64,000 nt of DNA from Sphingobium sp. WTD-1 (GTDB lineage Bacteria; Pseudomonadota; Alphaproteobacteria; Sphingomonadales; Sphingomonadaceae). The position numbers and the translations under genes were made by a program. Position 1 is the stretch's first letter. The number at the start of each line of letters is the position of its first letter. Where the stretch lies: the NCBI RefSeq assembly GCF_030128825.1, contig NZ_CP119127.1:4825501-4889500 (forward strand), written 5' to 3'. Positions 1 to 64,000 of the stretch are shown here, piece after piece. The notes below the pieces were generated by a model. That model did no database searches and was not told the DNA's origin. It was given only the letters and a program-made list of their open reading frames with translations.

Positions 1-1
1 G

Positions 2-70
2 CTCAGCATCACAGGCTATGGCTATCGCGTCCATTGCAGCCTCGTCGGCTTCGCAGGCGGTAAGCATTAG
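2..70 (+). CDS. C-terminal end of an unidentified protein (partial)
   Basis: One frame is open from the left edge to a TAG at 68-70 and encodes about 22 residues ending GYGYRVHCSLVGFAGGKH. A hairpin terminator lies about 45 bases downstream, which is consistent with the end of a real gene. The GYGYR stretch faintly recalls the wing of OmpR-type DNA-binding domains, but that is too little to name the protein. Confidence 0.3.
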   Translation, partial: LSITGYGYRVHCSLVGFAGGKH

Positions 71-112
71 GCGATAAATAGACGACCTCGCGAAAGGGCA
101 TCAGTTAAGTTG

Positions 113-147
113 CAAAACCCGGTGGTCGAAAGACTGCCGGGTTTTCT
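113..147 (+). terminator. Rho-independent terminator
   Basis: AAAACCCGG and CCGGGTTTT form a perfect 9-bp stem around a 14-nt loop, followed by a short pyrimidine-rich stretch. It probably ends the gene that enters from the left edge. Confidence 0.6.
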
Positions 148-171
148 GTTGGTCGCAAGCCTCTTGCCTAT

Positions 172-186
172 GTTCCCGTTATGTTC
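172..186 (+). promoter_or_regulatory. Putative LexA (SOS) box
   Basis: GTTC at 172-175 and GTTC at 183-186 are separated by exactly 7 bases. This matches the direct-repeat operator GTTC-N7-GTTC known for LexA of alphaproteobacteria. It sits directly upstream of the small gene that follows. Identification is by consensus only; two 4-mers at this spacing can also occur by chance. Confidence 0.5.
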
Positions 187-200
187 CTATGATCGTTCTC

Positions 201-392
201 ATGAACCAGCCCGATTCCTTGTGGCTCGCGCAGAGCCTTCTTCACGCGCCCGGTTGGGCGAGAGTAGCACTGACAGCGCCGAATGAGCGCCTGCGAGAGA
301 ATGCAGCGTTGGAACTGGCGCAGAGCATATTAGCGGCTTGGGACAAGCAACAGCCGATCCCTGATGCTCGTCAGATGACCTTCACGCTCTAA
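201..392 (+). CDS. Small conserved-type hypothetical protein, possibly SOS regulated
   Basis: This encodes about 63 residues, mostly helical, with the core LAQSLLHAPGWARVALTAP followed by an alanine/leucine-rich helix (LRENAALELAQSILAAW). It has no signal peptide, transmembrane segment or catalytic motif. An ATG at 189 would add four residues but lies only 2 bases after the putative LexA box, so the ATG at 201 is preferred; neither has a convincing ribosome binding site. The next gene starts on the base after the stop, so the two are probably co-transcribed. It resembles small sphingomonad DUF proteins I have seen (possibly DUF6771), but I cannot verify the family. Confidence 0.55.
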   Translation: MNQPDSLWLAQSLLHAPGWARVALTAPNERLRENAALELAQSILAAWDKQQPIPDARQMTFTL

Positions 393-686
393 GTGGGCGC
401 TAACCCGACGCTGCGAAATCTAGGCGACTACACCCGGCGCGGCGCAAATCTCTTCATCATCTGTAACTGCGGACATTCAGGAGTTGTCGATGCGGAAAAG
501 CTCAACCGGTATTTCCTCGCACATTGCTGGAACACCGCAATGGAAACAGTCGGAGCGCATTTGCGCTGCTCGCGCTGTCGGGGCCATCCTAACCGATTTG
601 CTCCCACGCCTCGCAGACCGGATCGCCCCGACTGGATGAATGACGAAGCGCAGTGGACACGTCTGGTCCGAAGGCTCAGGGGTTAG
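393..686 (+). CDS. Zinc-ribbon-like hypothetical protein
   Basis: The protein has 97 residues and a GTG start placed directly after the upstream TAA, implying translational coupling. Four cysteines form two pairs, CNC near residue 24 and CSRC near residue 59, a spacing expected of a zinc ribbon. The C-terminus is Arg/Trp-rich and basic, which would suit nucleic-acid binding. The gene overlaps the 3' end of the convergent DedA-family gene by four bases. If the LexA box at 172 is real, this gene would be in the same SOS transcript. The product cannot be named further from sequence alone. Confidence 0.6.
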   Translation: MGANPTLRNLGDYTRRGANLFIICNCGHSGVVDAEKLNRYFLAHCWNTAMETVGAHLRCSRCRGHPNRFAPTPRRPDRPDWMNDEAQWTRLVRRLRG

Positions 687-1351
687 CGTTCAGCGCGTGG
701 CTTCCATGTGGCCAGCCGATACAAATAGAACACCACGGCAGCGACCACGCAGGCGGTAGTGATCGGACCTAACCATTTGTCGATTTCGCCGCTGAACCTC
801 CGTCCGAGGAAATAGCCGCCATACGCTAACACCACGTTCCAGATAAAAGACCCGGCGGTCGTGAACAGCAAAAATCGCCCGTGCGTATTGAGGAAATGGA
901 GCGCCCTTCTTTTTACATCCGTGCGGGCTTGGAAGCGCACATGGCCCATGCGGAACAGGCCAGCGGGCAGCGAGATCATCGTGCGAAAGGCCGGCATGAA
1001 GCGGAAGACGAAAACGACGATCTGGCCATATTTGCCGAACAATCGGTCCAGCGCCTCGACATCGCGCCATTCCAGCGTCGCCCAGCGGCCGAAGCGGTCG
1101 ACCAGCGGTTTGAGCCGACCGAAGCCCAATATATGGCCGACCAGATACCAGAAATAATTGCCGATGGTGGTGCCCAGCGTGCCCGCCAGCAGCAGCCATT
1201 CCATCGCCATCCGCCCCTGGCCGACGCGGATGCCGCCAATCCCCATGATCAGTTCGGACGGGATCGGCGGAAAGACATTTTCGAGGATCATCAGCAAGAA
1301 GATCCCCCAATAGCCTCCCGCATCGATCAGCCGCAGCACCCAGTCGGTCAT
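683..1351 (-). CDS. DedA family membrane protein
   Basis: The 222-residue polytopic inner-membrane protein belongs to the DedA/SNARE-associated (VTT) family, whose members act in membrane homeostasis and lipid or undecaprenyl-phosphate flipping. Visible family marks are the N-terminal ENVFPPIPSELIM segment with its acidic and proline residues, then GTTIGNYFWYLVG, then FRFMPAFRTMISLPAGLFRMG, which corresponds to the family's F/GRFxPxxR motif. Between RMGHVRF (about residue 138) and LLFTTAG (about residue 162) lies an extra basic stretch of about 20 residues, QARTDVKRRALHF and onward. I would expect these two segments to be nearly contiguous, so it looks like a small in-frame insertion. The ribosome binding site is weak. 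Confidence 0.85.
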   Translation of the reverse strand: MTDWVLRLIDAGGYWGIFLLMILENVFPPIPSELIMGIGGIRVGQGRMAMEWLLLAGTLGTTIGNYFWYLVGHILGFGRLKPLVDRFGRWATLEWRDVEALDRLFGKYGQIVVFVFRFMPAFRTMISLPAGLFRMGHVRFQARTDVKRRALHFLNTHGRFLLFTTAGSFIWNVVLAYGGYFLGRRFSGEIDKWLGPITTACVVAAVVFYLYRLATWKPRAER

Positions 1352-1386
1352 GACCGAAATCCGTAGACGCCCGAACGTCCACCCTC

Positions 1387-1478
1387 CGTTCGCCCTGAGC
1401 TTGTCGAAGGGCTCGGCCGACCGAAGGGAGGCACTCCGCTCCGCTCAGCAGAGGGCTTCGACAAGCTCAGCCCGAACG
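1387..1478. repeat. Dispersed palindromic repeat, copy 1 (CTTGTC variant)
   Basis: The left arm CGTTCGCCCTGAGCTTGTCG is mirrored by CGACAAGCTCAGCCCGAACG at the right end, giving a long imperfect hairpin. It occupies the space between the DedA gene and gshB. Related copies with GAAGTCG in the arm lie at 2502-2605 and 32157-32257. Confidence 0.8.
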
Positions 1479-1512
1479 AGTTTCGTTGAATCAAGCCCAA
1501 GCTGCTGAAGCC

Positions 1513-2487
1513 TTACGCCGCGGCCCGTGCCGCCAGGCGCGCGTCGATCGCGTCCCAGATCATGCCGCCGGTGTCGGTGCCGTCGAACGCGTCGATCGAC
1601 ACGATGCCGGTCGGCGACGTCACGTTGATCTCGGTCAGCCATTCGCCGCCGATCACGTCGATGCCGACGAACAACAGGCCGCGGCGCTTCAATTCCGGCC
1701 CCATCGCCTCGCAGATTTCGCGCTCCCGATCAGTCAGCACGGTCTTGGCCGCCGATCCGCCGACCGCCAGGTTGGACCGGATCTCGCCCGCGCCCGGAAT
1801 GCGGTTGACCGCGCCCGCGACCTCGCCATCGACCAGCACGATGCGCTTGTCGCCCTGCGCGACGCCGGGGATGAAGGCCTGAACCATGAAGGGTTCGACC
1901 CACGAAGCCTTGAACAGTTCCACCAGCGACGACAGGTTCGCGCCATTGCTGCCGACATGGAATACCGCGACGCCGCCATTGCCATAGAGCGGCTTCACCA
2001 CGATCTCGCCATGCTCGGCCAGGAAGCTCTTCACCTCGGCCAGGTCGCGGGTGATCATCGTCGGCGGCATGAAGCGGGCATAATCGAGCACGAACAGCTT
2101 TTCCGGCGCATTGCGGACGCTGGCGGGGTCGTTCACCACCAAAGTCTCTTCCTGCACCCGCTCCAGCAAATGGGTGGCGGTGATGTAGCTCAGGTCAAAG
2201 GGCGGGTCTTGCCGCATCCACACGACATCGACGTCGCGGCCCAGATCCAGCATCTCCGGCTCGCCCAGCGCATAATGATCGCCCTCGACCTTCTGCACCT
2301 TCACCGGCCGCGCCTTGGCCAGCACCCGGCCGTCGCGATAGGTGAGGTCGGGCGCCTGATAATGATAGAGCTTATGCCCCCGCGCCTGCGCCGCCAGCAT
2401 GATGTGGAAGCTCGAATCGCCGGCGATCCTGATCCCCTCCATCGGGTCCATCTGCATGGCGACGGTCAGGGGGTTGAGTTCGGTCAT
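1513..2487 (-). CDS. gshB: Glutathione synthetase
   Basis: This ATP-grasp enzyme joins glycine to gamma-glutamylcysteine in the last step of cytosolic glutathione synthesis. At 324 residues it matches bacterial GshB. Motifs in order: the N-terminal MDPMEGIRIAGDSSF, the WMRQDPPFDLSYITATHLLE substrate-domain signature, the ATP-grasp core VVKPLYGNGGVAVF, the loop around DKRIVLVDGE, and the C-terminal TEINVTSPTG metal and ligand site. Two ATGs compete. The one at 2487 has AAAAGGA six bases upstream, while the one at 2493 abuts that site, so 2487 was chosen. A palindromic repeat lies just upstream, leaving little room for a promoter; transcription from the yraN side is possible. Confidence 0.93.
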   Translation of the reverse strand: MTELNPLTVAMQMDPMEGIRIAGDSSFHIMLAAQARGHKLYHYQAPDLTYRDGRVLAKARPVKVQKVEGDHYALGEPEMLDLGRDVDVVWMRQDPPFDLSYITATHLLERVQEETLVVNDPASVRNAPEKLFVLDYARFMPPTMITRDLAEVKSFLAEHGEIVVKPLYGNGGVAVFHVGSNGANLSSLVELFKASWVEPFMVQAFIPGVAQGDKRIVLVDGEVAGAVNRIPGAGEIRSNLAVGGSAAKTVLTDREREICEAMGPELKRRGLLFVGIDVIGGEWLTEINVTSPTGIVSIDAFDGTDTGGMIWDAIDARLAARAAA

Positions 2488-2501
2488 CTTCATTCCTTTT
2501 A

Positions 2502-2605
2502 CCGTTCGCCCTGAGCGAAGTCGAAGGGCTCCGCCGAGCGTTAGCGAGGTGACTTGCCTTCGCTGGCGCTCAGGCGTGGGCTTCGACTTCGCTCAGCCCG
2601 AACGG
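2502..2605. repeat. Dispersed palindromic repeat, copy 2 (GAAGTC variant)
   Basis: The arm CCGTTCGCCCTGAGCGAAGT is mirrored by ACTTCGCTCAGCCCGAACGG at the right end. It fills the gap between gshB and yraN and could fold into a long hairpin in either transcript. Confidence 0.8.
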
Positions 2606-2617
2606 AATGGAGAGCCT

Positions 2618-2971
2618 TCACCCCCCATGCCAGACATTGGCCAGATGGCGTGGCGGGCGGCCCGGCGCAAGGAGGATGACGTCAATTCGCATGTCGTCTC
2701 CGGGCCTTGCCAGTTGATGCCATAATATTTCGGCGCTCGCCGCCACCCGCGCCAGCCGGCGCTGGTCGATCGCGATGTCCAGTTCGGCGTCGGTGGCGCG
2801 GCTCTTCACCTCGACAAAGGCCAGCATCGCGCCCTTGCGCGCGACCAGGTCGACCTCGCCCGCGGGCGTGCGCAGGCGCTGGCCGACAATCTGCCACCCC
2901 TTGAGGCGCAGCCACCAGGCGGCGATGCGTTCGGCCTGCCGGCCGCGCTTCTCCGCCTGCTGGCGGTTCAC
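2618..2971 (-). CDS. YraN family protein (UPF0102, endonuclease-like fold)
   Basis: The protein has 117 residues, the usual UPF0102 length. It contains the nuclease-like core seen in this family: AERIAAWWLRLKGW, then GEVDLVARKGAMLAFVEVKSR, which supplies the E...D...E-x-K arrangement of a restriction-endonuclease-type active site. The biological role of the family is not established. The GTG start overlaps the stop codon of rsmI (GTGA), so it is translationally coupled to it; the rsmI-yraN pairing is conserved in many proteobacteria. Confidence in the family is high, in the function low. Confidence 0.88.
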   Translation of the reverse strand: MNRQQAEKRGRQAERIAAWWLRLKGWQIVGQRLRTPAGEVDLVARKGAMLAFVEVKSRATDAELDIAIDQRRLARVAASAEILWHQLARPGDDMRIDVILLAPGRPPRHLANVWHGG

Positions 2972-3825
2972 GCCTCGCGTTCCCCTTTCAGCTCGTTCGC
3001 CCGATCATAGAGCGTCCGCCGGTCGAGCCCCAGTTTCTTGGCGACCTCGCCCGCCGCCTTCGACACCGGCAACCGTGTCAGCGCCTCCAGCAGCGCCGCA
3101 TCGGCATCCTCGGCGCTGGCCGGCGGCGCCTCGCCGGGCGGGCCGACGATGACGACGATCTCGCCCTTGGGCGGGGCATCGGCATAGCGGGCGGACAGTT
3201 CGCTCAGCGTGCCGGTCGCCGTCTCCTCGAACGTCTTGCTGATCTCGCGGCTGACCGCCGCCTCGCGATCGCCCAGTGCCGCCGCCATCGCCGCCAGACT
3301 GTCCGACAGGCGCGGCCCGCTTTCGTAGAAGACCAGGGTCGCACGCAACGCCACCACTTCGGCCAGCACGTCGCCGCGCGCCTTCGCCTTGTTCGGCAGG
3401 AAGCCCATGAACAGGAACCGATCGGTCGGCAGGCCTGAGAGCGTCAGCGCCGCGATCGCCGCGCTCGGCCCCGGCAGGGTCGTGATCTTGCGCCCGGCCG
3501 CCCGCGCGTCGCGCACCAGCTTGTAGCCCGGATCGGAAATCAGCGGCGTCCCCGCATCCGACAGCAGCGCCACCGATTCGCTCGCCATCCGCTCGATCAG
3601 CCGCTGCCGCACATTTTCCGCGCTATGGTCATGATAGGGAATCATCGGCCGATCCGATCCCGCATGGCGCAGCAGCCTTGCGCTGACCCGTGTATCTTCC
3701 ACGGCGACCACGTCAGCCAACCGCAGGACTTCCGCCGCGCGCGGCGTAAGGTCTCCAAGGTTGCCGATCGGCCCCGCCACGATGTAAAGCCCGGGCTCAA
3801 GCCCGGATGCCAATATAGTTTCCAT
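2968..3825 (-). CDS. rsmI: 16S rRNA (cytidine(1402)-2'-O)-methyltransferase
   Basis: RsmI uses S-adenosylmethionine to methylate the 2'-OH of C1402 in the decoding centre of 16S rRNA. The 285 residues show the tetrapyrrole-methylase fold with its hallmarks: GLYIVAGPIGNLGDLTPRA at the N-terminus, VAVEDTRVSARLL, SDAGTPLISDPGYKLV, LPGPSAAIAALTLSGLP, and FMGFLPNK. The start codon lies only 11 bases from the divergent start of the lipoprotein gene at 3837, so the promoters of the two genes must overlap each other's 5' coding region or one annotated start is too far upstream. GGGA upstream supports this start. Confidence 0.93.
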   Translation of the reverse strand: METILASGLEPGLYIVAGPIGNLGDLTPRAAEVLRLADVVAVEDTRVSARLLRHAGSDRPMIPYHDHSAENVRQRLIERMASESVALLSDAGTPLISDPGYKLVRDARAAGRKITTLPGPSAAIAALTLSGLPTDRFLFMGFLPNKAKARGDVLAEVVALRATLVFYESGPRLSDSLAAMAAALGDREAAVSREISKTFEETATGTLSELSARYADAPPKGEIVVIVGPPGEAPPASAEDADAALLEALTRLPVSKAAGEVAKKLGLDRRTLYDRANELKGEREA

Positions 3826-3836
3826 AAGGATCCCAG

Positions 3837-5042
3837 ATGACAGAGACGGATGCCCCCCGGCAAGCGAACATGTTCGCGGCGATGAAGCGCAGCGCGCGAT
3901 TGCTGTTCGTTGCCAGCACCATCATGCTGGCCGCCTGTCAGTCGATCGTGCCCAAGGGCCCCGGCCCCGCCCAACCCACCGGCCCCGCCAAGCCGACCGG
4001 CCCGGAAGTGACCCAGGGCCTGCCGACCGACACTGCGCGCCACCGCGTCGCGCTACTGGTGCCGACCAGCGGCCCCAATGCCGGGGTCGGCCAGTCGATC
4101 GCCAACGCCACCACCCTGGCGCTGATGGACATCAAGACCGACAAGGTCCGCATCACCACCTATGACACTGCCACGGGCGCGGCAGCCGCCGCCAACCGGG
4201 CGCTGGCCGACGGCAATCGCCTGATCCTGGGTCCGCTGCTGGCCGATGACGCCCGCATCGTCGGGCCGATCGCGGCCAAGGCCAATGTCCCGGTCATCAG
4301 CTTCTCCAACGACACCAGCGTCGCGGGCAGCAACATCTTCCTGATGGGCTATACCCCCAACCAGTCGATCGAGCGGGTGATCGGCTTCGCCCGCGAAAAG
4401 GGCCTGTCCAATTTCGGCGCGCTGGTGCCGCGCGGCACCTATGGCGAGCGCGCCGGCAATGCGCTGCTGCGCGCGGTCGAACAGGCCGGCGGCACGGTCG
4501 TGTCGATGCAGACCTTCGATCGCACCCCCGCCTCGATCACCGCTGCGGTCAAGAAGCTGCAGGCCTCGTCCAGCTATGACGCGCTGCTGATCGCCGACAG
4601 CGGCCGGGTCGCGCTGCAGGTCGCACCGATCGTGCGCAAGAATGGCGGCGCCAATGCCCGCCTGCTCGGCACCGAAATCTGGAATACCGAAGAATCGCTG
4701 GCCGCCAGCCCCGTGCTGCGCGGCGCCTGGTATGCCAGCGTGTCGGACGGCCTTTATCGCCAGCTCGCGACCAAATATCGCACCCGTTACGGCAGCGCGC
4801 CCTTCCGTTTGTCCTCGATGGGCTATGACGCAGTGCTGCTGACGGTGCGGATCGCCCAGGACTGGAAGCCGGGTTCGCCCTTCCCCACCGCCCGCCTGCG
4901 CGATCCGGGCGGCTTTGCCGGCATCGACGGCGCCTTCCGCTTCAACCGCAACGGCATCGCCGAACGCGCGCTGGAAGTGAGCGAGGTTGGCGCCGGCACG
5001 ATCAGCGTGGTCGATCCCGCCCCGCGCGGCTTCGGCAACTAA
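3837..5042 (+). CDS. LpoA-like penicillin-binding-protein activator, periplasmic-binding-fold lipoprotein
   Basis: The 401-residue protein has a lipobox-like MLAAC near residue 34, preceded by a hydrophobic segment, so it is probably an outer-membrane lipoprotein. A Pro/Gly-rich linker with three imperfect PTGPxxP repeats follows. The rest (about residues 65-395) is a type-I periplasmic binding fold of the Leu/Ile/Val-binding kind: HRVALLVPTSGPNAGVGQSI, ILGPLLADDARIVGPIA, VPVISFSNDTSV, and ALVPRGTYGERAGNALL. This matches the penicillin-binding-protein activator (LpoA C-terminal) family of alphaproteobacteria rather than amino-acid transport, as no transporter genes adjoin. AAGGA six bases upstream supports the ATG at 3837; ATGs at 3870 or 3882 would give a more typical signal peptide. 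Confidence 0.8.
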   Translation: MTETDAPRQANMFAAMKRSARLLFVASTIMLAACQSIVPKGPGPAQPTGPAKPTGPEVTQGLPTDTARHRVALLVPTSGPNAGVGQSIANATTLALMDIKTDKVRITTYDTATGAAAAANRALADGNRLILGPLLADDARIVGPIAAKANVPVISFSNDTSVAGSNIFLMGYTPNQSIERVIGFAREKGLSNFGALVPRGTYGERAGNALLRAVEQAGGTVVSMQTFDRTPASITAAVKKLQASSSYDALLIADSGRVALQVAPIVRKNGGANARLLGTEIWNTEESLAASPVLRGAWYASVSDGLYRQLATKYRTRYGSAPFRLSSMGYDAVLLTVRIAQDWKPGSPFPTARLRDPGGFAGIDGAFRFNRNGIAERALEVSEVGAGTISVVDPAPRGFGN

Positions 5043-5044
5043 GC

Positions 5045-5072
5045 AAAGGGGGCCGGAAGGCCCCCTTTTTCG
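5045..5072 (+). terminator. Rho-independent terminator between convergent genes
   Basis: AAGGGGGCC and GGCCCCCTT form a perfect stem around a short GGAA loop and are followed by TTT. It begins three bases after the lipoprotein stop codon and stands just before the 3' end of the convergent ATPase gene, so it could serve both strands. Confidence 0.85.
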
Positions 5073-5079
5073 TTACGGA

Positions 5080-5853
5080 TCAGACCCGCGCCGTGGGCAC
5101 GATCAGTGGCAGGCCATCGCTGACGTCGATCCGCGCCGCAACGCCATAGACGGATGCCAGCCGCTCCGGCGTCAGCACCGCCATCGGCGCCCCGTCCGCC
5201 ACCAGCGCACCGCCATCCATCAGCAGCAGCCGGTCGCAATAGCGCGCCGCCATAGCGAGGTCGTGCAGCACGGTGACGACCAGCGCCCCGCCCTGCGCCT
5301 GCGCCCGGAGCAAGGCCATCACGTCGATCTGGTGGCCGGGGTCGAGCGCGGCGAGCGGCTCGTCGGCGATCAGTGCCGGGGCGCCCACCGCCAGCGCCCG
5401 CGCCAGCAGCACCCGCGCCCGCTCGCCGCCCGACAGTTCGGTCGCGATCCGCCCCTTGAAGCCGGTGACATCGGCGCGGACCATGGCATCCTCGATCGCC
5501 GCCTCATCGTCGGCGGTCAGGCGCGACAGCGGCCCCAGATGCGGCAACCGCCCCAGCGCCACCAGCCGCTCGACTGCCAGGGGCCAGTGCAAGGTCTGGC
5601 CCTGCGGCAGATAGGCGATGGACCGCGCCACCGCCGGGCGCGACAGCCGTTCGACCGGCGCCCCGTCCAGCAGCGCGCGGCCGGCGGCCGGCTTCACCAG
5701 CCCCAGCAGCGCCCGCACCAGGGTCGACTTGCCCGCGCCATTGGGGCCGATCACGCCGATCAACTGGCCGGGCGCCATGGTCAGGTCGACGCCGCGCACC
5801 GCCAGATGGCGGCCCAGCCGGACGTCCAGTTGCTCGGTCGACAGGGTCACCAT
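5080..5853 (-). CDS. ABC transporter ATP-binding protein, BtuD/FecE type (probable cobalamin uptake)
   Basis: The 257-residue cytoplasmic ATPase would power import of a metal-chelate-type substrate across the inner membrane. Motifs: Walker A GPNGAGKSTL near residue 37, Q-loop YLPQG, signature LSGGERARVLLARAL, Walker B ALIADEPLAALD, and the switch histidine in VTVLHDLAMAARYCDR. The length and the LAxxLGRLPHLG segment are typical of the FecE/BtuD/HemV group. It overlaps the permease gene by seven bases. The substrate is inferred from the cobalamin riboswitch upstream of the operon. No periplasmic binding protein follows; the operon ends at the convergent terminator. Confidence 0.88.
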   Translation of the reverse strand: MVTLSTEQLDVRLGRHLAVRGVDLTMAPGQLIGVIGPNGAGKSTLVRALLGLVKPAAGRALLDGAPVERLSRPAVARSIAYLPQGQTLHWPLAVERLVALGRLPHLGPLSRLTADDEAAIEDAMVRADVTGFKGRIATELSGGERARVLLARALAVGAPALIADEPLAALDPGHQIDVMALLRAQAQGGALVVTVLHDLAMAARYCDRLLLMDGGALVADGAPMAVLTPERLASVYGVAARIDVSDGLPLIVPTARV

Positions 5854-6851
5854 AGCCGCCGCTCCCGCATCAGGTGAATGAGGAAGACGGGCACGCCCAG
5901 GATCGCGGTCAGCACGCCCAGTTTCAATTCGCTGCTGGTCGGGATGATACGCACGCCGATATCGGCCAGGGTCAGCAGCACCGCGCCGCCCAGCATCGAG
6001 GGCAACAGCAGCGCGGACGGCGACCGATCGGTCAGCGGCCGCACCAGATGCGGCACGATCAGGCCGACGAAGCCGATCGATCCGGTCACCGCCACCGCGC
6101 CGCCGACGCCGATCGCCACCCCCGCCATCAGCCGCAGCCGCGCCCGCGACAGGTCGACGCCCAGCGCCCGCGCGCCATCCTCGCCCAGGGTCAGCGCGTC
6201 GAGCGCACGTCCGTCATAAAGCAGCAGCGCCGCGCCGACCGCGATGCAGGGCAGCGCCAGCAGCAGATGGTCGATGCTGCGATTTTCCAGGCTCCCCATA
6301 AGCCAGCTCATGATCTCCATCGCGGCAAAGGGATTGGGCGACAGGTTGAGCGCCAGGCTGATCCCCGCCCCCGCCAGCGTCGCGACGGCGATGCCGGCCA
6401 GGATCAGCGTCAACGGGCTTTCCGACGGCCCGGCAAGCAGGAACAGCGCACCGATTGCCGCCAGCGCCGTCACGATCGCCAGCAGCGGCAATGCCATCGG
6501 ATGGAGTTCGGACAGGCCGAAATAGAGCGCGATCACCGCGCCCAGCGCCGCCGCATTGGATACGCCCAGCACGGCGGGTTCGGCCAGCGGATTGCGCAGA
6601 TAGCCCTGCAATGCCGCGCCCGACAGGCCCAGCATGGCGCCGACCAGCAGTCCGATCGCCATGCGCGGCAGGCGCAGGTCGATGACGATCGCGCGCGCTA
6701 CCATGTCGCCACCGCCCGCCAGCACCGCCAGGATGCGGGCCGGCGCGATCGTCACCGATCCCAGCGCGACCGACGCGATGGCCGCGACCAGCAGCAGGGC
6801 GATCAGCCCCGGCAGCAACAGAGCATGCCGCCGCCCCTTAGAAGCGGACAC
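5847..6851 (-). CDS. FecCD/BtuC family ABC transporter permease (probable cobalamin uptake)
   Basis: The 334-residue integral membrane protein has about nine or ten hydrophobic segments. Family marks include DLRLPRMAIGLLVGAMLGLSGAALQGYLRNPLAEPAVLGVSNAAALGA in the first third and GSIGFVGLIVPHLVRPLTDRSPSALLLPSMLGGAVLLTLADIGVR near the end, the latter containing the ATPase-coupling helix. The frame extends further upstream, but that part is antisense noise inside the receptor gene. A GTG at 6851 gives the normal family length and overlaps the receptor stop codon by 14 bases; an ATG at 6863 is the alternative. It works with the ATPase at 5080 and the receptor at 6838. Confidence 0.88.
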   Translation of the reverse strand: MSASKGRRHALLLPGLIALLLVAAIASVALGSVTIAPARILAVLAGGGDMVARAIVIDLRLPRMAIGLLVGAMLGLSGAALQGYLRNPLAEPAVLGVSNAAALGAVIALYFGLSELHPMALPLLAIVTALAAIGALFLLAGPSESPLTLILAGIAVATLAGAGISLALNLSPNPFAAMEIMSWLMGSLENRSIDHLLLALPCIAVGAALLLYDGRALDALTLGEDGARALGVDLSRARLRLMAGVAIGVGGAVAVTGSIGFVGLIVPHLVRPLTDRSPSALLLPSMLGGAVLLTLADIGVRIIPTSSELKLGVLTAILGVPVFLIHLMRERRLW

Positions 6852-8682
6852 GCACGCCGCCATAGGCCGACCGGCCATAGGTGCCATAGCCATAGGCGGT
6901 GGCGTAATCCGCATCGAACAGATTGTCGATCCGGCCATAGACTTCCAGATGCGCGCCCACCGGGAAGGACGCGCGCAGACCAGCCAGCGCATAGCCGTCG
7001 AGCCGGCGGGTGTTGGCCGTGTCGTCATAGCTGTCGCCGACCATGGTCAGGGTCGCGCCGGTCGACAGGCCGAAGGCCCAGAGATAGTCGGCCGACAGGC
7101 TGACCGCATTGGCGGCGCGGCGCGGCAGGCGATTGCCGTCGGTGGCTCCGCCCGACCGGTCGCGCGCATCGACATAGCTGTAGGAGGCCGCCACCGTCAG
7201 CGCCTCGACCGGCTTCAGCGTCAGCGTCGCTTCCACGCCCTTGGCGCGGGTCCGGTCCAGATTGCCATAGGTGTAGGTCGCATAGTCATAGTTGATCTGG
7301 TTGCGGGTATCGCGCCGGAAGGCGGTCAGCGACAGCACCGCCTTGTCCCCGTCCAGGCTCTGGTCGAAGCCGATATCATAGCTTTTCGAGCGCTCCGGCC
7401 GCAGCGCGCTGTTGCCGCTATAAGTGTCGTAGAGCTGATAAAGGGACGGCGCCTTGAACCCCTCGCCATAGGAGAGGCGGATATTGGTCGCGCCGGCGTT
7501 CGGCGTGTAATTGGCGTTAGCGCCAAAGGTGGTCGCGCCGCCGAACTGGCTATGATCGTCATGGCGCAAGCCCCCGGTGACGGCGAGGCCGGTGAGCGGC
7601 TTCACCACCGCCAGTGCATAGACGCTGTCGATGTTCGCCTTCGCGCTCGCTATGTCGCCAAAGCCGAAATACTCATAGTCCGGCCGCTCATGCTCATAGC
7701 CGAAGATCAGCTTGGCCTGATCCACCGGGGCATAGACGCCTTCATATTCGAAGCGCAGATTGGTGCCCGAATAGCCATAGTCCGGGTCGGTGCCGCGCAC
7801 GAAATAATAGTCGCGATCGTTGCGCAGCCAGGTGACGGCGGCGCGGTTGGTCAGCTTGCCGTCGAGCAGCGCCAGGTTGATCCCGGCATAGCCGACATAT
7901 TGGTCCAGCTTGCTGACGTCGCTGCTGTCGGCCGGCGCGCCGAAGAAGCTGTCATAGTCGAGATCGGCATGGATATAATAACCGCGCAGGTCGAGGCTCA
8001 GAGTGTCGGAAAAGGCGATCTTCAGCTTGGCGTTGGTGGCGATATTCTCATAGCCGTCCTTCTCCACGCCGCCGAAGGACCGGCCGACCGAGGAAATGCC
8101 GTCGGTGTTGAAATAGGCGACGCCGACGCCGCCCGACACCGCGCCACGCGTGCCCGACACATCGGCCTTGGCGTTGAGCGTGTCGCTATAGCCATAGTCG
8201 GCCGAGGCATTGACCTCGAAACCCTCGCTCGGCGCGCCGGTCATCACATTGACCACGCCGCCGATCGCCTGGCTGCCATAGACCACCGAGTTGGAGCCAC
8301 GCAGCACTTCGATCCGGCGGATATTGCCGGTCAGCAAATGACCGAAATCATAGCCGTCGCCGATGCCGCTCGGGTCGTTGACCTTGACCCCGTCGATCAG
8401 CACCAGCGTCTGGGTCGTCTCCGCGCCGCGCAGCGACACGCCGGTCACGCCGCCGGTGGAGCCGTTGCGGCTGAAGCGGACGCCCGGCGTGGTGGCGAGC
8501 AGGTCGACGACATCGACCGCCTGGCGCGTCCTGATCGTGTCGGCATCGATCACCGTGATCGCCTGGCCGACCTCGTCGCGCGGCTGTGCGATGCCCGAAG
8601 CGGTGACGACGATATCGTCATCCTGGGCCAGTGCCGGCGTAGCGGCCAGCAATGCGATCAGCGAAATCCCCAACATCTTCAT
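6838..8682 (-). CDS. btuB: TonB-dependent outer-membrane receptor, BtuB-like (vitamin B12)
   Basis: The 614-residue outer-membrane barrel begins with a clear signal peptide (MKMLGISLIALLAATPALAQ). It continues with a TonB-box-like DDIVVTASG, a plug domain (VIDADTIRTRQAVDVVDLLATTPGV, VSLRGAETTQTLVLIDGVKV, IRRIEVLRGSNSVVYGSQAIGGVVNV), and a beta-barrel ending in aromatic VRVRF. Length and plug match BtuB. The ATG at 8682 was chosen because GGGGGA lies 8 bases upstream and the signal peptide starts there; the frame is open further up but runs into the leader. A cobalamin riboswitch 185 bases upstream supports vitamin B12 or another corrinoid as substrate and predicts repression when cobalamin is abundant. 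Confidence 0.9.
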   Translation of the reverse strand: MKMLGISLIALLAATPALAQDDDIVVTASGIAQPRDEVGQAITVIDADTIRTRQAVDVVDLLATTPGVRFSRNGSTGGVTGVSLRGAETTQTLVLIDGVKVNDPSGIGDGYDFGHLLTGNIRRIEVLRGSNSVVYGSQAIGGVVNVMTGAPSEGFEVNASADYGYSDTLNAKADVSGTRGAVSGGVGVAYFNTDGISSVGRSFGGVEKDGYENIATNAKLKIAFSDTLSLDLRGYYIHADLDYDSFFGAPADSSDVSKLDQYVGYAGINLALLDGKLTNRAAVTWLRNDRDYYFVRGTDPDYGYSGTNLRFEYEGVYAPVDQAKLIFGYEHERPDYEYFGFGDIASAKANIDSVYALAVVKPLTGLAVTGGLRHDDHSQFGGATTFGANANYTPNAGATNIRLSYGEGFKAPSLYQLYDTYSGNSALRPERSKSYDIGFDQSLDGDKAVLSLTAFRRDTRNQINYDYATYTYGNLDRTRAKGVEATLTLKPVEALTVAASYSYVDARDRSGGATDGNRLPRRAANAVSLSADYLWAFGLSTGATLTMVGDSYDDTANTRRLDGYALAGLRASFPVGAHLEVYGRIDNLFDADYATAYGYGTYGRSAYGGVRVRF

Positions 8683-8866
8683 TTTATCGTCCCCCGGCGT
8701 CCGTCGATTTGGAACCGGGGCGTCCGCACAAGCGGTCGCTGCATGGGGATCGGGAAGACGCCAGCGCCCCGCCCCACGCACCGATGCGGCCCCGGCCGCC
8801 ATGGGCGTCGCTCGACGGAAACACCGCGCCATGGCCATCCCCTGGGCCAGGGCAAGAGCGACCAGA

Positions 8867-9084
8867 CGCCGGCAGGTCTCCTGGCTCGCGGGTCAGGGCA
8901 GCGATGCGCCAGCCTTCCCGGACTCGTCCGTCCAGTGGCCGGTTCCGGCCCTCCCCTTTTGAAGAGCCTGGGAACCCTGCGCATCGCGCTCACCGCTTAC
9001 AGTTGCAGGGACAGCCGCGGATTTGGAAGGGCTGCGCCCCCCCCGCACCGCATTCCCGTTTTCAGCCCTTGCGGGCACCGGCGC
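8867..9084 (-). promoter_or_regulatory. Cobalamin (AdoCbl) riboswitch
   Basis: Read on the minus strand, the leader contains GGTGCC followed by GGGAA at its 5' end, then GCTGTCCCTGCAACTGTAAGCGG, the conserved core of cobalamin aptamers, and finally the B12 box AGCCAGGAGACCTGCC at 8870-8885. These elements occur in canonical order and spacing. The RNA precedes the receptor-permease-ATPase operon and should lower its expression when cobalamin binds. No clear intrinsic terminator was found between the aptamer and the start codon, so control of translation initiation is likely. Confidence 0.92.
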
Positions 9085-9236
9085 GATCATGCGCGTCCGG
9101 GGCTTTTGACCGCCCCGGCGCGCGGCCCCCATAAGCCAAAGCACAAGCCCTGCCAAGCGGGCCAGGATCGCCCCGGCGGATCGTTGCGCGGCGCCGGCGG
9201 GCGGCTATGCAGGGGCCTCTTGCCGGGAGACGCCAC

Positions 9237-10226
9237 ATGACCGATTCGCTTGCCATCACTGCCGCCGACGTCGCCGATGCCGCGCGGCTGATCGCGCCGG
9301 CGGCGGTCCGCACCCCGCTGATCGAGAATGCCGCACTCAACGATCATTGCGGCCGGCGGGTGCTGGTGAAGTTCGAGGGCGCCCAGCATAGCGGATCGTT
9401 CAAGTTCCGCGGCGCCTATAACCGCCTCGCCCGGCTGAACGATGCGGAACGGGCGGCGGGCGTCGTCGCCTGGTCCTCGGGCAATCATGCCCAGGGCGTC
9501 GCCTTTGCCGCACGCCTGCTCGGCATACCGGCAACGATCGTGATGCCGGCCGATGCCCCGGCGATCAAGACCGCCAACACGCGTGCGATGGGGGCTGAGG
9601 TCGTCCCCTATGACCGCTTCACCCAGAGCCGCGAGGCAATCGCCACCGCCCTTGCCACCGAACGCGGCGCCACCCTCGTCCCCTCCTTCGACGATCCCTT
9701 CATCATCGCCGGCCAAGGCACGATCGGCCTCGAAATATTGGAGCAGGCCCAGGCCGCCGGCGCCGACCTCGCACAGATTCTCGTCTGCTGCGGTGGGGGC
9801 GGGCTGGTCGCGGGCACGGCCACGGCGGTCAAGGCCGCCCGCCCCGACATCAGCGTCTATGCCGTCGAACCCGCCGGCTTCGACGACACGGCTCGCTCGC
9901 TCGCCAGCGGCGTGCGGGAAAGCGTCTCGCCCGACGCACGCAGCATCTGCGATGCGCTGCTGGCGCCCAGCCCCGGCACGCTGACCTTCCCGATCAACCA
10001 CGCCCTGCTCGCCGGTGGCCTGGTCGTCAGCGACGATCAGGTGCGCGACGCGATGCGCTTCGCCTTCACCACGCTCAAGCTGGTGGTCGAACCAGGCGGC
10101 GCAGTGGCCCTCGCCGCCATGCTCGCCGGCCTTGCCCCACCCACCGAAGGCGCCACCGCCCTTGTCATCTCCGGCGCCAATGTCGATCAGACCGCCTATG
10201 CAGCGATCATCGGCGGGGGCGCCTGA
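9237..10226 (+). CDS. PLP-dependent threonine/serine dehydratase family protein
   Basis: The 329-residue cytosolic enzyme has fold type II PLP chemistry. The PLP lysine is in HSGSFKFRGAYNRL near residue 53, the substrate loop is WSSGNHAQGVAFAA, and the phosphate-binding glycine loop is CCGGGGLVAGTATA. These match catabolic threonine dehydratase and serine racemase/dehydratase proteins without the C-terminal ACT regulatory domain of biosynthetic IlvA. Likely reaction: deamination of L-threonine or L-serine to the 2-oxo acid plus ammonia; hydroxyaspartate dehydratase or serine racemase are alternatives. The ATG at 9237 was chosen over 9207 because GGGAGA sits 8 bases upstream. It is divergent from the cobalamin operon. 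Confidence 0.88.
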   Translation: MTDSLAITAADVADAARLIAPAAVRTPLIENAALNDHCGRRVLVKFEGAQHSGSFKFRGAYNRLARLNDAERAAGVVAWSSGNHAQGVAFAARLLGIPATIVMPADAPAIKTANTRAMGAEVVPYDRFTQSREAIATALATERGATLVPSFDDPFIIAGQGTIGLEILEQAQAAGADLAQILVCCGGGGLVAGTATAVKAARPDISVYAVEPAGFDDTARSLASGVRESVSPDARSICDALLAPSPGTLTFPINHALLAGGLVVSDDQVRDAMRFAFTTLKLVVEPGGAVALAAMLAGLAPPTEGATALVISGANVDQTAYAAIIGGGA

Positions 10227-10300
10227 TCCAGACATTGTTTTGTCATCATTTCGCCCTACCGCACCGCCCCTGAAGCAGGAGCCGCGGGGGGATAATAAAC

Positions 10301-10915
10301 ATGCTTGGATTGATGTTCGCGGCTGCTCTCGCCAACTCGACTCCGGTCGACACCGGGCGCAGTTGGCTGACGGCTCGTGACTATCCGGCTGATGCCCGAA
10401 AGCGGGGCGAGGAAGGCATACTCTGGTTCGTCATCCTTGTTTCGCCGGAAGGTCGGGTCGTGCGTTGCGATATCGTCCAGTCGCAACTGTCATCGGAGCT
10501 AAACGACAAGACCTGCTCCCTCGTCACAGCGCGCGCGAAATTCCGACCAGCGACCGACGAAACGGGCGCCCCCGTCTATAGTGAGTGGCAGACCCGTATG
10601 GAATGGTTTCTGCCCAGCCAGCGCTGGCCGCCCACGACACAAAGCATCACGATGCCCGTCGACATGGAAATACAGGTCCAAAAGCTTCCCAAGGGTGCGC
10701 GCGAAAAAAGCGTCGGCCTCGTCGTTAAGATCGATACTGACGGGCATGTCACCCATTGTCAGGGCATCAAGCCCGACAAGAAGGACGCCAAATTTGTCAA
10801 CGTCGCTTGCGCCCAGGCCCGCGCTCTTACACTGGAAGGCGGCAAAGATAATGACGGCCGCCCTATCCCCTTCGTCCGCGCCATGCTCGTCGCTTTCCGA
10901 GTTCCTGCCCAATAG
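10301..10915 (+). CDS. Energy-transducer TonB C-terminal-like protein with two TonB-C-type modules
   Basis: The protein has 204 residues. Residues about 25-95 match the TonB C-terminal fold: YPADARKRGEEGILWFVILVSPEGRVVRC, then a cysteine-paired helix and ATAKFRP-type ending (ARAKFRPATDETGAPV). Residues about 125-200 repeat the pattern more loosely (VGLVVKIDTDGHVTHC ... ACAQARALTLEGGKDNDGRPIP). The N-terminus is short and hydrophobic (MLGLMFAAALANS), suggesting export, but there is no proline-rich spacer or full membrane anchor as in TonB. It is therefore probably a periplasmic TonB-C-domain protein rather than an energy transducer. GGGGGG lies upstream of the ATG. No neighbouring gene indicates its partner. 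Confidence 0.7.
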   Translation: MLGLMFAAALANSTPVDTGRSWLTARDYPADARKRGEEGILWFVILVSPEGRVVRCDIVQSQLSSELNDKTCSLVTARAKFRPATDETGAPVYSEWQTRMEWFLPSQRWPPTTQSITMPVDMEIQVQKLPKGAREKSVGLVVKIDTDGHVTHCQGIKPDKKDAKFVNVACAQARALTLEGGKDNDGRPIPFVRAMLVAFRVPAQ

Positions 10916-10974
10916 CCGTACGCACCCACAGCCAAGACTCGCCTTTTCCGCCCCGCCACACTAAATGCGGCGCC

Positions 10975-11787
10975 ATGATGAGCCGCTTTTCCAAGATGCA
11001 TGGTCTGGGCAATGATTTCGTCGTGATCGACGCGCGCCAGGCGCCAGTCGCGATGACGCAGGCGCGCGCCCGCGCCATTGCCGATCGCCATGCCGGCATC
11101 GGCTGCGACCAGTTGATCGTCATCGGCGATGCCGACCCCGGCGACCAGGCCGACGTGTCTATGCTGATCTTCAATTCCGACGGTTCGGAGGTGGAAGCCT
11201 GCGGCAATGCCACCCGCTGCGTGCCGCTGTTCGTCGGCAAGGACGTGCTGATCCGCACCAGGGCCGGGCTGCTCGACGCCAAGGGCGTGGCGGGCGGCGC
11301 CAGCGTCGACATGGGCGCGCCCCGTTTCGACTGGGACGCGATCCCGCTCGCCTATCCGATGGACACGCTGACGATGTCGGCCAGTTGGGAAGACCTGCCC
11401 GCGCCGGCCGCCGTCAATGTCGGCAACCCGCACGTGATCTTCTTCGTCGAGGATCTGGACGCGGTCGATTTCGAGCGCCTCGGCCCGCTGATCGAGCATG
11501 ATCCGCTCTTCCCCGCCCGCGTGAACGTCAATTTCGCGCAGGTCGTCGGCCCGCAGCATCTGCGCCTGATCGTCTGGGAACGCGGCGCCGGCCTCACCCG
11601 TGCCTGCGGTACCGGTGCCTGCGCCACCGCCGTCGCCGCGATCCGCCGCAAGCTGATGGCCGGCCCGGTGACGGTCAGCCTGCCGGGCGGCGACCTGGAG
11701 ATCGACTGGGCGCCGGGCGGCACGATCCGCATGACCGGCCCCGCCACCCATGTGTTCGACGGCGAGGCGGACTGGGACCGCTTCTGA
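10975..11787 (+). CDS. dapF: Diaminopimelate epimerase
   Basis: It converts LL-2,6-diaminopimelate to the meso form for lysine and peptidoglycan synthesis. The 270-residue protein has two homologous halves. The catalytic cysteine pair is visible: one in SEVEACGNATRC (residue 76) and one in TRACGTGACATAV (about residue 211). Other signatures are KMHGLGNDFVVID, GIGCDQLIVI, and NVGNPHVIFFV. Two adjacent ATGs (10975 and 10978) are possible starts. It heads an apparent gene run dapF-mtaB-ftsY-yciB, a common alphaproteobacterial order, though a palindromic repeat separates it from mtaB. Confidence 0.96.
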   Translation: MMSRFSKMHGLGNDFVVIDARQAPVAMTQARARAIADRHAGIGCDQLIVIGDADPGDQADVSMLIFNSDGSEVEACGNATRCVPLFVGKDVLIRTRAGLLDAKGVAGGASVDMGAPRFDWDAIPLAYPMDTLTMSASWEDLPAPAAVNVGNPHVIFFVEDLDAVDFERLGPLIEHDPLFPARVNVNFAQVVGPQHLRLIVWERGAGLTRACGTGACATAVAAIRRKLMAGPVTVSLPGGDLEIDWAPGGTIRMTGPATHVFDGEADWDRF

Positions 11788-11806
11788 CATGGCCCCCATT
11801 CTCATC

Positions 11807-11873
11807 GTCATTGCGAGCGTAGCGAAGCAATCCACCGCGCTGACGTGGATTGCTTCGCTACGCTCGCAATGAC
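11807..11873. repeat. Palindromic repeat of the CATTGCGAGCG type
   Basis: GTCATTGCGAGCGTAGCGAA is mirrored by TTCGCTACGCTCGCAATGAC, giving a near-perfect stem of more than 25 bp. It stands between dapF and mtaB and ends 16 bases before the mtaB start. A one-armed remnant of the same family occurs at about 40632-40655. Confidence 0.85.
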
Positions 11874-11889
11874 GGGGGGCAAGATATCG

Positions 11890-13212
11890 ATGCCCGGTCC
11901 CGACATCATCACCCTGGGCTGCCGGCTCAACATCGCGGAAAGCGAAGCGATCCGGGAGATGGCCGGCGCGCAGGACGATCTGATCGTCGTCAACAGCTGC
12001 GCCGTGACGGCCGAGGCCGTGCGCCAGACCCGGCAGGCGATCCGCCGCGCCAGGCGAGACCGCCCCGACGCCCGCATCCTCGTCACCGGCTGCGCCGCCC
12101 AGACCGAACCCCAGACCTTCGCCGCCATGGCGGAAGTGGACGGCGTGATCGGCAATCGGGAGAAGCTGGAGGCGGCATCCTATACCCCGTCATCCCAGCG
12201 AAGGCTGGGATCTCAGGCCGGATGGAGCGCCCTGTCGCAAAAGACCCCAGCCGTCGCTGGGGTGACGGAAGAAGAAGCAAAGGTCAACGTTTCCGACATC
12301 ATGGCCGTGCGCGACACCGCGCCGCACATGGCCAGCGCCTTTGCCGAACATGCCCGCGCCTTCCTGGAGGTGCAGAATGGCTGCGACCATCGCTGCACCT
12401 TCTGCATCATCCCCTATGGCAGGGGGAACAGCCGCTCCGTCCCCGCCGGCGCGGTAATCGACAAGGCGAAGCAACTGGTCGATGCGGGTTACAGCGAGAT
12501 CGTGCTGACCGGTGTCGACGTCACCAGTTATGGCCCCGACCTGCCGGGCAGCCCCTCGCTCGGCCAATTGGTCGAACGACTGCTGCGTCATGTCCCGGAC
12601 CTGCCCCGGCTGCGCCTTTCCTCGATCGACAGTGTCGAGATTGACGAGCGGCTGTTCGACCTCATCGCCCATGAGCCGCGCATGATGCCGCATCTGCATC
12701 TCTCGCTACAGGCCGGTGACGACATGATCTTGAAGCGCATGAAGCGCCGCCATGCCCGCGCCGATGCCGTGCGCATCGTCGAGCGGGTGAAGGCCGTCCG
12801 CCCCGACATCAGCATCGGCGCCGACATCATCGCCGGCTTCCCGACCGAGGATGACGCCATGTTCGCCAACAGCCTGGCGCTGGTCGCCGATTGCGACATC
12901 GTCCATGGCCATATCTTCCCCTATTCGCCGCGCACGGGAACGCCCGCCGCGCGCATGCCCCAGCTGGATCGCGCCACCATCAAGGCGCGCGCCGCTTTGC
13001 TGCGCGATGCCTGCGCGGCCCAGCGCGACGCCTGGCTCGCCCGCCTGGTCGGCACCCGCCAATCGGTGCTGGTCGAACGCAACGGCCTGTCGGGCCATGC
13101 GGAAAATTTCGCGCCGGTGCGCTTCACCACGCCCCAGCCCCCCTCCACGATCGTCGCGGCCCGCATCAGCGGCCTTGAGAATGGCGCGCTGATCGCGCAA
13201 GAGGCGCAATAA
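11890..13212 (+). CDS. mtaB: tRNA (N6-threonylcarbamoyladenosine(37)-C2)-methylthiotransferase, with an inserted repeat
   Basis: This radical-SAM methylthiotransferase converts t6A37 of tRNAs to ms2t6A. The 440 residues contain the N-terminal UPF0004 domain with cysteines in TLGCRLN, VNSCAV and VTGCAAQ, the radical-SAM site CDHRCTFCIIPYGRGNSRS, and a C-terminal TRAM-like region. Codons upstream of 11890 (MDCFATLAMT...) are only a translation of the palindromic repeat, so the ATG at 11890 is the start. Residues about 98-126 (SSQRRLGSQAG... to KTPAVAGVT) do not belong to the family: they translate a second type of palindrome at 12187-12268 that has inserted in frame. The insert lies between the N-terminal and radical-SAM domains, where it may be tolerated. 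Confidence 0.92.
   Translation: MPGPDIITLGCRLNIAESEAIREMAGAQDDLIVVNSCAVTAEAVRQTRQAIRRARRDRPDARILVTGCAAQTEPQTFAAMAEVDGVIGNREKLEAASYTPSSQRRLGSQAGWSALSQKTPAVAGVTEEEAKVNVSDIMAVRDTAPHMASAFAEHARAFLEVQNGCDHRCTFCIIPYGRGNSRSVPAGAVIDKAKQLVDAGYSEIVLTGVDVTSYGPDLPGSPSLGQLVERLLRHVPDLPRLRLSSIDSVEIDERLFDLIAHEPRMMPHLHLSLQAGDDMILKRMKRRHARADAVRIVERVKAVRPDISIGADIIAGFPTEDDAMFANSLALVADCDIVHGHIFPYSPRTGTPAARMPQLDRATIKARAALLRDACAAQRDAWLARLVGTRQSVLVERNGLSGHAENFAPVRFTTPQPPSTIVAARISGLENGALIAQEAQ
12187..12268. repeat. In-frame palindromic repeat inside mtaB
   Basis: CCGTCATCCCAGCGAAGGCT at the left and GCTGGGGTGACGG at the right form an 82-bp imperfect palindrome with an internal CCCAGC/GCTGGG hairpin at each end. It is translated as part of MtaB between the UPF0004 domain and the radical-SAM domain. 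The type, CATCCCAGCGAAGGCTGGGATC, is common as intergenic repeats in sphingomonads. Confidence 0.8.
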
Positions 13213-14150
13213 TGACTGACACCGGCACCAGCTGGCGCGACCGCCTCTTCGGCGGCCTCAAGCGCACATCCGACAAGCTCGGCGAGAATCTGACCGGCCT
13301 TTTCACCAAGGCCGCGCTCGACGACCAGACCCTCGACGAGATCGAGGAAGCCCTGATCATTTCCGATCTCGGCCCGGCCATGGCCGGCCGGGTCCGCGAT
13401 CGCCTGGCCGAAGGGCGCTACAACAAGGAACTGACCGAGGAATATCTGCGCGAGATCATCGCGGAGGAGATCGAGAAGGTGCTGGCCCCGGTCGCCCGCC
13501 CGCTCGAGATCGAGGCTTTTCCGCGTCCCCAGGTGATCCTGGTGATCGGCGTCAACGGATCGGGCAAGACCACCACCATCGCCAAGCTCGCCAATAATTT
13601 CCTGGAACAGGATTATGGCGTGATGCTGGCGGCGGGCGACACCTTCCGCGCGGCCGCGATCGGCCAATTGAAGGTCTGGGCCGATCGGCTGGGCGTGCCC
13701 ATCGTCGCCGGCAAGGAAGGCGGCGACGCGGCGGGCATCGTGTTCGACGCGGTCAAGCAGGCGACGGCCACCGGCATCGACGTGCTGATCGTCGACACCG
13801 CCGGCCGCCTGCAGAACAAGACCGAACTGATGGACGAGCTGGCCAAGGTGCGCCGCGTGCTCGGCCGATTGAACCCGGCCGCCCCGCACGACGTTGTCCT
13901 GGTCCTCGATGCCACCACGGGACAGAATGCGTTGAACCAGATCGAAGTCTTCAAGGAAACCGCACAGGTCACAGGCCTGGTCATGACCAAGCTCGACGGC
14001 ACCGCGCGCGGCGGCGTGCTGGTTGCGGCAGCGGAGAAATATCGCCTGCCGATCCACGCCATCGGCGTGGGCGAAAAGATCGAGGATCTGCGCCCCTTCG
14101 ATGCCGGCGACATGGCACGCGCGATCGCGGGGACGGCCTATGCCCGCTGA
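13212..14150 (+). CDS. ftsY: Signal recognition particle receptor FtsY
   Basis: FtsY is the membrane-associated SRP receptor GTPase that docks ribosome-SRP complexes at the Sec translocon. The 312-residue protein contains the N and G domains without the long acidic A domain of E. coli FtsY, which is normal for alphaproteobacteria. GTPase motifs: G1 GVNGSGKTTTIAKLA, LAAGDTFRAAA, G3 DTAGR, G4 TKLDGTARGG, and the closing GVGEKIEDLRPFDA. Its ATG shares a base with the mtaB stop codon (TAATG), and it overlaps the next gene by 11 bases, so the three genes are translationally coupled. Confidence 0.97.
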   Translation: MTDTGTSWRDRLFGGLKRTSDKLGENLTGLFTKAALDDQTLDEIEEALIISDLGPAMAGRVRDRLAEGRYNKELTEEYLREIIAEEIEKVLAPVARPLEIEAFPRPQVILVIGVNGSGKTTTIAKLANNFLEQDYGVMLAAGDTFRAAAIGQLKVWADRLGVPIVAGKEGGDAAGIVFDAVKQATATGIDVLIVDTAGRLQNKTELMDELAKVRRVLGRLNPAAPHDVVLVLDATTGQNALNQIEVFKETAQVTGLVMTKLDGTARGGVLVAAAEKYRLPIHAIGVGEKIEDLRPFDAGDMARAIAGTAYAR

Positions 14151-14793
14151 CGCCAAGAAGCCCGCCCATGGCGGCAGCCTCAGCCTCGCGCTCGATTTCG
14201 GGCCGCTGCTGGTCTTTTTCCTGAGCTACAAGGGCGCGGGCTGGTTCTGGGGTGCGGGCAATCCGATCACCGCCATGAGCTTTGGCACCGCCGCCTTCAT
14301 GGCCGCGATCGTCATCGCCGTCATCATCTCCAAGGTGAAACTCGGCCGGGTCTCACCGATGCTGTGGCTCTCGGCGCTGCTGATCCTGTTCTTCGGCGGC
14401 CTCACCATCTATTTCCACGACCAGCGCTTCATCCAGTTGAAGCCGACCATCATCTACGCCTTCTTCGCGCTGATGCTGTTCGCCGGGCTGCTGCGCGGCA
14501 AGCCGCTGCTCAAATATCTGCTCCAGGCCGCCTATGACGGCCTGACCGAGGAAGGCTGGCGCAAGCTGTCGCGTAACTGGGCCTTGTTCTTCGTCGCCAT
14601 GGCGGTCGCCAACGAACTCATGCGCCGGTCGATGAGCTTCGACACCTGGCTCGCGGTCAAGGTCTGGGGCGTCACCATCGTGTCGGTCGTCTTCGCCGGC
14701 GCCAACATCCCGATGCTGCTGCGCCACGGCCTGACCCTGGACGACGGCCTCGACAGCGACGAGGTGGGTGAAACCACCCCGCCGCAGGGCTGA
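14140..14793 (+). CDS. yciB: Intracellular septation protein A family membrane protein
   Basis: The 217-residue inner-membrane protein of the YciB/IspZ family has about five or six transmembrane segments. Family marks are LALDFGPLLVFFLSYK near the start, FFGGLTIYFHDQRFIQLKPTIIYAFFALML in the middle, and ELMRRSMSFDTWLAVKVWG near the end. The family affects cell-envelope integrity and septation, with an undefined mechanism. The ATG at 14140 overlaps ftsY by 11 bases; the open frame further upstream is antisense-like noise. It is the last gene of the run and is followed by a hairpin shared with the convergent rnk gene. Confidence 0.9.
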   Translation: MPADAKKPAHGGSLSLALDFGPLLVFFLSYKGAGWFWGAGNPITAMSFGTAAFMAAIVIAVIISKVKLGRVSPMLWLSALLILFFGGLTIYFHDQRFIQLKPTIIYAFFALMLFAGLLRGKPLLKYLLQAAYDGLTEEGWRKLSRNWALFFVAMAVANELMRRSMSFDTWLAVKVWGVTIVSVVFAGANIPMLLRHGLTLDDGLDSDEVGETTPPQG

Positions 14794-14808
14794 CACGGCG
14801 CTGATCCG

Positions 14809-14836
14809 GGTGGTTCAGGCCTGCGCCTGAACCACC
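14809..14836. terminator. Hairpin between convergent yciB and rnk
   Basis: GGTGGTTCAGGC and GCCTGAACCACC form a perfect 12-bp stem with a 4-nt loop. It starts 15 bases after the yciB stop and overlaps the last codons of rnk. There is no poly-T tract on the plus side, so efficiency as an intrinsic terminator is uncertain. Confidence 0.5.
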
Positions 14837-15225
14837 TCGTCTACCATGATGTCGCGCAGATGGCCGTCGCGGTCCGGCCACAATATCGCGTTGCCCGCCC
14901 GCATCCCGATCAAGGCGGCTCCGACCGGCGTCAGGATCGATATCCGGCCCAGCGCCACATCGGCATGGCTGGGATAGACCAGCTCCACCCGGCGCGGCGT
15001 CCCGCGCGCGCCATCGCGATAGAGGATGGTCGATCCCATTGCCGCGACATCGGCCGGCAGCGCCGCCCGGCTGCACAATTGCGCCCGGCCGACCTCCTCC
15101 AGCAACAGCTGGCTGACGTCGGGGAAGCGGTCGCGCGCCGCCCAGGCGAGATCTGAAATCATGTCGGCTTCGGATTCGACAATATGGATCGGCGGCACGG
15201 CCGCCCACTTCTGTTGCAGGGTCAT
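14815..15225 (-). CDS. rnk: Nucleoside diphosphate kinase regulator, Rnk/GreA-GreB C-terminal family
   Basis: The 136-residue protein combines a short N-terminal helix pair (EADMISDLAWAARDRFPDVSQLLLEEVGRAQLC) with a C-terminal GreA/GreB-like FKBP-fold domain (GSTILYRDGARGTPRRVELVYPSHADVALGRISILTPVGAALIGMRAGNAI). This architecture is Rnk, which binds RNA polymerase near the secondary channel, as Gre factors do, but lacks the long coiled-coil tip. In pseudomonads Rnk influences nucleotide pools and polysaccharide production. The ATG at 15225 is supported by AGGAAG 7 bases upstream. Confidence 0.82.
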   Translation of the reverse strand: MTLQQKWAAVPPIHIVESEADMISDLAWAARDRFPDVSQLLLEEVGRAQLCSRAALPADVAAMGSTILYRDGARGTPRRVELVYPSHADVALGRISILTPVGAALIGMRAGNAILWPDRDGHLRDIMVDEVVQAQA

Positions 15226-15645
15226 GGGAAAACTTCCTGATAGGGGTGCGCGCCCGATCCTCGGGCGCAAAGCGTCAAGAAGGGTGCCCCGGACCTGCCG
15301 GCAGCGTGCCTGTCAGGTCCGGGGCGGATGGCCCGCGAGAAGCTGTCCCCCATGATGGCGGAAGCGTGCAAAGATGACCTTGAACGGCATGGTGGCGATC
15401 ATGTTCGGCACGGCCCCGCCTGTCAAGAAACACCGCCCGCCGCCATGCTGACCCATCCCGTCCAAAGCCCCGCCAACCGCCTGTTTCTGCGATCGTTTCG
15501 CAATAGGCACATATTGGTTTTCTTGGGCGTTGGGTGCGCATATGGGAAGCGACGGAGGCGTCCACGCCCCGCATGGACCATATGATAAACCGGCATCGCA
15601 ACCATCACTGCGAGCCGCCCCATAACGAACCCGAGGAGTTCCGCC
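15226..15645. other. Intergenic region between rnk and sodB
   Basis: 420 bases hold the divergent promoters of rnk and sodB. A perfect 12-bp inverted repeat, GCCCCGGACCTG ... CAGGTCCGGGGC, spans 15286-15325. On the minus strand a 29-codon frame (15313-15402, starting MIATMPFKVIFARF) ends inside that hairpin; there is not enough evidence to call it a gene. No Fur-box-like or other operator was recognised. Confidence 0.5.
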
Positions 15646-16260
15646 ATGGCCTTTGTTCTGCCCGATCTTCCCTATGCCAAGGACGCCTTTGGCGACATCC
15701 TGTCGGTCGAAACCTTCGACTTCCACCACGGCAAGCATCACAATGCCTATGTCGTGAAGGCCAATGAACTGGTCGCCGCCGACGCAAGCCTGCAGGGCAA
15801 GTCGCTGGTCGAGCTGATCAAGTCGTCCAAGGGCGGCCTGTTCAACCAGGTCGGCCAGATCTGGAACCACACCTTCTACTGGAACTCGCTGTCGCCGGTG
15901 AAGACCGCCCCGACCGGCGAACTGCTCGCCAAGATCGAGGAAGCCTTCGGTTCGGTCGACGCGCTGATCGAGAAGCTCAAGGCAGAGGCCGTCGGCCACT
16001 TCGCCAGCGGCTGGGCCGCGCTGATCCTGAAGGACGGCAAGCTGGAAGTGACCAGCTATCATGACGCCGACACCCCGGTCGCGCATGAAGGCCACGCCCC
16101 GCTGCTGATCCTCGATGTGTGGGAACATGCTTACTACATCGACTATCGCAACCTGCGCCCGGCCTATGCCGAAAAGCTGCTGAAGGAAGCGATCAACTGG
16201 GACTTCGCGGCCCTCAATCTCGACGGCCAGGGCGCCAGCCGCGCCGACCAGCCGGCCTGA
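15646..16260 (+). CDS. sodB: Superoxide dismutase [Fe]
   Basis: It disproportionates superoxide to oxygen and hydrogen peroxide in the cytosol. The 204-residue protein matches the Fe/Mn-SOD family throughout: LPYAKDAFGDILSVETFDFHHGKHHNAYV carries the first metal histidine, NQVGQIWNHTFYW the second, and DVWEHAYYIDYRNLRPAY the aspartate and third histidine. The residues flanking the metal site (FNQVGQIWNHTFYWNS and GHFASGWAAL) favour iron over manganese. GAGGAG lies upstream of the ATG. A strong terminator follows. Confidence 0.95.
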   Translation: MAFVLPDLPYAKDAFGDILSVETFDFHHGKHHNAYVVKANELVAADASLQGKSLVELIKSSKGGLFNQVGQIWNHTFYWNSLSPVKTAPTGELLAKIEEAFGSVDALIEKLKAEAVGHFASGWAALILKDGKLEVTSYHDADTPVAHEGHAPLLILDVWEHAYYIDYRNLRPAYAEKLLKEAINWDFAALNLDGQGASRADQPA

Positions 16261-16309
16261 TCGCGGGAGGCTCCAATCGGGGCCTGATCCACAGGATCGA
16301 TGACAGAAA

Positions 16310-16347
16310 GACCGTCCGGTGCGCAGGCGCCGGGCGGTCTTTTTTTT
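16310..16347 (+). terminator. Rho-independent terminator of sodB
   Basis: AGACCGTCCGG pairs with CCGGGCGGTCT around a GC-rich loop and is followed by eight Ts. It begins about 50 bases after the sodB stop. Confidence 0.9.
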
Positions 16348-16438
16348 ACAGGCTTTGCGCGCTTTGCCCGCCCTGCGCTCCAATCCCCTCTTAACGCCGG
16401 CCGACGCATGATCGCACGGCGCAGGGAGGATGATCGCG

Positions 16439-16876
16439 ATGAACATGGACGAATTGGGCACGCAGCATGAGGAGATCGCCCTGATCGCCGCGCAACTGCG
16501 CCAGGCGATCGCTGATCCCGACCAGCCTCGGGCGGTGAGCGCGCTGCGCTGGCAACTGGCGCGCAAGCTGATGGCCCATCTCGCGCTGGAAGACCGCATC
16601 CTCTACCCCGCGCTCCAGCGCCAGGGCGACGATCGCATCCGCGCCACCGCCGCGCGCATCCAGGCCGAAATCGGCGCGCTGGCCGAGAGCTTCGCCCGCT
16701 ACATGGCCGCCTGGACGGACGAGCGGATCACCCGCGACTGGCGCGGCTTCTGCGCCGACAGCGACCGGATATTGGATGCCCTCGGCCGGCGGATCGATCG
16801 GGAGGAGCGCATCCTCTATCCGCTGGCACGCTCCCTCGATGACCAGGCAACCGGCCAGATAGCGCGCGCCGGCTGA
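16439..16876 (+). CDS. Hemerythrin-domain-like protein
   Basis: The 145-residue, all-helical protein fits the bacterial hemerythrin HHE cation-binding family: HEEIALIAAQLRQAI at the start, LARKLMAHLALEDRILYPAL in the middle, and RIDREERILYPLARSL near the end. The HxxxE/ExxLYP elements would bind a di-iron centre. Such proteins sense or detoxify oxygen or nitric oxide, or aid iron-sulfur repair. GGGAGG is best spaced for the ATG at 16439, nine bases downstream of the ATG at 16430. It follows sodB, which fits an oxidative-stress theme, but the sodB terminator separates them. Confidence 0.75.
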   Translation: MNMDELGTQHEEIALIAAQLRQAIADPDQPRAVSALRWQLARKLMAHLALEDRILYPALQRQGDDRIRATAARIQAEIGALAESFARYMAAWTDERITRDWRGFCADSDRILDALGRRIDREERILYPLARSLDDQATGQIARAG

Positions 16877-16883
16877 CCGGCGA

Positions 16884-18413
16884 TCAGGCCGCTTCCAGCT
16901 GCGCCACGAACAGGTCGGTCGCGCGCTGCAACTCCTGCGCGGTGCGCGACAGGCCAGCCGCCGCGCTCGACACGCGATCGGACAGATTTTCGGTATTGCG
17001 CGCGACATCGGCCACGGTCGCCATGCGCTGCGCCATATGATCGGCGTCGCGGGCGGTATCGCGCGCCGACTGGCCGATCGCTGCAGTCGCATCGCGCTGG
17101 TCGGCCACCGCACGCTGGATCGCCTGCGCCGCCTGCGCCAGTTCCTCGACGCTCCCGGCGACCTCGGACAGGGCTTCCTGCGCCACCCCGGCGCCCTGCC
17201 GCGCGGACGAGGCCAGCGACTGGATTTCGCCGGTCGCACTCGCCGTCTGGTTGGCCAGCTGCTTCACCTCGCCGGCCACCACCGCAAAGCCGCGCCCGAC
17301 CTCGCCGGCCCGCGCCGCCTCGATCGTGGCATTAAGCGCCAGCAAATTGGTGCGGGCAGCAATCTCGGTGATCGAATCGGCGAAGCTGGTGATCGACGCG
17401 GTGCGCCCTTCCATCGCCTGCATCGCCTCATGACCCGCCACCGACACGCGCTGCGCCTCGCCGCCCAGGCTCGCCTGCTGGCTGGCCGCCGCCGCAATCG
17501 CGCTGATCGATTCGGACAATTGCTCGATCCGCCGCGCCAGCACCGCCGCGCTGGCCGAGGATTGCCCCGCAGCCGCCATCGTCTCGTCCGTGCCCACGCT
17601 CGCGCGGCGCGCCAGATCATGCAGCAAACCGGCCGATTCCTTGAGTTCGCCCGTCGCCGCACTGACCGCGCTCACCACGCCCGCCACCGACTGGCGGAAG
17701 GCGCCGACCAGCGCCAGCGTCTCGCTGCGCCGCTCCTGCCCCATCCGTGTCTTTTCGGCGTCTCGTTCGATCCGCAGATGCGCCTCGCGCGCGTCGGACT
17801 GGCGCTGGGCATCCATCGCCGATTCCGCCGCATTGCGCCCCGCCTGCGCTTCCCGCGCCAGCCGGGCGGTATCCGCCACATGCGCGTCCTGCGCCAGCAG
17901 CAGCGCATGCAATTTGATGCTGAGATAGCCCAGGATCGTGCCCTGCAGCACCACCGCAAAGCCATGGACGATGACCCGGCCAAGCTCCGCCTGCCCCGAA
18001 AACACCCAATTGGGCGCGATATAGGTCAGCACCAGATGATGCAGCGCGATCAGCACCGACGCCAGCAGGATCGGCCGCCAGTCGTAGAGCACCGCCAGCG
18101 AGGCGAGCGCCACGAAGAAATACATGTGCGCGTCCATCTGCCAGACATGGCCGCTCAGCAGGAACAGGGTGATTGCCGGCTGCACCGCCGCCAGCGTCCC
18201 CATTACCAGCCGCACTTCCAGATCGTTGCGACGCCGCATCACCATCCAGGTCGGCAGGATATTGGCCAGCGCCGACAGCAGCATGGCGGGCGCTGCCCGC
18301 TCATTGCCGATCATCATGCCGCCGATGCCGATCAGCACGGTCCAGATCAGGCTGCACAGCAACAGGATGCGCAGGCCATGCAGGCGCAGGCTGTCGAGAC
18401 TGTTGAACGCCAT
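16884..18413 (-). CDS. Methyl-accepting chemotaxis protein
   Basis: The 509-residue chemoreceptor has an N-terminal membrane domain of about six hydrophobic segments (residues 15-190) rather than a large periplasmic ligand domain. A helical linker follows, then a C-terminal signalling domain. The signalling hairpin tip is recognisable in [38 protein letters not shown]. The absence of a periplasmic domain suggests sensing of a membrane or cytoplasmic cue. The ATG at 18413 has GGAGGA 9 bases upstream and overlaps the stop of the preceding gene (TGATG), so the two are coupled. The che operon at 23-28 kb could supply its signalling partners. Confidence 0.9.
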
Positions 18414-18733
18414 CAGGCCAGTCCTCCTACCGGTTCGCCACAGGCCGCGGCAAAGGCGCGCAGCGGCAATATGCCGCCCCGCAACAAGGGTAGCAGCGCG
18501 TCGCGCTGCCCCTCCACCACCATCGATCCGGGCAGGCGTCCGCTCGCCACCAGCCGGGCGCCATGCGCCACCGCATCGGGCACCAGATGCGCGCGCGCAC
18601 CGGCCGTGATCGGGATCAGCAGGATGCGCCCCTGCGCCGGCGGATTGCCGTAAAGCAGGGCGAGACCGAGAAGGATGATCGCGAGTTGGGCCAGCAGCAC
18701 CGCACCGCGCGAGGAAGGAAGCCATATCCGCAT
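18413..18733 (-). CDS. Small membrane-anchored hypothetical protein coupled to a chemoreceptor
   Basis: The 106-residue protein has one N-terminal transmembrane segment ([19 protein letters not shown], about residues 11-29). A soluble tail of about 75 residues contains [47 protein letters not shown]. No domain was recognised. Its stop codon overlaps the chemoreceptor start, so equal production of both is likely and a sensory accessory role is plausible. The tail would lie in the periplasm if the N-terminus is inside. Confidence 0.6.
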
Positions 18734-18803
18734 GGCATCCCCCTAGAAATGTTGGTAAGGATAGGTTTAACAAACGCTCGCGAATTTACGCATTTTGCGT
18801 AAC

Positions 18804-19130
18804 TCAGCCCGGATTCTGTGGTTCCGCCTGCACCGGCAGGTCCAGCGCCACCGCCAGTGCGTCCAGATCCGCCCCCGGCCGCACCAGCAGCCAGTCGCGG
18901 CTGGCGGCGCCATTGACCACAGTGATCGCGCCCCTGGGACAGACGCCCAGGCAATTCACCTCGATGATGCCCGCCGCCGCCTTGCGCCCCTTCTTCAGCG
19001 ACAGATGCCGCCGCAGCGCCTTGGCGAGCCGCTCCTCGCCATCCTTGCCAAAGCCGCCGTCCAGCTTCTTCGAGCATTTGCGGCAGACCAGCACGGCATT
19101 ATGCCAGTTGGACCGGACATGATCCTTCAA
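18804..19130 (-). CDS. Thioredoxin-like [2Fe-2S] ferredoxin family protein
   Basis: The 108-residue protein carries four cysteines in the pattern CRKC (near residue 16) and NCLGVCPRGA (near residue 59). This is the arrangement of thioredoxin-fold 2Fe-2S ferredoxins related to the NuoE subunit. It lacks a signal peptide and would be a cytosolic electron carrier or a metal-cluster protein of unknown partner. It overlaps the J-domain gene by four bases (ATGA) and is probably translated with it, an odd pairing that suggests cluster assembly or chaperoning, though that is inference. Confidence 0.7.
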   Translation of the reverse strand: MKDHVRSNWHNAVLVCRKCSKKLDGGFGKDGEERLAKALRRHLSLKKGRKAAAGIIEVNCLGVCPRGAITVVNGAASRDWLLVRPGADLDALAVALDLPVQAEPQNPG

Positions 19131-19675
19131 TCGCTGGCGCCCCGCGGCTTCCAGGTGCGCCGTTCCTCGGCCGCGCGCAGCACCTCATAGGCGGCCTGGA
19201 TCGTCTGGAACTGCACCGCCGCCTCGGCATCGCCCGGCTTCACGTCGGGATGATATTCCTTGGCCAGGCTGCGCCAGCTCTTGCGCACCGCCTCGAAATC
19301 GGCGTCATCCTCCAGCCCCAGCGCCTGCAGCGCGTGCATCTCGTCGCGCGACCGGCTGCCGTCGCCGGGACCGCCCCAGCCATGATGGGCGCTCGACTGA
19401 TAGCCGCCGGCATCGCGCCGTTCGGTGCGCTCGCGCTCGGCCCGCTCTTCCTCGTCCAGCCCCTGAAAATAGTCCCAGTTGCGGTTATATTCGGCCGCAT
19501 GCTCGCTGCAGAAATACCAGCGGTCCGGGCTGTTGGGCGATTTGGGCGCGGGGCAGTTACCCGGCTGGTCACAGCCGAAACGGTCGCAGATGCGCACGCG
19601 CTGCGCTTCCCGCGTCGCGCCATAGGCACGCCAGCGGGGAAAACCCCAGTCATTGGATCGGCTCTGTCTTGCCAT
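19127..19675 (-). CDS. J-domain (DnaJ-like) protein
   Basis: The 182-residue protein ends in a J domain: HALQALGLEDDADFEAVRKSWRSLAKEYHPDVKPGDAEAAVQFQTIQAAYEVLR, with the HPD tripeptide required to stimulate DnaK. The N-terminal 60 residues contain CDRFGCDQPGNCPAPKSP and WYFCSEHAAEYNRNWDYF, a cysteine/histidine-rich element that may bind zinc. This N-terminal module followed by a C-terminal J domain is typical of alphaproteobacterial J-domain proteins and unlike full DnaJ, which begins with the J domain. Confidence 0.87.
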   Translation of the reverse strand: MARQSRSNDWGFPRWRAYGATREAQRVRICDRFGCDQPGNCPAPKSPNSPDRWYFCSEHAAEYNRNWDYFQGLDEEERAERERTERRDAGGYQSSAHHGWGGPGDGSRSRDEMHALQALGLEDDADFEAVRKSWRSLAKEYHPDVKPGDAEAAVQFQTIQAAYEVLRAAEERRTWKPRGASD

Positions 19676-19724
19676 CGGACCAAATTAGGGAAGCCGCGCC
19701 CGGAAAGCCAGCCCCGCGCCGGGA

Positions 19725-21734
19725 TTAGCGACGGAAAGTCACGCCCTGCATGTTGCCGCCGCAGCCAAGGCCGCCATCGGGACGATAGCTTTGCTCATAT
19801 TTCGCCCGCGTCACGATCTTCGTGCCGTTGGTGCCAAAGATCATCGGCGGATAGGTGATGACCGCCCGCTGGTTGCGGGTCGTGCCGTCCGCCGCAATGT
19901 CGAACTGGACCCGCGTCCATCCCTCGACACCGACGGACACCATGTCGGTGGGATAATCGGCGGAGGATACCGGCGCGCTGCGCAGGCTGGGCTTGGCATC
20001 GACGATCGAACATTGCTGCGCCGACAATCCGGTCGCGGCATAGTCGGCCCGTGCCGCTTCCAGATTACCGCCGGTCGCCTGCAGGCTCGCCCGCCGCACC
20101 AGCGCCGCTACCCGCAGCGGATCATTGGCCGGCAAGGCGCCATCATCGATCACCGCGTTGAGCAGCGCCTGCGACCCGGCCTTTTCTCGGGGCCTCAGAT
20201 CATCATAGGCCAGGAGCGCGAAGGTCGCTCGTGCATCCGCATCGGCCTGATAGTCGGCGGCGCGCAACGCATAGGGGGAATCGGCCCGGATACGGATATC
20301 CACATGCTCGGCGGCATCATGGACCAGGCGGTCGACCAGCAATTGCGCCAGCGGCGGAGCATCCGCCGTCCGCACCACCCGGCGCAGCAGCGGGCCATAG
20401 GTCTCGACATCCTCGCGCGCGGCCATTGATCCTGCCAGCAGCGGGATCAGCACCGGCATCAGTTCCACCGCCGCATCCCCCTTCTGGCTGCGGATCAGCT
20501 GCGCCTGCTGCAACAGCAGGGCGCGCTGCCGGGTCATCGGCACATTGTCCAGCACCGGGCCGGGGACGCGCCTGGCCTCCAGCCAGTCGCCCAGCGCCTT
20601 GGTCGGCCCCGCCAGCATCGACGGGCCGCCTTCCGCCGTCGAACAACGCAGTTCCAGCCGCGTCACGAACCGGAACAGCGCCGGGATATTCTTTACGTCA
20701 TCGGGCCGCCACGACCAGTCCCGCACCGCCCGCGCAAACGCCAGCGCCGACGGGCCGGGGCGCGATCCATAGACCGGCCGCGCATAGGAAACGGCGCCGC
20801 TGTCGCTGATGCCAAATTCCACCACGGCATAATCCTCGGGCTGGACGCCATCCTCGCCACAGCGCGGCAGCGCCATGTCCGCGCCCTGGGTGAAGTCCTG
20901 CTGCGGCATGCGCCCGGCACCGGTATAGACCAGATAATTGCGCGCCGTGTCGCGATGGCCGGCCAGCATGGCGGCGATCGACGCATCCGACCGGGTCACC
21001 AGATCATCGAAATCGACCCTGGTGGTCAGCCCGCCCTGCTGCTTCACCGCCCGCGCGAACAGTTTTTCCGCAGGATCGAACTGGCCCAGATTGAGCAGCG
21101 CCCGCCCCCGGATCAGGTCGATATGCGCCAGCGACGCCTTGTCGAACATCTTGGGGTCTGCGGCGGCAATGGCATTGGCCGCTTCGGCGGCCTTCAGCGC
21201 TTCGGCCGGATCGACGAACGTACCGGCCTGCGCCTGTCCCAACAGCGCCTGGATGCGCGCCGCCGGCCCCTCCGCTTCGGCCAGCGCCGCGCTGAAATGG
21301 GCCAGCGCGCCGACATAGTCGAGGTCGCCCATCGACACGCGGCCCAGCGTGTAGGCGGCACGATAGCGGTCGGTCGACAGGCTGGCATCATCCCTGGGCA
21401 GGGCTGGCGCCGCCTGGTTCAGCAGGTCGCGCGCCTCGGCCCAGCGCGACAGTTCCGCCAGCACCATCGCCTTGCGCACGCGCACGATCGCCAGGCTGCG
21501 CGGGTTGCGCACCACCCGGCCTTCGAGCGCGGTGAGGATTTCGAGCGCGCGGGGATAGTCCGCCGCCTCGGTGGCTTGTGTCGATTGCTCGAACAATTGC
21601 TGGATCGTGCCGGTTGCGGGCGCGGGCGTTGCGGGCGCGGGGGCAGGCGCTGCCGGCGCCGCCTGCTGCATCGCATGCCCGATAGCGGGCATGGCGGCCA
21701 TCGCCATCAGCAAGGCCAAATATCTGTTACGCAA
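19725..21734 (-). CDS. TPR-containing exported protein with TonB-like C-terminus
   Basis: The protein has 669 residues with a signal peptide (YLALLMAMAAMPAIGHA) and a short Ala/Pro-rich linker. Helical TPR-like repeats fill about residues 45-240 (ALEILTALEGRVVRNPRSLAIVRVRKAMVLAEL and onward), followed by a long unassigned middle region. A C-terminal TonB-C-type domain follows (VSVGVEGWTRVQFDIAADGTTRNQRAVITYPP). I chose the TTG at 21734 because GGGGGGA lies 7 bases upstream and the signal peptide begins there; longer frames would run into the RNase P RNA gene. It is probably periplasmic. Function unknown. Confidence 0.7.
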   Translation of the reverse strand: MRNRYLALLMAMAAMPAIGHAMQQAAPAAPAPAPATPAPATGTIQQLFEQSTQATEAADYPRALEILTALEGRVVRNPRSLAIVRVRKAMVLAELSRWAEARDLLNQAAPALPRDDASLSTDRYRAAYTLGRVSMGDLDYVGALAHFSAALAEAEGPAARIQALLGQAQAGTFVDPAEALKAAEAANAIAAADPKMFDKASLAHIDLIRGRALLNLGQFDPAEKLFARAVKQQGGLTTRVDFDDLVTRSDASIAAMLAGHRDTARNYLVYTGAGRMPQQDFTQGADMALPRCGEDGVQPEDYAVVEFGISDSGAVSYARPVYGSRPGPSALAFARAVRDWSWRPDDVKNIPALFRFVTRLELRCSTAEGGPSMLAGPTKALGDWLEARRVPGPVLDNVPMTRQRALLLQQAQLIRSQKGDAAVELMPVLIPLLAGSMAAREDVETYGPLLRRVVRTADAPPLAQLLVDRLVHDAAEHVDIRIRADSPYALRAADYQADADARATFALLAYDDLRPREKAGSQALLNAVIDDGALPANDPLRVAALVRRASLQATGGNLEAARADYAATGLSAQQCSIVDAKPSLRSAPVSSADYPTDMVSVGVEGWTRVQFDIAADGTTRNQRAVITYPPMIFGTNGTKIVTRAKYEQSYRPDGGLGCGGNMQGVTFRR

Positions 21735-21789
21735 ACCGAATCCCCCCAAGACCGCGGACCGGTTATTGCGATAACCTCGCAACAGGGGA

Positions 21790-22178
21790 AATGCCAGAGG
21801 GCCTGTAAGCCGGGTTCTGTCCACCCCCAAGGGGGATAGGCGACCATTCCTCTAGGGGACGGATTGCTCCGTCCCTCAAGCAACCAACCCGGGCGGTCTC
21901 AGTCGAAACAGACCTAGCAGTCAAGCTGCGCGCCGCCCCTATTCGGTCTTGCTCCCGGTGGGGTTTACCGTGCCGTCTTGCGTTGCCGCAGACGCGGTGC
22001 GCTCTTACCGCACCCTTTCAATTTCACTGGGCCGAAGCCTTAGTGACCTGCTTTCTGTTGCACTGTCCCTTGGATCACTCCAGCCGGCCGTTAGCCGGCA
22101 CCGTCATTTCGTGGAGCCCGGACTTTCCTCGCCGTGGAAGTTACCCGCCACGCCGCGGCCGCCCGGCCCTCTGGCACA
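21790..22178 (-). ncRNA. rnpB: RNase P RNA (type A)
   Basis: On the minus strand the 5' end TGCCAGAGGGCCGGG pairs with the 3' GGCCCTCTGGCAT as helix P1. The transcript contains the conserved GAGGAAAGTCCGGGCTCCAC near the 5' end, ACAGAAAGCAGGTCACTAAGG in the middle, and the 3' core AGAACCCGGCTTACAGG, all hallmarks of bacterial RNase P RNA. Length (about 389 nt) is normal. It is the catalytic subunit that matures tRNA 5' ends. Confidence 0.95.
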
Positions 22179-22203
22179 GGCGCCTATAGGTGCAAAAATC
22201 GGG

Positions 22204-22902
22204 TCAGTCATCCCCTGTCGGCTTGGGCAGCAACAGGGCGAGCAAAATCGCCCGGCATTCGCCATCGATGACGCCGTCGATCAGTTCCGGGCGGAAGCGC
22301 CGCTGGAAGGCGACGACCGCCGGCTCCGGCTCGGCAATGTCATAGCCGAAACGTTCTAGGGCCAGCATGAAGCCGCTGTCGGTCCAGTGCGGGTCCATCA
22401 GATTCTTGGTCGGTCGTGGCAGCGCCAGCCGCAGCCGCGCCAGTTGCGCCCAGGGGAAAAGCTCGCCCGGATCCTGCTTGCGCGCGGGCGCAATGTCGCT
22501 GTGCCCGACGATATTGCCGCGCGTGATCCGGTGGCGCTGGACGATGTCGTGGACCAGCGGGATCAGCGATCCCATCTGCGCCTCGGGAAAAGGCCGATAG
22601 CCCCATTCATGGCCGGGATTGACGATCTCGATGCCGATGCTGGCACTGTTCACATCATCGATGCCGCGCCAGTGCGACCGGCCGGCATGCCAGGCGCGCT
22701 TGTCCTCGGCCACCATGCGAATGATCTGGCCATCCTCGGTCACGACATAATGGGCCGACACCTTGGATTCGGCATTGGCCAGCCAGTTGATGGCGCTCGC
22801 CGCGTCCGGCATGCCGGTATAATGGAGCACCAGCATGGTGATCGGCAGGCTGCGCTCGTCATAATTGGGCGACGGCGTCTCGATCATGGGGATGTCGGTC
22901 AT
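22204..22902 (-). CDS. N-acetylmuramoyl-L-alanine amidase, AmpD-like
   Basis: The 232-residue amidase_2 enzyme cleaves the lactyl amide between muramic acid and the stem peptide. Zinc ligands are in VLHYTGM (His27), in the GIEIVNPGH/SKVSAHY region, and in HSDIAPARKQDPG. Residues about 180-225 (ALERFGYDI ... AFQRRFRPELIDGVIDGECRAIL) form a peptidoglycan-binding-like tail found in longer AmiD/AmpD members. No signal peptide is seen, which suggests a cytosolic role in muropeptide recycling, where AmpD products control beta-lactamase induction in some bacteria. Confidence 0.88.
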   Translation of the reverse strand: MTDIPMIETPSPNYDERSLPITMLVLHYTGMPDAASAINWLANAESKVSAHYVVTEDGQIIRMVAEDKRAWHAGRSHWRGIDDVNSASIGIEIVNPGHEWGYRPFPEAQMGSLIPLVHDIVQRHRITRGNIVGHSDIAPARKQDPGELFPWAQLARLRLALPRPTKNLMDPHWTDSGFMLALERFGYDIAEPEPAVVAFQRRFRPELIDGVIDGECRAILLALLLPKPTGDD

Positions 22903-23039
22903 CGCAAAGGGCCTGTCACCACGAAAAGTCCAGTCTCACGCCCTGTTCCGCCCTGCGTCGCGCCGCGTCATGCAGCCACAGGCGGAATCATGGCCGAGAC
23001 CGGCGCGGCAATCAAGCGTGGTAAATGATCGGCGGACGA

Positions 23040-23909
23040 TTAGCCCGCGCGCCGGGCCGAATTGCCGGCATCGGCCGGCTGGCTCCGCCGCGCATAGCTG
23101 CCGCGAAATTCGGTATGCGGCACGAATTCCTCGCTCTGGCCGATCACCGTCTCGCCCGCACCCAGCAGCAGCACCGACCGGTCATGGCTGTGCCGGGCCA
23201 GCAGGTCGAACACGCTCTGGCGCCGTTCGGGCGAGAAATAGAGCAGCACATTGCGGCACAGTAGCAGATCATAGGCGCCGGTCGGCACCCGCGCGGCGAA
23301 CAGATTATCCTGCCGGAAATCGATCATCCGTCGCAGCTCCGGGTTCGCGCGCCAGTCATCGCCCGCCGGCTCGAACCATTTGATCAGGTCGCCGATCGGC
23401 AGGCCGCGCTGCACGTCCATCTGCGAAAAGACGCCGCTGCGCGCCTGGTCGATCGCGGCGCTGGAAATATCGGTCGCCAATATCTCGATCCGCCAGCCAG
23501 CCCAGCGCGCCGCCTCATTACTGAAGCGGATCGCCAGCGAATAGGCTTCCTGCCCGGTCGAACAGCCCGCGCTCCAGATCCGCAGCACCCGGTCGCCCCG
23601 CTCCTCCTGGATACGCGGCAATATCTGCCGGTGGATGAGGTCGAATATCTGCAAATCGCGAAAGAAGCTGCTTTCATTGTTCAACAGCGCGTTCACCACA
23701 TCCTCGTCCAGGCGCGGATTGCGACTGCGCAGCAGCTTGCCGGCCAGTTCGTCGATATCCTGAAACCCATGGTCGCGCAGCACCGGCTTGAGCGCCGTCT
23801 CCATGCGCCAGGCCCGCCCCTCGGACAGAACCTGACCAGTCCGTGCTTCCAGCAGACCCGTCAAAATCCGGGCAGCGCCCGATCCCATCCTGGCAGGAGG
23901 CAAGGCCAT
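23040..23909 (-). CDS. cheR: Chemotaxis protein methyltransferase CheR
   Basis: It methylates glutamates on chemoreceptors using S-adenosylmethionine. The 289-residue protein has a helical N-terminal domain, then NNESSFFRDLQIFDLI, the SAM-binding RIWSAGCSTGQEAYSLAI, ILATDISSAAIDQARSGVFSQ, and LLLCRNVLLYF. The ATG at 23909 overlaps the cheB stop codon (TGATG), so expression of the two opposing enzymes is coupled. It is the last gene of the che operon in this window. Confidence 0.93.
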   Translation of the reverse strand: MALPPARMGSGAARILTGLLEARTGQVLSEGRAWRMETALKPVLRDHGFQDIDELAGKLLRSRNPRLDEDVVNALLNNESSFFRDLQIFDLIHRQILPRIQEERGDRVLRIWSAGCSTGQEAYSLAIRFSNEAARWAGWRIEILATDISSAAIDQARSGVFSQMDVQRGLPIGDLIKWFEPAGDDWRANPELRRMIDFRQDNLFAARVPTGAYDLLLCRNVLLYFSPERRQSVFDLLARHSHDRSVLLLGAGETVIGQSEEFVPHTEFRGSYARRSQPADAGNSARRAG

Positions 23910-25003
23910 CAGTCGTTCATCTTTCCGCGTCGTGCGACAAAATCCATGATCGCATGGGGTTCCATCAGGGCACAGGTCAGCCCCGCCCCCGCAACCGATC
24001 CCGGCATCCCCCATACCACGCTGCTTGGTTCGTCCTGGGCGACGATCCAGCCGCCCGCCGCCACGATATCCCGCGCCCCGGCCGTGCCGTCGCGGCCCAT
24101 GCCGGTCAGCACGATCCCCGCCGCACCCGCGCCATAGACATCGGCCATGGCGGCGAACATCGGATCGACACCCGGCAGATTGCCCGACGGCGTCCGTTCC
24201 GGGTCCAGCACCACGCTCACCCGGCCATGCAGCCCGCGCCGCAACAGCAGATTGGCGTCGCCCGGCGCGACATAGACGGTGTCGGGCGCCAGCTGATCGC
24301 CGGCCTCCGCCACCTTGACCCGCAGGCTGGTCATGCGCGCCAGTTGCTGCGCGAAATAGACGGTGAAACTGACCGGCAGATGCTGGGTCAGCAGGATCGG
24401 CACGCCCAGCGGCGCGGTCAGGCCGCTGAACAACTGGCTGAGCGCATGGATGCCCCCGGTCGACGCCCCGATGCCCAGGCAGGCCAGGGGCTCGACCGCT
24501 GCGCTGGGCGCATGAGCGGGCGGAACCATGGACGACCGCTGCGCCGGTGCCGTCGGCGCTTCGCCGCCGAACAGCCGGCCGAGCCGATCGATCAATGCCT
24601 GGGGAAATTGCTCGCCAAAGCTGCCGCTGCCCGGCTTGGAGAGAATATCGCTCGCGCCCAGCGCCAGTGCCTCGATCGCCGCCGCACTGCCCTCCTCGCA
24701 GCGGCCCGACAGGATCGCCACCTTGCCCTGCGGGTTCGATCGCAGGATCGCGGGCAGCGCGGCCAGGCCGCTCTGCCCCGGCAGTTCGATGTCGAGCAGC
24801 ACCAGGTCGACGCTATGTTCGGCCAGATAGCGCAGCGCATTTTCCGCGCTGTTGGTCTTGTGGACGACGGTGAAGCCGGGATCGGCGTTCAGGATGCGCT
24901 CGATCACCGTGCGCACCACCACCGAATCGTCAACCACCAGCGTGCGCACCGCAGGAGCGGTGTGGCTGTCGAGGCTGACCATGGTCGGCACGAAGGCGGT
25001 CAT
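23909..25003 (-). CDS. cheB: Chemotaxis protein-glutamate methylesterase CheB
   Basis: It removes methyl groups from chemoreceptors when phosphorylated. The 364 residues begin with a receiver domain (VVDDSVVVRTVI; phosphoacceptor Asp71 in VLLDIELPG). A linker follows, then the esterase domain with catalytic Ser in GIGASTGG, His in LTQHLPVSFT, and Asp in TGMGRDGTAGARD. All three catalytic motifs are intact. It lies 64 bases downstream of cheY. Confidence 0.95.
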   Translation of the reverse strand: MTAFVPTMVSLDSHTAPAVRTLVVDDSVVVRTVIERILNADPGFTVVHKTNSAENALRYLAEHSVDLVLLDIELPGQSGLAALPAILRSNPQGKVAILSGRCEEGSAAAIEALALGASDILSKPGSGSFGEQFPQALIDRLGRLFGGEAPTAPAQRSSMVPPAHAPSAAVEPLACLGIGASTGGIHALSQLFSGLTAPLGVPILLTQHLPVSFTVYFAQQLARMTSLRVKVAEAGDQLAPDTVYVAPGDANLLLRRGLHGRVSVVLDPERTPSGNLPGVDPMFAAMADVYGAGAAGIVLTGMGRDGTAGARDIVAAGGWIVAQDEPSSVVWGMPGSVAGAGLTCALMEPHAIMDFVARRGKMND

Positions 25004-25067
25004 TGACGGGCTTTCAGAACGAAGAGGCTGGGAAAGACGGCGATATCCTCGAAGGGAGGAACCGGGC

Positions 25068-25433
25068 CTAGATGACCCCGACGATCGCCAGCTTGCTCTC
25101 CAGCGTCTCGCGGTCGAACGGCTTCATCACATATTCGTCGGCCCCGGCCTCGACCGCCGCCTTGATATGGCCGATGCCATTTTCCGTGGTGCAAAAGATG
25201 ATCTTGGGCCGGGCCTCCATCTTGGTGGCCGACAGCGCCTGCAGAAATTCCATCCCGCTCATCACCGGCATGTTCCAGTCGAGCAGCACCACGTCGGGCA
25301 GGCTGGCCTCGCACTGGGTCAGGGCATCCTGCCCGTCCACCGCTTCGGTCACGGCCAGGTCCAGCGATTCCAATATGTGGCGTGCCACTTTGCGGATGAC
25401 CTTGGAATCATCGACGACCAGGCAGTTCTTCAT
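25068..25433 (-). CDS. cheY: Chemotaxis response regulator CheY
   Basis: The 121-residue single receiver domain has the acidic pair in VVDDSKV, phosphoacceptor Asp52 in VVLLDWNMPVMSG, the conserved threonine in IIFCTTEN, and the lysine in YVMKPF. When phosphorylated by CheA it would act on the flagellar switch or another output. No flagellar genes are in the window. Position between cheW and cheB supports the assignment. Confidence 0.93.
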   Translation of the reverse strand: MKNCLVVDDSKVIRKVARHILESLDLAVTEAVDGQDALTQCEASLPDVVLLDWNMPVMSGMEFLQALSATKMEARPKIIFCTTENGIGHIKAAVEAGADEYVMKPFDRETLESKLAIVGVI

Positions 25434-25517
25434 GAAGCGTCCCTTTGATTTTTACGTGCCGGGAGGAGAGGCGTAAACGCGAAAGGCGAGGAAATGGTAA
25501 ACGACGCGGCCAAGCGA

Positions 25518-25955
25518 TCAGGCCGCCTGTGCCTGGGCACCGGCCTCGATGAAGCCGGCCAGCGACACCAGCAGATGGGGCACGCCCTCATGCTCCACCA
25601 CGCCGCGCGCAAAGGGCATCCAGGCCGAATCCAGCTGTCCGCGCAGCGGCAGTTCGCCCTCGGGCACACGGCAGATATCCGACACGCCATCGACCATCAG
25701 GCCATAGCTATGGCCGCTGATATTGGCGATGATCGCCAGATCGCGCTGGTCGGCCGGCGTCGCGCGCCCATGAATCAGCGCGGCGACATCGATGATCGTC
25801 AGCACCCGGCTCCGCAGTGCGGAAAGACCCGCGACATGCACGCCCATGCCGGGCACCGGCGATATTTCGGTCAGCTTGACCACCGCCTCGACCTCACTGG
25901 CATCGACCGCGATGCGGGCGCCGGCCAGCGTCGCCAACAGATAGAGTTGCTCCAT
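25518..25955 (-). CDS. cheW: Chemotaxis coupling protein CheW
   Basis: The 145-residue CheW-like domain protein links chemoreceptors to CheA. Visible features are the beta-rich N-terminus (LYLLATLAGARIAVDASEVEAVV), PVPGMGVHVAGLSALRSRVLTIIDVAALI, and GLMVDGVSDICRV, the usual CheW order. It starts 11 bases after cheA, consistent with one transcript. Confidence 0.92.
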   Translation of the reverse strand: MEQLYLLATLAGARIAVDASEVEAVVKLTEISPVPGMGVHVAGLSALRSRVLTIIDVAALIHGRATPADQRDLAIIANISGHSYGLMVDGVSDICRVPEGELPLRGQLDSAWMPFARGVVEHEGVPHLLVSLAGFIEAGAQAQAA

Positions 25956-25966
25956 CGCTCTTCCCC

Positions 25967-28336
25967 TTATCCGCGCGTGCCGGACAGCGCCGCCATCAGC
26001 GCGTCCTGGTCATAGCGGTAGATGCTGGCATCCATTGGCCCGGTGGCCCGCGGCGTGGCGCGCAGATGCACCACACGGCATCCCATGATCTCGGCCACCT
26101 GGCCGACATCGCCGGCCGAATAGAGCACGATATCCTGCGCATCGACGGCATCGCCCGGCAGTCCCAGCACCACTTCATGCCCGGCCTGGCGCAGCAGCGG
26201 CGCCAATATCTCGCGGGTCCAGCCATCCTCCGCATCGGCCAGCAGGCAACGGCCCCGGCTCTGCGGAGCGATCGGCTCCTGCGGCAATGCGGCAAAAAGG
26301 GCGAAGGGGTTGATGACCTCCAGATGCTCGCCATCGACCACCGCAACACCGCTCAATACGCCGTGCATCGCCACCATGTCGGGCACCAGCGGCATCTGGA
26401 CGATGTCCAGCACCGTCGCGACCGGGTAGCAGGCTTCCAGGCTGCCATCGCGCAAGCGCAGCGCACAAACCTTGTCCTCGGCAAAGGCGTGACAGCCGTT
26501 CACCACCGGCACCAGCCGCTCGTCCAGCCGGACGAAGGCCTGGCCGCCGGACCGGCCGAACAGGCTGGCGTCGATATCCTCGACCCGCTCGATCAGCGAC
26601 AGGCGCAGCAGGCGCCGTTCGCCCGACAATTCCTCGAAACGCAGGGCCGCCACCATTTCGACGCCAGCCTCCTGCGCGGCGGCATCAGCCTGCGCGGCAT
26701 GGGCGCGATCGTCGATCAAGTTCGGCAGGCGCGCCGCATTGGCCAGGCCCGCCGCATCCAGCAGCAGCATCGGCTTGCCATTGTCGGGCAGGGTCATGCC
26801 GGCATAGACGCCGCTCGCCATCACCAGCGGCGATGCGGGACGGATCACCAGTTCCTCATGATTCTCGACCGCGGACACGCCCATGGCAAAGGGCACGCCG
26901 GTCGCCGATCGCACCACCATCACGGCGCGCGGACCGACCTGCTGCGGCTTGGCCATGCCCAGCACATCTTCCAGGTCGATCATCGAATGGCGGAGCGACC
27001 GGATCGTCGCGATCTTGGCGCCGCCGACATCGGCAATCTGCATCATCTCGTTATTGTCGTGCAGTATCTCGACCACCGCCGCGCGCGGGATCGCGAAATG
27101 CAGGCCGCCGGCGCGCACGATCAGGCCCGGAATGATGGTCAGCGTCAGCGGCACGCGCAGCGTGATGCGCAGCCCCTGCCCCGGATGATTGTCCAGCGCG
27201 ATGACGCCGCCGATCCGTTCGATATTGGCACGCACCACGTCCATGCCGACGCCACGGCCGGACACCGCCGTCACCTTGGCCGCCGTCGTCAGCCCCGGCT
27301 GGAAGATCAGGTCCAGCTTGTCCTGCTCGGTCATCCGCGCCGCCGCGTCGGGCGTCAGCCGCCCGGCGGCAATCGCCTTTTCCACCAGCCGCGCGCTGTT
27401 GATGCCGGCGCCGTCATCGCTGATCTCGATCACGATCTGGTTGCCCGACTGGCGCGCCTCCAGCCGCAACCGGCCGGCCTCCGGCTTGCCCGCCGCGCGC
27501 CGCCGCTCGGGCGTCTCGATGCCATGGTCGATGCTGTTGCGCACGATATGGGTGAGCGGGTCGACGACCATCTCCACCATTTCGCGGTCCATCTCGACAT
27601 CGCCGCCTTCCAGGCTCAGCTCGATCCGCTTGTCCAGATCGCGGCTCAGGTCGCGCACCATGCGCGGCATCGCCGCGAACAGGCGCTCGACCCGCTGCAT
27701 GCGGGTCTTGGAAATCACGTCGCGCATGTCGGCGACACAGGTGGACAGCCGCTCGAACGCGCTGTCCAGTTCGGGGTCGGCCGACCGGTCGCGCAGCTTG
27801 CGCGACAATTCGTTGCGCGCCAGCACCATGTCCGACACGCCGTTCATCAGCTGGTCGATCAGCGACAGCGGCAGGCGGATGGTGCGCAGCGCCTGGCCCT
27901 GGCGCACGGCGGCGACCGGGGCCGCCGGTTCTTCGGGCTCCGCTTCCTCGGCTGGCGCGGCCGGCGCCTCCACCTGCGTCAGCGCGCCGATCAGATATTC
28001 GTCATTCTCGTTGGGCAGCGCCGCGCCGCGGGCCACCGCCTCGGCCAGTTCGCCGATCCGGTCCATGATCGCCAGCACCGCGCTGACGGTCGCGGGATCG
28101 GGCTTGCGATGGCCGGCGCGAATCTCCGACAGCACATCCTCGGCCGCATGGCTCAATTTCTCGAAGCGCGGCAGATTGAGGAAGCCGCAGCTCCCCTTGA
28201 CCGTGTGGAAGAAGCGGAAAATGGCGTCCAGCCGCTGGCTATCGCCCGGATTGGCCTCCCAGGCGACGACTTCGCCCGCCAGGGCCTCCAGCGTTTCCTG
28301 CGTTTCGGATATGAATTCCTGAAGTAACTCGTCCAT
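25967..28336 (-). CDS. cheA: Chemotaxis histidine kinase CheA with extra C-terminal domains
   Basis: The 789-residue kinase autophosphorylates and passes phosphate to CheY and CheB. An N-terminal Hpt domain carries His44 in FRFFHTVKGSCGFL. Dimerisation and kinase domains follow, with the N box HIVRNSIDHGIE, ISDDGAGI, and GRGVGMDVV, and then a CheW-like domain near residues 390-510. Beyond this are a further CheW-like region (about 550-685) and a last 95-residue segment, RCLLADAEDGWTREILAPLLRQAGHEVVLG and onward. That segment has receiver-like spacing but no obvious phosphoacceptor Asp in the expected strand (QDIVLYSAGDV). It lacks a separate CheY-binding P2 domain. The ATG at 28336 is preferred over a GTG at 28342 by spacing to AAAGG. 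Confidence 0.93.
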   Translation of the reverse strand: MDELLQEFISETQETLEALAGEVVAWEANPGDSQRLDAIFRFFHTVKGSCGFLNLPRFEKLSHAAEDVLSEIRAGHRKPDPATVSAVLAIMDRIGELAEAVARGAALPNENDEYLIGALTQVEAPAAPAEEAEPEEPAAPVAAVRQGQALRTIRLPLSLIDQLMNGVSDMVLARNELSRKLRDRSADPELDSAFERLSTCVADMRDVISKTRMQRVERLFAAMPRMVRDLSRDLDKRIELSLEGGDVEMDREMVEMVVDPLTHIVRNSIDHGIETPERRRAAGKPEAGRLRLEARQSGNQIVIEISDDGAGINSARLVEKAIAAGRLTPDAAARMTEQDKLDLIFQPGLTTAAKVTAVSGRGVGMDVVRANIERIGGVIALDNHPGQGLRITLRVPLTLTIIPGLIVRAGGLHFAIPRAAVVEILHDNNEMMQIADVGGAKIATIRSLRHSMIDLEDVLGMAKPQQVGPRAVMVVRSATGVPFAMGVSAVENHEELVIRPASPLVMASGVYAGMTLPDNGKPMLLLDAAGLANAARLPNLIDDRAHAAQADAAAQEAGVEMVAALRFEELSGERRLLRLSLIERVEDIDASLFGRSGGQAFVRLDERLVPVVNGCHAFAEDKVCALRLRDGSLEACYPVATVLDIVQMPLVPDMVAMHGVLSGVAVVDGEHLEVINPFALFAALPQEPIAPQSRGRCLLADAEDGWTREILAPLLRQAGHEVVLGLPGDAVDAQDIVLYSAGDVGQVAEIMGCRVVHLRATPRATGPMDASIYRYDQDALMAALSGTRG

Positions 28337-28411
28337 TCCCACGACCTTTGGATGCGCGCGAGGGCACCATGGCCGGCCGTGGTTAAGGGGCCGTTAAAGG
28401 CGAGAGCCGGC

Positions 28412-28448
28412 AAAGAAAAAGGGCGCCGCAAGCGCGACGCCCCCTTTG
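28412..28448 (-). terminator. Rho-independent terminator downstream of the small lipoprotein gene
   Basis: On the minus strand AAAGGG...GCG pairs with CGCCCTTT around a GC-rich loop and is followed by a T-rich tract (TTCTTTG). It lies between the lipoprotein stop codon and the che operon start, so it insulates the two. Confidence 0.75.
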
Positions 28449-28472
28449 GCACGATATCGATGCCGCAGCGGA

Positions 28473-28745
28473 TCAGTGCTGCTTCTTCTCCACCGCGTCG
28501 GCGGCAGCCTCGCCCGCCTCGCGGGTGGCGTCGGCCTTGTTCTCCAGCGCGTCGGCCGCATTTTCGGCTGCGTTTTCGGCGTTGCCCGACAGGTTGTCGG
28601 CCATCGCTTCCATGTTCGCGGCCTGGTTGTCGAGAGCGTCCGCCTGATTCTCGTAGGCATTCTCGACCTTGTTTTCCTGCTTGGAATCGCACGCGGCGAG
28701 CGAGACCATGCTGGCAAGGCCAAGGATTGCGACGAAGCTTTTCAC
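28473..28745 (-). CDS. Small Ala/Asn-rich predicted lipoprotein
   Basis: The 90-residue protein begins with a signal peptide ending in a lipobox (MVSLAAC, cysteine near residue 19). The mature part is a single amphipathic helix rich in Ala, Asn, Glu and Asp with recurring AEN and ADA units (ENAAENAADALENKADA). This resembles small alanine-zipper or entericidin-like surface lipoproteins. Such proteins often sit in the outer membrane as helical bundles. No function can be assigned. A clear terminator follows. Confidence 0.72.
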   Translation of the reverse strand: MKSFVAILGLASMVSLAACDSKQENKVENAYENQADALDNQAANMEAMADNLSGNAENAAENAADALENKADATREAGEAAADAVEKKQH

Positions 28746-28888
28746 AGCGTTTTCTCCTGTTGCGCCCCCTCAGGGCAGACATGTTCGACACGAGGTTCGG
28801 GACGATCCATGCCATCCCGAACCCTGACGCCGATCAACCGGCCGCGCGCCCAATGGTTCCCATCAGGGCCTCGGTTCGTCGCAATCGC

Positions 28889-29323
28889 TTATTTTTTCAG
28901 CGAGTCGCGAATCTCGCGCAGCAGCACGATATCCTCGGGCGTGACGGCCGGCGCCGGCGCTTCCTCGGGCTTGGCCAGAACCTTGTTCACCAGCTTCACC
29001 AGCAGGAAGATGATGAAGGCCAGGATGATGAAATTGACCAGCACGGTGAGGAACTGACCCCAGCCGAACATGGCGACACCGGCCGCCTTCAGGTCGGCAT
29101 AGCTGTTGGGATTACCCTTGAACCCCTCGGGCAAGTCGCCCAGGCGTAGGAAGTAGCCCGAAAAGTCAGCGCCACCGAAAAGATAGCCGACCACCGGCAT
29201 GATCAGGTCATCGGTCAGCGACTTGGTGATGGTGGCGAACGCGCCACCGATGATGACACCAACCGCCAGGTCCATGACATTGCCGCGATTGATGAACGTC
29301 TTGAATTCCGAAATCAGCCCCAT
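28889..29323 (-). CDS. mscL: Large-conductance mechanosensitive channel MscL
   Basis: The 144-residue homopentameric channel opens under extreme membrane tension to release solutes during hypo-osmotic shock. The N-terminal helix and TM1 are diagnostic: [45 protein letters not shown]2 is [25 protein letters not shown], and the C-terminal cytoplasmic helix is [15 protein letters not shown]. The ATG at 29323 was chosen because it matches the family N-terminus and AAGAGG lies 6 bases upstream. Confidence 0.96.
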
Positions 29324-29424
29324 GATGAACCTCTTGTCTCGCCTTCGATAAACTCTGCATGGCCCGTTGCACGGCATCCGACAACGCCCTATTTCCGTCA
29401 GCGAAACAGAGCCGAGGATGTTCC

Positions 29425-30027
29425 ATGCTTTTCCCGCGTCGCCTCTCCCGCCTTTTGCTGCCGGTCATGGGCGCACTTGCGCTGTCCGCCTGCGGCATCA
29501 ACAGCGTCCCCACTGCCGAGGAAAATGCCAAGGCCAAATGGGCTGACGTCCAGGCGCAATATCAGCGCCGCGCCAACCTCACCGGCAATCTCGTCGCCAC
29601 GGTCAAGGCCGCCGGCAAGCAGGAACAGGCGACGCTGACCGCCGTGACCGAAGCCCGCGCCAAGGCGACCTCGATCCAGATCAACGCTGCCGACCTGTCC
29701 GATCCGGCCAAGGTCGCGCAATATCAGGCCGCCCAGGCACAGCTGAGCCAGGGCCTTGGCCGCCTGCTCGCCTCGGTCGAGGCCTATCCCGACCTCAAGA
29801 CCAACGAGAATTTCCTCCAGCTCCAGTCGCAGCTGGAAGGCACGGAAAACCGCATCGCCGTCTCGATCCGCGACTATAATGAAGCGGTGCAGGCCTATAA
29901 TACCCGCATCCGCACCTTCCCCGACGCGATCGGCGCCAAGCTGATCCATGGCGCAAAGCCGATGGCTCCGTTCCAGGCAGTCACGCCCGGCGCGGAAGAA
30001 GCGCCCAAGGTCGACTTCGGCAACTGA
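29425..30027 (+). CDS. LemA family lipoprotein
   Basis: The 200-residue protein has an N-terminal signal segment and lipobox (ALSAC, near residue 23), followed by the LemA helical domain: [46 protein letters not shown], then [58 protein letters not shown]. LemA proteins commonly neighbour TPM-domain proteins, as here, and are thought to act together at the envelope. GAGG precedes the ATG at 29425. It heads a four-gene operon with two TPM genes and a NUDIX gene. Confidence 0.9.
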
Positions 30028-30037
30028 GCCGATAACG

Positions 30038-30838
30038 ATGCTCAGGCGCCTGCTGCTGGTCCTTGCGCTGCTGGTCTTCATACCGGCGGCGCAGGCACAG
30101 ACCTTTCCCAAGCTGACCGGTCAGGTGGTCGATGCCGCCAACCTGCTCTCGCCGCAGCAGGAACAGGCGCTGACCGCCAAGCTGGCCGCGCTCGACAAGC
30201 AGAGCGGCCGGCAGGTGGTGGTCGCCACCGTGCCCGACCTCCAGGGCTATGAGATTGGCGACTATGCCTATCAGCTCGGCCGCAGCTGGGGTATCGGCAG
30301 CAAGGAAAAGGACGACGGCACGATCCTGCTGGTCGCCCCGAACGAGCGCAAGGTGTGGATCGCCACCGGCTATGGTGTCGAGGGTATCGTCACCGACGCG
30401 CTCGCCTCGCGCATCTATCGCACCGCCATCATCCCGCGCTTCAAGGCGGGCGACTTTCCCGGTGGCATCGATGCGGGCGTCAACGAACTCGCCACCCTGC
30501 TGACCCTGCCGCCCGAGGAGGCGAAGGCGCGCGCCGCCGCAGCCGAGGCGGAGCAGCGCAAGGGTGACAGCGGCGGCGGCGCCGTCATGCTGGTCTTCTG
30601 GGTCATCGTGATCGTCATCGTCGGCATCTCGATGTTCGCCAGCCGCGGCGGCCGCGGTCGCCGCTATCGCGGCGGTGCCGGCCCGGTCATCATCTGGGGC
30701 CCGTCCGACAGCGGATGGGGCAGCGGCGGCGGTTCCGGTTGGGGCAGTGGCGGCGGTGGCTGGGGCGGCGGCGATGGCGGCGGCTTTTCCGGCGGTGGCG
30801 GCAGCTTCGGCGGCGGCGGTGCGGGAGGCAGCTGGTGA
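30038..30838 (+). CDS. TPM-domain protein (YgcG family) with Gly-rich tail
   Basis: The protein has 266 residues: a signal peptide (LLLVLALLVFIPAAQA), then a TPM (TLP18.3/Psb32/MOLO-1) domain over about residues 25-165 (LTGQVVDAANLLSPQQEQALTAKL ... GRQVVVATVPDLQGYEIGDYAYQLGRSWGIG ... GYGVEGIVTDALASRI). A transmembrane segment (VMLVFWVIVIVIVGISMF) follows, and then a basic and glycine/serine/tryptophan-rich low-complexity tail. This architecture is standard for YgcG proteins encoded beside lemA. The ATG at 30038 lies 10 bases after the lemA stop. Confidence 0.9.
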   Translation: MLRRLLLVLALLVFIPAAQAQTFPKLTGQVVDAANLLSPQQEQALTAKLAALDKQSGRQVVVATVPDLQGYEIGDYAYQLGRSWGIGSKEKDDGTILLVAPNERKVWIATGYGVEGIVTDALASRIYRTAIIPRFKAGDFPGGIDAGVNELATLLTLPPEEAKARAAAAEAEQRKGDSGGGAVMLVFWVIVIVIVGISMFASRGGRGRRYRGGAGPVIIWGPSDSGWGSGGGSGWGSGGGGWGGGDGGGFSGGGGSFGGGGAGGSW

Positions 30839-31515
30839 AGCCGGTACAGTTCAGCGAACGCGATCATGACCTTGTCTCGGCCGCCGTGATGGAGGCCGAA
30901 CAGAAGACATCGGGCGAGATCGTGCCGATCGTCGCCCGCCGGGCCGACGCCTATCATGATGTCGGCCTGCACTGGGCGATCGGCACCGTGTTCGTCGTCC
31001 TCGCCTTCTTCGCCTTCTTCCCGGACTATCTGCGCGACCTGGCCGGCCGGCTGCTGGGCGATTGGGACCATCAGGTCGCCGACTGGAAGATGCTGACCCT
31101 ATTGCTCGGCGACCTGATCCTCGACTTTCTGGTGGTGCGCTATCTGCTGGCGATCATGCCGCTGCGCATGGCGCTCACCCCGCGCGCGACCAAGGCCCGC
31201 CGGGTCCGCCGCCGCGCCATATTGCTGTTCCGCGCCGCTGCCGAGGCCCGCACCGCCGGCCGCACCGGCGTCCTCATCTATCTCTCGCTCGACGAGCATC
31301 GCGCCGAAATCGTCGCCGACAAGGCGATCAATGATCGCGTCACCCCCGAAGCCTGGGGCGAGGCGATGGCGCTGCTGATCGATGCGGTGCGCGACGATCG
31401 GCCGGGCGAAGGCCTTGCCCTCGCCATCGGCCGGGTCGGCGCGATCCTGGCGCCGCATTTCCCCCGCGCCGCCGACGACATCAACGAACTGCCGGACAGA
31501 CTGATCGAATTATGA
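30835..31515 (+). CDS. TPM-domain membrane protein, second copy without signal peptide
   Basis: This is a 226-residue protein with a GTG start overlapping the previous stop (GTGA) and GGGAGG just upstream. It begins directly with a TPM-like domain (FSERDHDLVSAAVMEAEQKTSGEIVPIVARRADAYHD), contains hydrophobic segments near residues 45-65 and 85-105, and resumes the TPM fold with RTGVLIYLSLDEHRAEIVADKAINDRV. The split of a TPM-like domain by membrane segments is characteristic of the second TPM protein found in lemA operons. Function at the envelope is unknown. Confidence 0.82.
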   Translation: MKPVQFSERDHDLVSAAVMEAEQKTSGEIVPIVARRADAYHDVGLHWAIGTVFVVLAFFAFFPDYLRDLAGRLLGDWDHQVADWKMLTLLLGDLILDFLVVRYLLAIMPLRMALTPRATKARRVRRRAILLFRAAAEARTAGRTGVLIYLSLDEHRAEIVADKAINDRVTPEAWGEAMALLIDAVRDDRPGEGLALAIGRVGAILAPHFPRAADDINELPDRLIEL

Positions 31516-32054
31516 GCGACAATGACTGGAACGCGCCCGAGGAAGTCATGTGGACCGGGCGCTTCATCACTGCCAAAAAGCGCGGCAAATGGGAATATGT
31601 CGGCCGCGCCCGCGGCATCCGCGCCGCCGTCATCCTGGCGATCGACGAGGATGCGGACGGCCGCCATGTCCTGCTGGTCGATCAATATCGCGTGCCGCTC
31701 GGCAAGCGCTGCATCGAACTGCCCGCCGGCCTGGTCGGCGATCATGACGCCGGCGAGGACGCCAGCCTCGCCGCCAGCCGCGAATTGGAGGAGGAGACCG
31801 GCTATCTCCCCGGTCGCCTCGAATCGCTCGGCGAATTTTTCAGCTCGCCCGGCATGGTCTCGGAAAGCTTCACCCTGTTCCGCGCCCATGATCTGGTAAA
31901 GACCGGTGAAGGCGGCGGCGTCGACAGCGAGGATATCCGCGTCCACCGCGTCCCCCTCGCCGCCCTGCCGGACCAGATCGCCACCTGGCGCGAACAGGGC
32001 TTTGCCATGGACGTGAAGCTGCTCCTGCTCCTCGGCGCAGGGTTCATCGCCTGA
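31512..32054 (+). CDS. NUDIX hydrolase, ADP-ribose pyrophosphatase type
   Basis: The 180-residue cytosolic enzyme carries a complete Nudix box starting at GDHDAGED and continuing to RELEEETGY, with the catalytic glutamates in place. The preceding LLVDQYRVPLGKRCIELPAGLVGD and following FSSPGMVSESFTLF are typical of ADP-ribose or nucleotide-sugar pyrophosphatases. Four-base overlap with the upstream TPM gene indicates translational coupling. The exact substrate is not evident. Confidence 0.87.
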   Translation: MSDNDWNAPEEVMWTGRFITAKKRGKWEYVGRARGIRAAVILAIDEDADGRHVLLVDQYRVPLGKRCIELPAGLVGDHDAGEDASLAASRELEEETGYLPGRLESLGEFFSSPGMVSESFTLFRAHDLVKTGEGGGVDSEDIRVHRVPLAALPDQIATWREQGFAMDVKLLLLLGAGFIA

Positions 32055-32070
32055 ATGCAAACATACCTCG

Positions 32071-32091
32071 CCCCTCCCTTCCAGGGAGGGG
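32071..32091 (+). terminator. Hairpin downstream of the NUDIX gene, part of a repeat
   Basis: CCCCTCCCT pairs with AGGGAGGGG around a 3-nt loop, 16 bases after the NUDIX stop. It is followed by GTTGGGATGGGTAGCGAGCG, a sequence style common in dispersed sphingomonad repeats rather than a T-tract, so termination is possible but unproven. Confidence 0.45.
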
Positions 32092-32156
32092 TTGGGATGG
32101 GTAGCGAGCGCAGCGGGGTTCATGGCCTAGGCGCTACGGGCCGCTGCATATTTATT

Positions 32157-32257
32157 CCGTTCGCCCTGAGCGAAGTCGAAGGGCATGACTGAGCGAAGGC
32201 GAAGTCATCGCCTCGCGCCGCTCGGCCGAAGGCTTCGACTTCGCTCAGCCCGAACGG
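32157..32257. repeat. Dispersed palindromic repeat, copy 3 (GAAGTC variant)
   Basis: CCGTTCGCCCTGAGCGAAGT is mirrored by ACTTCGCTCAGCCCGAACGG at the right end. Both arms match copy 2 at 2502-2605 while the centre differs. It lies between the NUDIX gene and the 3' end of the DUF6456-like gene. Confidence 0.8.
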
Positions 32258-32273
32258 TTCATTTAGCCCCCCC

Positions 32274-32732
32274 TCACCCTACCCGATACCAGTCCGCCAC
32301 CCGGTCGAGCGCCAGTCCCAGCACCAGCTTGCCCGCGCGACTGGGCCAGCCCAGCGCCCGCTCCGCCGGTCCCAGCCCTTCGCCCGCGCACACCACCCGC
32401 CACAATATGTCCGCCAGTCCCGGCCCCGCCGCCCGCACCGCGCCGTCGAACCGCTCGCGGGCCGAAAGTTGCGCAGCGCTCGGATCGGGCCTCGCCGCTG
32501 CGCCGCCCCGTCGCCGCTCCGCCGGTGCCCCGTCCCAGCGCATCGTCACCCGCGCGCCCAGTCCCGCCTGCTCCCAGTCGCGCCGCAGCCGCTCCCCCGC
32601 CGCAAGCTGCCGGTCGCTCACATGGCCGCGCGCATGCAGCCAGGCGAGCGGCGATTCCCCCAGATGCAGCTTCACCGACTGCATCTTACCGGCAGGGTCT
32701 TCGATCATCTGTTCGACAAACTGGGCGGCCAT
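32274..32732 (-). CDS. DUF6456-like hypothetical protein
   Basis: The protein has 152 residues. The central part, ESPLAWLHARGHVSDRQLAAGERLRRDWEQAGLGARVTMRWD, matches my recollection of DUF6456 domain proteins of sphingomonads, followed by LSARERFDGAVRAAGPGLADILWRVVCAGEGLGPAERALGWPSRAGKLVLGLALDRVADWY. The second half resembles a helix-turn-helix type helical domain. The ATG at 32732 has AGGAG 8 bases upstream. It is divergent from an HTH regulator 100 bases away, and the two may share regulation. Confidence 0.7.
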   Translation of the reverse strand: MAAQFVEQMIEDPAGKMQSVKLHLGESPLAWLHARGHVSDRQLAAGERLRRDWEQAGLGARVTMRWDGAPAERRRGGAAARPDPSAAQLSARERFDGAVRAAGPGLADILWRVVCAGEGLGPAERALGWPSRAGKLVLGLALDRVADWYRVG

Positions 32733-32832
32733 GGCGGCATCTCCTGACAGGGTGGGAAAGGCCAGGGGCTTGCCACGGCGGATAATCTGTAGGAAAGAGA
32801 AAACCAAATAGGTTATCAACCCGAGGACAGCC

Positions 32833-33396
32833 ATGATCACCCGCATCCGCGAGGTCCGCAAGGCCAAGGGCCTGACGCTGGAACAGGTGGGCCTGCTCTG
32901 CGTGCCGCCCACCACCGCCCAGACCATCGGCCGGCTCGAAACCGGCACCCGCACCGTCTCGGTCAAATGGCTGAACCGCATCGCCGATGCGCTCGGCGTC
33001 ACCAGCGCGGAACTGGTCGCCCTGCCCGGCCAGAGCGAAGTGCCCGTCGCCGCCCTGCTCGGGCCGGAGGGCGCGCGCGCGCCCGTCCGCGCCCTGTCCT
33101 TCCCGCCGCCCGTGCCCGCCGACGGCATGATCGGCATCCAGGTCAATGCCAGCATCGGCGACTATCGCAGCGGCGACGCCATCTGGTGCCGTCGTATCGC
33201 CCCGGCCGATTTCGCCAGCGCCTTGAACCGCGACGTCCTCTTCCCCCGCCCCGCCGGCCGCTTCCTGTTCGGCCGCCTCATCGGCCGCGAGGGCGACCGG
33301 CTCCAGATATTGCCGCTCGGCCATGGCGCCCGGCAACAGGTGCTGACCGACCCACCCTGGGGCGCAGTGGCGGTGCAACTCGTCCGACGGCTATAG
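32833..33396 (+). CDS. XRE-family HTH transcriptional regulator
   Basis: The protein has 187 residues. An N-terminal helix-turn-helix covers residues 1-60 (IREVRKAKGLTLEQVGLLCVPPTTAQTIGRLETGTRTVSVKWLNRIADALGV). A C-terminal beta-rich domain follows (GMIGIQVNASIGDYRSGDAIWCRRIAP ... VLFPRPAGRFLFGRLIGREGDRLQILPLG), similar in layout to LexA/CI-type S24 peptidase-like regions. No Ser/Lys catalytic pair is obvious. It probably represses or activates neighbouring genes. It is encoded divergently from the DUF6456-like gene. Confidence 0.82.
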   Translation: MITRIREVRKAKGLTLEQVGLLCVPPTTAQTIGRLETGTRTVSVKWLNRIADALGVTSAELVALPGQSEVPVAALLGPEGARAPVRALSFPPPVPADGMIGIQVNASIGDYRSGDAIWCRRIAPADFASALNRDVLFPRPAGRFLFGRLIGREGDRLQILPLGHGARQQVLTDPPWGAVAVQLVRRL

Positions 33397-33453
33397 CCAA
33401 GCGCCCCCGCCACGCCTAAGCCTCGCTTAACCGACCTGCAGTAGGGAAGGCCC

Positions 33454-34623
33454 ATGACACTCAACGTCCTCACGCTTTCCACGCTCTTCCCGGACATGAG
33501 CCGGCCCAATTTTGGCGTTTTCGTCGAGCGACAGGCGCGCGAACTGGCGAGCCGCCCCGACGTCAGCGTCACCGTTGTCGCCCCGATCGGCATGCCGCCC
33601 TGGCCGCTGTCGCGCGCCGGCCGCTATGCCCCGCTGCGCGCCCTGCCACCCAAGGAAAGGTGGAAGGATCTCACCGTCTATCGGCCGACCTTCCCGATCA
33701 TCCCGAAATTCGGTGGCCGCACCAATGTCCTCACCATGACCCGCGCGATCCTGCCACTGGTCAGGCGGCTGCACGCCCAGACCCCGTTCGACGTCATCGA
33801 CGCCAGCTTCTTCTTCCCCGATGGTCCGGTGGCCCAGCGCCTGTCGAAGGCGCTCGGCATCCCCTATTCGGTCAAGGCGCGCGGCGCCGACATTCATCAT
33901 TGGGGTACGCAGCGCGGCACCAAGAAGATGGTGAAGCGCGCCGCCGACGGCGCCGCCGGCCTGCTCGCCGTCTCGGCCGCGATGCGCCGTTCCATGGGCC
34001 GGATGGGCATCGATGCCGACAAGATCCGGGTCCATTATACCGGCGTCGATCTCGACCGCTTCGAAATCGCCGACCGCGATCAGGCCAAGGCCGCGCTCGG
34101 TTTCGAAGGGCCGCTGATCCTCTGCGTCGGCGCACTCATCCCGCGCAAGGGGCAGGATATTCTGGTCCGCGCCCTGCCGCTGCTGCCCGGCACCACCCTG
34201 CTGCTCGCGGGTCAGGGCCAATATCGCCGGATGCTCGAAAATCTCGCGCAGGAACTGGGCGTCGAACGGCGCATCGGCTTCCTCGGCTCGGTGCCGCACG
34301 ACCGTTTGCCGCGCCTCTATGCCGCCGCCGACGTGATGGCGCTGCCGTCGGAATCCGAAGGGCTGGCCAATGCCTGGGTGGAATCGCTCGCCTGCGGCAC
34401 GCCGATCGTCATCACCGATGTCGGCGGCGCCCGCGAACTGCTCGACCGCCCCGAAGCCGGCAGGATCGTCGATCGCGAACCCGAAGCCCTGGCCGAAGCG
34501 ATCGCCGACATATTGGCCGACCCGCCCGAACGCGAAGCCGTCCGCGCCGCCGCCCTGCGCTTCACCTGGACCGCCAATGGCAACGCGCTGCTCGATCACC
34601 TCACCGGCATGGCGCGAGGCTGA
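33454..34623 (+). CDS. Glycosyltransferase family 4 protein
   Basis: The 389-residue GT-B enzyme has an N-terminal acceptor domain (NVLTLSTLFPDMSRPNFGVFVERQARELA) and a C-terminal donor domain with LILCVGALIPRKGQDILVRALPLL and VMALPSESEGLANAWVESLACGTPIVITDVGGARELLD, the E-x7-E nucleotide-sugar site. The N-terminal signature resembles WcaL/teichuronic-type transferases. No membrane segment is seen, so it is cytosolic or peripheral, acting in surface-glycan synthesis. It is isolated from the main polysaccharide cluster by 14 kb. Confidence 0.87.
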   Translation: MTLNVLTLSTLFPDMSRPNFGVFVERQARELASRPDVSVTVVAPIGMPPWPLSRAGRYAPLRALPPKERWKDLTVYRPTFPIIPKFGGRTNVLTMTRAILPLVRRLHAQTPFDVIDASFFFPDGPVAQRLSKALGIPYSVKARGADIHHWGTQRGTKKMVKRAADGAAGLLAVSAAMRRSMGRMGIDADKIRVHYTGVDLDRFEIADRDQAKAALGFEGPLILCVGALIPRKGQDILVRALPLLPGTTLLLAGQGQYRRMLENLAQELGVERRIGFLGSVPHDRLPRLYAAADVMALPSESEGLANAWVESLACGTPIVITDVGGARELLDRPEAGRIVDREPEALAEAIADILADPPEREAVRAAALRFTWTANGNALLDHLTGMARG

Positions 34624-34917
34624 AGCTGTCGAGAATATGCCTCCGCCCTCCGCTGGGACGGCGAAATTGGGTGGGAAGCTGACTGGCGGCTTACGGGAAA
34701 GCATAGGCCGATAAAGGTCATTTTGCCATGCCGGAAAGCCCTTAAACGAGGTTGTCGGACACATCCTCAATCCGCCAGTGACTCTTGGTTCCACAACACT
34801 GAGCAATGCTGGCGACGTCATAATACCCGCTGAATTGCCTATTCACCTGTCCGAAATCGTGTGTTTTTCGGTGGGTTAGAAGCTATCGGTCATATGTGCA
34901 TCGGAGAACGTCGCAGT
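34624..34917. other. Intergenic region upstream of an AT-richer orphan gene
   Basis: About 290 bases with no supportable gene. GC content falls toward the right side, marking the left edge of the accessory patch. A GTG-started extension of the downstream frame begins at 34861, but the better ribosome binding site belongs to 34918. No repeat or operator was recognised. Confidence 0.4.
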
Positions 34918-35490
34918 ATGATTGATATGCCACCAGCATTGCCTCCTTCAGAAGAACAGGTCATTGAGCAGCGATTGATTGAGTGCGGCCTTAATGCGAA
35001 GGGCTTATCGGTAAAATATGAGGTTCATCTTCAAAGCATAGAAATTGTAATTCGACCAAATGCTGGTGCAACTGTGGATCGTTTCAAATGCATCAAAGAT
35101 GCTTCTGGATACGAGATCGTAACATTTGAAGATCGAAATATGCATGTTGCTTACAATGAATATGCTTCCGAACTAGCTCGTTCGCAGGCTTTAGATGGCT
35201 TCAAGGCATCTCTCGAAGAAAAGGGCCTATTGGAAGCTTTTCCAGAACGTCGGAAATTCCAAAATTTGCGCGAATACGCGAAGGCCCTCGAAACACATGG
35301 GGGCTTAAAGCCCGGCACCGCGTTGCGAGTTTCTGGTGACGTCATTGTCTTCGATCCGCCTCACAACGATAATAACCCGGCGGATTTTATGGAACGCTAT
35401 TCTAACCTGTTAGCGATAGTCGGCTACGCCTCCGCCCTTGAACGCTTGGACTTCGGATTTATCGGTAACGCGGCTGTTTCGGAGAAGTGA
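34918..35490 (+). CDS. Hypothetical protein of atypical composition
   Basis: The 190-residue predicted cytosolic protein has codon use much richer in A and T than its neighbours, suggesting recent acquisition. No signal peptide, transmembrane helix or known motif was seen. The sequence is mixed alpha/beta with segments such as VKYEVHLQSIEIVIRPNAGATVDRFKCI and LREYAKALETHGGLKPGTALRV. The ATG at 34918 was chosen over the upstream GTG (34861) and ATG (34894) because GGAGA lies about 10 bases before it. It adjoins a tRNA-like sequence and an insertion sequence, a setting common for cargo genes, including defence or immunity genes, but nothing in the protein shows that. Confidence 0.6.
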   Translation: MIDMPPALPPSEEQVIEQRLIECGLNAKGLSVKYEVHLQSIEIVIRPNAGATVDRFKCIKDASGYEIVTFEDRNMHVAYNEYASELARSQALDGFKASLEEKGLLEAFPERRKFQNLREYAKALETHGGLKPGTALRVSGDVIVFDPPHNDNNPADFMERYSNLLAIVGYASALERLDFGFIGNAAVSEK

Positions 35491-35550
35491 AAACCGTCCG
35501 CTTCGGAGTGCGACGAAAGGCAGGTTAGATGACCGACATTGGTCGATTGA

Positions 35551-35636
35551 TGCCAGCGGCAGGGGATCGAACCCGCACCTTCACCTAACGGCGAGGATCG
35601 CTGTAGCGATACGTCTACCAATTCCGTCACGCTGGC
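35551..35636 (-). tRNA. tRNA-Leu-like gene with abnormal anticodon arm (possible pseudo-tRNA)
   Basis: On the minus strand, GCCAGCG and CGCTGGC form a perfect 7-bp acceptor stem. A Leu-type D arm with GGAATTGGTAGA, a long variable arm (TCGCC-GTTA-GGTGA) and a T-loop-like TTCGATC follow in order over 86 nt. The anticodon region, however, folds as ATCGC-TACA-GCGAT with a 4-nt loop instead of 7, and the T stem pairs well only with one extra C. CCA is not encoded. It may be a degenerate or unconventional tRNA, so no anticodon is assigned. Confidence 0.6.
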
Positions 35637-35752
35637 GGTTCCATCTAACGGTAAAAGGGTTCTTGCCGCAATGTCCGGTTTCAAGATGCGCGATTGAACT
35701 CACCAAGGGCAAGAAATGGTCGCTCGCAGACTGTCCAAATTGTCCACACCGC

Positions 35753-36607
35753 CTAGGCGGCGTTGACAAAAGGGATTCCCAATCGGTGCGTGTTCTGATT
35801 CAAGGCTGCTCTTTGGGGAGCGGTCATGGATCGAGGGGATTTGTCGGACGCGGAGTGGGAGTTGATCGGGCCGCTACTCCCGTCCGAGCGTGGGAGGCAT
35901 GCCCGACCGGCCGGCGATAACCGGCGCTTTCTCAATGGCATGCTGCATGTGCTGCGGGTCGGTTGCCCGTGGCGCGACATGCACGAGCGCTATGGCAAGT
36001 GGAACTCGGTCTATGTCCGGTTCCGGCGCTGGGCGGAGCAAGGCGTCTGGGACGCCATGCTGCAAACGTTGGTCGATCTGGGCCTCACCGACGACTGGCA
36101 GCACATGATCGACAGCACCACGGTTCGCGGCCACGTCTCGGCAGCGGGCGGAAAAGGGGGGCTTGTGCGCAGGCTTTTGGTCGATCACGCGGCGGCTTTA
36201 CGAGCAAGATCCACGCCCGCTGTGACAATCAGGGCCTCCCTGTCGGCTTCATCCTTACCGGCGGCGAGGCATCGGACTATACGGCGGCCGACGATCTGAT
36301 GAACCTGCCGCTGCCCAAGCCCAGGGCGCTGCTCGCCGACAAAGGCTATGATGGCGACAGGTTCCGGGAGAACCTGCTCATGCGAGGCATCCTGCCCGTC
36401 ATCCCGCCGCGCTCCAACCGCAAGGTGCCGGCCCATCCCGACTACCGGCGCTACAAGGATCGCAATCGTGTCGAGCGCATGTTCGCCAAACTCAAGCAGC
36501 AGCGCCGCATCGCCACCCGCTACGACAAGACCGTCCTGTCGTTCGAGAGCTTCATCAACCTCGCTGCCGCGCGACTATGGCTGAAAGCTTTTGTCAACAC
36601 CGCCTAG
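35753..36607 (+). mobile_element. IS5-family insertion sequence (IS427-like group), element 1
   Basis: The 855-bp element is bounded by inverted repeats: CTAGGCGGCGTTGACAAAAG at the left and its complement, with one mismatch, at 36588-36607. CTAG occurs at both tips and may be the duplicated target. It encodes one DDE transposase split over two frames by an apparent programmed -1 shift, and the transposase stop codon lies inside the right repeat. Confidence 0.88.
35826..36607 (+). CDS. IS5-family transposase, two frames joined by -1 frameshift
   Basis: The first frame (35826-36299) begins MDRGDLSDAEWELIGPLLPSERGRHARPAGDNRRFLNGMLHVLRVG and carries the first catalytic Asp in MIDSTTVRGH. The second frame (35963-36607) continues with AQAFGRSRGGFTSKIHA, the second Asp in ALLADKGYD, and the Glu in RNRVERMFAKLKQQRRIATRYDK. 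The frames join at a run of four A and six G at 36152-36161, where a one-base backward slip restores the usual protein of about 260 residues. The arrangement matches IS427-type IS5 elements, which use programmed frameshifting. It is therefore probably functional, not a pseudogene. Confidence 0.85.
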
Positions 36608-36648
36608 CCAGATAGCCCACACGCTCGCAGCGAGCGAAGATCAGTATC

Positions 36649-37350
36649 TTAAGCCCTGATCCCCGCCAGCCATTCGCCGATCATCGTCCGACCCGCCGCC
36701 ACCGCGCCCGGCCCATGATCGTCATGATCCTTACGCAGCGCGATGCCGCACTGGCCCGCCACGTCCAGATCGGCCCAGAAATGCGTCAGCCAATCCTCGA
36801 AGCGCGGATCCTCGCCCATTTCGGCGTGGAATTGCAACGCCAGCAGGTTGGCCCCGCGGCGGAAAGCCTGATGCGCATAGCGATCGGTCGACCCCAGCAG
36901 TTCGACCTGGTCGGGCAGGTCGAACGTGTCGCTATGCCAGTGCAGCACCGGCACCCCGTCGATATGGCGCAGCGGCGACCCTGCCCCCGCTGCGTTGACG
37001 CTGACCGGGGCAAAGCCCAGTTCCATATGCCCACCCGGATAGACCCGCGCACCCAGCGCCGCCGCGATCATCTGGCTGCCCAGGCACACGCCCAGCGTCG
37101 GCCGGTCCGCCGCCAGCCGCGCGGAAAGCTTGCCGATCTGCACCGGTATCCAGGGATGCACATCCTGCTCATAGACGCCCATCGGCCCGCCCATCATGAT
37201 CAGCAGGTCCGGCTCGGTCAGGTCGATATCGGCGAAATCGGGGCTGGCCACATCGATCCGCTCGATCTGATAGCCGGCCGCCTCGATCGGCTGGAGATAA
37301 CCTGCCGCACCCTCGCGCGGCACATGTCGGACGATCAACGCTCTTTTCAT
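36649..37350 (-). CDS. Class I glutamine amidotransferase-like protein
   Basis: The 233-residue protein has a GATase fold. The nucleophile is the Cys in PTLGVCLGSQMIAAALGARVYPGG, and the catalytic His-x-Glu is in LLALQFHAEMG. Upstream LLIMMGGPMGVYEQDVHPW is typical of stand-alone GMP-synthase-like amidotransferases (for example gamma-glutamyl hydrolase or spermidine-glutamyl hydrolase relatives). The substrate is not evident. The ATG at 37350 was chosen; an in-frame TTG at 37359 is an alternative. It lies immediately to the right of IS element 1 and points toward it. Confidence 0.84.
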   Translation of the reverse strand: MKRALIVRHVPREGAAGYLQPIEAAGYQIERIDVASPDFADIDLTEPDLLIMMGGPMGVYEQDVHPWIPVQIGKLSARLAADRPTLGVCLGSQMIAAALGARVYPGGHMELGFAPVSVNAAGAGSPLRHIDGVPVLHWHSDTFDLPDQVELLGSTDRYAHQAFRRGANLLALQFHAEMGEDPRFEDWLTHFWADLDVAGQCGIALRKDHDDHGPGAVAAGRTMIGEWLAGIRA

Positions 37351-37465
37351 TACCCCCAATAGCTAGCCAGCCAAACCCGCCGACGCCAGCCCAGCCTTTC
37401 TTGGGGACAGAAAATTGCCGCTATCGGCTTGGCCCGGCCGCCCGGCCATGATTTAACCCAGCCCC

Positions 37466-39793
37466 ATGATCCTGACCCGCATCGCTCGCCCTGTCCTGCT
37501 GGCCGCCCTGCTCGGCGGCACCGCCCTTTCCGCCCAGACCAGCGAAACGCCTTCCGCGCCGGTCGATGCGGTCGATCCCTTCATCGGCACATCGGGCGAA
37601 GGCCACACCTTCCCCGGCGCCGTAGCCCCCTTCGGCATGGTCCAGCTCTCGCCCGACACCCATGTCGGCCCGGCGCGCCAGACCTATAACTGGGCCGCCG
37701 GCTATCGCCACGAAGACCCGGTGATCCTCGGCTTCTCCCACACCCATTTCTCGGGCGCGGGCCATAGCGACCTGGGCGATTTTCTGGTGATGCCGGTCAG
37801 CGGCGACACCGTCCCGCTGGAGGCCGGCGACGACAAGACCCCCGGCTTCCGCTCGCACAAGGCCGATGAGGTCGCCTCGGCCGGCTATTATGCCGTCACC
37901 CTGACCGATCCGGGCGTACGTGCGGAAATGACCGCCGGCACCCGTGTCGGCGTCCACCGCTACGCCTTCCCCACCGGCAAGGCGGCGCATCTGGTGCTCG
38001 ACCTGCGCTCGATCATCTATGATTATCCCGACAAGATCCTCTGGTCCTCGATCCGCATCCGCCCCGACGGCACGATTACCGGATCACGCGAGGTGCGCGG
38101 CTGGGCCACGCCGCGGCGCATCTTCTTCGCCATCCGCTTTTCCGCGCCGCTGACCGGCCACCAGCTTGTCAGCACCGAAAAGGATATAATCTACAAGGGC
38201 TTCAAAGGGCCAGGTCGCGGCCCCGAGACGCTGGATTCCCTCTCCGGCCGCGCGCTGGTGGCCCTGTTCGACTTCGGCACGCTGGCGAAACCGCTGGAGG
38301 CAAAGGTCGCGCTGTCGGGCGTGGACGAGGATGGCGCCATCGCCAACCTCGCCAGCGAACCGGGCGATTTCGACGCGATCCGCGCGAAAACCCGCACCGC
38401 CTGGAACGATGCGCTGGGCGCGGTGCAGATCGACGCGCCGAAGCCGATGCGCACCAATGTCTACACCGCCCTCTATCACAGCCTGATGGCGCCCAGCGTC
38501 TGGGGCGATGCCGATGGCCGCTGGCGCGGGCCGGACGATCAGGTCCATGCCGGCACCGGCTTCACCATGCATTCCACCTTCTCGCTGTGGGATACGTTCC
38601 GCGCCGAACATCCGCTGCTGACGCTGATCCAGCCCGAAGCGAAAAATGCCGATTTCGTGAACTCGCTGGTCGCGGGGCAAAAGACCAGCCCGTTCGGCAT
38701 CCTCCCCGTCTGGCAGTTTGGCGGCAAGGAAACCTGGACGATGATCGGCTATCACGCCGTCCCGGTCATCGCCGACGCCTGCCTGAAAGGGATCAGGGGC
38801 ATCGACTGCGCCGCCGCGCTCAAGGCGATGGTCGCCAGCGCCGACTATGCCCCCTATGGCGGCCTTGGCGACTATATGAAGCTTGGCTATGTCCCCATCG
38901 ACCGCGAGCCGGAAGCGGCGTCCAAGACGGTCGAATATGCCTATGACGACTGGACCATCGCCCGCCTCGCCCACCAGTTGAGCGACACCGCCACGGCAGA
39001 GCGCTTCGAGAAGCGCGCCCAATACTGGCGCAACAGCTTCGATCCCAAGACCGGCTTCCTGCGCGCACGCAAGGCCGACGGATCTTTCCGCACCCCCTTC
39101 GATCCGACCGCGATCAACTATGGCAGCGACTATACGGAGGGCAATGCCTGGCAATATAGCTGGTTCATGCCGCATGATCAGGGTGGCCTGTTCCGCCTGC
39201 TGGGCGGTGACGCGAAGACCGTCGCCAAGCTCGACGCCATGTTCGATTATGACAATAGCAAGATCGACTATAGCCATGCCGAGGATATTTCCGGCCTGAT
39301 CGGCCAATATATCCATGGCAACGAACCCAGCCACCATGTCGCCTATCTCTACAGCTATGCGGGCCAGCCCTGGCGGACCCAGGAGCGCCTGAAGCAGATC
39401 GTCGACAGCCAGTATAAGCCCACGCCCGAGGGCCTGGCCGGCAATGACGATCTGGGCCAGATGTCCGCCTGGCTCGTCTTCACCGCCTTGGGCTTCTATC
39501 CCGTCGCGCCCGGCAGCAACGAATATGTGATCGGCCGCCCCTTCGTGGAGCGCGCGGACATGACCTTGCCCAGCGGCCAGCGCTTCACCGTGATTGCCGA
39601 CGGCCTGTCCGACGCCAATCCCTATGTCGGCCGGGTGACGCTGAACGGCAAGGCGCTCGATCGCGGCTACATCACCGACGCGGAAATCCGCGCCGGCGGC
39701 GAACTGCGCTTCACCATGCAGGCGACACCCAACAAGACATGGGCGATCGGCGTGAAGGCCCGCCCCTTCTCCATGACCGGCTATGGCAAGTGA
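37466..39793 (+). CDS. GH92 family alpha-mannosidase, exported
   Basis: The protein has 775 residues with a signal peptide (RPVLLAALLGGTALSAQ) followed directly by the GH92 N-terminal signature VDPFIGTSGEGHTFPGAVAPFGMVQLSPDT. Further marks include FSHTHFSGAGHSDLGDFLVMP, HSTFSLWDTFRAEHPLLTLIQP, EGNAWQYSWFMPHDQGGL, HHVAYLYSYAGQPWRTQ, and GNDDLGQMSAWLVFTALGFYPVAPGS with the catalytic acid region. GH92 enzymes are calcium-dependent exo-alpha-mannosidases acting on N-glycans and mannans in the periplasm. It overlaps a small phosphatase gene by four bases. No other glycan-utilisation genes adjoin. Confidence 0.93.
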   Translation: MILTRIARPVLLAALLGGTALSAQTSETPSAPVDAVDPFIGTSGEGHTFPGAVAPFGMVQLSPDTHVGPARQTYNWAAGYRHEDPVILGFSHTHFSGAGHSDLGDFLVMPVSGDTVPLEAGDDKTPGFRSHKADEVASAGYYAVTLTDPGVRAEMTAGTRVGVHRYAFPTGKAAHLVLDLRSIIYDYPDKILWSSIRIRPDGTITGSREVRGWATPRRIFFAIRFSAPLTGHQLVSTEKDIIYKGFKGPGRGPETLDSLSGRALVALFDFGTLAKPLEAKVALSGVDEDGAIANLASEPGDFDAIRAKTRTAWNDALGAVQIDAPKPMRTNVYTALYHSLMAPSVWGDADGRWRGPDDQVHAGTGFTMHSTFSLWDTFRAEHPLLTLIQPEAKNADFVNSLVAGQKTSPFGILPVWQFGGKETWTMIGYHAVPVIADACLKGIRGIDCAAALKAMVASADYAPYGGLGDYMKLGYVPIDREPEAASKTVEYAYDDWTIARLAHQLSDTATAERFEKRAQYWRNSFDPKTGFLRARKADGSFRTPFDPTAINYGSDYTEGNAWQYSWFMPHDQGGLFRLLGGDAKTVAKLDAMFDYDNSKIDYSHAEDISGLIGQYIHGNEPSHHVAYLYSYAGQPWRTQERLKQIVDSQYKPTPEGLAGNDDLGQMSAWLVFTALGFYPVAPGSNEYVIGRPFVERADMTLPSGQRFTVIADGLSDANPYVGRVTLNGKALDRGYITDAEIRAGGELRFTMQATPNKTWAIGVKARPFSMTGYGK

Positions 39794-40140
39794 GGGAACG
39801 GGGCCGGCATTATCTCTTCGTCTGTAGCCAGAACAAGCTGCGCAGCCCGACCGCCGAACACATTTTTGCTGACCATCCGGGCATCGAAACCCTGTCTGCG
39901 GGCACCAACCATGATGCAGGAACGCCGCTGGACGATGAGATGCTGCGCTGGGCCGACACCATCTTCGTGATGGAAAGGACCCACCGCAGCAAGATCCAGC
40001 AACGCTTCCGCGCCGCGCTGGGCGGCACAAGGATCGTCTGCCTCGACATACCGGACGATTACGAATTCATGGATGCAAACCTGATCGCCCTGTTCCACAC
40101 CCGCATGCCCCGCTTCCTGCCACGCGCTCCGACCACTTGA
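39790..40140 (+). CDS. Low-molecular-weight protein-tyrosine-phosphatase-like protein
   Basis: The 116-residue protein has the P-loop CSQNKLRSPTAE, fitting C-x5-R-S of LMW phosphatases, at its N-terminus. A downstream acidic CLDIPDDYEFMD replaces the usual DP loop. The protein is shorter than classical LMW-PTPs (about 150 residues) and corresponds to a short subfamily seen in proteobacteria. The GTG at 39790 overlaps the GH92 stop codon (GTGA), suggesting coupled translation, though a functional link to mannosidase activity is not apparent. The frame upstream of 39790 is a shadow of the mannosidase. Confidence 0.78.
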   Translation: MRERGRHYLFVCSQNKLRSPTAEHIFADHPGIETLSAGTNHDAGTPLDDEMLRWADTIFVMERTHRSKIQQRFRAALGGTRIVCLDIPDDYEFMDANLIALFHTRMPRFLPRAPTT

Positions 40141-40304
40141 TCAAAGTCGCGAAGAAGGAAAACATCCGACTGCGGGATGCAGCAACCTGGAGCGAACCTG
40201 ATCATTCTCCACCGGTACGGCGGAGTTGGGTGGGTAGGCGACGGTCTGCTTTTGGTCTAGCCCCATCACGAAGCGGACCGGATCACGGAAACAAGGAAAT
40301 ACTT

Positions 40305-40526
40305 GTGAACAAAATATCCATGCCTCTGCTGTTGATATGGACCTTAATTTCCGTTGTATTATTTTTGCTCGGCATTAGCTTTTCCGGTGGATTTACAAAT
40401 ATCTTTACAGGCCCACCGGCCAATTCAGACCTCATTTCTATAGCATTTTGTTTGATTGCGTCGACACTTATACTTACTCCATTTCCATTGCTAATGTTCC
40501 GGCTCATCCAATATTTGATGCGTTAA
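40305..40526 (+). CDS. Small two-helix membrane protein of unknown function
   Basis: The 73-residue protein has two hydrophobic helices (LLIWTLISVVLFLLGISF and LISIAFCLIASTLILTPFPLLMF). The GTG at 40305 has AAGGAA six bases upstream. Its base composition is distinctly AT-richer than neighbours, like the orphan gene at 34918, supporting acquisition by transfer. It lies 150 bases left of IS element 2. No motif identifies a function. Confidence 0.5.
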   Translation: MNKISMPLLLIWTLISVVLFLLGISFSGGFTNIFTGPPANSDLISIAFCLIASTLILTPFPLLMFRLIQYLMR

Positions 40527-40677
40527 ATTCTGAGCGATTTGCTTGCGGCCTTGAATGGCCTTCCCCTCTTGGGGATGCTCATAGCCGCGACAAAAGTCGA
40601 ACTATGGTCGCAAGCCGTCAAAGCCCCACATCGCCATTGCAAGCGTAGCGAAGCAATAACGGCAATCGGTCGCCTCC

Positions 40678-41462
40678 CTAGGTTTCGTGGACAAAGGGTA
40701 TCCATTGCAGGGCTGAGACGAGATTGACGAAGCCGAGGTAGGACTCTTTGGTTTTGTCGTATCGAGTTGCGATACGCCGCCAGTTCTTGAGTTTGTTGAA
40801 GAGGCGTTCGACAAGATTGCGCCAACGGTATTTTTCGCGATCGTGTGGGATTGGATCGCGCCGATTGCTTTTGGCGGGAATGACAGCCTCAACGTCAGCA
40901 TTGGCCAATTCCTCGCGGATGGCATCTGCATCGTAGCCCTTGTCCGCCAACAATGCCTCGATCTTATGAGCAATCAAACGGAACAGCGGGCCAAAGCCTT
41001 GGATATCGTGGCTCTGGCCCGGCGTCAGGACAAAGCCGAGCGGTCGGCCTTTGGCATCGCAGCGGGCGTGGAGCTTTGTGCTGAATCCGCCTCGCGATCG
41101 GCCAAGCGCCTCGGTTTCCTGAGTCCCTTTTTTATGCCGACGGCACAATGATGTGCTCGGACCACGGTGCTGTCGATCATGTCCGCAGTGGCATCACGAG
41201 CCACCATTTCGCCCAGTGTCTCGAGCATCGCCTCGAACACCCCGGTCGTAACCCAGCGCCGGTAGCGGCGGAAAACGCTGTTCCACTTGCCATATTCATC
41301 CGGCAAGTGGCGCCATTGCGAACCTGTGCGGGCGATCCACATCATGCCTTCGAAATACAGCCGGTTGTCCTGTGCTGGACGACAGCCACGACCACGCTCA
41401 GATGGCAGTAATGTGCCGATGATCCCCCACTCGTCCTCCGTCAGCCCAATACGCTCGCCCAA
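40678..41462 (-). CDS. IS5-family transposase, two frames joined by -1 frameshift
   Basis: The first frame encodes GERIGLTEDEWGIIGTLLPSERGRGCRPAQDNRLYFEGMMWIARTGSQWRHLPDEYGKWNSVFRRYRRW and the first catalytic Asp in DMIDSTVVRAHH. The second frame continues with TEALGRSRGGFSTKLHARCD, the second Asp in LLADKGYDADAI, and the Glu in WRNLVERLFNKLKNWRRIATRYDK. They meet at AAAAAAG (plus-strand 41127-41133), a classical -1 slippery heptamer in the correct phase. The TTG at 41462 with GGAGG five bases upstream was taken as start. The protein appears intact if frameshifting occurs. Confidence 0.85.
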
Positions 41463-41531
41463 CGCCACCTCCAAAAGGCAGCCTTGAATCAACGCCCGAT
41501 CCTGCTGTCAACCTTTGTCCACGAAACCTAG
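40678..41531 (-). mobile_element. IS5-family insertion sequence (IS427-like group), element 2
   Basis: The 854-bp element has perfect 20-bp inverted repeats at 40678-40697 and 41512-41531, each beginning CTAGGTTTCG from the outside, with CTAG at both tips. The transposase lies on the minus strand and its TAG stop is part of the left terminal repeat, the same layout as element 1. The two elements differ in sequence and are relatives, not copies. Confidence 0.9.
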
Positions 41532-41837
41532 CCCACCCATCCGCTTCACCGCAGGCCCCTTTCCCACCCGCGCCTTTTCTGTTCCATGCTTTTCCATGGA
41601 TACCAGCGCCGCTCTCGCCGCCACGACACTGTCGCTTCGCTGTCAATTCGCTGTCGCTTCATTGTCGCGTCGCAGGCGCCTCATCCCGACCAGCCCCACG
41701 GGAATCCGCCCCAAAATGCCCCGGCGCATGCCGCACGACACTGTGAACTTCGACCTGTCGCGTCGCACTGACGCATCAGCCCCCTTTCCTTCCCGCCGCC
41801 GATCCGCAACCATGGCCGCTTCACAGGGGAGACAATC
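41532..41837. other. Intergenic region between IS element 2 and the M20 gene
   Basis: About 306 bases. It holds four tandem 11-bp units at 41628-41671 and a further related CTGTCGCGTC at about 41754. No gene is supported; GGGGAG 8 bases upstream of the M20 start is its ribosome binding site. Confidence 0.5.
41628..41671. repeat. Four tandem 11-bp direct repeats (NYTGTCGCTTC)
   Basis: Consecutive units ACTGTCGCTTC, GCTGTCAATTC, GCTGTCGCTTC and ATTGTCGCGTC occur with an exact 11-bp period, close to one DNA helical turn. The array lies about 165 bases upstream of the M20 gene. It could be an operator array or a chance satellite. Confidence 0.6.
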
Positions 41838-43355
41838 ATGATGGACCAGGCGGATCGACGGACCATGCTGAAGGGCGCGGCGATGGGGGCGGCGCTGCTG
41901 GCGCCGGGCGCGGGGCTGGCTGCCGCCGGCGGCGACCGGGCGAAGCTCGATCAGGCGATCGCCGCCAATCATGACGCCGCCGTCGCGCGGCTGCGCGACT
42001 GGATCGCCCTGCCCTCGATCGCGGCCGAGGATCGCGACATGGAAAAGGGCTGCGCCCATATGATGATGCTGGCCAAGGACGCCGGCTTCCAGAAGGTGGA
42101 GCGGGTGCCGACCGACGGCGCGCCCGGCGTCTTCGCCACCATGGACAATGGCGCCAAACGCACACTCGGCCTCTATTTCATGTATGACGTCAAGCAATAT
42201 GACCCGGCCGAATGGAGTTCGCCTCCGCTCGAAGGGCGGATCGTCGACAAGCCGGGGCTCGGCAAGGTGATGGTCGGTCGCGGCGCCACCAACCAGAAGG
42301 GGCCGGAAAGCGCGATGCTGGCCGCCCTCCACGCCTTCCGCACCGCCGGCATCAAGCCGCCGGTCAATCTGGTGCTGGTGGCGGAGGGCGAGGAGGAGAT
42401 CGGATCGCCCCATTTCGCTCAGATCGTCCGCCGCCCCGATGTGCTGGCCGCGCTCAAGCCGTGCAGCGGCGTCATCATCCCCGCCTCCTGGCAAAGCCCG
42501 GTCGATGGCGGCGTTTCGATCAACCTGGGCGCCAAGGGCGTGGTCGAACTGGAACTGGTCGCCTCGGGCGAGGCCTGGGGCCGGGGTCCGGCCAAGGACA
42601 TCCATTCCAGCTACAAGGCGATCGTCGACAGCCCCGCCTGGCGCCTGGTCGAGGCGCTGGGCACGCTCGTCACGCCTGATGGCAACACGCCGGCGATCGA
42701 CGGCTGGTTCGACAAGGTGCGGCCGCTTACGCCCCGTGAAAAGGCCCTGATCGCCGAGAGCGCGGCCAAGCGTTCCTCCGCCGACGAGTTGAAGCAGCTC
42801 GGCGTCAAGCAATGGGTCGGCGAGACCGGCTGGCAAGAGACGCTGGAGCGGCTGGCGGCGATGCCGACCGTGAATATCGAGGGGCTGGTGTCGGGCTATA
42901 CCGGTCCGGGCGGCAAGACCATTCTGCCTGGCCGCGCCGTCGCCAAGCTCGACCTGCGGCTGGTGCCGAACCAGACGATGGAGGATTGCGTCGCCAAGCT
43001 GAAGGCGCATCTCGAAAAGCGCGGCTATGGCGACATCGCGGTCAATGTCTCGGGCGGCTATGACCCGACCGAGACGGCGGAGGACAGCCCGCTCATCAAG
43101 GCGGAACGCGCCACCTATGAACGCGCCGGGGTTAAGACCAGCGTCTATCCCCGCCTCGCCGGGTCGTGGCCCGGCTATGTCTTCACTTCCGCCCCGGTAT
43201 CCCTGCCCGCCGGCCAGTTTGGCCTGGGCCATGGATCGGGCGCCCATGCGCCGGACGAATATCTGCTGATCGACAGCAGCAATCCCAAGGTGATGGGCTA
43301 TGACGGCGCCACCGCCGGCTTCGTCGATTTTCTCTACCAGATGGCCGTGGTTTAG
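41838..43355 (+). CDS. M20-family metallopeptidase-like protein with altered metal ligands, Tat-exported
   Basis: The protein has 505 residues. A twin-arginine-type signal (DRRTMLKGAAMGAALLAPGAG) suggests export in folded form. The M20 fold is recognisable: MYDVKQYDPAEWSSPP, GRGATNQKGPESAMLAAL, LVLVAEGEEEIGSPHF, and the final HGSGAHAPDEYLLID. Normal M20 enzymes have HxD in the first motif and an Asp in GRGxxDxKG. Here the His position is Met (FMYD) and the Asp is Asn (TNQKG), so two zinc ligands are changed while the Glu-Glu pair and last His remain. It could bind metal differently or be a non-catalytic or esterase-like relative. It overlaps the convergent oxidoreductase gene by four bases. 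Confidence 0.82.
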   Translation: MMDQADRRTMLKGAAMGAALLAPGAGLAAAGGDRAKLDQAIAANHDAAVARLRDWIALPSIAAEDRDMEKGCAHMMMLAKDAGFQKVERVPTDGAPGVFATMDNGAKRTLGLYFMYDVKQYDPAEWSSPPLEGRIVDKPGLGKVMVGRGATNQKGPESAMLAALHAFRTAGIKPPVNLVLVAEGEEEIGSPHFAQIVRRPDVLAALKPCSGVIIPASWQSPVDGGVSINLGAKGVVELELVASGEAWGRGPAKDIHSSYKAIVDSPAWRLVEALGTLVTPDGNTPAIDGWFDKVRPLTPREKALIAESAAKRSSADELKQLGVKQWVGETGWQETLERLAAMPTVNIEGLVSGYTGPGGKTILPGRAVAKLDLRLVPNQTMEDCVAKLKAHLEKRGYGDIAVNVSGGYDPTETAEDSPLIKAERATYERAGVKTSVYPRLAGSWPGYVFTSAPVSLPAGQFGLGHGSGAHAPDEYLLIDSSNPKVMGYDGATAGFVDFLYQMAVV

Positions 43356-44986
43356 AGCGGCGGCAGGCGGGCCTTGCCGTCCGGCGTCGGGAACCGCCCC
43401 TCGTCGAACGGCAGCTCGCCCCAGCGCCAGGGGGTCAGTTCCTCATAGGCGGGGTTGGAAATCGGCGCATGGCGGCGCAGGTTGAGCAGCCGTGCGCCCT
43501 CATTGCCATAGGCGGTCAGCCGCACATGCTCGCGATAGATTTCCGCCGCCCATTCATAATGAAAGGCCGCCTGCCAGCCCATGGCGCGTGCGACCTGGGT
43601 GACGATCCACCAGTCGGGCTTCGCTTCGCCGGGTAGCGGGAACAGCCGGCGCTGGCGGCTGATCAGCCGGTCCGCCCCGGTCAGCGTGCCGTCCTTCTCG
43701 ACCCAGCTTGCCGATGGTAGCAGGATGCCGCGCCCGTCCCGCTCGGGATCGGCCCAGGGGGTGGAGCGGATCGCCAGCGGCACCGCGTCCAGCGCTGCGC
43801 GGAGCCAGGCCGGATCAATGCCGTCGCCGCTTATGCTCCACAGCGCGCGGATGCGCCGGTCCCGCACCGCGCCGGCCAAGTCCGCGCCGTCCAGCCCCGG
43901 CCCGGTCGCCATCGCCTCGGCCGACCAGAAGCGGGCTATTTCGGCCATCGCCTCTGCCGTGAAGCCGCGATGCGCCGCGAGGCCGCTCGCATTGCAGCCG
44001 ACCTCGCGCCCGCCCATGCCATTGGCCGCGGCCGTCATGGCAAAGGGCGCCGCCCCCGGCCTGCCGATCCGCCCCGTCGCCAAATGGAAATCGATCACCG
44101 CCCGCGCCAGCGCTTCATCCGCGCCGCCAAACAGCGTCACGATCCGCGGCACGGCCGCGATCCGGTCATAGAGCGCACGCAACTCCACCGGCGACAGGCC
44201 GCACCCCCGCGCCACCGACCACAAATCATGGCGGGTCCGCAGTTGCGCCCAGAAATCCGCCGGCACGCTGACACTGCGCGCCAGATAGTCGCCATCGGTC
44301 GCGCCGACATCATGGCAATGGCGCAGCAGCCCGGCGATCCAGGACGCCATGCCCTCGCGCGGCACGTCGATGCGCAGGTCGGCCTCGATGCTCGCCCCCT
44401 CGCCCGGCGCCGCCAGCAACAGCAGTTCGACGCCCTGCTCGGCCCGCGCCGCCGCGATCCGCGCGTTCAGCACCGGATGGTCCTGCGCTAGGTCCGCGCC
44501 GATCATCAGGATCAGTTCGGCCCGCTCGATATCCTCATAGGCGGCGGGCATCACATCCTCGCCATAGGCCGCGCGCTGCGCCAGCGCCGCGCCGTCATTC
44601 GCCGCCCAGCCCGCATCGACATGGGCCGAACCGATGAAGCCCTTCATCAGCTTGTTGGCGACATAATAATCCTCGGTCAGCAGGCCGCCGCCGACATGCA
44701 GCGCCACGCTGTCCGGGCCATGCTGGGCGATCACCGCCGACAAGCGCCGGGCGACCTGTGCGATCGCCTTCTCCCAGCGTTGCGGCCGACCGTCGATCAT
44801 CGGCTGGAGCAATCGCCCTTCCAGCCCGGCCTCTTCCGCGATTTCCAGCCCGCGCCCGCACAGCCGCCCGGCATTGGCCGGATGCATCCGGTCGCCTTCG
44901 ACCATCAGGTCGCGATCCTCGCCGGTGATGGCGCGCAGGCCACAGCCGACGCCGCACCGGCCGCAAAGCGTGCGTATCACTGCCAT
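43352..44986 (-). CDS. Molybdopterin oxidoreductase (assimilatory nitrate reductase-like), C-terminally short
   Basis: The 544-residue protein has an N-terminal [4Fe-4S] motif (CGRCGVGCGL ... GRLCGRG) and the bis-MGD molybdopterin domains (LLQPMIDGRPQRWEKAIAQVARRL, VGCNASGLAAHRG, SWVEKDGTLTGADRLISRQRRLF). Its order and wording match the catalytic subunit of assimilatory nitrate reductases (NasA). Such proteins are about 700-900 residues long and end in a molydopterin-binding beta-barrel; here the protein stops right after FPTPDGKARLPPL, where that domain should begin. The stop codon overlaps that of the convergent M20 gene. It is either a 3'-truncated gene or an unusually short variant. The adjacent molybdate transporter genes fit a molybdoenzyme. 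Confidence 0.78.
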   Translation of the reverse strand: MAVIRTLCGRCGVGCGLRAITGEDRDLMVEGDRMHPANAGRLCGRGLEIAEEAGLEGRLLQPMIDGRPQRWEKAIAQVARRLSAVIAQHGPDSVALHVGGGLLTEDYYVANKLMKGFIGSAHVDAGWAANDGAALAQRAAYGEDVMPAAYEDIERAELILMIGADLAQDHPVLNARIAAARAEQGVELLLLAAPGEGASIEADLRIDVPREGMASWIAGLLRHCHDVGATDGDYLARSVSVPADFWAQLRTRHDLWSVARGCGLSPVELRALYDRIAAVPRIVTLFGGADEALARAVIDFHLATGRIGRPGAAPFAMTAAANGMGGREVGCNASGLAAHRGFTAEAMAEIARFWSAEAMATGPGLDGADLAGAVRDRRIRALWSISGDGIDPAWLRAALDAVPLAIRSTPWADPERDGRGILLPSASWVEKDGTLTGADRLISRQRRLFPLPGEAKPDWWIVTQVARAMGWQAAFHYEWAAEIYREHVRLTAYGNEGARLLNLRRHAPISNPAYEELTPWRWGELPFDEGRFPTPDGKARLPPL

Positions 44987-45129
44987 GTCAAAGGGCTGCG
45001 CGGGTCCGGCCGGAACGGACGAAGGGAAGAAGGATCGGCATCACCGACGCCTGCTTAGCGTATCGGGCGCGGCGACAAAAGCATGTGCCGACAATTGCAT
45101 GGCCGCTGCGCCGGGCGCACAAGGCACCC

Positions 45130-45915
45130 ATGCGCTTCCTTCATCCGATTCCGCTTCTGCTGCGCGCGCTCGCGCTCCTGTCCCTTTTGCTGTCACCATC
45201 CTGGGCCGCTGCTCAGGACAAGCGCGGACCACTGGTCCTTGCCGCCGCCAGCCTGCAGGAATCGATGAATGCCGCCGCAGATGCCTGGGCGCGGCAGGGC
45301 CATGCCCGCCCGGTCCTGTCCTTCGCCGCCTCCTCGGCGCTGGCCCGGCAGATCAAGGCCGGTGCCCCCGCCGACCTGTTCGCCTCCGCCGACGAGGATT
45401 GGATGGACGACATCCAGAAGGCCGGCTTCGTCGCGCGCGGCAGCCGCGCCGACATGGCCGGCAACCGGCTGGTGCTGGTCGCCCCGGCCGGCAAGCCAGT
45501 GCGGCTGCGCATCGGCCGCAACATGCCGCTGGCCGCAGCGCTGAACGGCGGCCGCCTCGCCATGGCCGATCCCGACGCCGTGCCGGCGGGCAAATATGGC
45601 AAGGCGGCGCTCACCGCGCTCAATGTCTGGCCCTCGGTCGCGGACAAGGTCGCGCGCGGCGACAGCGTGCGCGCCGCCCTCGCCCTGGTCGAGCGCGGCG
45701 CCACCCCGTTCGGCATCGTCTACGCAACTGACGCCCGCGCCTCGAAATCGGTGCAGACGGTCGGGACCTTCCCGACCGGCAGCCATCCGCCGATCCGCTA
45801 TCCGGTAGCGCGGCTGACCGCCAGTCGCCACCGCGACGCGGAAGGCTTCCGCCGCTTCCTGCTATCGGCGCAGGGCCGGGCGATCCTTGGCCGTTACGGC
45901 TTCAGCGCACCCTGA
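45130..45915 (+). CDS. modA: Molybdate ABC transporter, periplasmic binding protein
   Basis: The 261-residue protein has a signal peptide (LLLRALALLSLLLSPSWAAAQ) and the ModA fold: LVLAAASLQESMNAAADAW, FAASSALARQIKAGAPADLFASADEDWMD, and the hallmark MADPDAVPAGKYGKAAL. It binds molybdate (or tungstate) in the periplasm and delivers it to ModB. The ATG at 45130 gives a proper signal peptide; the frame is open further left but unsupported. It is separated from modBC by a minus-strand HAD gene, an uncommon arrangement. Confidence 0.92.
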   Translation: MRFLHPIPLLLRALALLSLLLSPSWAAAQDKRGPLVLAAASLQESMNAAADAWARQGHARPVLSFAASSALARQIKAGAPADLFASADEDWMDDIQKAGFVARGSRADMAGNRLVLVAPAGKPVRLRIGRNMPLAAALNGGRLAMADPDAVPAGKYGKAALTALNVWPSVADKVARGDSVRAALALVERGATPFGIVYATDARASKSVQTVGTFPTGSHPPIRYPVARLTASRHRDAEGFRRFLLSAQGRAILGRYGFSAP

Positions 45916-45934
45916 TCCCTGTCCATATCGCTGT

Positions 45935-46681
45935 CTATTTCTGGCAGGCGACGATCGCGTCGATCACCGAGAGCGTTTCCTGCGGATCGCGCACGCGCAC
46001 CGTGTCGAGCCCCAGTTCCTTGGCGGGATAGTCGTTGCCGCCCGGAAAAATGGCGTCGCCGATGAACATCATCGCGTCGAGCGCGATGCCGCTCGCGTCG
46101 CGCAGTTTCTTGAGGCCGTAGGCCTTGTCCACGCCTTCGCGCGTGATGTCGATCGACGTCGCACCGCCCATGTTGATCGACAGGCCCGGCAGGCGCTGGC
46201 GCAGGTCGGCCTGGATGATCTTGCGCTTGGCGAAGTCGGGATCCCAGCCTTCCTTGGCGTGGATCGGCGCCTGCTGGCCAAGCGCGGAGAAGGTGATCTG
46301 GCTGCCGCGATCCTCGATCCGCTCGCCCCAGGTCTGCTCGGGCACGAAGCCGGTCGCTTCCAGCGCCGCGTCGAACGCGGTCAGGATCGCCGCCTTCTGC
46401 GCCTCGTCAAACAGTTCGGCATAGACCGGGGTCCAGGCGCCCTGCTGATAGGTGTAAAGCTTGGTACCGGTCGTGGGCATCAGCCACAGCCGCGACAGGT
46501 CCGCGTCGGCCGGCAGGCGGCTCGCCACCTGCTTGTCGAACTGCGGCCAGTCGCCGCCAGAAATCACGGCGACGTGGGCCACCTTGAGCAGCCGGGTCAG
46601 GGCCTCGCCCATCGCCTCTCCTAGCGGCTGCTTGCTCTCTGCAAGCGTTCCATCAAGATCGAATGCAACAAGATCTTTCAT
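45935..46681 (-). CDS. HAD-IIB phosphatase of the eukaryotic-type phosphomannomutase family
   Basis: The 248-residue HAD enzyme has the nucleophile motif VAFDLDGTLAESK at the N-terminus, SGGDWPQFDKQV, GSQITFSALGQQAP, SIDITREGVDKAYGL and the metal motif FIGDAIFPGGNDYPAKELG. These segments are those of PMM1/PMM2-type phosphomannomutases, which interconvert mannose-6- and mannose-1-phosphate, the precursor of GDP-sugars. In bacteria such proteins may instead act as sugar phosphatases. A mannose-1-phosphate source would suit the polysaccharide cluster 3 kb away. It interrupts the modA-modBC locus. Confidence 0.85.
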   Translation of the reverse strand: MKDLVAFDLDGTLAESKQPLGEAMGEALTRLLKVAHVAVISGGDWPQFDKQVASRLPADADLSRLWLMPTTGTKLYTYQQGAWTPVYAELFDEAQKAAILTAFDAALEATGFVPEQTWGERIEDRGSQITFSALGQQAPIHAKEGWDPDFAKRKIIQADLRQRLPGLSINMGGATSIDITREGVDKAYGLKKLRDASGIALDAMMFIGDAIFPGGNDYPAKELGLDTVRVRDPQETLSVIDAIVACQK

Positions 46682-46870
46682 TCAAACCCCTGAAAAAGAA
46701 AATGGCGGAAGGCTGGATTAGCTGTAAAAGGTCGCCGTGCTGCTATCGCCTGCAAGACGAAACGACAATCCTTTCACGCATAGTGTGCGGAAAAGAACGA
46801 ATGGCGCGCCGATATTGCAGAGCCATGACGTCAACAATATCGGCCATCGGCGCCTTCAAGCGGCACTGCC

Positions 46871-47575
46871 ATGCTGACTGCGGTGAGTGCTGGAGAATGG
46901 AGCGTCATCCTGCTCTCCATGAAGATCAGTCTGGCGGCGATGGGAGCGATGCTGCCAGTCGCTTTCGCATTGGCATGGCTGCTCGCCCGCGCGCGCTTCC
47001 CTGGAAAGCTGCTGCTCGACGCCCTGGTCCATCTGCCGCTGGTCATTCCGCCTGTCGTAACAGGATGGCTTTTGCTGATCCTGTTTGGGTCGCAAGGGCC
47101 GATCGGATATTATCTGGAAAGCTGGTTCGGCATTACCCTGCTGTTTCGCTGGACCGGCGCCGCGCTGGCGGCTGCGATCATGGCGATGCCTCTGATGGTA
47201 CGGGCCATGCGCCTATCGATCGAGGCGATTGATCGCCGCTTGGAAACGGCGGCGCAATCATTAGGGGCCAGTCGAAGCCGCATATTTTTCAGCATCTCCC
47301 TGCCCCTGTCGCTCCCCGGCGTGCTGGCCGGCCTGGTACTGGGCTTTGCCCGGTCGATTGGCGAATTCGGCGCCACGATCACGTTCGTGTCGGACATACC
47401 GGGAGAAACCCGCACGCTGCCGATCGCCATATATTCGGCGCTCCAAGTGCCAGGTGCCGAAATGATGGTCGGCAGGTTGGCCCTGATATCCGTGATGCTC
47501 TCGCTAGTCGCGCTTATGCTTTCGGAACTTCTGGCCCGGCGCATCGCGCAAGGAGGGCGGCAGCATGTCCTTTGA
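46871..47575 (+). CDS. modB: Molybdate ABC transporter permease
   Basis: The 234-residue integral membrane protein has about five or six transmembrane helices. The signature LVHLPLVIPPVVTGWLLLILFG and the ATPase-coupling loop EAIDRRLETAAQSLGASRSRIFFSISLPLSLPGVLAGLVLGFARSIGEFGATI are those of ModB. It starts about 190 bases from the divergent HAD gene, and its end overlaps modC by 11 bases. Confidence 0.93.
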   Translation: MLTAVSAGEWSVILLSMKISLAAMGAMLPVAFALAWLLARARFPGKLLLDALVHLPLVIPPVVTGWLLLILFGSQGPIGYYLESWFGITLLFRWTGAALAAAIMAMPLMVRAMRLSIEAIDRRLETAAQSLGASRSRIFFSISLPLSLPGVLAGLVLGFARSIGEFGATITFVSDIPGETRTLPIAIYSALQVPGAEMMVGRLALISVMLSLVALMLSELLARRIAQGGRQHVL

Positions 47576-48188
47576 TATCGACATTCGCCGCACCATTGGC
47601 GCCAGAACCATCGGCCTGACCCATCGCAGCAGCAATCCGTTGATTGCCCTGGTCGGCCGCTCCGGAATCGGCAAGTCCAGCATTCTCGACATGATTGCCG
47701 GCGTGGCGCGGCCCGACAGCGGCGCAATCCAGATTGCCGGCCGGACTCTGTTCGACAGCGAGGCCGGCATCGACCTGCCGGTCGCGCAACGTCGTGTCGG
47801 CTACGTCTTTCAGGACCGCCGGCTCTTTCCGCATATGCGGGTACGCGCCAACCTGCTTTACGGCTATCGGCCGGAAGGCTCGGTCACATTGGCGGAGATC
47901 GTATCGGCCCTCGGTATTGCCCATCTGCTGGATCGCTGGCCCGCGCGCCTTTCAGGGGGAGAGGCGCAACGGGTCGCGATCGGCCGCGCGTTGCTGGCCA
48001 ATCCCGATTTCCTGCTTCTGGACGAACCCCTGTCCTCCCTCGACCAGCAGCGGAAGGCAGATATTCTCGACATATTGGATAATATCCGTCGCCACAGCGC
48101 CATCCCCATCATGATGGTTACACATGAACTGGCGGAGGCAATCTATCTCTCTGCCGAAATCGTGACGATGGAAGAGGATGGGATATAA
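47565..48188 (+). CDS. modC: Molybdate ABC transporter ATP-binding protein, short form
   Basis: The 207-residue ATPase has Walker A GRSGIGKSSI, a ModC-like QRRVGYVFQDRRLFPHMRVRANLLYG, signature LSGGEAQRVAIGRALL, and Walker B LLLDEPLSSLDQQ. The N-terminal 25 residues are ModC-like (FDIDIRRTIGARTIG). The usual C-terminal TOBE/MOP molybdate-sensing domain (about 100-150 residues) is absent, so feedback by molybdate binding to ModC is not expected. It overlaps modB by 11 bases. Confidence 0.9.
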   Translation: MSFDIDIRRTIGARTIGLTHRSSNPLIALVGRSGIGKSSILDMIAGVARPDSGAIQIAGRTLFDSEAGIDLPVAQRRVGYVFQDRRLFPHMRVRANLLYGYRPEGSVTLAEIVSALGIAHLLDRWPARLSGGEAQRVAIGRALLANPDFLLLDEPLSSLDQQRKADILDILDNIRRHSAIPIMMVTHELAEAIYLSAEIVTMEEDGI

Positions 48189-48258
48189 TCATCAACGCCT
48201 ACCCACGCGCCACAATCTGCCTCTAACATTGTCCTTACAACCAAGGTTCTTGCTCTGA

Positions 48259-48867
48259 ATGGATATCAACAATCTCGACGGCGACGACGCTCCGGCGACC
48301 GGTAGGAAAGATGCAAGGATTACCTGGCTGGAAGCCCGTGTCCAGGAATTGGAAGCCGCGCTGGCCAGTGTACGAGCCACGCCACCTCATACCCATCCCA
48401 GTCCCGCCGCGACCAACCAGTGGTCGGAAACCGGCTACCCCCTCCTGGAACGCGGTCAGGGCGCCGGCATCGGCTATGAACGGCCCATAGATGATTTCCT
48501 CGCGACCGGCTGGTGGCCTGTCGAAGGCTGGGGGGTCTGGGGTCGTGACGAAAACCACAGCCTGCGCTTCCATATCCCGAACCATAGCCACGGCTATGTC
48601 GCCGTCCACCTGACATTACGCGCCTTTGTCGCCCCCGGACATGAACGGCCGCGCATCGCCATCACGGCCAACGGATATTTTCTGGGCCATTTCCATCTCG
48701 GGGCAAAGGCGCAGAAGCTGACCCTGAAATTACCGCCCTCCTCGATCGACAAGGGCGACGTGATCCTAGCCTTTGAACATAGTGCCCCACACTCGCCGGC
48801 CTCATTGGGCGTGGGGGAAGATTTTCGTCCCTTGGGCGTCGGCTTCATCGCCCTGGCTCTGCCATGA
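48259..48867 (+). CDS. Hypothetical protein of the polysaccharide cluster edge
   Basis: The 202-residue protein has a short helical N-terminus (ARITWLEARVQELEAALASVRA). A beta-rich region follows (residues about 65-200) containing GYVAVHLTLRAFVAPGHERPRIAITANGYFLGHFHLGAKAQKLTLKLP and ending SPASLGVGEDFRPLGVGFIALAL. The D-x-R-x-LG-V-x-F ending resembles beta-sandwich regions that accompany glycosyltransferases and capsule proteins, which would fit the neighbouring cluster. No signal peptide. The assignment to a role is inference. Confidence 0.6.
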   Translation: MDINNLDGDDAPATGRKDARITWLEARVQELEAALASVRATPPHTHPSPAATNQWSETGYPLLERGQGAGIGYERPIDDFLATGWWPVEGWGVWGRDENHSLRFHIPNHSHGYVAVHLTLRAFVAPGHERPRIAITANGYFLGHFHLGAKAQKLTLKLPPSSIDKGDVILAFEHSAPHSPASLGVGEDFRPLGVGFIALALP

Positions 48868-49275
48868 ACATGGAAATGAATTTGCAATCAAGCCAGGAGC
48901 ATGCGACCACATTGGCGTTCGCATATAGCGGTCTTGTGGCTGAAAATTGTTCAATCTTCCGTCCAGGAAGGATACAGGAAGGAGAGAGTGACAGCCCGTC
49001 GGTTCTAGCGACAAAGTTGCGTCAACAGGTTGTCGGGGCGATCATTCCAAGGGCGATTTCAATTTCCGTCATTTTGTAGCGATCTGGGCAATTGTCGCGA
49101 GCGCGACGAACTCCGTTTCGTTATCGCCGAGAAGATCGGCATGAGGATAGGGTGACGTCATAAAGACGCACCGAATTGATACTAAGCGATAGGGAGGGGA
49201 TTGCAGACGAGGCCATGTTGTGGCTGAGGACGATTGCGAGCCCATCTGGGTGTGATTTTGAGGAGCATTGGGGGA
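48868..49275. other. Intergenic region upstream of rmlB
   Basis: About 408 bases, AT-richer than surrounding coding DNA. A 71-codon frame starting at 48864 lacks coding character or any recognisable motif and was not called. The region probably carries the promoter of rmlB and the glycosyltransferase downstream; no repeat, JUMPstart-like element or terminator was recognised. Confidence 0.4.
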
Positions 49276-50346
49276 ATGGCGAACCTGATCGTTACGGGTG
49301 GTGCTGGGTTTATTGGCTCGAATTTCGTGCATCATTGGAAAAAAGTCTCGCCGGACGATGGCATCATCGTTCTTGATGCGCTGACCTATGCCGGCAACCC
49401 GGCCAACATTGCCGGTCTTGATGGGGTCGAACTGGTGCAGGGCGATATCTGCGATACCGCCCTTGTCTCCCGGTTGATCGACGCGCATGACGTTGACACG
49501 ATCGTCCATTTCGCTGCCGAAAGTCATGTCGATCGCTCCATCACCGGTCCCGACGCGTTCGTCACCACCAACGTTGTCGGCACGCACAGCCTGCTAAAAG
49601 CCGCCAAGGCCGCGTGGCTGGACAAGGGATCGGGCAAGCCCCACCGTTTCCACCATGTGTCGACTGATGAAGTCTATGGCACGCTGGAACCCGAAGACCC
49701 GGCATTCAGCGAAACGACGCCCTATGCCCCCAACTCGCCCTATTCCGCGTCCAAGGCCGGTTCGGATCATCTCGTTCGCGCCTATCAGCACACCTATGGC
49801 CTGGAGACGACGACCAGTAATTGTTCCAACAATTACGGACCGTACCAGTTTCCAGAGAAGCTGATCCCGCTGTTCACCCTCAATGCCCTGTCCGGGCGCA
49901 AGCTGCCCATCTATGGCGATGGCATGAACGTCCGCGACTGGCTGCATGTCGATGACCATTGTGTCGGCATCGAACGCATCTTGCGCGACGGGCGTGTGGG
50001 GGAAACCTACAATGTCGGGGGCGGTCAGGAATTGCCCAATATCGAGGTGATCCGCGAAATATGCCGCGGGGTCGATGCCGCTTTCGCCAAAGACCCGACG
50101 CTGGCCGACCGTTTCCCGGACGCACCAGCGGCTCAGGGTCGTTCGAGTGAAGAACTGATGACCTATGTCGAGGATCGCAAGGGGCATGACCGTCGCTACG
50201 CGATCGACGAAACCAAGATCCGTGGTGAACTGGGTTATGCGCCAGCGCGCGACTTCCCACAGGGCTTTGCCGAAACCCTGCACTGGTATCTGCAGAATGA
50301 GGACTGGTGGCGCCCGCTGATCGAGCGCGCAAAGCTCGGGCAGTGA
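49276..50346 (+). CDS. rmlB: dTDP-glucose 4,6-dehydratase
   Basis: The 356-residue extended SDR enzyme catalyses the second step of dTDP-L-rhamnose (and other dTDP-6-deoxysugar) synthesis. NAD-binding GGAGFIGSNFVHHW is at the N-terminus; VSTDEVYG and the catalytic YSASK are in place; NNYGPYQFPEKLIPLF and DWLHVDDHCVGI are RmlB signatures. The ATG at 49276 gives the family N-terminus, with GAGGAG and GGGGG upstream. rmlA, rmlC and rmlD are not in the window. Confidence 0.94.
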   Translation: MANLIVTGGAGFIGSNFVHHWKKVSPDDGIIVLDALTYAGNPANIAGLDGVELVQGDICDTALVSRLIDAHDVDTIVHFAAESHVDRSITGPDAFVTTNVVGTHSLLKAAKAAWLDKGSGKPHRFHHVSTDEVYGTLEPEDPAFSETTPYAPNSPYSASKAGSDHLVRAYQHTYGLETTTSNCSNNYGPYQFPEKLIPLFTLNALSGRKLPIYGDGMNVRDWLHVDDHCVGIERILRDGRVGETYNVGGGQELPNIEVIREICRGVDAAFAKDPTLADRFPDAPAAQGRSSEELMTYVEDRKGHDRRYAIDETKIRGELGYAPARDFPQGFAETLHWYLQNEDWWRPLIERAKLGQ

Positions 50347-50404
50347 AGCGCGCGCAGTAAACGACCTCATCTTGAAGACTCAGAATTAAATGCAAGGATT
50401 TCGC

Positions 50405-52651
50405 ATGAAGCTGGACCTGATCATCCCGGTATATCGAAATGTCGACCTCGTCGAAGCGTGCATCACGTCGCTCGTCCAGCATATCGATGAAGTCGCGGCC
50501 TATGACCCCCGCATCATCGTCATCAACGATTCCCCGGATGATACCGCCGTCAATAGCTATCTCGCTCAGGCGAGGGCCAAGGGGATCATCCATGAACTTG
50601 TCCGCAACCCGAAAAACTTGGGCTTCGTCAAGAGCGTCAACAAGGGGCTGACGCTTTCCAAGCAGCGGCAGGCCGCCGCGATCCTGGTCAACAGCGACAC
50701 CATCACCTACGCCAATACGCTGGCCGAAATGATGGCCGTGCTGGAAACCGATCCTCAGATCGGCTTTGTCTGTCCGCGGTCGAACAACGCGTCCATCTCA
50801 ACCTTCCCCCAGGCCCCCCACAATATGTCCGGCATCGCGACGACACCGGAAGTTTGCTACAAGGCCTGGGAGTCTGTTCATCATCATCTGGACCGCTACA
50901 CCTGGTCGCCTACAGCCGTCGGCTTCTATATGCTGATCGCTCCGGATGTGGTGTTGAATTTCGGCACTCTCGACGAGGAATTCGGCCTCGGTTACGAGGA
51001 AGAAAATGACATGGTGATGCGTGCCGGCAAGGTCGGCTACCGCGCGGTCATGGCCAACCACGCCTTTGCTTATCATGCCGGCTCAGCGTCGTTCATGCTG
51101 CATGACATGGACCTCAAGGGGCAGCAGCAGGGCAATCTGCAGAAAATGAATGCTCGGCATCCCGAATTCCTGCCGCTGGTATGGGATTTCGAAGCCTCCG
51201 CCGATTATCGCACCGAACTGAAGATCCGGCAGTTGGTTCCGACCATCGAGGGCAAGCTGAAAATTGCCCTGAACCTGCTGACATTCGGCAAGCACCACAA
51301 TGGCACGAGCGAGCATATGATGCATTTCGTGCGCTGGTGCGACAAGATGGCGCCCGACAATTTCGAAATCTATGCCATCTGCGAACCGTCGGTTGCCAAA
51401 TTCCACGGGATCGACGAGCTCAAGCGCATTCGGGTCCGCAAGGATTATGAGGCGAATTACGCGATCTCGATCTTCCCTGGTCAGCCTTTCGATCTGCATA
51501 TCGTCAATGTGATGGAACATCTGGCGCCGATTAATATCTACGGCATGCTGGATGTGATCGCGCTGGATTGCAGCCACCTGCGCGCCAGTAACGATCTTCA
51601 AGCATTGTGGGCCTATATTGCCGAACATGCCAATGGCCTGTTCTTCAACAGCGAATTTTCTGAACTGACCTTCCGCAATCGGTTCGAGCGCGAATTCAAT
51701 ACGCCGGTCTACACCAAATTGCTGCCCACGCAGGTCTCCGCCTACAAACCTCGTTTCGGCGATGTCGAAAAGGGACGAGAGCATGTGCTGGTGATGGGAA
51801 ACCATTTCCCGCACAAGGCATCGGAACCCGTTGGCGCCGTTATCGCCAAGGAAATGCCGAACCTGTCAGTCGTCACCCTGGGTGGCAGCACCACGACTGC
51901 CCGCAACGCCCGCATCCTGCAATCCGGGGTCATTCCCGAAGACGAGATGAACGACATCTTTGCGCGCGCCAGCGTTGTCGTCCTGCCTTCCTACTATGAG
52001 GGCTTTGGCCTTTCGCTGCTCAACGCGCTCGCCTTGGGCAAGCCGATCGTCGCCCGCGACATCCCCCCGACGCGGGAAATTCTGGCGACCTATAGCGACA
52101 TCAAGGGCGTGTTCCTGTTCCGCGACAACAAGGAAATTCCTGCGCTGATCAAAAAGGCCATCAGCGCCGAAACATCCAGTGTGGTAGAAAAGGACAGCAT
52201 CGACTGGGATCAGTGGTCGAAGGGCCTGTTCGACTTCTGCACCAGCCTGATTGAGCAACCCGATCTCTATCGGCGGATCATCAAGCGGACCAAGGACGGC
52301 GACGTCCTGCGTCGCTTCGCCCTGATCAGCCAGCAGGATACTCAGCCCAATCCGATGGCCAACAACTTCGTCGCGCCGACGGAAGTGCATGTCGATCACC
52401 TGCTTGCGCTTGATCAGGAATTCTTTGTCCGTGCCTTCTATGAGCAGTTGCTCGGCCGTCGCGTCGATCCAGCCGGCCTGGAACATCACATCGCCCTGCT
52501 CAACAACGGCACGACCAAGGTCGAAATCCTGCACTCGATCCTGAATTCGGAGGAGTTTCTGGAGAACCGAACTGGCGTATCGGTGATCGGACGCGACTTG
52601 CTGCGCAAGCCGCGCCGTTCCTGGATAGCCCGTCTGGCAAAGGCCGGCTGA
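50405..52651 (+). CDS. Bifunctional GT2-GT4 glycosyltransferase with DUF4214-like tail
   Basis: The protein has 748 residues. An N-terminal GT2 (GT-A) domain spans about residues 1-270 (LDLIIPVYRNVDLVEACITSL, ILVNSDTITYA as the DxD-like site, GLGYEEENDMVMRAGKVGY). A GT4 (GT-B) domain spans about 290-600 (VVVLPSYYEGFGLSLLNALALGKPIVARDIPPTREIL). A tail of about 50 residues (FFVRAFYEQLLGRRVDPAGLEHHIALLNNGTTKVEILHSILNSEEF) matches DUF4214-type phycobilisome-linker-like modules. It would add two sugars in sequence to a lipid-linked glycan. AAGGA 7 bases upstream supports the ATG at 50405. Convergent to the glycosyltransferase at 52820. Confidence 0.88.
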   Translation: MKLDLIIPVYRNVDLVEACITSLVQHIDEVAAYDPRIIVINDSPDDTAVNSYLAQARAKGIIHELVRNPKNLGFVKSVNKGLTLSKQRQAAAILVNSDTITYANTLAEMMAVLETDPQIGFVCPRSNNASISTFPQAPHNMSGIATTPEVCYKAWESVHHHLDRYTWSPTAVGFYMLIAPDVVLNFGTLDEEFGLGYEEENDMVMRAGKVGYRAVMANHAFAYHAGSASFMLHDMDLKGQQQGNLQKMNARHPEFLPLVWDFEASADYRTELKIRQLVPTIEGKLKIALNLLTFGKHHNGTSEHMMHFVRWCDKMAPDNFEIYAICEPSVAKFHGIDELKRIRVRKDYEANYAISIFPGQPFDLHIVNVMEHLAPINIYGMLDVIALDCSHLRASNDLQALWAYIAEHANGLFFNSEFSELTFRNRFEREFNTPVYTKLLPTQVSAYKPRFGDVEKGREHVLVMGNHFPHKASEPVGAVIAKEMPNLSVVTLGGSTTTARNARILQSGVIPEDEMNDIFARASVVVLPSYYEGFGLSLLNALALGKPIVARDIPPTREILATYSDIKGVFLFRDNKEIPALIKKAISAETSSVVEKDSIDWDQWSKGLFDFCTSLIEQPDLYRRIIKRTKDGDVLRRFALISQQDTQPNPMANNFVAPTEVHVDHLLALDQEFFVRAFYEQLLGRRVDPAGLEHHIALLNNGTTKVEILHSILNSEEFLENRTGVSVIGRDLLRKPRRSWIARLAKAG

Positions 52652-52664
52652 CGCTCTCCGCTTG

Positions 52665-52709
52665 CCTGGAGCAGCTTCGCCCCGACCATATCGGTGCGAC
52701 TGCTCCAGG
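52665..52709. terminator. Inverted repeat between convergent glycosyltransferase genes
   Basis: CCTGGAGCAG pairs with CTGCTCCAGG around a 25-nt loop, starting 14 bases after the plus-strand stop. It lies between two convergent genes, so it may terminate or attenuate either; no T-tract follows. Confidence 0.4.
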
Positions 52710-52819
52710 AGGCTGGCCTGGCCTCGGAGCTTAGCGAGCCTCGCAGTCAGCGGAAGTTGCCGACGACCTGAAGCTTGATCGGATACATCATGCCTATACG
52801 GACCATGCCGGCATGCCGG

Positions 52820-55216
52820 TCAGATCGAGGCGATCAAGCTTTGGCCATTGCCGCCCAATCTGGCACAAATCGCTGCGCTCGCCTCTCGCAAATAGGTAAT
52901 CGACGGCCCGGAAAATGCCTCCCGCACCAGATTGTCATACCCAGGATAGCGGACATTCAGCGTCTCGATCGCGGCAGTGACAAGCTGGTCCTTCTCTGCC
53001 TTGAAGCTTGCGGTGCGAACATGGAAAACGAAGGCCCAGGGCGAAATTAAATGGGTCCAGCCCGCAGCTTCGCTGCGCATGCAAAAATCATTTTCTTCCC
53101 CATAACCGCGCGGAAAGCCTTCGACATCGAAAGATCCGCAAGCATCGATCGCCGCCCGACGAATGAACAGACAGAAACCCGATCCGGTCGGCACCACAGG
53201 CGGTGGGCATTCGAATGTCCCCTGCACCATCAGCAGCGCATATTCTTCATGACTCAAATGCGCTGGCTTTTCGCAACGCTGACCGGGGAGTGGAAAGGAA
53301 AAGGCGCCTGCATTGTCACTCATCGCTGTCGCGGTCGCGATCATCGCCCGACTATAAGCGGTAGCACGTAGTCCTTCGAGCCAACGTGGCGTCACTATCG
53401 TATCGCTGTTCAGCAATATGACATCCCGGCCGGCGGCCAATTCAATGCCCAGATTGACGGTACGCGTATAACCAAGATTCTGCGGCGACCGCACCAATCT
53501 TATGCCCGCCCTGTCTTCCAGATCTTCGAATATCTGCGCAATTTCGTCATCGCTGCTCGCATCATCGATGAGAATGATTTCCGTCTCTGCCAGTTCGGTA
53601 TGCTTGAGCACCGATGCAATGCAGGCACGCACCTCGTCCGGCGCATTGAATATCGGTATGATCACGCTGACGGGCGGTGCGACACCGATTGCCTTGGCAA
53701 TGAGCGGCCGAGAGCCCTCAAAATTGCCCCGTTCTCGCATGGATCGTTCGGTAATCCGCTCATAGGCCTCCGCCATGCGTTCATTCAGCCGCTCTTGAGA
53801 GAAATTCTCCGTTATGAATGCCCGCCCCTCTTCACCCATCGTGCCAATCCGATGCCCGTTCTCACACAGTTCGACGATCGCATCGACGACCCCATCGATG
53901 TCACGGAAAGGCACAAGATAGCCGGTCTTTCCATGCTGCACCAACTCCGGCAACGCGCCCCAGCGATACGCGATGACCGGCCGGCCGGCCGCCATGGCCT
54001 CCGCGACCGTCCGACCAAAGGACTCGGCAAAGGTCGACAGATTGAGGAGGACGTTGATCTCCGCGATCGCCGTACGGGCGTCGGCTTGATAGCCGGCAAA
54101 AACAAGATTGTCGGGACGCTCTCCTCGACGGACCTCATCCATCCACTGCTCGATCTGAGCGGTTTTCGGGCCGACGATGACAAATCTGGCGCGGGGCGTC
54201 CGATCCGCAGCCCGGCTCGCCACCTCGACAAAATCGGCGATGCCCTTCTTGGGAAGATTGGAACTGACGATGCCGAACCGTATTTCGGCGCCGAAAGCGT
54301 TCCGCATCTCGAAATCTTCGATTGTCACCGCATTGGGGACATAAATCGTCCGATCGTCGCGACTGAACAATTCGCATGTCGCACGCGAATTACCGATGAG
54401 CCAATCGCTCCGCTCGAAGATGCTATCCACGATATAATCCGCGGTCTGCCGCAGTTGCTGCTGCAGGCCGTCATCGAGCGATATCAGTTCCCGAACATGG
54501 ATGACTGCCGTACGCCCCATTTTCCTGGCAGCCACCATGGGTTCAAACAACACAATGGTATTGGCATATACTATATCTACGGCTTCGCGACTGATAATAT
54601 CGGCAAAATCCAGTGCCGACCAAGCATAGACGTCTCTATTTTCCATCCATTGGGGATAGTTGAACGTGTATATGGCCGCGCAAAGTGACTGGATACGTAG
54701 AAAATAATCGTGATTATCGGCAGCGGGCAAGGTGACGATCACATTGACCGGAAGCAATGCGACCGCTGTCAGAACGTCAAGCAGGCTGCGCTCCCCTCCG
54801 AACAGTTCAGCGCTGACACTATGGGCACATATAAGGATAGTCGGCCGATCCGCCTCAATGCGGCATTGCCCCTCATGCCGCCGCCGCCCTTGCGGCATTT
54901 GGCCATCGGCAGAGAGCGGCGCGCCCAAATGGGCAAACCGCCCACGAACAGCAGCCCGCCCTTCGGCCTTTCCGAAGCGAATATAATGAATTAACGCATC
55001 AATCCCTGCCTCGGCGACATCGCCATTGGTCTCAAGATAGAGATGCGTGTCGAAGCCGGGACCGGGGTCCCGGCGCAACAACATGCCGAACCGGACGAAA
55101 TGCTCCAGCGGCGGCAATCCGACCTCGGCAACGTCCTGATAAGTGCGCGTATACCACGCTTCGTCAAACAAACCAGATTTGGCGATTTCCGTGGCGATCT
55201 GTTCCCAGTCGTCCAA
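52820..55216 (-). CDS. Bifunctional GT4-GT2 glycosyltransferase with N-terminal repeat domain
   Basis: The protein has 798 residues. An N-terminal domain (1-95) has two copies of an aromatic/His motif: SGLFDEAWYTRTYQDVAEVGLPPLEHFVRFG and LYLETNGDVAEAGIDALIHYIRFGKAEGR. A GT4 domain covers about 125-490 (LLNLSTFAESFGRTVAEAMAAGRPVIAYRWGALPELV). A C-terminal GT2 domain covers about 530-798 (VSVIIPIFNAPDEVRACIASVLKH, ILLNSDTIVTPRWLEGL, GYGEENDFCMRSEAAGW). Domain order is opposite to that of the glycosyltransferase at 50405. It probably extends the same surface glycan. The small gene immediately upstream encodes a near relative of the N-terminal domain. Confidence 0.88.
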   Translation of the reverse strand: MDDWEQIATEIAKSGLFDEAWYTRTYQDVAEVGLPPLEHFVRFGMLLRRDPGPGFDTHLYLETNGDVAEAGIDALIHYIRFGKAEGRAAVRGRFAHLGAPLSADGQMPQGRRRHEGQCRIEADRPTILICAHSVSAELFGGERSLLDVLTAVALLPVNVIVTLPAADNHDYFLRIQSLCAAIYTFNYPQWMENRDVYAWSALDFADIISREAVDIVYANTIVLFEPMVAARKMGRTAVIHVRELISLDDGLQQQLRQTADYIVDSIFERSDWLIGNSRATCELFSRDDRTIYVPNAVTIEDFEMRNAFGAEIRFGIVSSNLPKKGIADFVEVASRAADRTPRARFVIVGPKTAQIEQWMDEVRRGERPDNLVFAGYQADARTAIAEINVLLNLSTFAESFGRTVAEAMAAGRPVIAYRWGALPELVQHGKTGYLVPFRDIDGVVDAIVELCENGHRIGTMGEEGRAFITENFSQERLNERMAEAYERITERSMRERGNFEGSRPLIAKAIGVAPPVSVIIPIFNAPDEVRACIASVLKHTELAETEIILIDDASSDDEIAQIFEDLEDRAGIRLVRSPQNLGYTRTVNLGIELAAGRDVILLNSDTIVTPRWLEGLRATAYSRAMIATATAMSDNAGAFSFPLPGQRCEKPAHLSHEEYALLMVQGTFECPPPVVPTGSGFCLFIRRAAIDACGSFDVEGFPRGYGEENDFCMRSEAAGWTHLISPWAFVFHVRTASFKAEKDQLVTAAIETLNVRYPGYDNLVREAFSGPSITYLREASAAICARLGGNGQSLIASI

Positions 55217-55261
55217 CTTTTCGATCCTTCATCTGGCCGGTTGCCTGAGCAAAATAGCCCG

Positions 55262-55537
55262 TCAGGCGACCGGGCTACGGCCTTCGTCCCTGCCGAAACG
55301 AATATAATGGAGAAAAGGTTCCATATCTGATCCTGCAACATCGGCATTCGTGTCGATATAATAGCGTGTATCGAAACCAGGCCCCGGATCTCGCTTAAGC
55401 ATCAGGCCAAAGCGGACAAAATGCTCCAGCGGCGGAAGGCCGACGATAGCTGTGTCAGGATATGCCCCGACATACCAAGCCTCATCGAACAGCCCCGATT
55501 CTGAAATTTCTTTGGTGAGCTGCTCCAGATCTGCCAT
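55262..55537 (-). CDS. Stand-alone copy of a glycosyltransferase N-terminal domain
   Basis: The 91-residue protein is closely similar over its whole length to residues 1-95 of the glycosyltransferase encoded 45 bases downstream, including SGLFDEAWY, GLPPLEHFVRFG, RDPGPGFDT, TNADVAGSD and HYIRFGRDEGR. It contains no catalytic domain. The ATG at 55537 has AGGA about 8 bases upstream; the frame upstream of it is not similar. It may act as an adaptor or be the remnant of a partial gene duplication. Confidence 0.7.
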   Translation of the reverse strand: MADLEQLTKEISESGLFDEAWYVGAYPDTAIVGLPPLEHFVRFGLMLKRDPGPGFDTRYYIDTNADVAGSDMEPFLHYIRFGRDEGRSPVA

Positions 55538-55676
55538 CCCTGTTTCCTTCCTACTCGCTCCAACCATCCCTCCGCGAAGGCAGCCTCCGTATCAACTGCA
55601 ATGAAAGCAGTCACTTATCTTATTTGTTTTTTTATGTTGCCAGAACACGCCCTTGCCCGGCAGCACACCCTTCTCC

Positions 55677-57563
55677 CTATTTTTTTACGCCCAGAGCATC
55701 TTTCAACCAACGGATCGGCGCCATGGCGCGATAGGAAGGCGAGGCCTGGATCATGTTCAATTGCATTTCGCGATCCGCCAATTGCTGACGAAGGCTGACC
55801 ATTTCTTCCTGCTGACCCGCAAAATCCTGACGCATGGCCGCCAGTTCAGCCACGCGTTCTTCCAGAACATCATCTTGCGCGATCAATCTCGTCGCCATGA
55901 CGCCCAGTTCTTCAAAGCGAAGGCCGAGCGTTTCCTGCAATTCGCTGCGCTCAACTTCGCTCTGCTCCCACAGCACAATCTGCGTTTCGAGATTTTGCTG
56001 CTGTCGCTCCAATCGCTCTGTCAGCGTCCGCCGTTCTTCATCCGCTGCCTGCAACTGTCCGGCGATGCTATCTTGTGACGACGCATATTCCGCGCGAATG
56101 GTCGCAAGCATATCCGCATGTCCTTGCCGGTCCGCCTCTGCTTGCTGCAACCGCGCCCTAAGATCTGCGACCTCCTCTTGCGAGGCAGTCAGCGCAGCCT
56201 CCCTGACCGCATGAGCCTGGGCATGCAGCCGCTGCTCCTCATTCAACGCGTCCAGCTTAGCTCTGAACAATGCCACCTTATCTTGCGAGGCAGTCAATTC
56301 GGCGCGCATAGCCTCAAGCTCTTCCGCATGCCCCTGCAATGTACGGCCGTTCTCCACCAATTGGGCGGTAATCGTGCCCAACTCCTTGAAACGGGTCTTG
56401 AGTTCGGCTTCCAGCGTCTTGCGCACCTTTTGCAGAGCCCGGCGCTCGGCCTCGCTCGCCTCCAATTGACGCGCACGCTCAGCCAGTTCCTCGACGCGAG
56501 CCGCCAGCCCCTGCCGCTCACGCTCGGCCTCGGCCCGCGCGCTGCGCTCCGCCTTCAACTGCGCGTCTGCACTCTCGACGCCTTGCCCCAACTGATGAAT
56601 GCGCGCCTCAAGAAGCCGCTTATCCTCGGTCAGTTGCTCTTCCAGTTGCGCTCGTTTGACCAGGTCCGCCTTCAGCCGGGAGGCCATGGACTGCATGTCC
56701 TTCAGGCTGCGGTTCAACTTTTCCCGTTCGCCCTGCGCTTTGTCGCGCGCCTGTCGCTCCTCGTGCCACTTGGCTTGGCCATCGAACAATTGCTGCAGGA
56801 CAGCAGTTTGTTCATGCTGTCCTTCCGCAAGGCCTGCTTCAAGTTCGGCAATCTTCTTGTCAGTCGCCGCCTGCAAACCGGTCAGTCGCACACATTCGCG
56901 CACGGCTTCATCATGGCGCGCAAAAGCGGCCTCGATATCGGCGGCAGAGCGATCCAGGTCCATCAACGCTGCGCTCGCTTCCAATTCACCAGCAATCGCT
57001 GTCGCGACCTCATCCCGTCGCAGCAATTCCGCGCCAAGTATCCGTGCCAGGGCATTGTCCGTCACGAGATATTCGATCGGAATGACCGGCATCTCCTGTT
57101 CGAGCGGCAAACCCATCTGGCGCAATGCCTTGGACGCATCGCCCGCGAAGGCGACATCCTCGACAATCACGGCGCGCCGACGATTTTTCCGAAAGAAGAT
57201 CAGCAGCTTCTCGGTTCGCTCACGCCACTCATCCAACGCTTGTTGGGCCGGCACACCGGCTTCGATCGCCAATGCGAGCGCTTCTGCAGGCGCGGATTGC
57301 AGAATGAGAATGGCCGTCTCCTGATCCACCTGATCAGGCGCCTCCAGAAACTGGGGTGCGAAGTGCGAGACGGCCAATGCCACCTCCGCCAACCCCCGCA
57401 GACGCTCAGCATGCGCAACGCCGCCCGCATCAATATATATGGCAACCTTTTCTGCCGGCACATCCGGAATACTCTGGTTGGATATCTGCACCGTTGTCTC
57501 CGCTCTGCGGGGCGCCGCATCGGCCCCCATTTGCTCACCAGACTGCCCTGAATTCGATGTCAT
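55677..57563 (-). CDS. Long coiled-coil protein of the polysaccharide cluster
   Basis: The protein has 628 residues. The N-terminal region of about 200 residues looks globular, mixed alpha/beta, with EKVAIYIDAGGVAHAERLRGLAEVALAV, LLIFFRKNRRRAVIVEDVAFAGDASKALRQMGLP and PVIPIEYLVTDNALARILGAELL; it is not recognised. Residues about 205-600 are continuous heptad-rich coiled coil (LEAGLAEGQ, RARQLEASEAERRALQKVRKTLEAEL and onward). The C-terminus, SPSYRAMAPIRWLKDALG, matches the W-R-x-T-x-P-x-R-like ending seen after coiled coils in glycosyltransferases. No signal peptide or transmembrane helix. It likely scaffolds the glycan assembly machinery. Confidence 0.75.
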   Translation of the reverse strand: MTSNSGQSGEQMGADAAPRRAETTVQISNQSIPDVPAEKVAIYIDAGGVAHAERLRGLAEVALAVSHFAPQFLEAPDQVDQETAILILQSAPAEALALAIEAGVPAQQALDEWRERTEKLLIFFRKNRRRAVIVEDVAFAGDASKALRQMGLPLEQEMPVIPIEYLVTDNALARILGAELLRRDEVATAIAGELEASAALMDLDRSAADIEAAFARHDEAVRECVRLTGLQAATDKKIAELEAGLAEGQHEQTAVLQQLFDGQAKWHEERQARDKAQGEREKLNRSLKDMQSMASRLKADLVKRAQLEEQLTEDKRLLEARIHQLGQGVESADAQLKAERSARAEAERERQGLAARVEELAERARQLEASEAERRALQKVRKTLEAELKTRFKELGTITAQLVENGRTLQGHAEELEAMRAELTASQDKVALFRAKLDALNEEQRLHAQAHAVREAALTASQEEVADLRARLQQAEADRQGHADMLATIRAEYASSQDSIAGQLQAADEERRTLTERLERQQQNLETQIVLWEQSEVERSELQETLGLRFEELGVMATRLIAQDDVLEERVAELAAMRQDFAGQQEEMVSLRQQLADREMQLNMIQASPSYRAMAPIRWLKDALGVKK

Positions 57564-58163
57564 AGCCCGTTCACTCTATTCCCATAAAGAAATGACCCGA
57601 ACTAAATCGACAGAAAAATTTCATTCCTGTGGCCCAAATCGTCACAATCTGACGCAATCCACCCTCCGCCCTTTTGCAAAAAAATCGGCTTCAAGCAATA
57701 TGACTGCCGCCATGGCACCAGGCTTCAATCCTAAACGAATCTCCGAACGCTTTCACACAATTAACCAAGAATGGGTCATCTCCGCGCCTGCTGGAGGGAC
57801 AAAGACTATCACCGTCCTATCCCCGCCCCTTTCACCGACACTGCGTCATCAGAAGCGCGCGGCTGTATTCTCGATCTCGTCCCCCTGAAGGCTATTTCAC
57901 CTTTCAAAGGAGGCTAAGGCGCGACCCGTAGAAACAACCATAGGAAAGCAATCAAAATATGTAAATCCTTCGATTATGGGTCATTTGCCATGAAGATCGG
58001 GGGGAAGCCCAGCTTGACAAGGCCATCCCGGTCCCGCCTATTAGGGAAGCGGCCTTCGGCCAGCAGCAATACGGGTCGCCACGGATATGATGGCCGGGAG
58101 CATTACGCCCGTTAGGGGCTTGCCCCACCAGCTAGATTGTTCAGATTTGGGGGGTGTTTGACA
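57564..58163. other. Divergent promoter region
   Basis: 600 bases between the coiled-coil gene (minus) and the epimerase gene (plus), clearly AT-richer in its left half. Short frames in it show no coding character. It should contain promoters for both directions. A GGGGGG tract at 58149-58154 is the ribosome binding site for the epimerase. No terminator or repeat was recognised. Confidence 0.45.
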
Positions 58164-59174
58164 TTGACGCGCATTTTCGTGACTGGAACGGCTGGCTTTA
58201 TCGGTTATCACTTGGCCGAATTATTGCTTCAGGAAGGCATTGAGGTCGCTGGCTATGACGGCCTGACCGACTATTATGATGTCGAGCTGAAACGCCGTCG
58301 CCACGCATTGCTGCGCCAATATCCGAATTTCTCGGCCACGGAGGCCCTGTTGGAAGACGGGGATAGTCTGGATCAGGCCGTCGACGCCTTCAAGCCAGAC
58401 ATCATTGTTCACCTCGCCGCTCAGGCAGGCGTGCGCTATTCGATCGAACAGCCCCGGGCTTATGTATCGGCCAATATTGTGGGCACGTTCAACGTGATGG
58501 AAGCGGCCCGGCGCAATGCGGTCCAGCATCTGCTCATGGCCTCGACCAGCTCGGTCTATGGCGCCAATACGCAGATGCCTTATGCCGAAGCGCACAAGGT
58601 TGACACGCAGATGTCTTTCTACGCCGCGACGAAGAAAGCCAATGAAGCGATGGGTCATTCCTGGTCGCATATTCACGGCGTGCCAATCACCATGTTCCGC
58701 TTCTTCACGGTCTATGGACCTTGGGGCCGCCCCGACATGGCGCTGTTCAAATTCACTCGTGGCATCCTGGCTGGCGAGCCGATCGATGTTTACAATCATG
58801 GCGACATGTGGCGGGACTTCACTTATGTCAGTGACCTGGTCCGAGGCATCAGGTTACTGATCGATGCCATTCCGGGTGATGCAGGTACCGCAGTCGAGGG
58901 CGACAGCCTCTCGCCGGTAGCGCCCTTCCGTGTCGTCAACATCGGCAATTCACAGAAGGTCCGACTGGAAGATTTCATTGATGCCATCGAGGCCGCTATC
59001 GGAAAAAAGGCGGTACGCAACTACATGGACATCCAGCCTGGCGATGTCCCCGCCACTTGGGCCGATGCCACATTGTTGCAGAATTTGACCGGCTACGCCC
59101 CGCAGACGGACGTGCGCGACGGCGTGAACCAATTCGTTGCCTGGTATCGGGATTATTATAATATTACGCCCTGA
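58164..59174 (+). CDS. NAD-dependent epimerase, UDP-glucuronate 4-epimerase-like
   Basis: The 336-residue extended SDR enzyme has the NAD motif RIFVTGTAGFIGYHLAELLL, YDGLTDYYDVELKRRRHALL (a hallmark of UDP-glucuronate epimerases), STSSVYG, catalytic YAATKKANE, and RFFTVYGPWGRPDMALFKF. The probable reaction is interconversion of UDP-glucuronate and UDP-galacturonate, providing acidic sugars for the polysaccharide. The TTG at 58164 was chosen because the GGGGGG site ends nine bases upstream and the protein then begins MTRIFVTG; a TTG at 58158 is too close to that site. Confidence 0.88.
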   Translation: MTRIFVTGTAGFIGYHLAELLLQEGIEVAGYDGLTDYYDVELKRRRHALLRQYPNFSATEALLEDGDSLDQAVDAFKPDIIVHLAAQAGVRYSIEQPRAYVSANIVGTFNVMEAARRNAVQHLLMASTSSVYGANTQMPYAEAHKVDTQMSFYAATKKANEAMGHSWSHIHGVPITMFRFFTVYGPWGRPDMALFKFTRGILAGEPIDVYNHGDMWRDFTYVSDLVRGIRLLIDAIPGDAGTAVEGDSLSPVAPFRVVNIGNSQKVRLEDFIDAIEAAIGKKAVRNYMDIQPGDVPATWADATLLQNLTGYAPQTDVRDGVNQFVAWYRDYYNITP

Positions 59175-59226
59175 GCCGACCGGGCAGGAAAACAAGCCTG
59201 CCGCGATGATATGTCGAATTCGCAAC

Positions 59227-59266
59227 ATTCCATTATGTTGACTATTCAATAGCGGCATAATGGAAT
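59227..59266. promoter_or_regulatory. 11-bp inverted repeat upstream of the methyltransferase-coiled-coil gene
   Basis: ATTCCATTATG at 59227-59237 is perfectly mirrored by CATAATGGAAT at 59256-59266 across an 18-nt spacer. It is AT-rich, unlike the surrounding DNA, and lies about 80 bases before the start of the next gene. It may be an operator for a dimeric regulator or a weak terminator of the epimerase. Confidence 0.5.
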
Positions 59267-59342
59267 AGGGCCTGACCAGAATGGTTGAGTCGACCTTCTC
59301 ACCTGTTATGAAACAGAGGGTTGTCATGTATCGGGACAGACG

Positions 59343-62258
59343 ATGAGAGCCGAAGAAGTCGACCAGGAAGACCAGCAACTTCATCCTGTTGATGTGGCAC
59401 GTCCAGATCACGCAAATTTGACCACCACAGGCGCGCCCATAGAGGCCTCCTCCGCTCTCGAAGCCGGGCACAGCGCTACGCTAGGTATGATCATGAACAA
59501 GTCGTTCCCTGAGGCAATCACATGGGCTGCAAGCCGCAGTCCGATCGGCACAATTGTCGACATCGGCGCTGGCAGCGGTGAAATTCTACGCATTCCAGCG
59601 GTTGCTTCGGCACAACATATTCTGTTGGTGGAACCAAATCCGCTGCACCTTTCTAGATTGAGGAAATTGTCGGCCGGCGACGACCGGATCAGCATATTGC
59701 CCGTGGCGGTCGCAGACTTTGCCGGTGAGGTTGTCCTGCGCCAGTTTAATTTCCCTGCGCTGGCCAGTATTCAGGCCCCTTCCGAGACATTGATGCGATT
59801 GCTTCCCGGCCTGCGTCAAACCAAACAGCAAGATGTCGATGCGCTACCGCTGGCCACCATCCTGGCAGAAAGCCTGCCCCTGGAAAATGCGCAGGTCGAT
59901 GCCAGCAACATTTTGATCATCGAAGCCAATGGTGCCGAACTGGACATCGTGCGCGATTTATTGGCCTCTGATCATTCAAGTCATTTTGCCTATATTTTTC
60001 TGCATGCCGGGCGCGATGCGGCCTATCAGGACACTCTCCCCCTATCCGAGGCACAAACCCTGCTCGAAGCGGCCGGATATCAGCTGTCCTGTCAGGACGA
60101 GGGCGATCCGGATTTCCCCTGGCTGGTTTTCATGCTGGATCAGGTCGCCCTGCAGTTGCTCGATTTACGCCAGCAAGTGGCCAAACGGGATGAGGCCCAG
60201 GAGAGCGACCGCAAACGTCTGGCGGACTTGAACAAGCAGTTGGAGAGCAGCAAGACCGAAAGCCGCAGCCGCTCTCAACGCGTCGAAGAGTTGAAGAAAG
60301 AGATTGCAGCGCAGGCTGACAGGCACGGTGCCATCAAAACCCAGCTCATCGAGCGGGAACAACGCATCGAAGATCTCAACAAGGAAATCGCGGCGCTGAC
60401 GGGCAAGCAGGCCACAATCGAAGCGCAACTCATCGAGCGCGACCAGCAGATCGCATCGCTGCAGGATCAGGCGGCCGAGCAGGCCAAAACGCAGGATGCC
60501 GAGCGCCAGCAGGTCCGCGACCTTACCAAACAGCTTGAAACAGCCAAGGCCGAAAGCCAAGGCCGCTCGAAGCGCGTCGAAGATCTCAAGAAAGAGATCG
60601 CTGCGCTGGCGGACAATCAGACCACGATCGACACTCAACTCATCGAGCGCGATCAGCAAATCGCTTCGTTGCAAGAGCAGGCGGCCAAGCTGGCCGAGGC
60701 GCAGGATGCCGAGCGCCAGCAGAACCGGGAGCTTGCCGGACAGCTTGAAACAGCCAAGACCGAAAGCCGAGGCCGTTCCAAGCGCATCGAAGATCTCAAG
60801 AAAGAGATCGCAGCGCTGACGGACAATCAGAGCGCAATCGAAGCTCAACGCACCGAGCGCGAGCAACAGATCGCATCCTTGCGGGATCAGGCAGCCGAGC
60901 AGGCCAAGGCGCTAGGCGCTGCTCAGCAACGGATCGCCGAGTTGACCAAGCAACTGGAAACGACGCGAGGAGAAAGCCGGGGGCGCTCCGAACGGGTAGA
61001 GGATCTGAAAAAGACCGTTGCGGCCCTGTCTGAAAAGCAGACCAGCATGAGCGTTGATCTCGCTGCGCGCGACAAGCAAATCGCGCTACTCCAGAGTCAG
61101 GCGATCGATCAGGCCAAGACCCATGAGGCGGATCGCCTGTATAGCCGCGAATTGATGCAACAGCTTGAAGTGATCCAGGCAGAGAGCGCAGATCGCGCCT
61201 CCTGCATTGACGACCTCGGCAAACAGCTCAATGCCGCGAAGTCGGAAAGCCGCGATCGCTCGCAGCGCGTTGAAGACCTGAAAAAGGAGAATGATTCGCT
61301 GCTGGAAAAGCAGCGAGCAGCGCAGGCCGAAATCGAGACCGCTTCTGCAGCACAGAAAGCGGACGGCAAAAAGATCGACACTCTTGCCAGTCAGTTGGAC
61401 CAGGCGAAGGCCGAAAGCCGTAGCCGGGCCGAACGGGTCGAAGATCTCAAGCGCGAGATTGCCGAAATGCAAGTGACAGCCAAGGCCCATCTGGCCGACC
61501 GCGACCAGCAATTGCGCGCTCTGAAAGCGAAAGTCGAGGATCTGACCAAGGCCCGCGATGCAGATCGGCTGAAGATCGAGGAACGCAACGTCCATCTCGA
61601 CAGCGTGAAGGCGGAGAGCCGCCAGAGAGCCGAACGGGTCGAAGAACTCAAGCGGGACAATGCGGCCCTTCAGGACCAGCAAATCGCCGCCGAAGCCAGC
61701 CTGGCAGAGCGGGATCAGCAATGCATATTGCTACAGCTTCAAATCGAGGAGTTGGAGCTGCTACTTGGCAATACACGGCAGGACAATCTTGACCAGGCCG
61801 GCCAAATCGAGGCGCTCCGGCAGGAAAAAGATGAACTTCTCGATCGGCAGAGTGCAACGGAATCCGGCCTGACCGAGCGGCATGAGCAATTGTCCCAGTT
61901 GCAAGCCCGCTATGACGACCAGGCCAAGGCCCGCAATGCCGATCGCGAGAAGATCGACGAACTCGGCAAGCAGCTCGACAGTGTGAAGGCCGAAAGCCGT
62001 GGCCGATCCTTGCGGGTCGAGGATCTCAAAAAAGAGGCTGGCGGACTGCGAGACGAGCTTGCGCAACTGCGCTCCGAATGGAGCATGGCGATCGAAAAGG
62101 AACAGAATGTCCGGGACAGCCTGTTGCGCGCCGAAGCCCAATTGGCACTGATGAAGGATCTGATCGGCCTTCAGACCCGGCCTGACATCGTCGCGCCGGA
62201 CAAGCAGCGGATCGGGAGCAAGCGGCTGCCCAAATCCACTGTTCCTGCACAGCCATGA
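59343..62258 (+). CDS. FkbM-like methyltransferase fused to a long repetitive coiled coil
   Basis: The protein has 971 residues. The N-terminal domain (about residues 50-270) is a Rossmann methyltransferase related to FkbM: TIVDIGAGSGEILRI as SAM motif I, LLVEPNPLHLSRLRKL, and LPVAVADFAGEVVLRQF. The family's usual lysine-aspartate DVEGAE segment is present as IIEANGAELDIV, so activity is uncertain. Residues about 281-930 are a nearly pure coiled coil of repeated units (QLETAKAESxGRSKRVEDLKKE). Unit starts are spaced 98, 70, 70, 70, 21, 56, 67 and 126 residues apart, nearly all multiples of seven. The architecture recalls WbdD of E. coli O9a, whose coiled coil sets O-antigen length. It overlaps the next gene by four bases. 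Confidence 0.85.
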   Translation: MRAEEVDQEDQQLHPVDVARPDHANLTTTGAPIEASSALEAGHSATLGMIMNKSFPEAITWAASRSPIGTIVDIGAGSGEILRIPAVASAQHILLVEPNPLHLSRLRKLSAGDDRISILPVAVADFAGEVVLRQFNFPALASIQAPSETLMRLLPGLRQTKQQDVDALPLATILAESLPLENAQVDASNILIIEANGAELDIVRDLLASDHSSHFAYIFLHAGRDAAYQDTLPLSEAQTLLEAAGYQLSCQDEGDPDFPWLVFMLDQVALQLLDLRQQVAKRDEAQESDRKRLADLNKQLESSKTESRSRSQRVEELKKEIAAQADRHGAIKTQLIEREQRIEDLNKEIAALTGKQATIEAQLIERDQQIASLQDQAAEQAKTQDAERQQVRDLTKQLETAKAESQGRSKRVEDLKKEIAALADNQTTIDTQLIERDQQIASLQEQAAKLAEAQDAERQQNRELAGQLETAKTESRGRSKRIEDLKKEIAALTDNQSAIEAQRTEREQQIASLRDQAAEQAKALGAAQQRIAELTKQLETTRGESRGRSERVEDLKKTVAALSEKQTSMSVDLAARDKQIALLQSQAIDQAKTHEADRLYSRELMQQLEVIQAESADRASCIDDLGKQLNAAKSESRDRSQRVEDLKKENDSLLEKQRAAQAEIETASAAQKADGKKIDTLASQLDQAKAESRSRAERVEDLKREIAEMQVTAKAHLADRDQQLRALKAKVEDLTKARDADRLKIEERNVHLDSVKAESRQRAERVEELKRDNAALQDQQIAAEASLAERDQQCILLQLQIEELELLLGNTRQDNLDQAGQIEALRQEKDELLDRQSATESGLTERHEQLSQLQARYDDQAKARNADREKIDELGKQLDSVKAESRGRSLRVEDLKKEAGGLRDELAQLRSEWSMAIEKEQNVRDSLLRAEAQLALMKDLIGLQTRPDIVAPDKQRIGSKRLPKSTVPAQP
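60231..62027 (+). repeat. Tandem coding repeats, 210-bp (70-residue) units
   Basis: Units opening with x-x-QLET/DxxKAES start at 60231, 60525, 60735, 60945, 61155, 61218, 61386, 61587 and 61965. Three consecutive intervals are exactly 210 bp. The first unit is longer by 84 bp through an internal 28-residue (4-heptad) duplication. The interval from 61386 is 201 bp, a four-residue phase shift (stutter). The repeats lie wholly within the methyltransferase-coiled-coil gene. Confidence 0.85.
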
Positions 62259-63352
62259 AACAGTCGATCGAACAACGGTGCGCGACGGCCCGTCTCTATT
62301 GGCAAATCGGCAACTGGGCTGGCCTCGCTGACCTGGAACTCGCCCTCGATGAAGTCGGCAACGCCCCTGAAGAATTATTATTATACAAGGTTCAAGGCCT
62401 GTTCCAAACTGGACAGAATGATGAAGCGATCCGACTTGCCCGCAAGGCTCTGGCAGCCGCTCAGTCCCCTGCACGGTTGATAGAGGCGCTCGCCAGCGGC
62501 ACCCATGCAGCGCTGGCGCAAGCCTGGATGTTTCTCGACGTCCGCGACGCGGCGGTCAGTAATATTGTCGAGGCCGTGACCCTGCATCCTGCGGGCGGAG
62601 ACGTATCGACCGTCGTTGGGATGCGTTTCGAGGCCGAGCGCAGTGCGGCCGAGAAGAAAGCGAACCGCATTTTGTGCCGTGACGTCCCGGCCAGGAAATT
62701 GTTTGTCGATTGCGGTGGCCATGATGGCTGTTCCGCCGTCATGTTCCTGCTTCGTCATCCGGATTTTGACTGCGTGACGTTCGAGCCCAATCCGGCGCTC
62801 CATAAATATTATGCCGGCGTCCCAACGCAATTGCGGCCTGAAGCGGCCTACACCTACAATGGCGAGATAAATTTCACGATCGATCCGATCGATGCGGACG
62901 GGAGTTCGCTGATCGAAGGGAAACGGATCGACGCGACCAAGAAACTGGAAAATGCGGAATGCCCCGTCATCAATGCGCCATGCATTGATCTTTCCGAATA
63001 TATTCGAACGGTTTCGTCTAAATATGACGAAATTCATTTGAAAATGGACATTGAGGGTGCCGAATATGACATCCTTGAAAAAATGCTATCCGATGGAACA
63101 CTAAACCTTATAGACAAGCTTTATTGCGAGTTCCACGTAGAGAAAATCCCAATGGACCCGAAACGCCATGATGATATTGTGGCGCGAGCATCGGCCATTG
63201 TTGGTAAAATCCAAGAGTGGAATGCTCACATATTCAAAACTGGGGATGGCGCATCCGTTAAAGCCAGAAGAGCTTATATGCTCGATCTGATCGAAAATAT
63301 GCGCCAGAATTTATTTGGAGAACGGCATGGAACGCCTCGCCTCTATTCCTGA
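62255..63352 (+). CDS. FkbM family methyltransferase with N-terminal TPR-like region
   Basis: The protein has 365 residues. The first 120 are helical, TPR-like (RLYWQIGNWAGLADLELALDEVG, LLLYKVQGLFQTGQNDEAIRLARKALAAA). The methyltransferase follows: KLFVDCGGHDGCSAVMFL as SAM site, CVTFEPNPALHKYY, and the FkbM hallmark HLKMDIEGAEYDILEKML. It probably methylates a hydroxyl of a sugar in the glycan. The ATG overlaps the stop of the coiled-coil gene (ATGA), and the 3' end overlaps the next gene by 26 bases, so these three genes form one translation-coupled unit. Confidence 0.88.
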   Translation: MKQSIEQRCATARLYWQIGNWAGLADLELALDEVGNAPEELLLYKVQGLFQTGQNDEAIRLARKALAAAQSPARLIEALASGTHAALAQAWMFLDVRDAAVSNIVEAVTLHPAGGDVSTVVGMRFEAERSAAEKKANRILCRDVPARKLFVDCGGHDGCSAVMFLLRHPDFDCVTFEPNPALHKYYAGVPTQLRPEAAYTYNGEINFTIDPIDADGSSLIEGKRIDATKKLENAECPVINAPCIDLSEYIRTVSSKYDEIHLKMDIEGAEYDILEKMLSDGTLNLIDKLYCEFHVEKIPMDPKRHDDIVARASAIVGKIQEWNAHIFKTGDGASVKARRAYMLDLIENMRQNLFGERHGTPRLYS

Positions 63353-64000
63353 GGTTGGCTTTGAAGCCGCAAACGAGGCTCAGCGCGCCGGCGATCTGCT
63401 CGGCGCAATCAGAGCCTATGTCCGTTTGCTCGTTGATTTGCCCGACATCGCCAGTGAAGCGACCTTCAACCTGTCGCTTGCGCGCCGGCGTTACCGGATC
63501 ATGCGGCGGGATGCTCCCGCCAGTGCGGTCATTTGCCTGGGTAATGTCGCCCTGGCCCCGCGGGTCGAAACGCTGGCGGCGCTTCATACCGCTGCCGCCT
63601 CGACCAGCGTCATCGGCCTCGTCGGCACCGATTCAGCGACCCCGATCGAGACGGCAATGGCGGGAATGGACATTCCCCTGCATCTCTTCGCTCTTGGTGC
63701 CCCGGAAACATTGCCGCGTCGCCTGCTCGACCTGGTACTGGACCATCCATGCGATGTCCTGCATCTGTGCGACGCGAATCTGACGACCCTCACCATTGCC
63801 CTGCTCTACAGCGCAATTTGGGACAGTCGCCTGATTCTCGACAGCAATGACCAGCCATTGCCTGTCACCCTTGCCGATCTGATTGCGCCACTGGCCCAGG
63901 ACGCACCTCTCCGCCAATGGCTGGTGGGTGCCGATGAAGGCAGGGCAAGCATCGTCCTGCGCGACATCTTTGACGATCACAGCGTCGCCAGCGCCCCCCT
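63327..64000 (+). CDS. Probable glycosyltransferase, partial at window end
   Basis: The frame is open from an ATG at 63327 (GGAGA upstream) to the right edge, at least 224 residues. It begins with a TPR-like helix pair (FEAANEAQRAGDLLGAIRAYVRLLVDLPDIASEATFNLSLARRRYR), followed by an alpha/beta region (VIGLVGTDSATPIETAMAGMDIPLHLFALG, DVLHLCDANLTTLTIALLYSAI, RLILDSNDQPLP). This resembles the acceptor half of a GT-B transferase, but the diagnostic donor site lies beyond the window. The sugar-transferase call rests on position and this resemblance. Confidence 0.6.
   Translation, partial: MERLASIPEVGFEAANEAQRAGDLLGAIRAYVRLLVDLPDIASEATFNLSLARRRYRIMRRDAPASAVICLGNVALAPRVETLAALHTAAASTSVIGLVGTDSATPIETAMAGMDIPLHLFALGAPETLPRRLLDLVLDHPCDVLHLCDANLTTLTIALLYSAIWDSRLILDSNDQPLPVTLADLIAPLAQDAPLRQWLVGADEGRASIVLRDIFDDHSVASAP

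Follow-up and report, generated by a model that had tools for sequence, protein, structure and literature searches.

We tentatively interpret a methyltransferase-like protein with a very long coiled coil, encoded in the analyzed 64,000-nucleotide stretch of Sphingobium DNA (hereafter the window), as the rod of a two-piece polysaccharide-finishing ruler complex, a reading that we hold with slightly less than even confidence. In the proposed complex, a methyltransferase-fold head would sit at one end of a ~100-nm rod, and a C-terminal tag at the other end would bind the TPR domain of the next gene’s product. This partner would contribute an FkbM methyltransferase whose motif is intact or, in relatives, other enzymes. 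In one version, the head would be the distal finisher and the TPR protein would anchor the rod where the polymer is assembled; in the other, the TPR-enzyme would be the finisher and the head would sense the chain. The reading draws on the head fold, the coil, the tag, the TPR partner linked to it, the proximity of an exporter in half of the genomes tested and heptad steps among the closest relatives, all of them read from sequence; we infer tag–TPR binding, the end that carries the finishing enzyme, the polymerase site and any effect on chain length. The architecture of the coil protein is real and uncommon; its ruler function is putative and proposed by analogy.

To our knowledge, no length-setting mechanism has been established for kps-type capsules. 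In the part consulted, a 2025 review presumes that the chain length of ABC-exported capsules results from synthesis and export jointly and states that its control warrants further investigation (PMC12220298). A rod and docking-partner pair in a kps locus, with natural whole-heptad variants in close relatives, would make the chain-length question directly testable, and the tag–TPR pairing, if the binding is true, would constitute a natural modular docking system. The elements that appear to be new here are the tag family, its matching TPR partner, a second tail type, coil lengths in heptad steps and linkage to ABC-2 permeases.

The coil protein and its head domain

The longest open reading frame (ORF) of the coil gene in the ORF list begins at 59343, upstream of the probable true start at 59493, which was placed by alignment with the relatives P0003–P0005. 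From this start, the gene (59493..62258, forward strand) encodes 921 residues. The head (59493..60137, forward strand), with its boundary near residue 215, has a class I SAM methyltransferase fold of the FkbM type. It retains the SAM motif VDIGAGSGE, with the motif I acid, the GxG loop and an acid after strand 2, and it matches TIGR01444 (FkbM) with 41.2 bits against a curated cut-off of 37.7. FkbM methyltransferases are characterized by the motif D(I/V)EGxE, from which the window head departs. At this position, alignment gave IEANGAE in the window protein and P0003, LEVPGLE in P0004 and LEITGME in P0005, confirming the alteration to EANGAE that had been noted from the sequence alone. Across the 16 rows of a head alignment, neither the GxG loop nor the acid that follows strand 2 varied (16/16), while the motif I acid was kept in three rows and missing in 13. 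Because most relatives lose this acid, the head may lack terminator function, which counts against the two-piece ruler. We do not claim that the whole head family consists of pseudo-enzymes, given the invariant GxG loop and post-strand-2 acid. For the window head, the SAM methyltransferase fold is present and any catalytic activity is putative.

From residue 216–217 onward, the head is followed by a heptad coiled coil of ~690 residues (60138..62210, forward strand), nearly continuous and with one phase shift near residues 650–690, which predicts a rod about 100 nm long. A full-length AlphaFold model of the protein contained long helices at low confidence (pLDDT 62.6), which counts against the two-piece ruler. 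No adjacent kinase domain of the O9a type lies between the head and the coil. The original description of a SAM-methyltransferase-like domain on a very long coil, thus, holds for this FkbM-type head. The protein could also be an ordinary FkbM O-methyltransferase acting on polysaccharide, with a coil that serves oligomerization only; this would agree with the FkbM-type fold of the head, its above-cut-off TIGR01444 match and its retained motif I acid, GxG loop and post-strand-2 acid. We consider this improbable, as ~690 residues far exceed the needs of oligomerization, the FkbM motif is altered in the head but intact in the partner described below, and 13 of the 16 aligned heads lack the motif I acid.

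The C-terminal tag and its partner genes

Near its C terminus, the coil protein carries a conserved tag, RAEAQLALMKDLIGLQ (62127..62174, forward strand), recognized by alignment and motif scan. The tag has the consensus AEAQ..L.KD, and the corresponding tail, termed type A, reads (R/K)AE(A/G)Q..L(I/M/V)(K/R)D. A DNA scan of the genome contigs located the type A motif at 70 loci (L057 and L060 being one record). At 69 of these, it lies 13–23 residues before the stop, a position that was not part of the search criterion; the remaining one, L097, matches by chance at a distance of 202 residues from the stop and was dropped from the downstream, TPR and length counts. The tag was also present in nine family members retrieved with the head by sequence search, independently of the motif.

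A head profile matched in 18 of 298 genomes of the family and 16 of 398 of the phylum, the source genome being within both sets. Many of these matches are plain FkbM enzymes, and one subset bears a coiled tail, for which two alternative end motifs were distinguished by eye. Type A tails occur in the window protein and P0003, P0004 and P0005 and, partly with changes, in the coil proteins of L050, L051, L052, L054, L057 and L058; type B tails occur in those of L048, L053, L055 and L056. The L049 protein (9379–11085) combines a methyltransferase-like head, a short coil and a sulfotransferase-like domain, thereby fusing parts that L048, L053, L055 and L056 encode in separate genes. Heads range from FkbM-like to sulfotransferase (L068, L099 and L120, all three above the Pfam cut-off) and others. 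By these features, the window protein is a member of a family with differing heads, found mostly in Pseudomonadota. Protein searches returned only four and two proteins, near-copies of the query among them, and comparison of the full protein with the genome contigs matched 73 stretches, none of which was confirmed as a relative.

Directly after the coil gene, with an ATGA overlap, lies the partner gene (62255..63352, forward strand; 365 aa). It encodes a TPR-like domain (62270..62689, forward strand), common to the post-coil gene in relatives, and an FkbM methyltransferase domain (62708..63175, forward strand; Pfam PF05050, residues 152–307) with the canonical DIEGAE. The overlap fits the translational coupling to an FkbM gene proposed in the sequence-only reading, but the neighbor is more than a coupled gene, having a conserved TPR domain. 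Because the neighbor has the canonical FkbM motif and the coil protein a changed one, it may be the neighbor that acts as the modifying enzyme.

An HMM built from 24 relatives’ neighbors, with the window excluded, matched the window’s downstream gene (E 7.6e-10), and an own-genome search with profile A5, which includes the window sequence, found the TPR-like domain once in the window genome. Among the 69 motif loci, 52 contain a TPR domain, 47 on the same strand at most ~1.1 kb downstream and five elsewhere; 12 have none, and five are too short to judge. The fraction with a same-strand TPR gene within ~1.1 kb downstream is, thus, 47 of 64 testable loci; the 12 of 64 without a TPR gene in the stretch examined and the five of 64 with one elsewhere count against the two-piece ruler. 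Where tag-bearing loci were found by way of the head, a TPR gene lies at most 1.6 kb downstream in six of six. The domain was confined to one gene in 28 of 28 genomes accessed by way of these loci, two of which have it twice within one reading frame. On this sequence evidence, the TPR domain is conserved beside the coil’s C-terminal tag across many genera. Extra domains among 51 TPR partners included FkbM (14), BNR_4 (6) and Methyltransf_23 (5), with one sulfotransferase and one radical SAM domain as single occurrences. The partner’s enzyme domain appears to be optional because some TPR partners, with frames of only 202–252 aa (L066, L068, L072 and L095), have no room for one; this counts against the two-piece ruler. 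A PDB search with the partner gene gave no match up to E 1.

Several side observations concern these loci. BNR_4 is the second domain of the TPR partners in L105 (1268–3352), L087, L088 and L119, and the one checked, the L105 protein, gave a below-cut-off match to an alpha-L-rhamnosidase model; such a hydrolase-like domain is odd for a glycan synthesis locus. The tail variant AEAQL(D/E)LLKD(L/V)M characterizes five of the 12 TPR-less loci (L099, L102, L107, L120 and L123), and the two with a complete frame, L099 and L120, have a sulfotransferase head. Two distinct tag-bearing coil proteins per record were noted for L095 and L099 on a Polaromonas contig and for L068 and L071 in a Methylotuvimicrobium record.

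At type B loci, the TPR domain was absent in five of five, and a sulfotransferase-like domain was adjacent or, for L049, fused in all five, three of these matches being below the Pfam cut-off. This distribution suggests that there are two docking tags, each with its own kind of partner, the type A tag presumably binding the TPR domain. A wider generalization, which strikes us as possible though doubtful, would be a modular two-piece glycan ruler, mostly in Pseudomonadota, with swappable heads (methyltransferase-like, sulfotransferase), heptad-quantum coils and partner-selecting tags, serving kps-type capsules among others. One tag would then select the TPR-enzyme and the other the sulfotransferase.

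The window also encodes a second coiled-coil protein (55677..57563, reverse strand; 628 aa), the head of which is related to the gene that immediately precedes the coil gene in relatives, as indicated by phmmer (L065, E 3e-6; L054, E 1.6e-5) and by hhalign with profile A7 (94.8% over 129 columns). An A7-family gene ends within ~0.2 kb of the coil frame start on the same strand at 15 of the 69 motif loci, a count affected by the many loci that end early on the upstream side. Because the head of this second ORF relates to the A7 family, the window seems to hold all three pieces, that is, an A7-related gene, the coil gene and the TPR partner, in a rearranged order. Assignment of the A7 (‘Up’ family) head as a sulfotransferase was unsupported (hhalign 2.5%).

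Coil length and exporter linkage

Within the coil lies a 210-bp tandem repeat of about three copies (60363..60989, forward strand), each unit encoding 70 residues or ten heptads. Relative to its nearest relative, P0002, the window protein has two additional blocks of 70 and 21 residues, and the 70-residue block falls inside this repeat. For comparison across the family, length was taken from a landmark in the head to the tag, a measure independent of gap placement inside the coil because the landmarks sit in head and tag. A naive composition-based estimate of coil length stopped too early (39 residues for the window protein) and was not used. The head-to-tag span varied from 150 to 779 residues in 16 members (~665 in the window) and was ~120 residues by eye in L058, so that coils in the family range from about 120 to 780 residues.

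Differences that are multiples of seven were found for P0004/P0005 (161 residues), L064/L113 (105), L066/L084 (98), L081/L082 (224) and L062/L065 (399). The length test excluded ORFs with masked letters or N-terminal truncation, except for L062, which retains its head. When disjoint pairs were drawn in identity order by script, six of 11 differed by a multiple of seven and five did not (p ~0.002 at 1/7), and the three closest pairs were among the six. All 36 overlapping pairs with a head comprised 13 multiples of seven and 23 non-multiples, which counts against the two-piece ruler. A variant that included truncated ORFs covered 56 pairs, with 28 non-zero multiples, four without a difference and 24 non-multiples. 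Whole-heptad steps, therefore, appear as a tendency, clearest in the closest pairs. Coil length, singled out at the outset as worth comparing, does vary among relatives, and between the most closely related proteins the difference is mostly a whole number of heptads.

Such variation also has a reading without measurement. Coil and tag might act as a scaffold that gathers modifying enzymes (methyltransferase, sulfotransferase, glycosidase-like) into one membrane complex and so raises modification efficiency; length would be neutral and would drift by heptad slippage since only register is selected. Differing heads and partner enzymes that share tag and TPR, the span from about 120 to 780 residues and the 14 of 28 genomes that have no visible ABC-2 permease within 15 kb all fit this possibility. 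Coils of such length would, however, be an expensive way to build a simple scaffold, and where long coils occur in ABC-type glycan loci, they are known to act as rulers, as far as the consulted part of PMC11231755 describes them. We regard the scaffold as unlikely overall while giving it real weight.

The window contains rmlB, encoding dTDP-glucose 4,6-dehydratase (49234..50346, forward strand), two glycosyltransferase genes, one with GT2-type and GT4-type domains and a C-terminal DUF4214 (50390..52651, forward strand) and one with GT4-type and GT2-type domains (52820..55216, reverse strand), and an NAD-dependent sugar epimerase/dehydratase gene between the two coiled-coil genes (58137..59174, forward strand). 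Past the window end follow genes for a large glycosyltransferase, RmlA, RmlC, RmlD, an ABC ATPase, a KpsM-like permease, a KpsE-family protein, an export protein and KpsS; the kpsT/M/E-like genes, the export protein and kpsS lie ~11–21 kb downstream of the coil gene. The names KpsM, KpsE and KpsS denote best NCBIfam matches below curated cut-offs, and ABC_tran, ABC2_membrane, Poly_export and Capsule_synth scored above Pfam cut-offs. The surface-polysaccharide locus recognized earlier was, thus, borne out by ABC exporter genes, kpsS, rmlABCD and glycosyltransferases in or beyond the window. Molybdate ABC transporter genes resembling modA, modB and modC, identified by eye at 45085–48188, are unrelated to the coil gene. 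In the source genome, an ABC-2 permease (PF01061) was found ~11.6 kb downstream of the coil gene on the opposite strand, and the only above-cut-off Wzx-type match is ~400 kb away. KpsT at this locus has 216 aa and the ABC_tran domain only, with the cap-binding domain (Wzt CBM) absent; cap-gated export as in O9a is, therefore, not expected, and the missing domain counts against the two-piece ruler.

Among 28 genomes, 14 have an ABC-2 permease that shares the strand of the TPR gene and lies 4–14 kb from it, two of the 14 matches being below the Pfam cut-off. Random placement would predict 0.96 genomes with a permease within 15 kb, but as a null model it is weak because of the clustering of glycan genes. 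The remaining 14 genomes, in which no ABC-2 permease was seen within 15 kb, count against the two-piece ruler; they include one with a below-cut-off permease at 21 kb and one with a contig ending nearby. With phmmer, no ABC exporter was seen in 11 20-kb neighborhoods of this permease-less group. Wzx was found within 15 kb of the locus in none of the 28 genomes, an uninformative absence because only 0.42 would be expected by chance. Those relatives in glycan loci without a visible exporter could also point to protein glycosylation (for example, of flagellin or an adhesin) or to some other process at the cell surface, and not to the assembly of capsule or O-antigen. This we judge very improbable, as genes of the kpsT/M/E type, kpsS, rmlABCD and a gene for an export protein are present at the window locus and no flagellar gene was recognized by eye in the neighborhoods inspected.

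Comparison with known enzymes and chain terminators

The head shares its fold and a weak family match with FkbM methyltransferases (TIGR01444; structure 2py6), which have D(I/V)EGAE where the window head has EANGAE; the window protein in addition bears the long coil and tag. Literature searches found no work joining an FkbM methyltransferase with a coiled coil, nothing related by title on FkbM, tetratricopeptide and O-antigen, and nothing on a sphingo capsule polysaccharide with KpsM and KpsE. Combining coiled-coil, tetratricopeptide, chain length, ABC transporter and methyltransferase retrieved PMC11231755 alone.

Coiled-coil terminators described for ABC-exporter loci in the consulted part of that paper are WbdD, WbbB and those of O4 and O7. 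WbdD, according to the excerpts available from PMC11231755 and PMC5082667, has its coil between the capping enzyme and a polymerase-recruiting C-terminal region, and the length of the glycan chain is set by that of the coil. Its forms in E. coli O8/O9/O9a and K. pneumoniae O3/O5 resemble the window protein, as far as described in the sections seen of PMC3482155 and PMC11231755, in an N-terminal methyltransferase, a long coil, a functional C terminus (a role predicted for the window protein) and an ABC-exported glycan. The window protein has no kinase, and export at its locus is of the kps type with the 216-aa KpsT. The C terminus of WbdD pairs with the WbdA polymerase, whereas the window’s tag appears to pair with a TPR-enzyme gene; the whole C-terminal domain of WbdD spans 249 residues (460–708), as given in the excerpts, compared with the ~690-residue coil. 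The head profile matched 17 PDB sequences up to E 10, WbdD not among them, and WbdD was also not among the 50 rows listed by VIA-align, which excludes nothing. The sequence-only reading had taken the missing kinase, together with the altered FkbM motif, to imply a different design. For the kinase this did not hold, as O8 WbdD is said in the consulted part of PMC3482155 to be a simple methyltransferase, so that a kinase-free protein is no novelty on that count alone. Its proposed WbdD-type analogue is supported by the head, the long coil and the ABC-exporter locus; no sequence relationship to WbdD was detected in the PDB search, and KpsT has no cap-binding domain. A terminator of the WbdD type would also bind the membrane through its C-terminal region, where the window protein has the conserved tag with its putative partner. 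A WbdD-like ruler remains a reasonable analogy for the coil protein, and WbdD was picked right as the analogue for this uncommon architecture.

WbbB (K. pneumoniae O12), ORF7-O4 and ORF6-O7 share with the window protein a terminating enzyme on a coiled coil and an ABC-dependent glycan, as outlined in the part seen of PMC11231755. The terminators described there are Kdo transferases or a methyltransferase-kinase; some of them are joined to polymerase modules in one protein, and ORF7-O4 also has a TPR-like helical bundle. In the window system, by contrast, the TPR domain is on a separate partner protein that carries its own enzyme.
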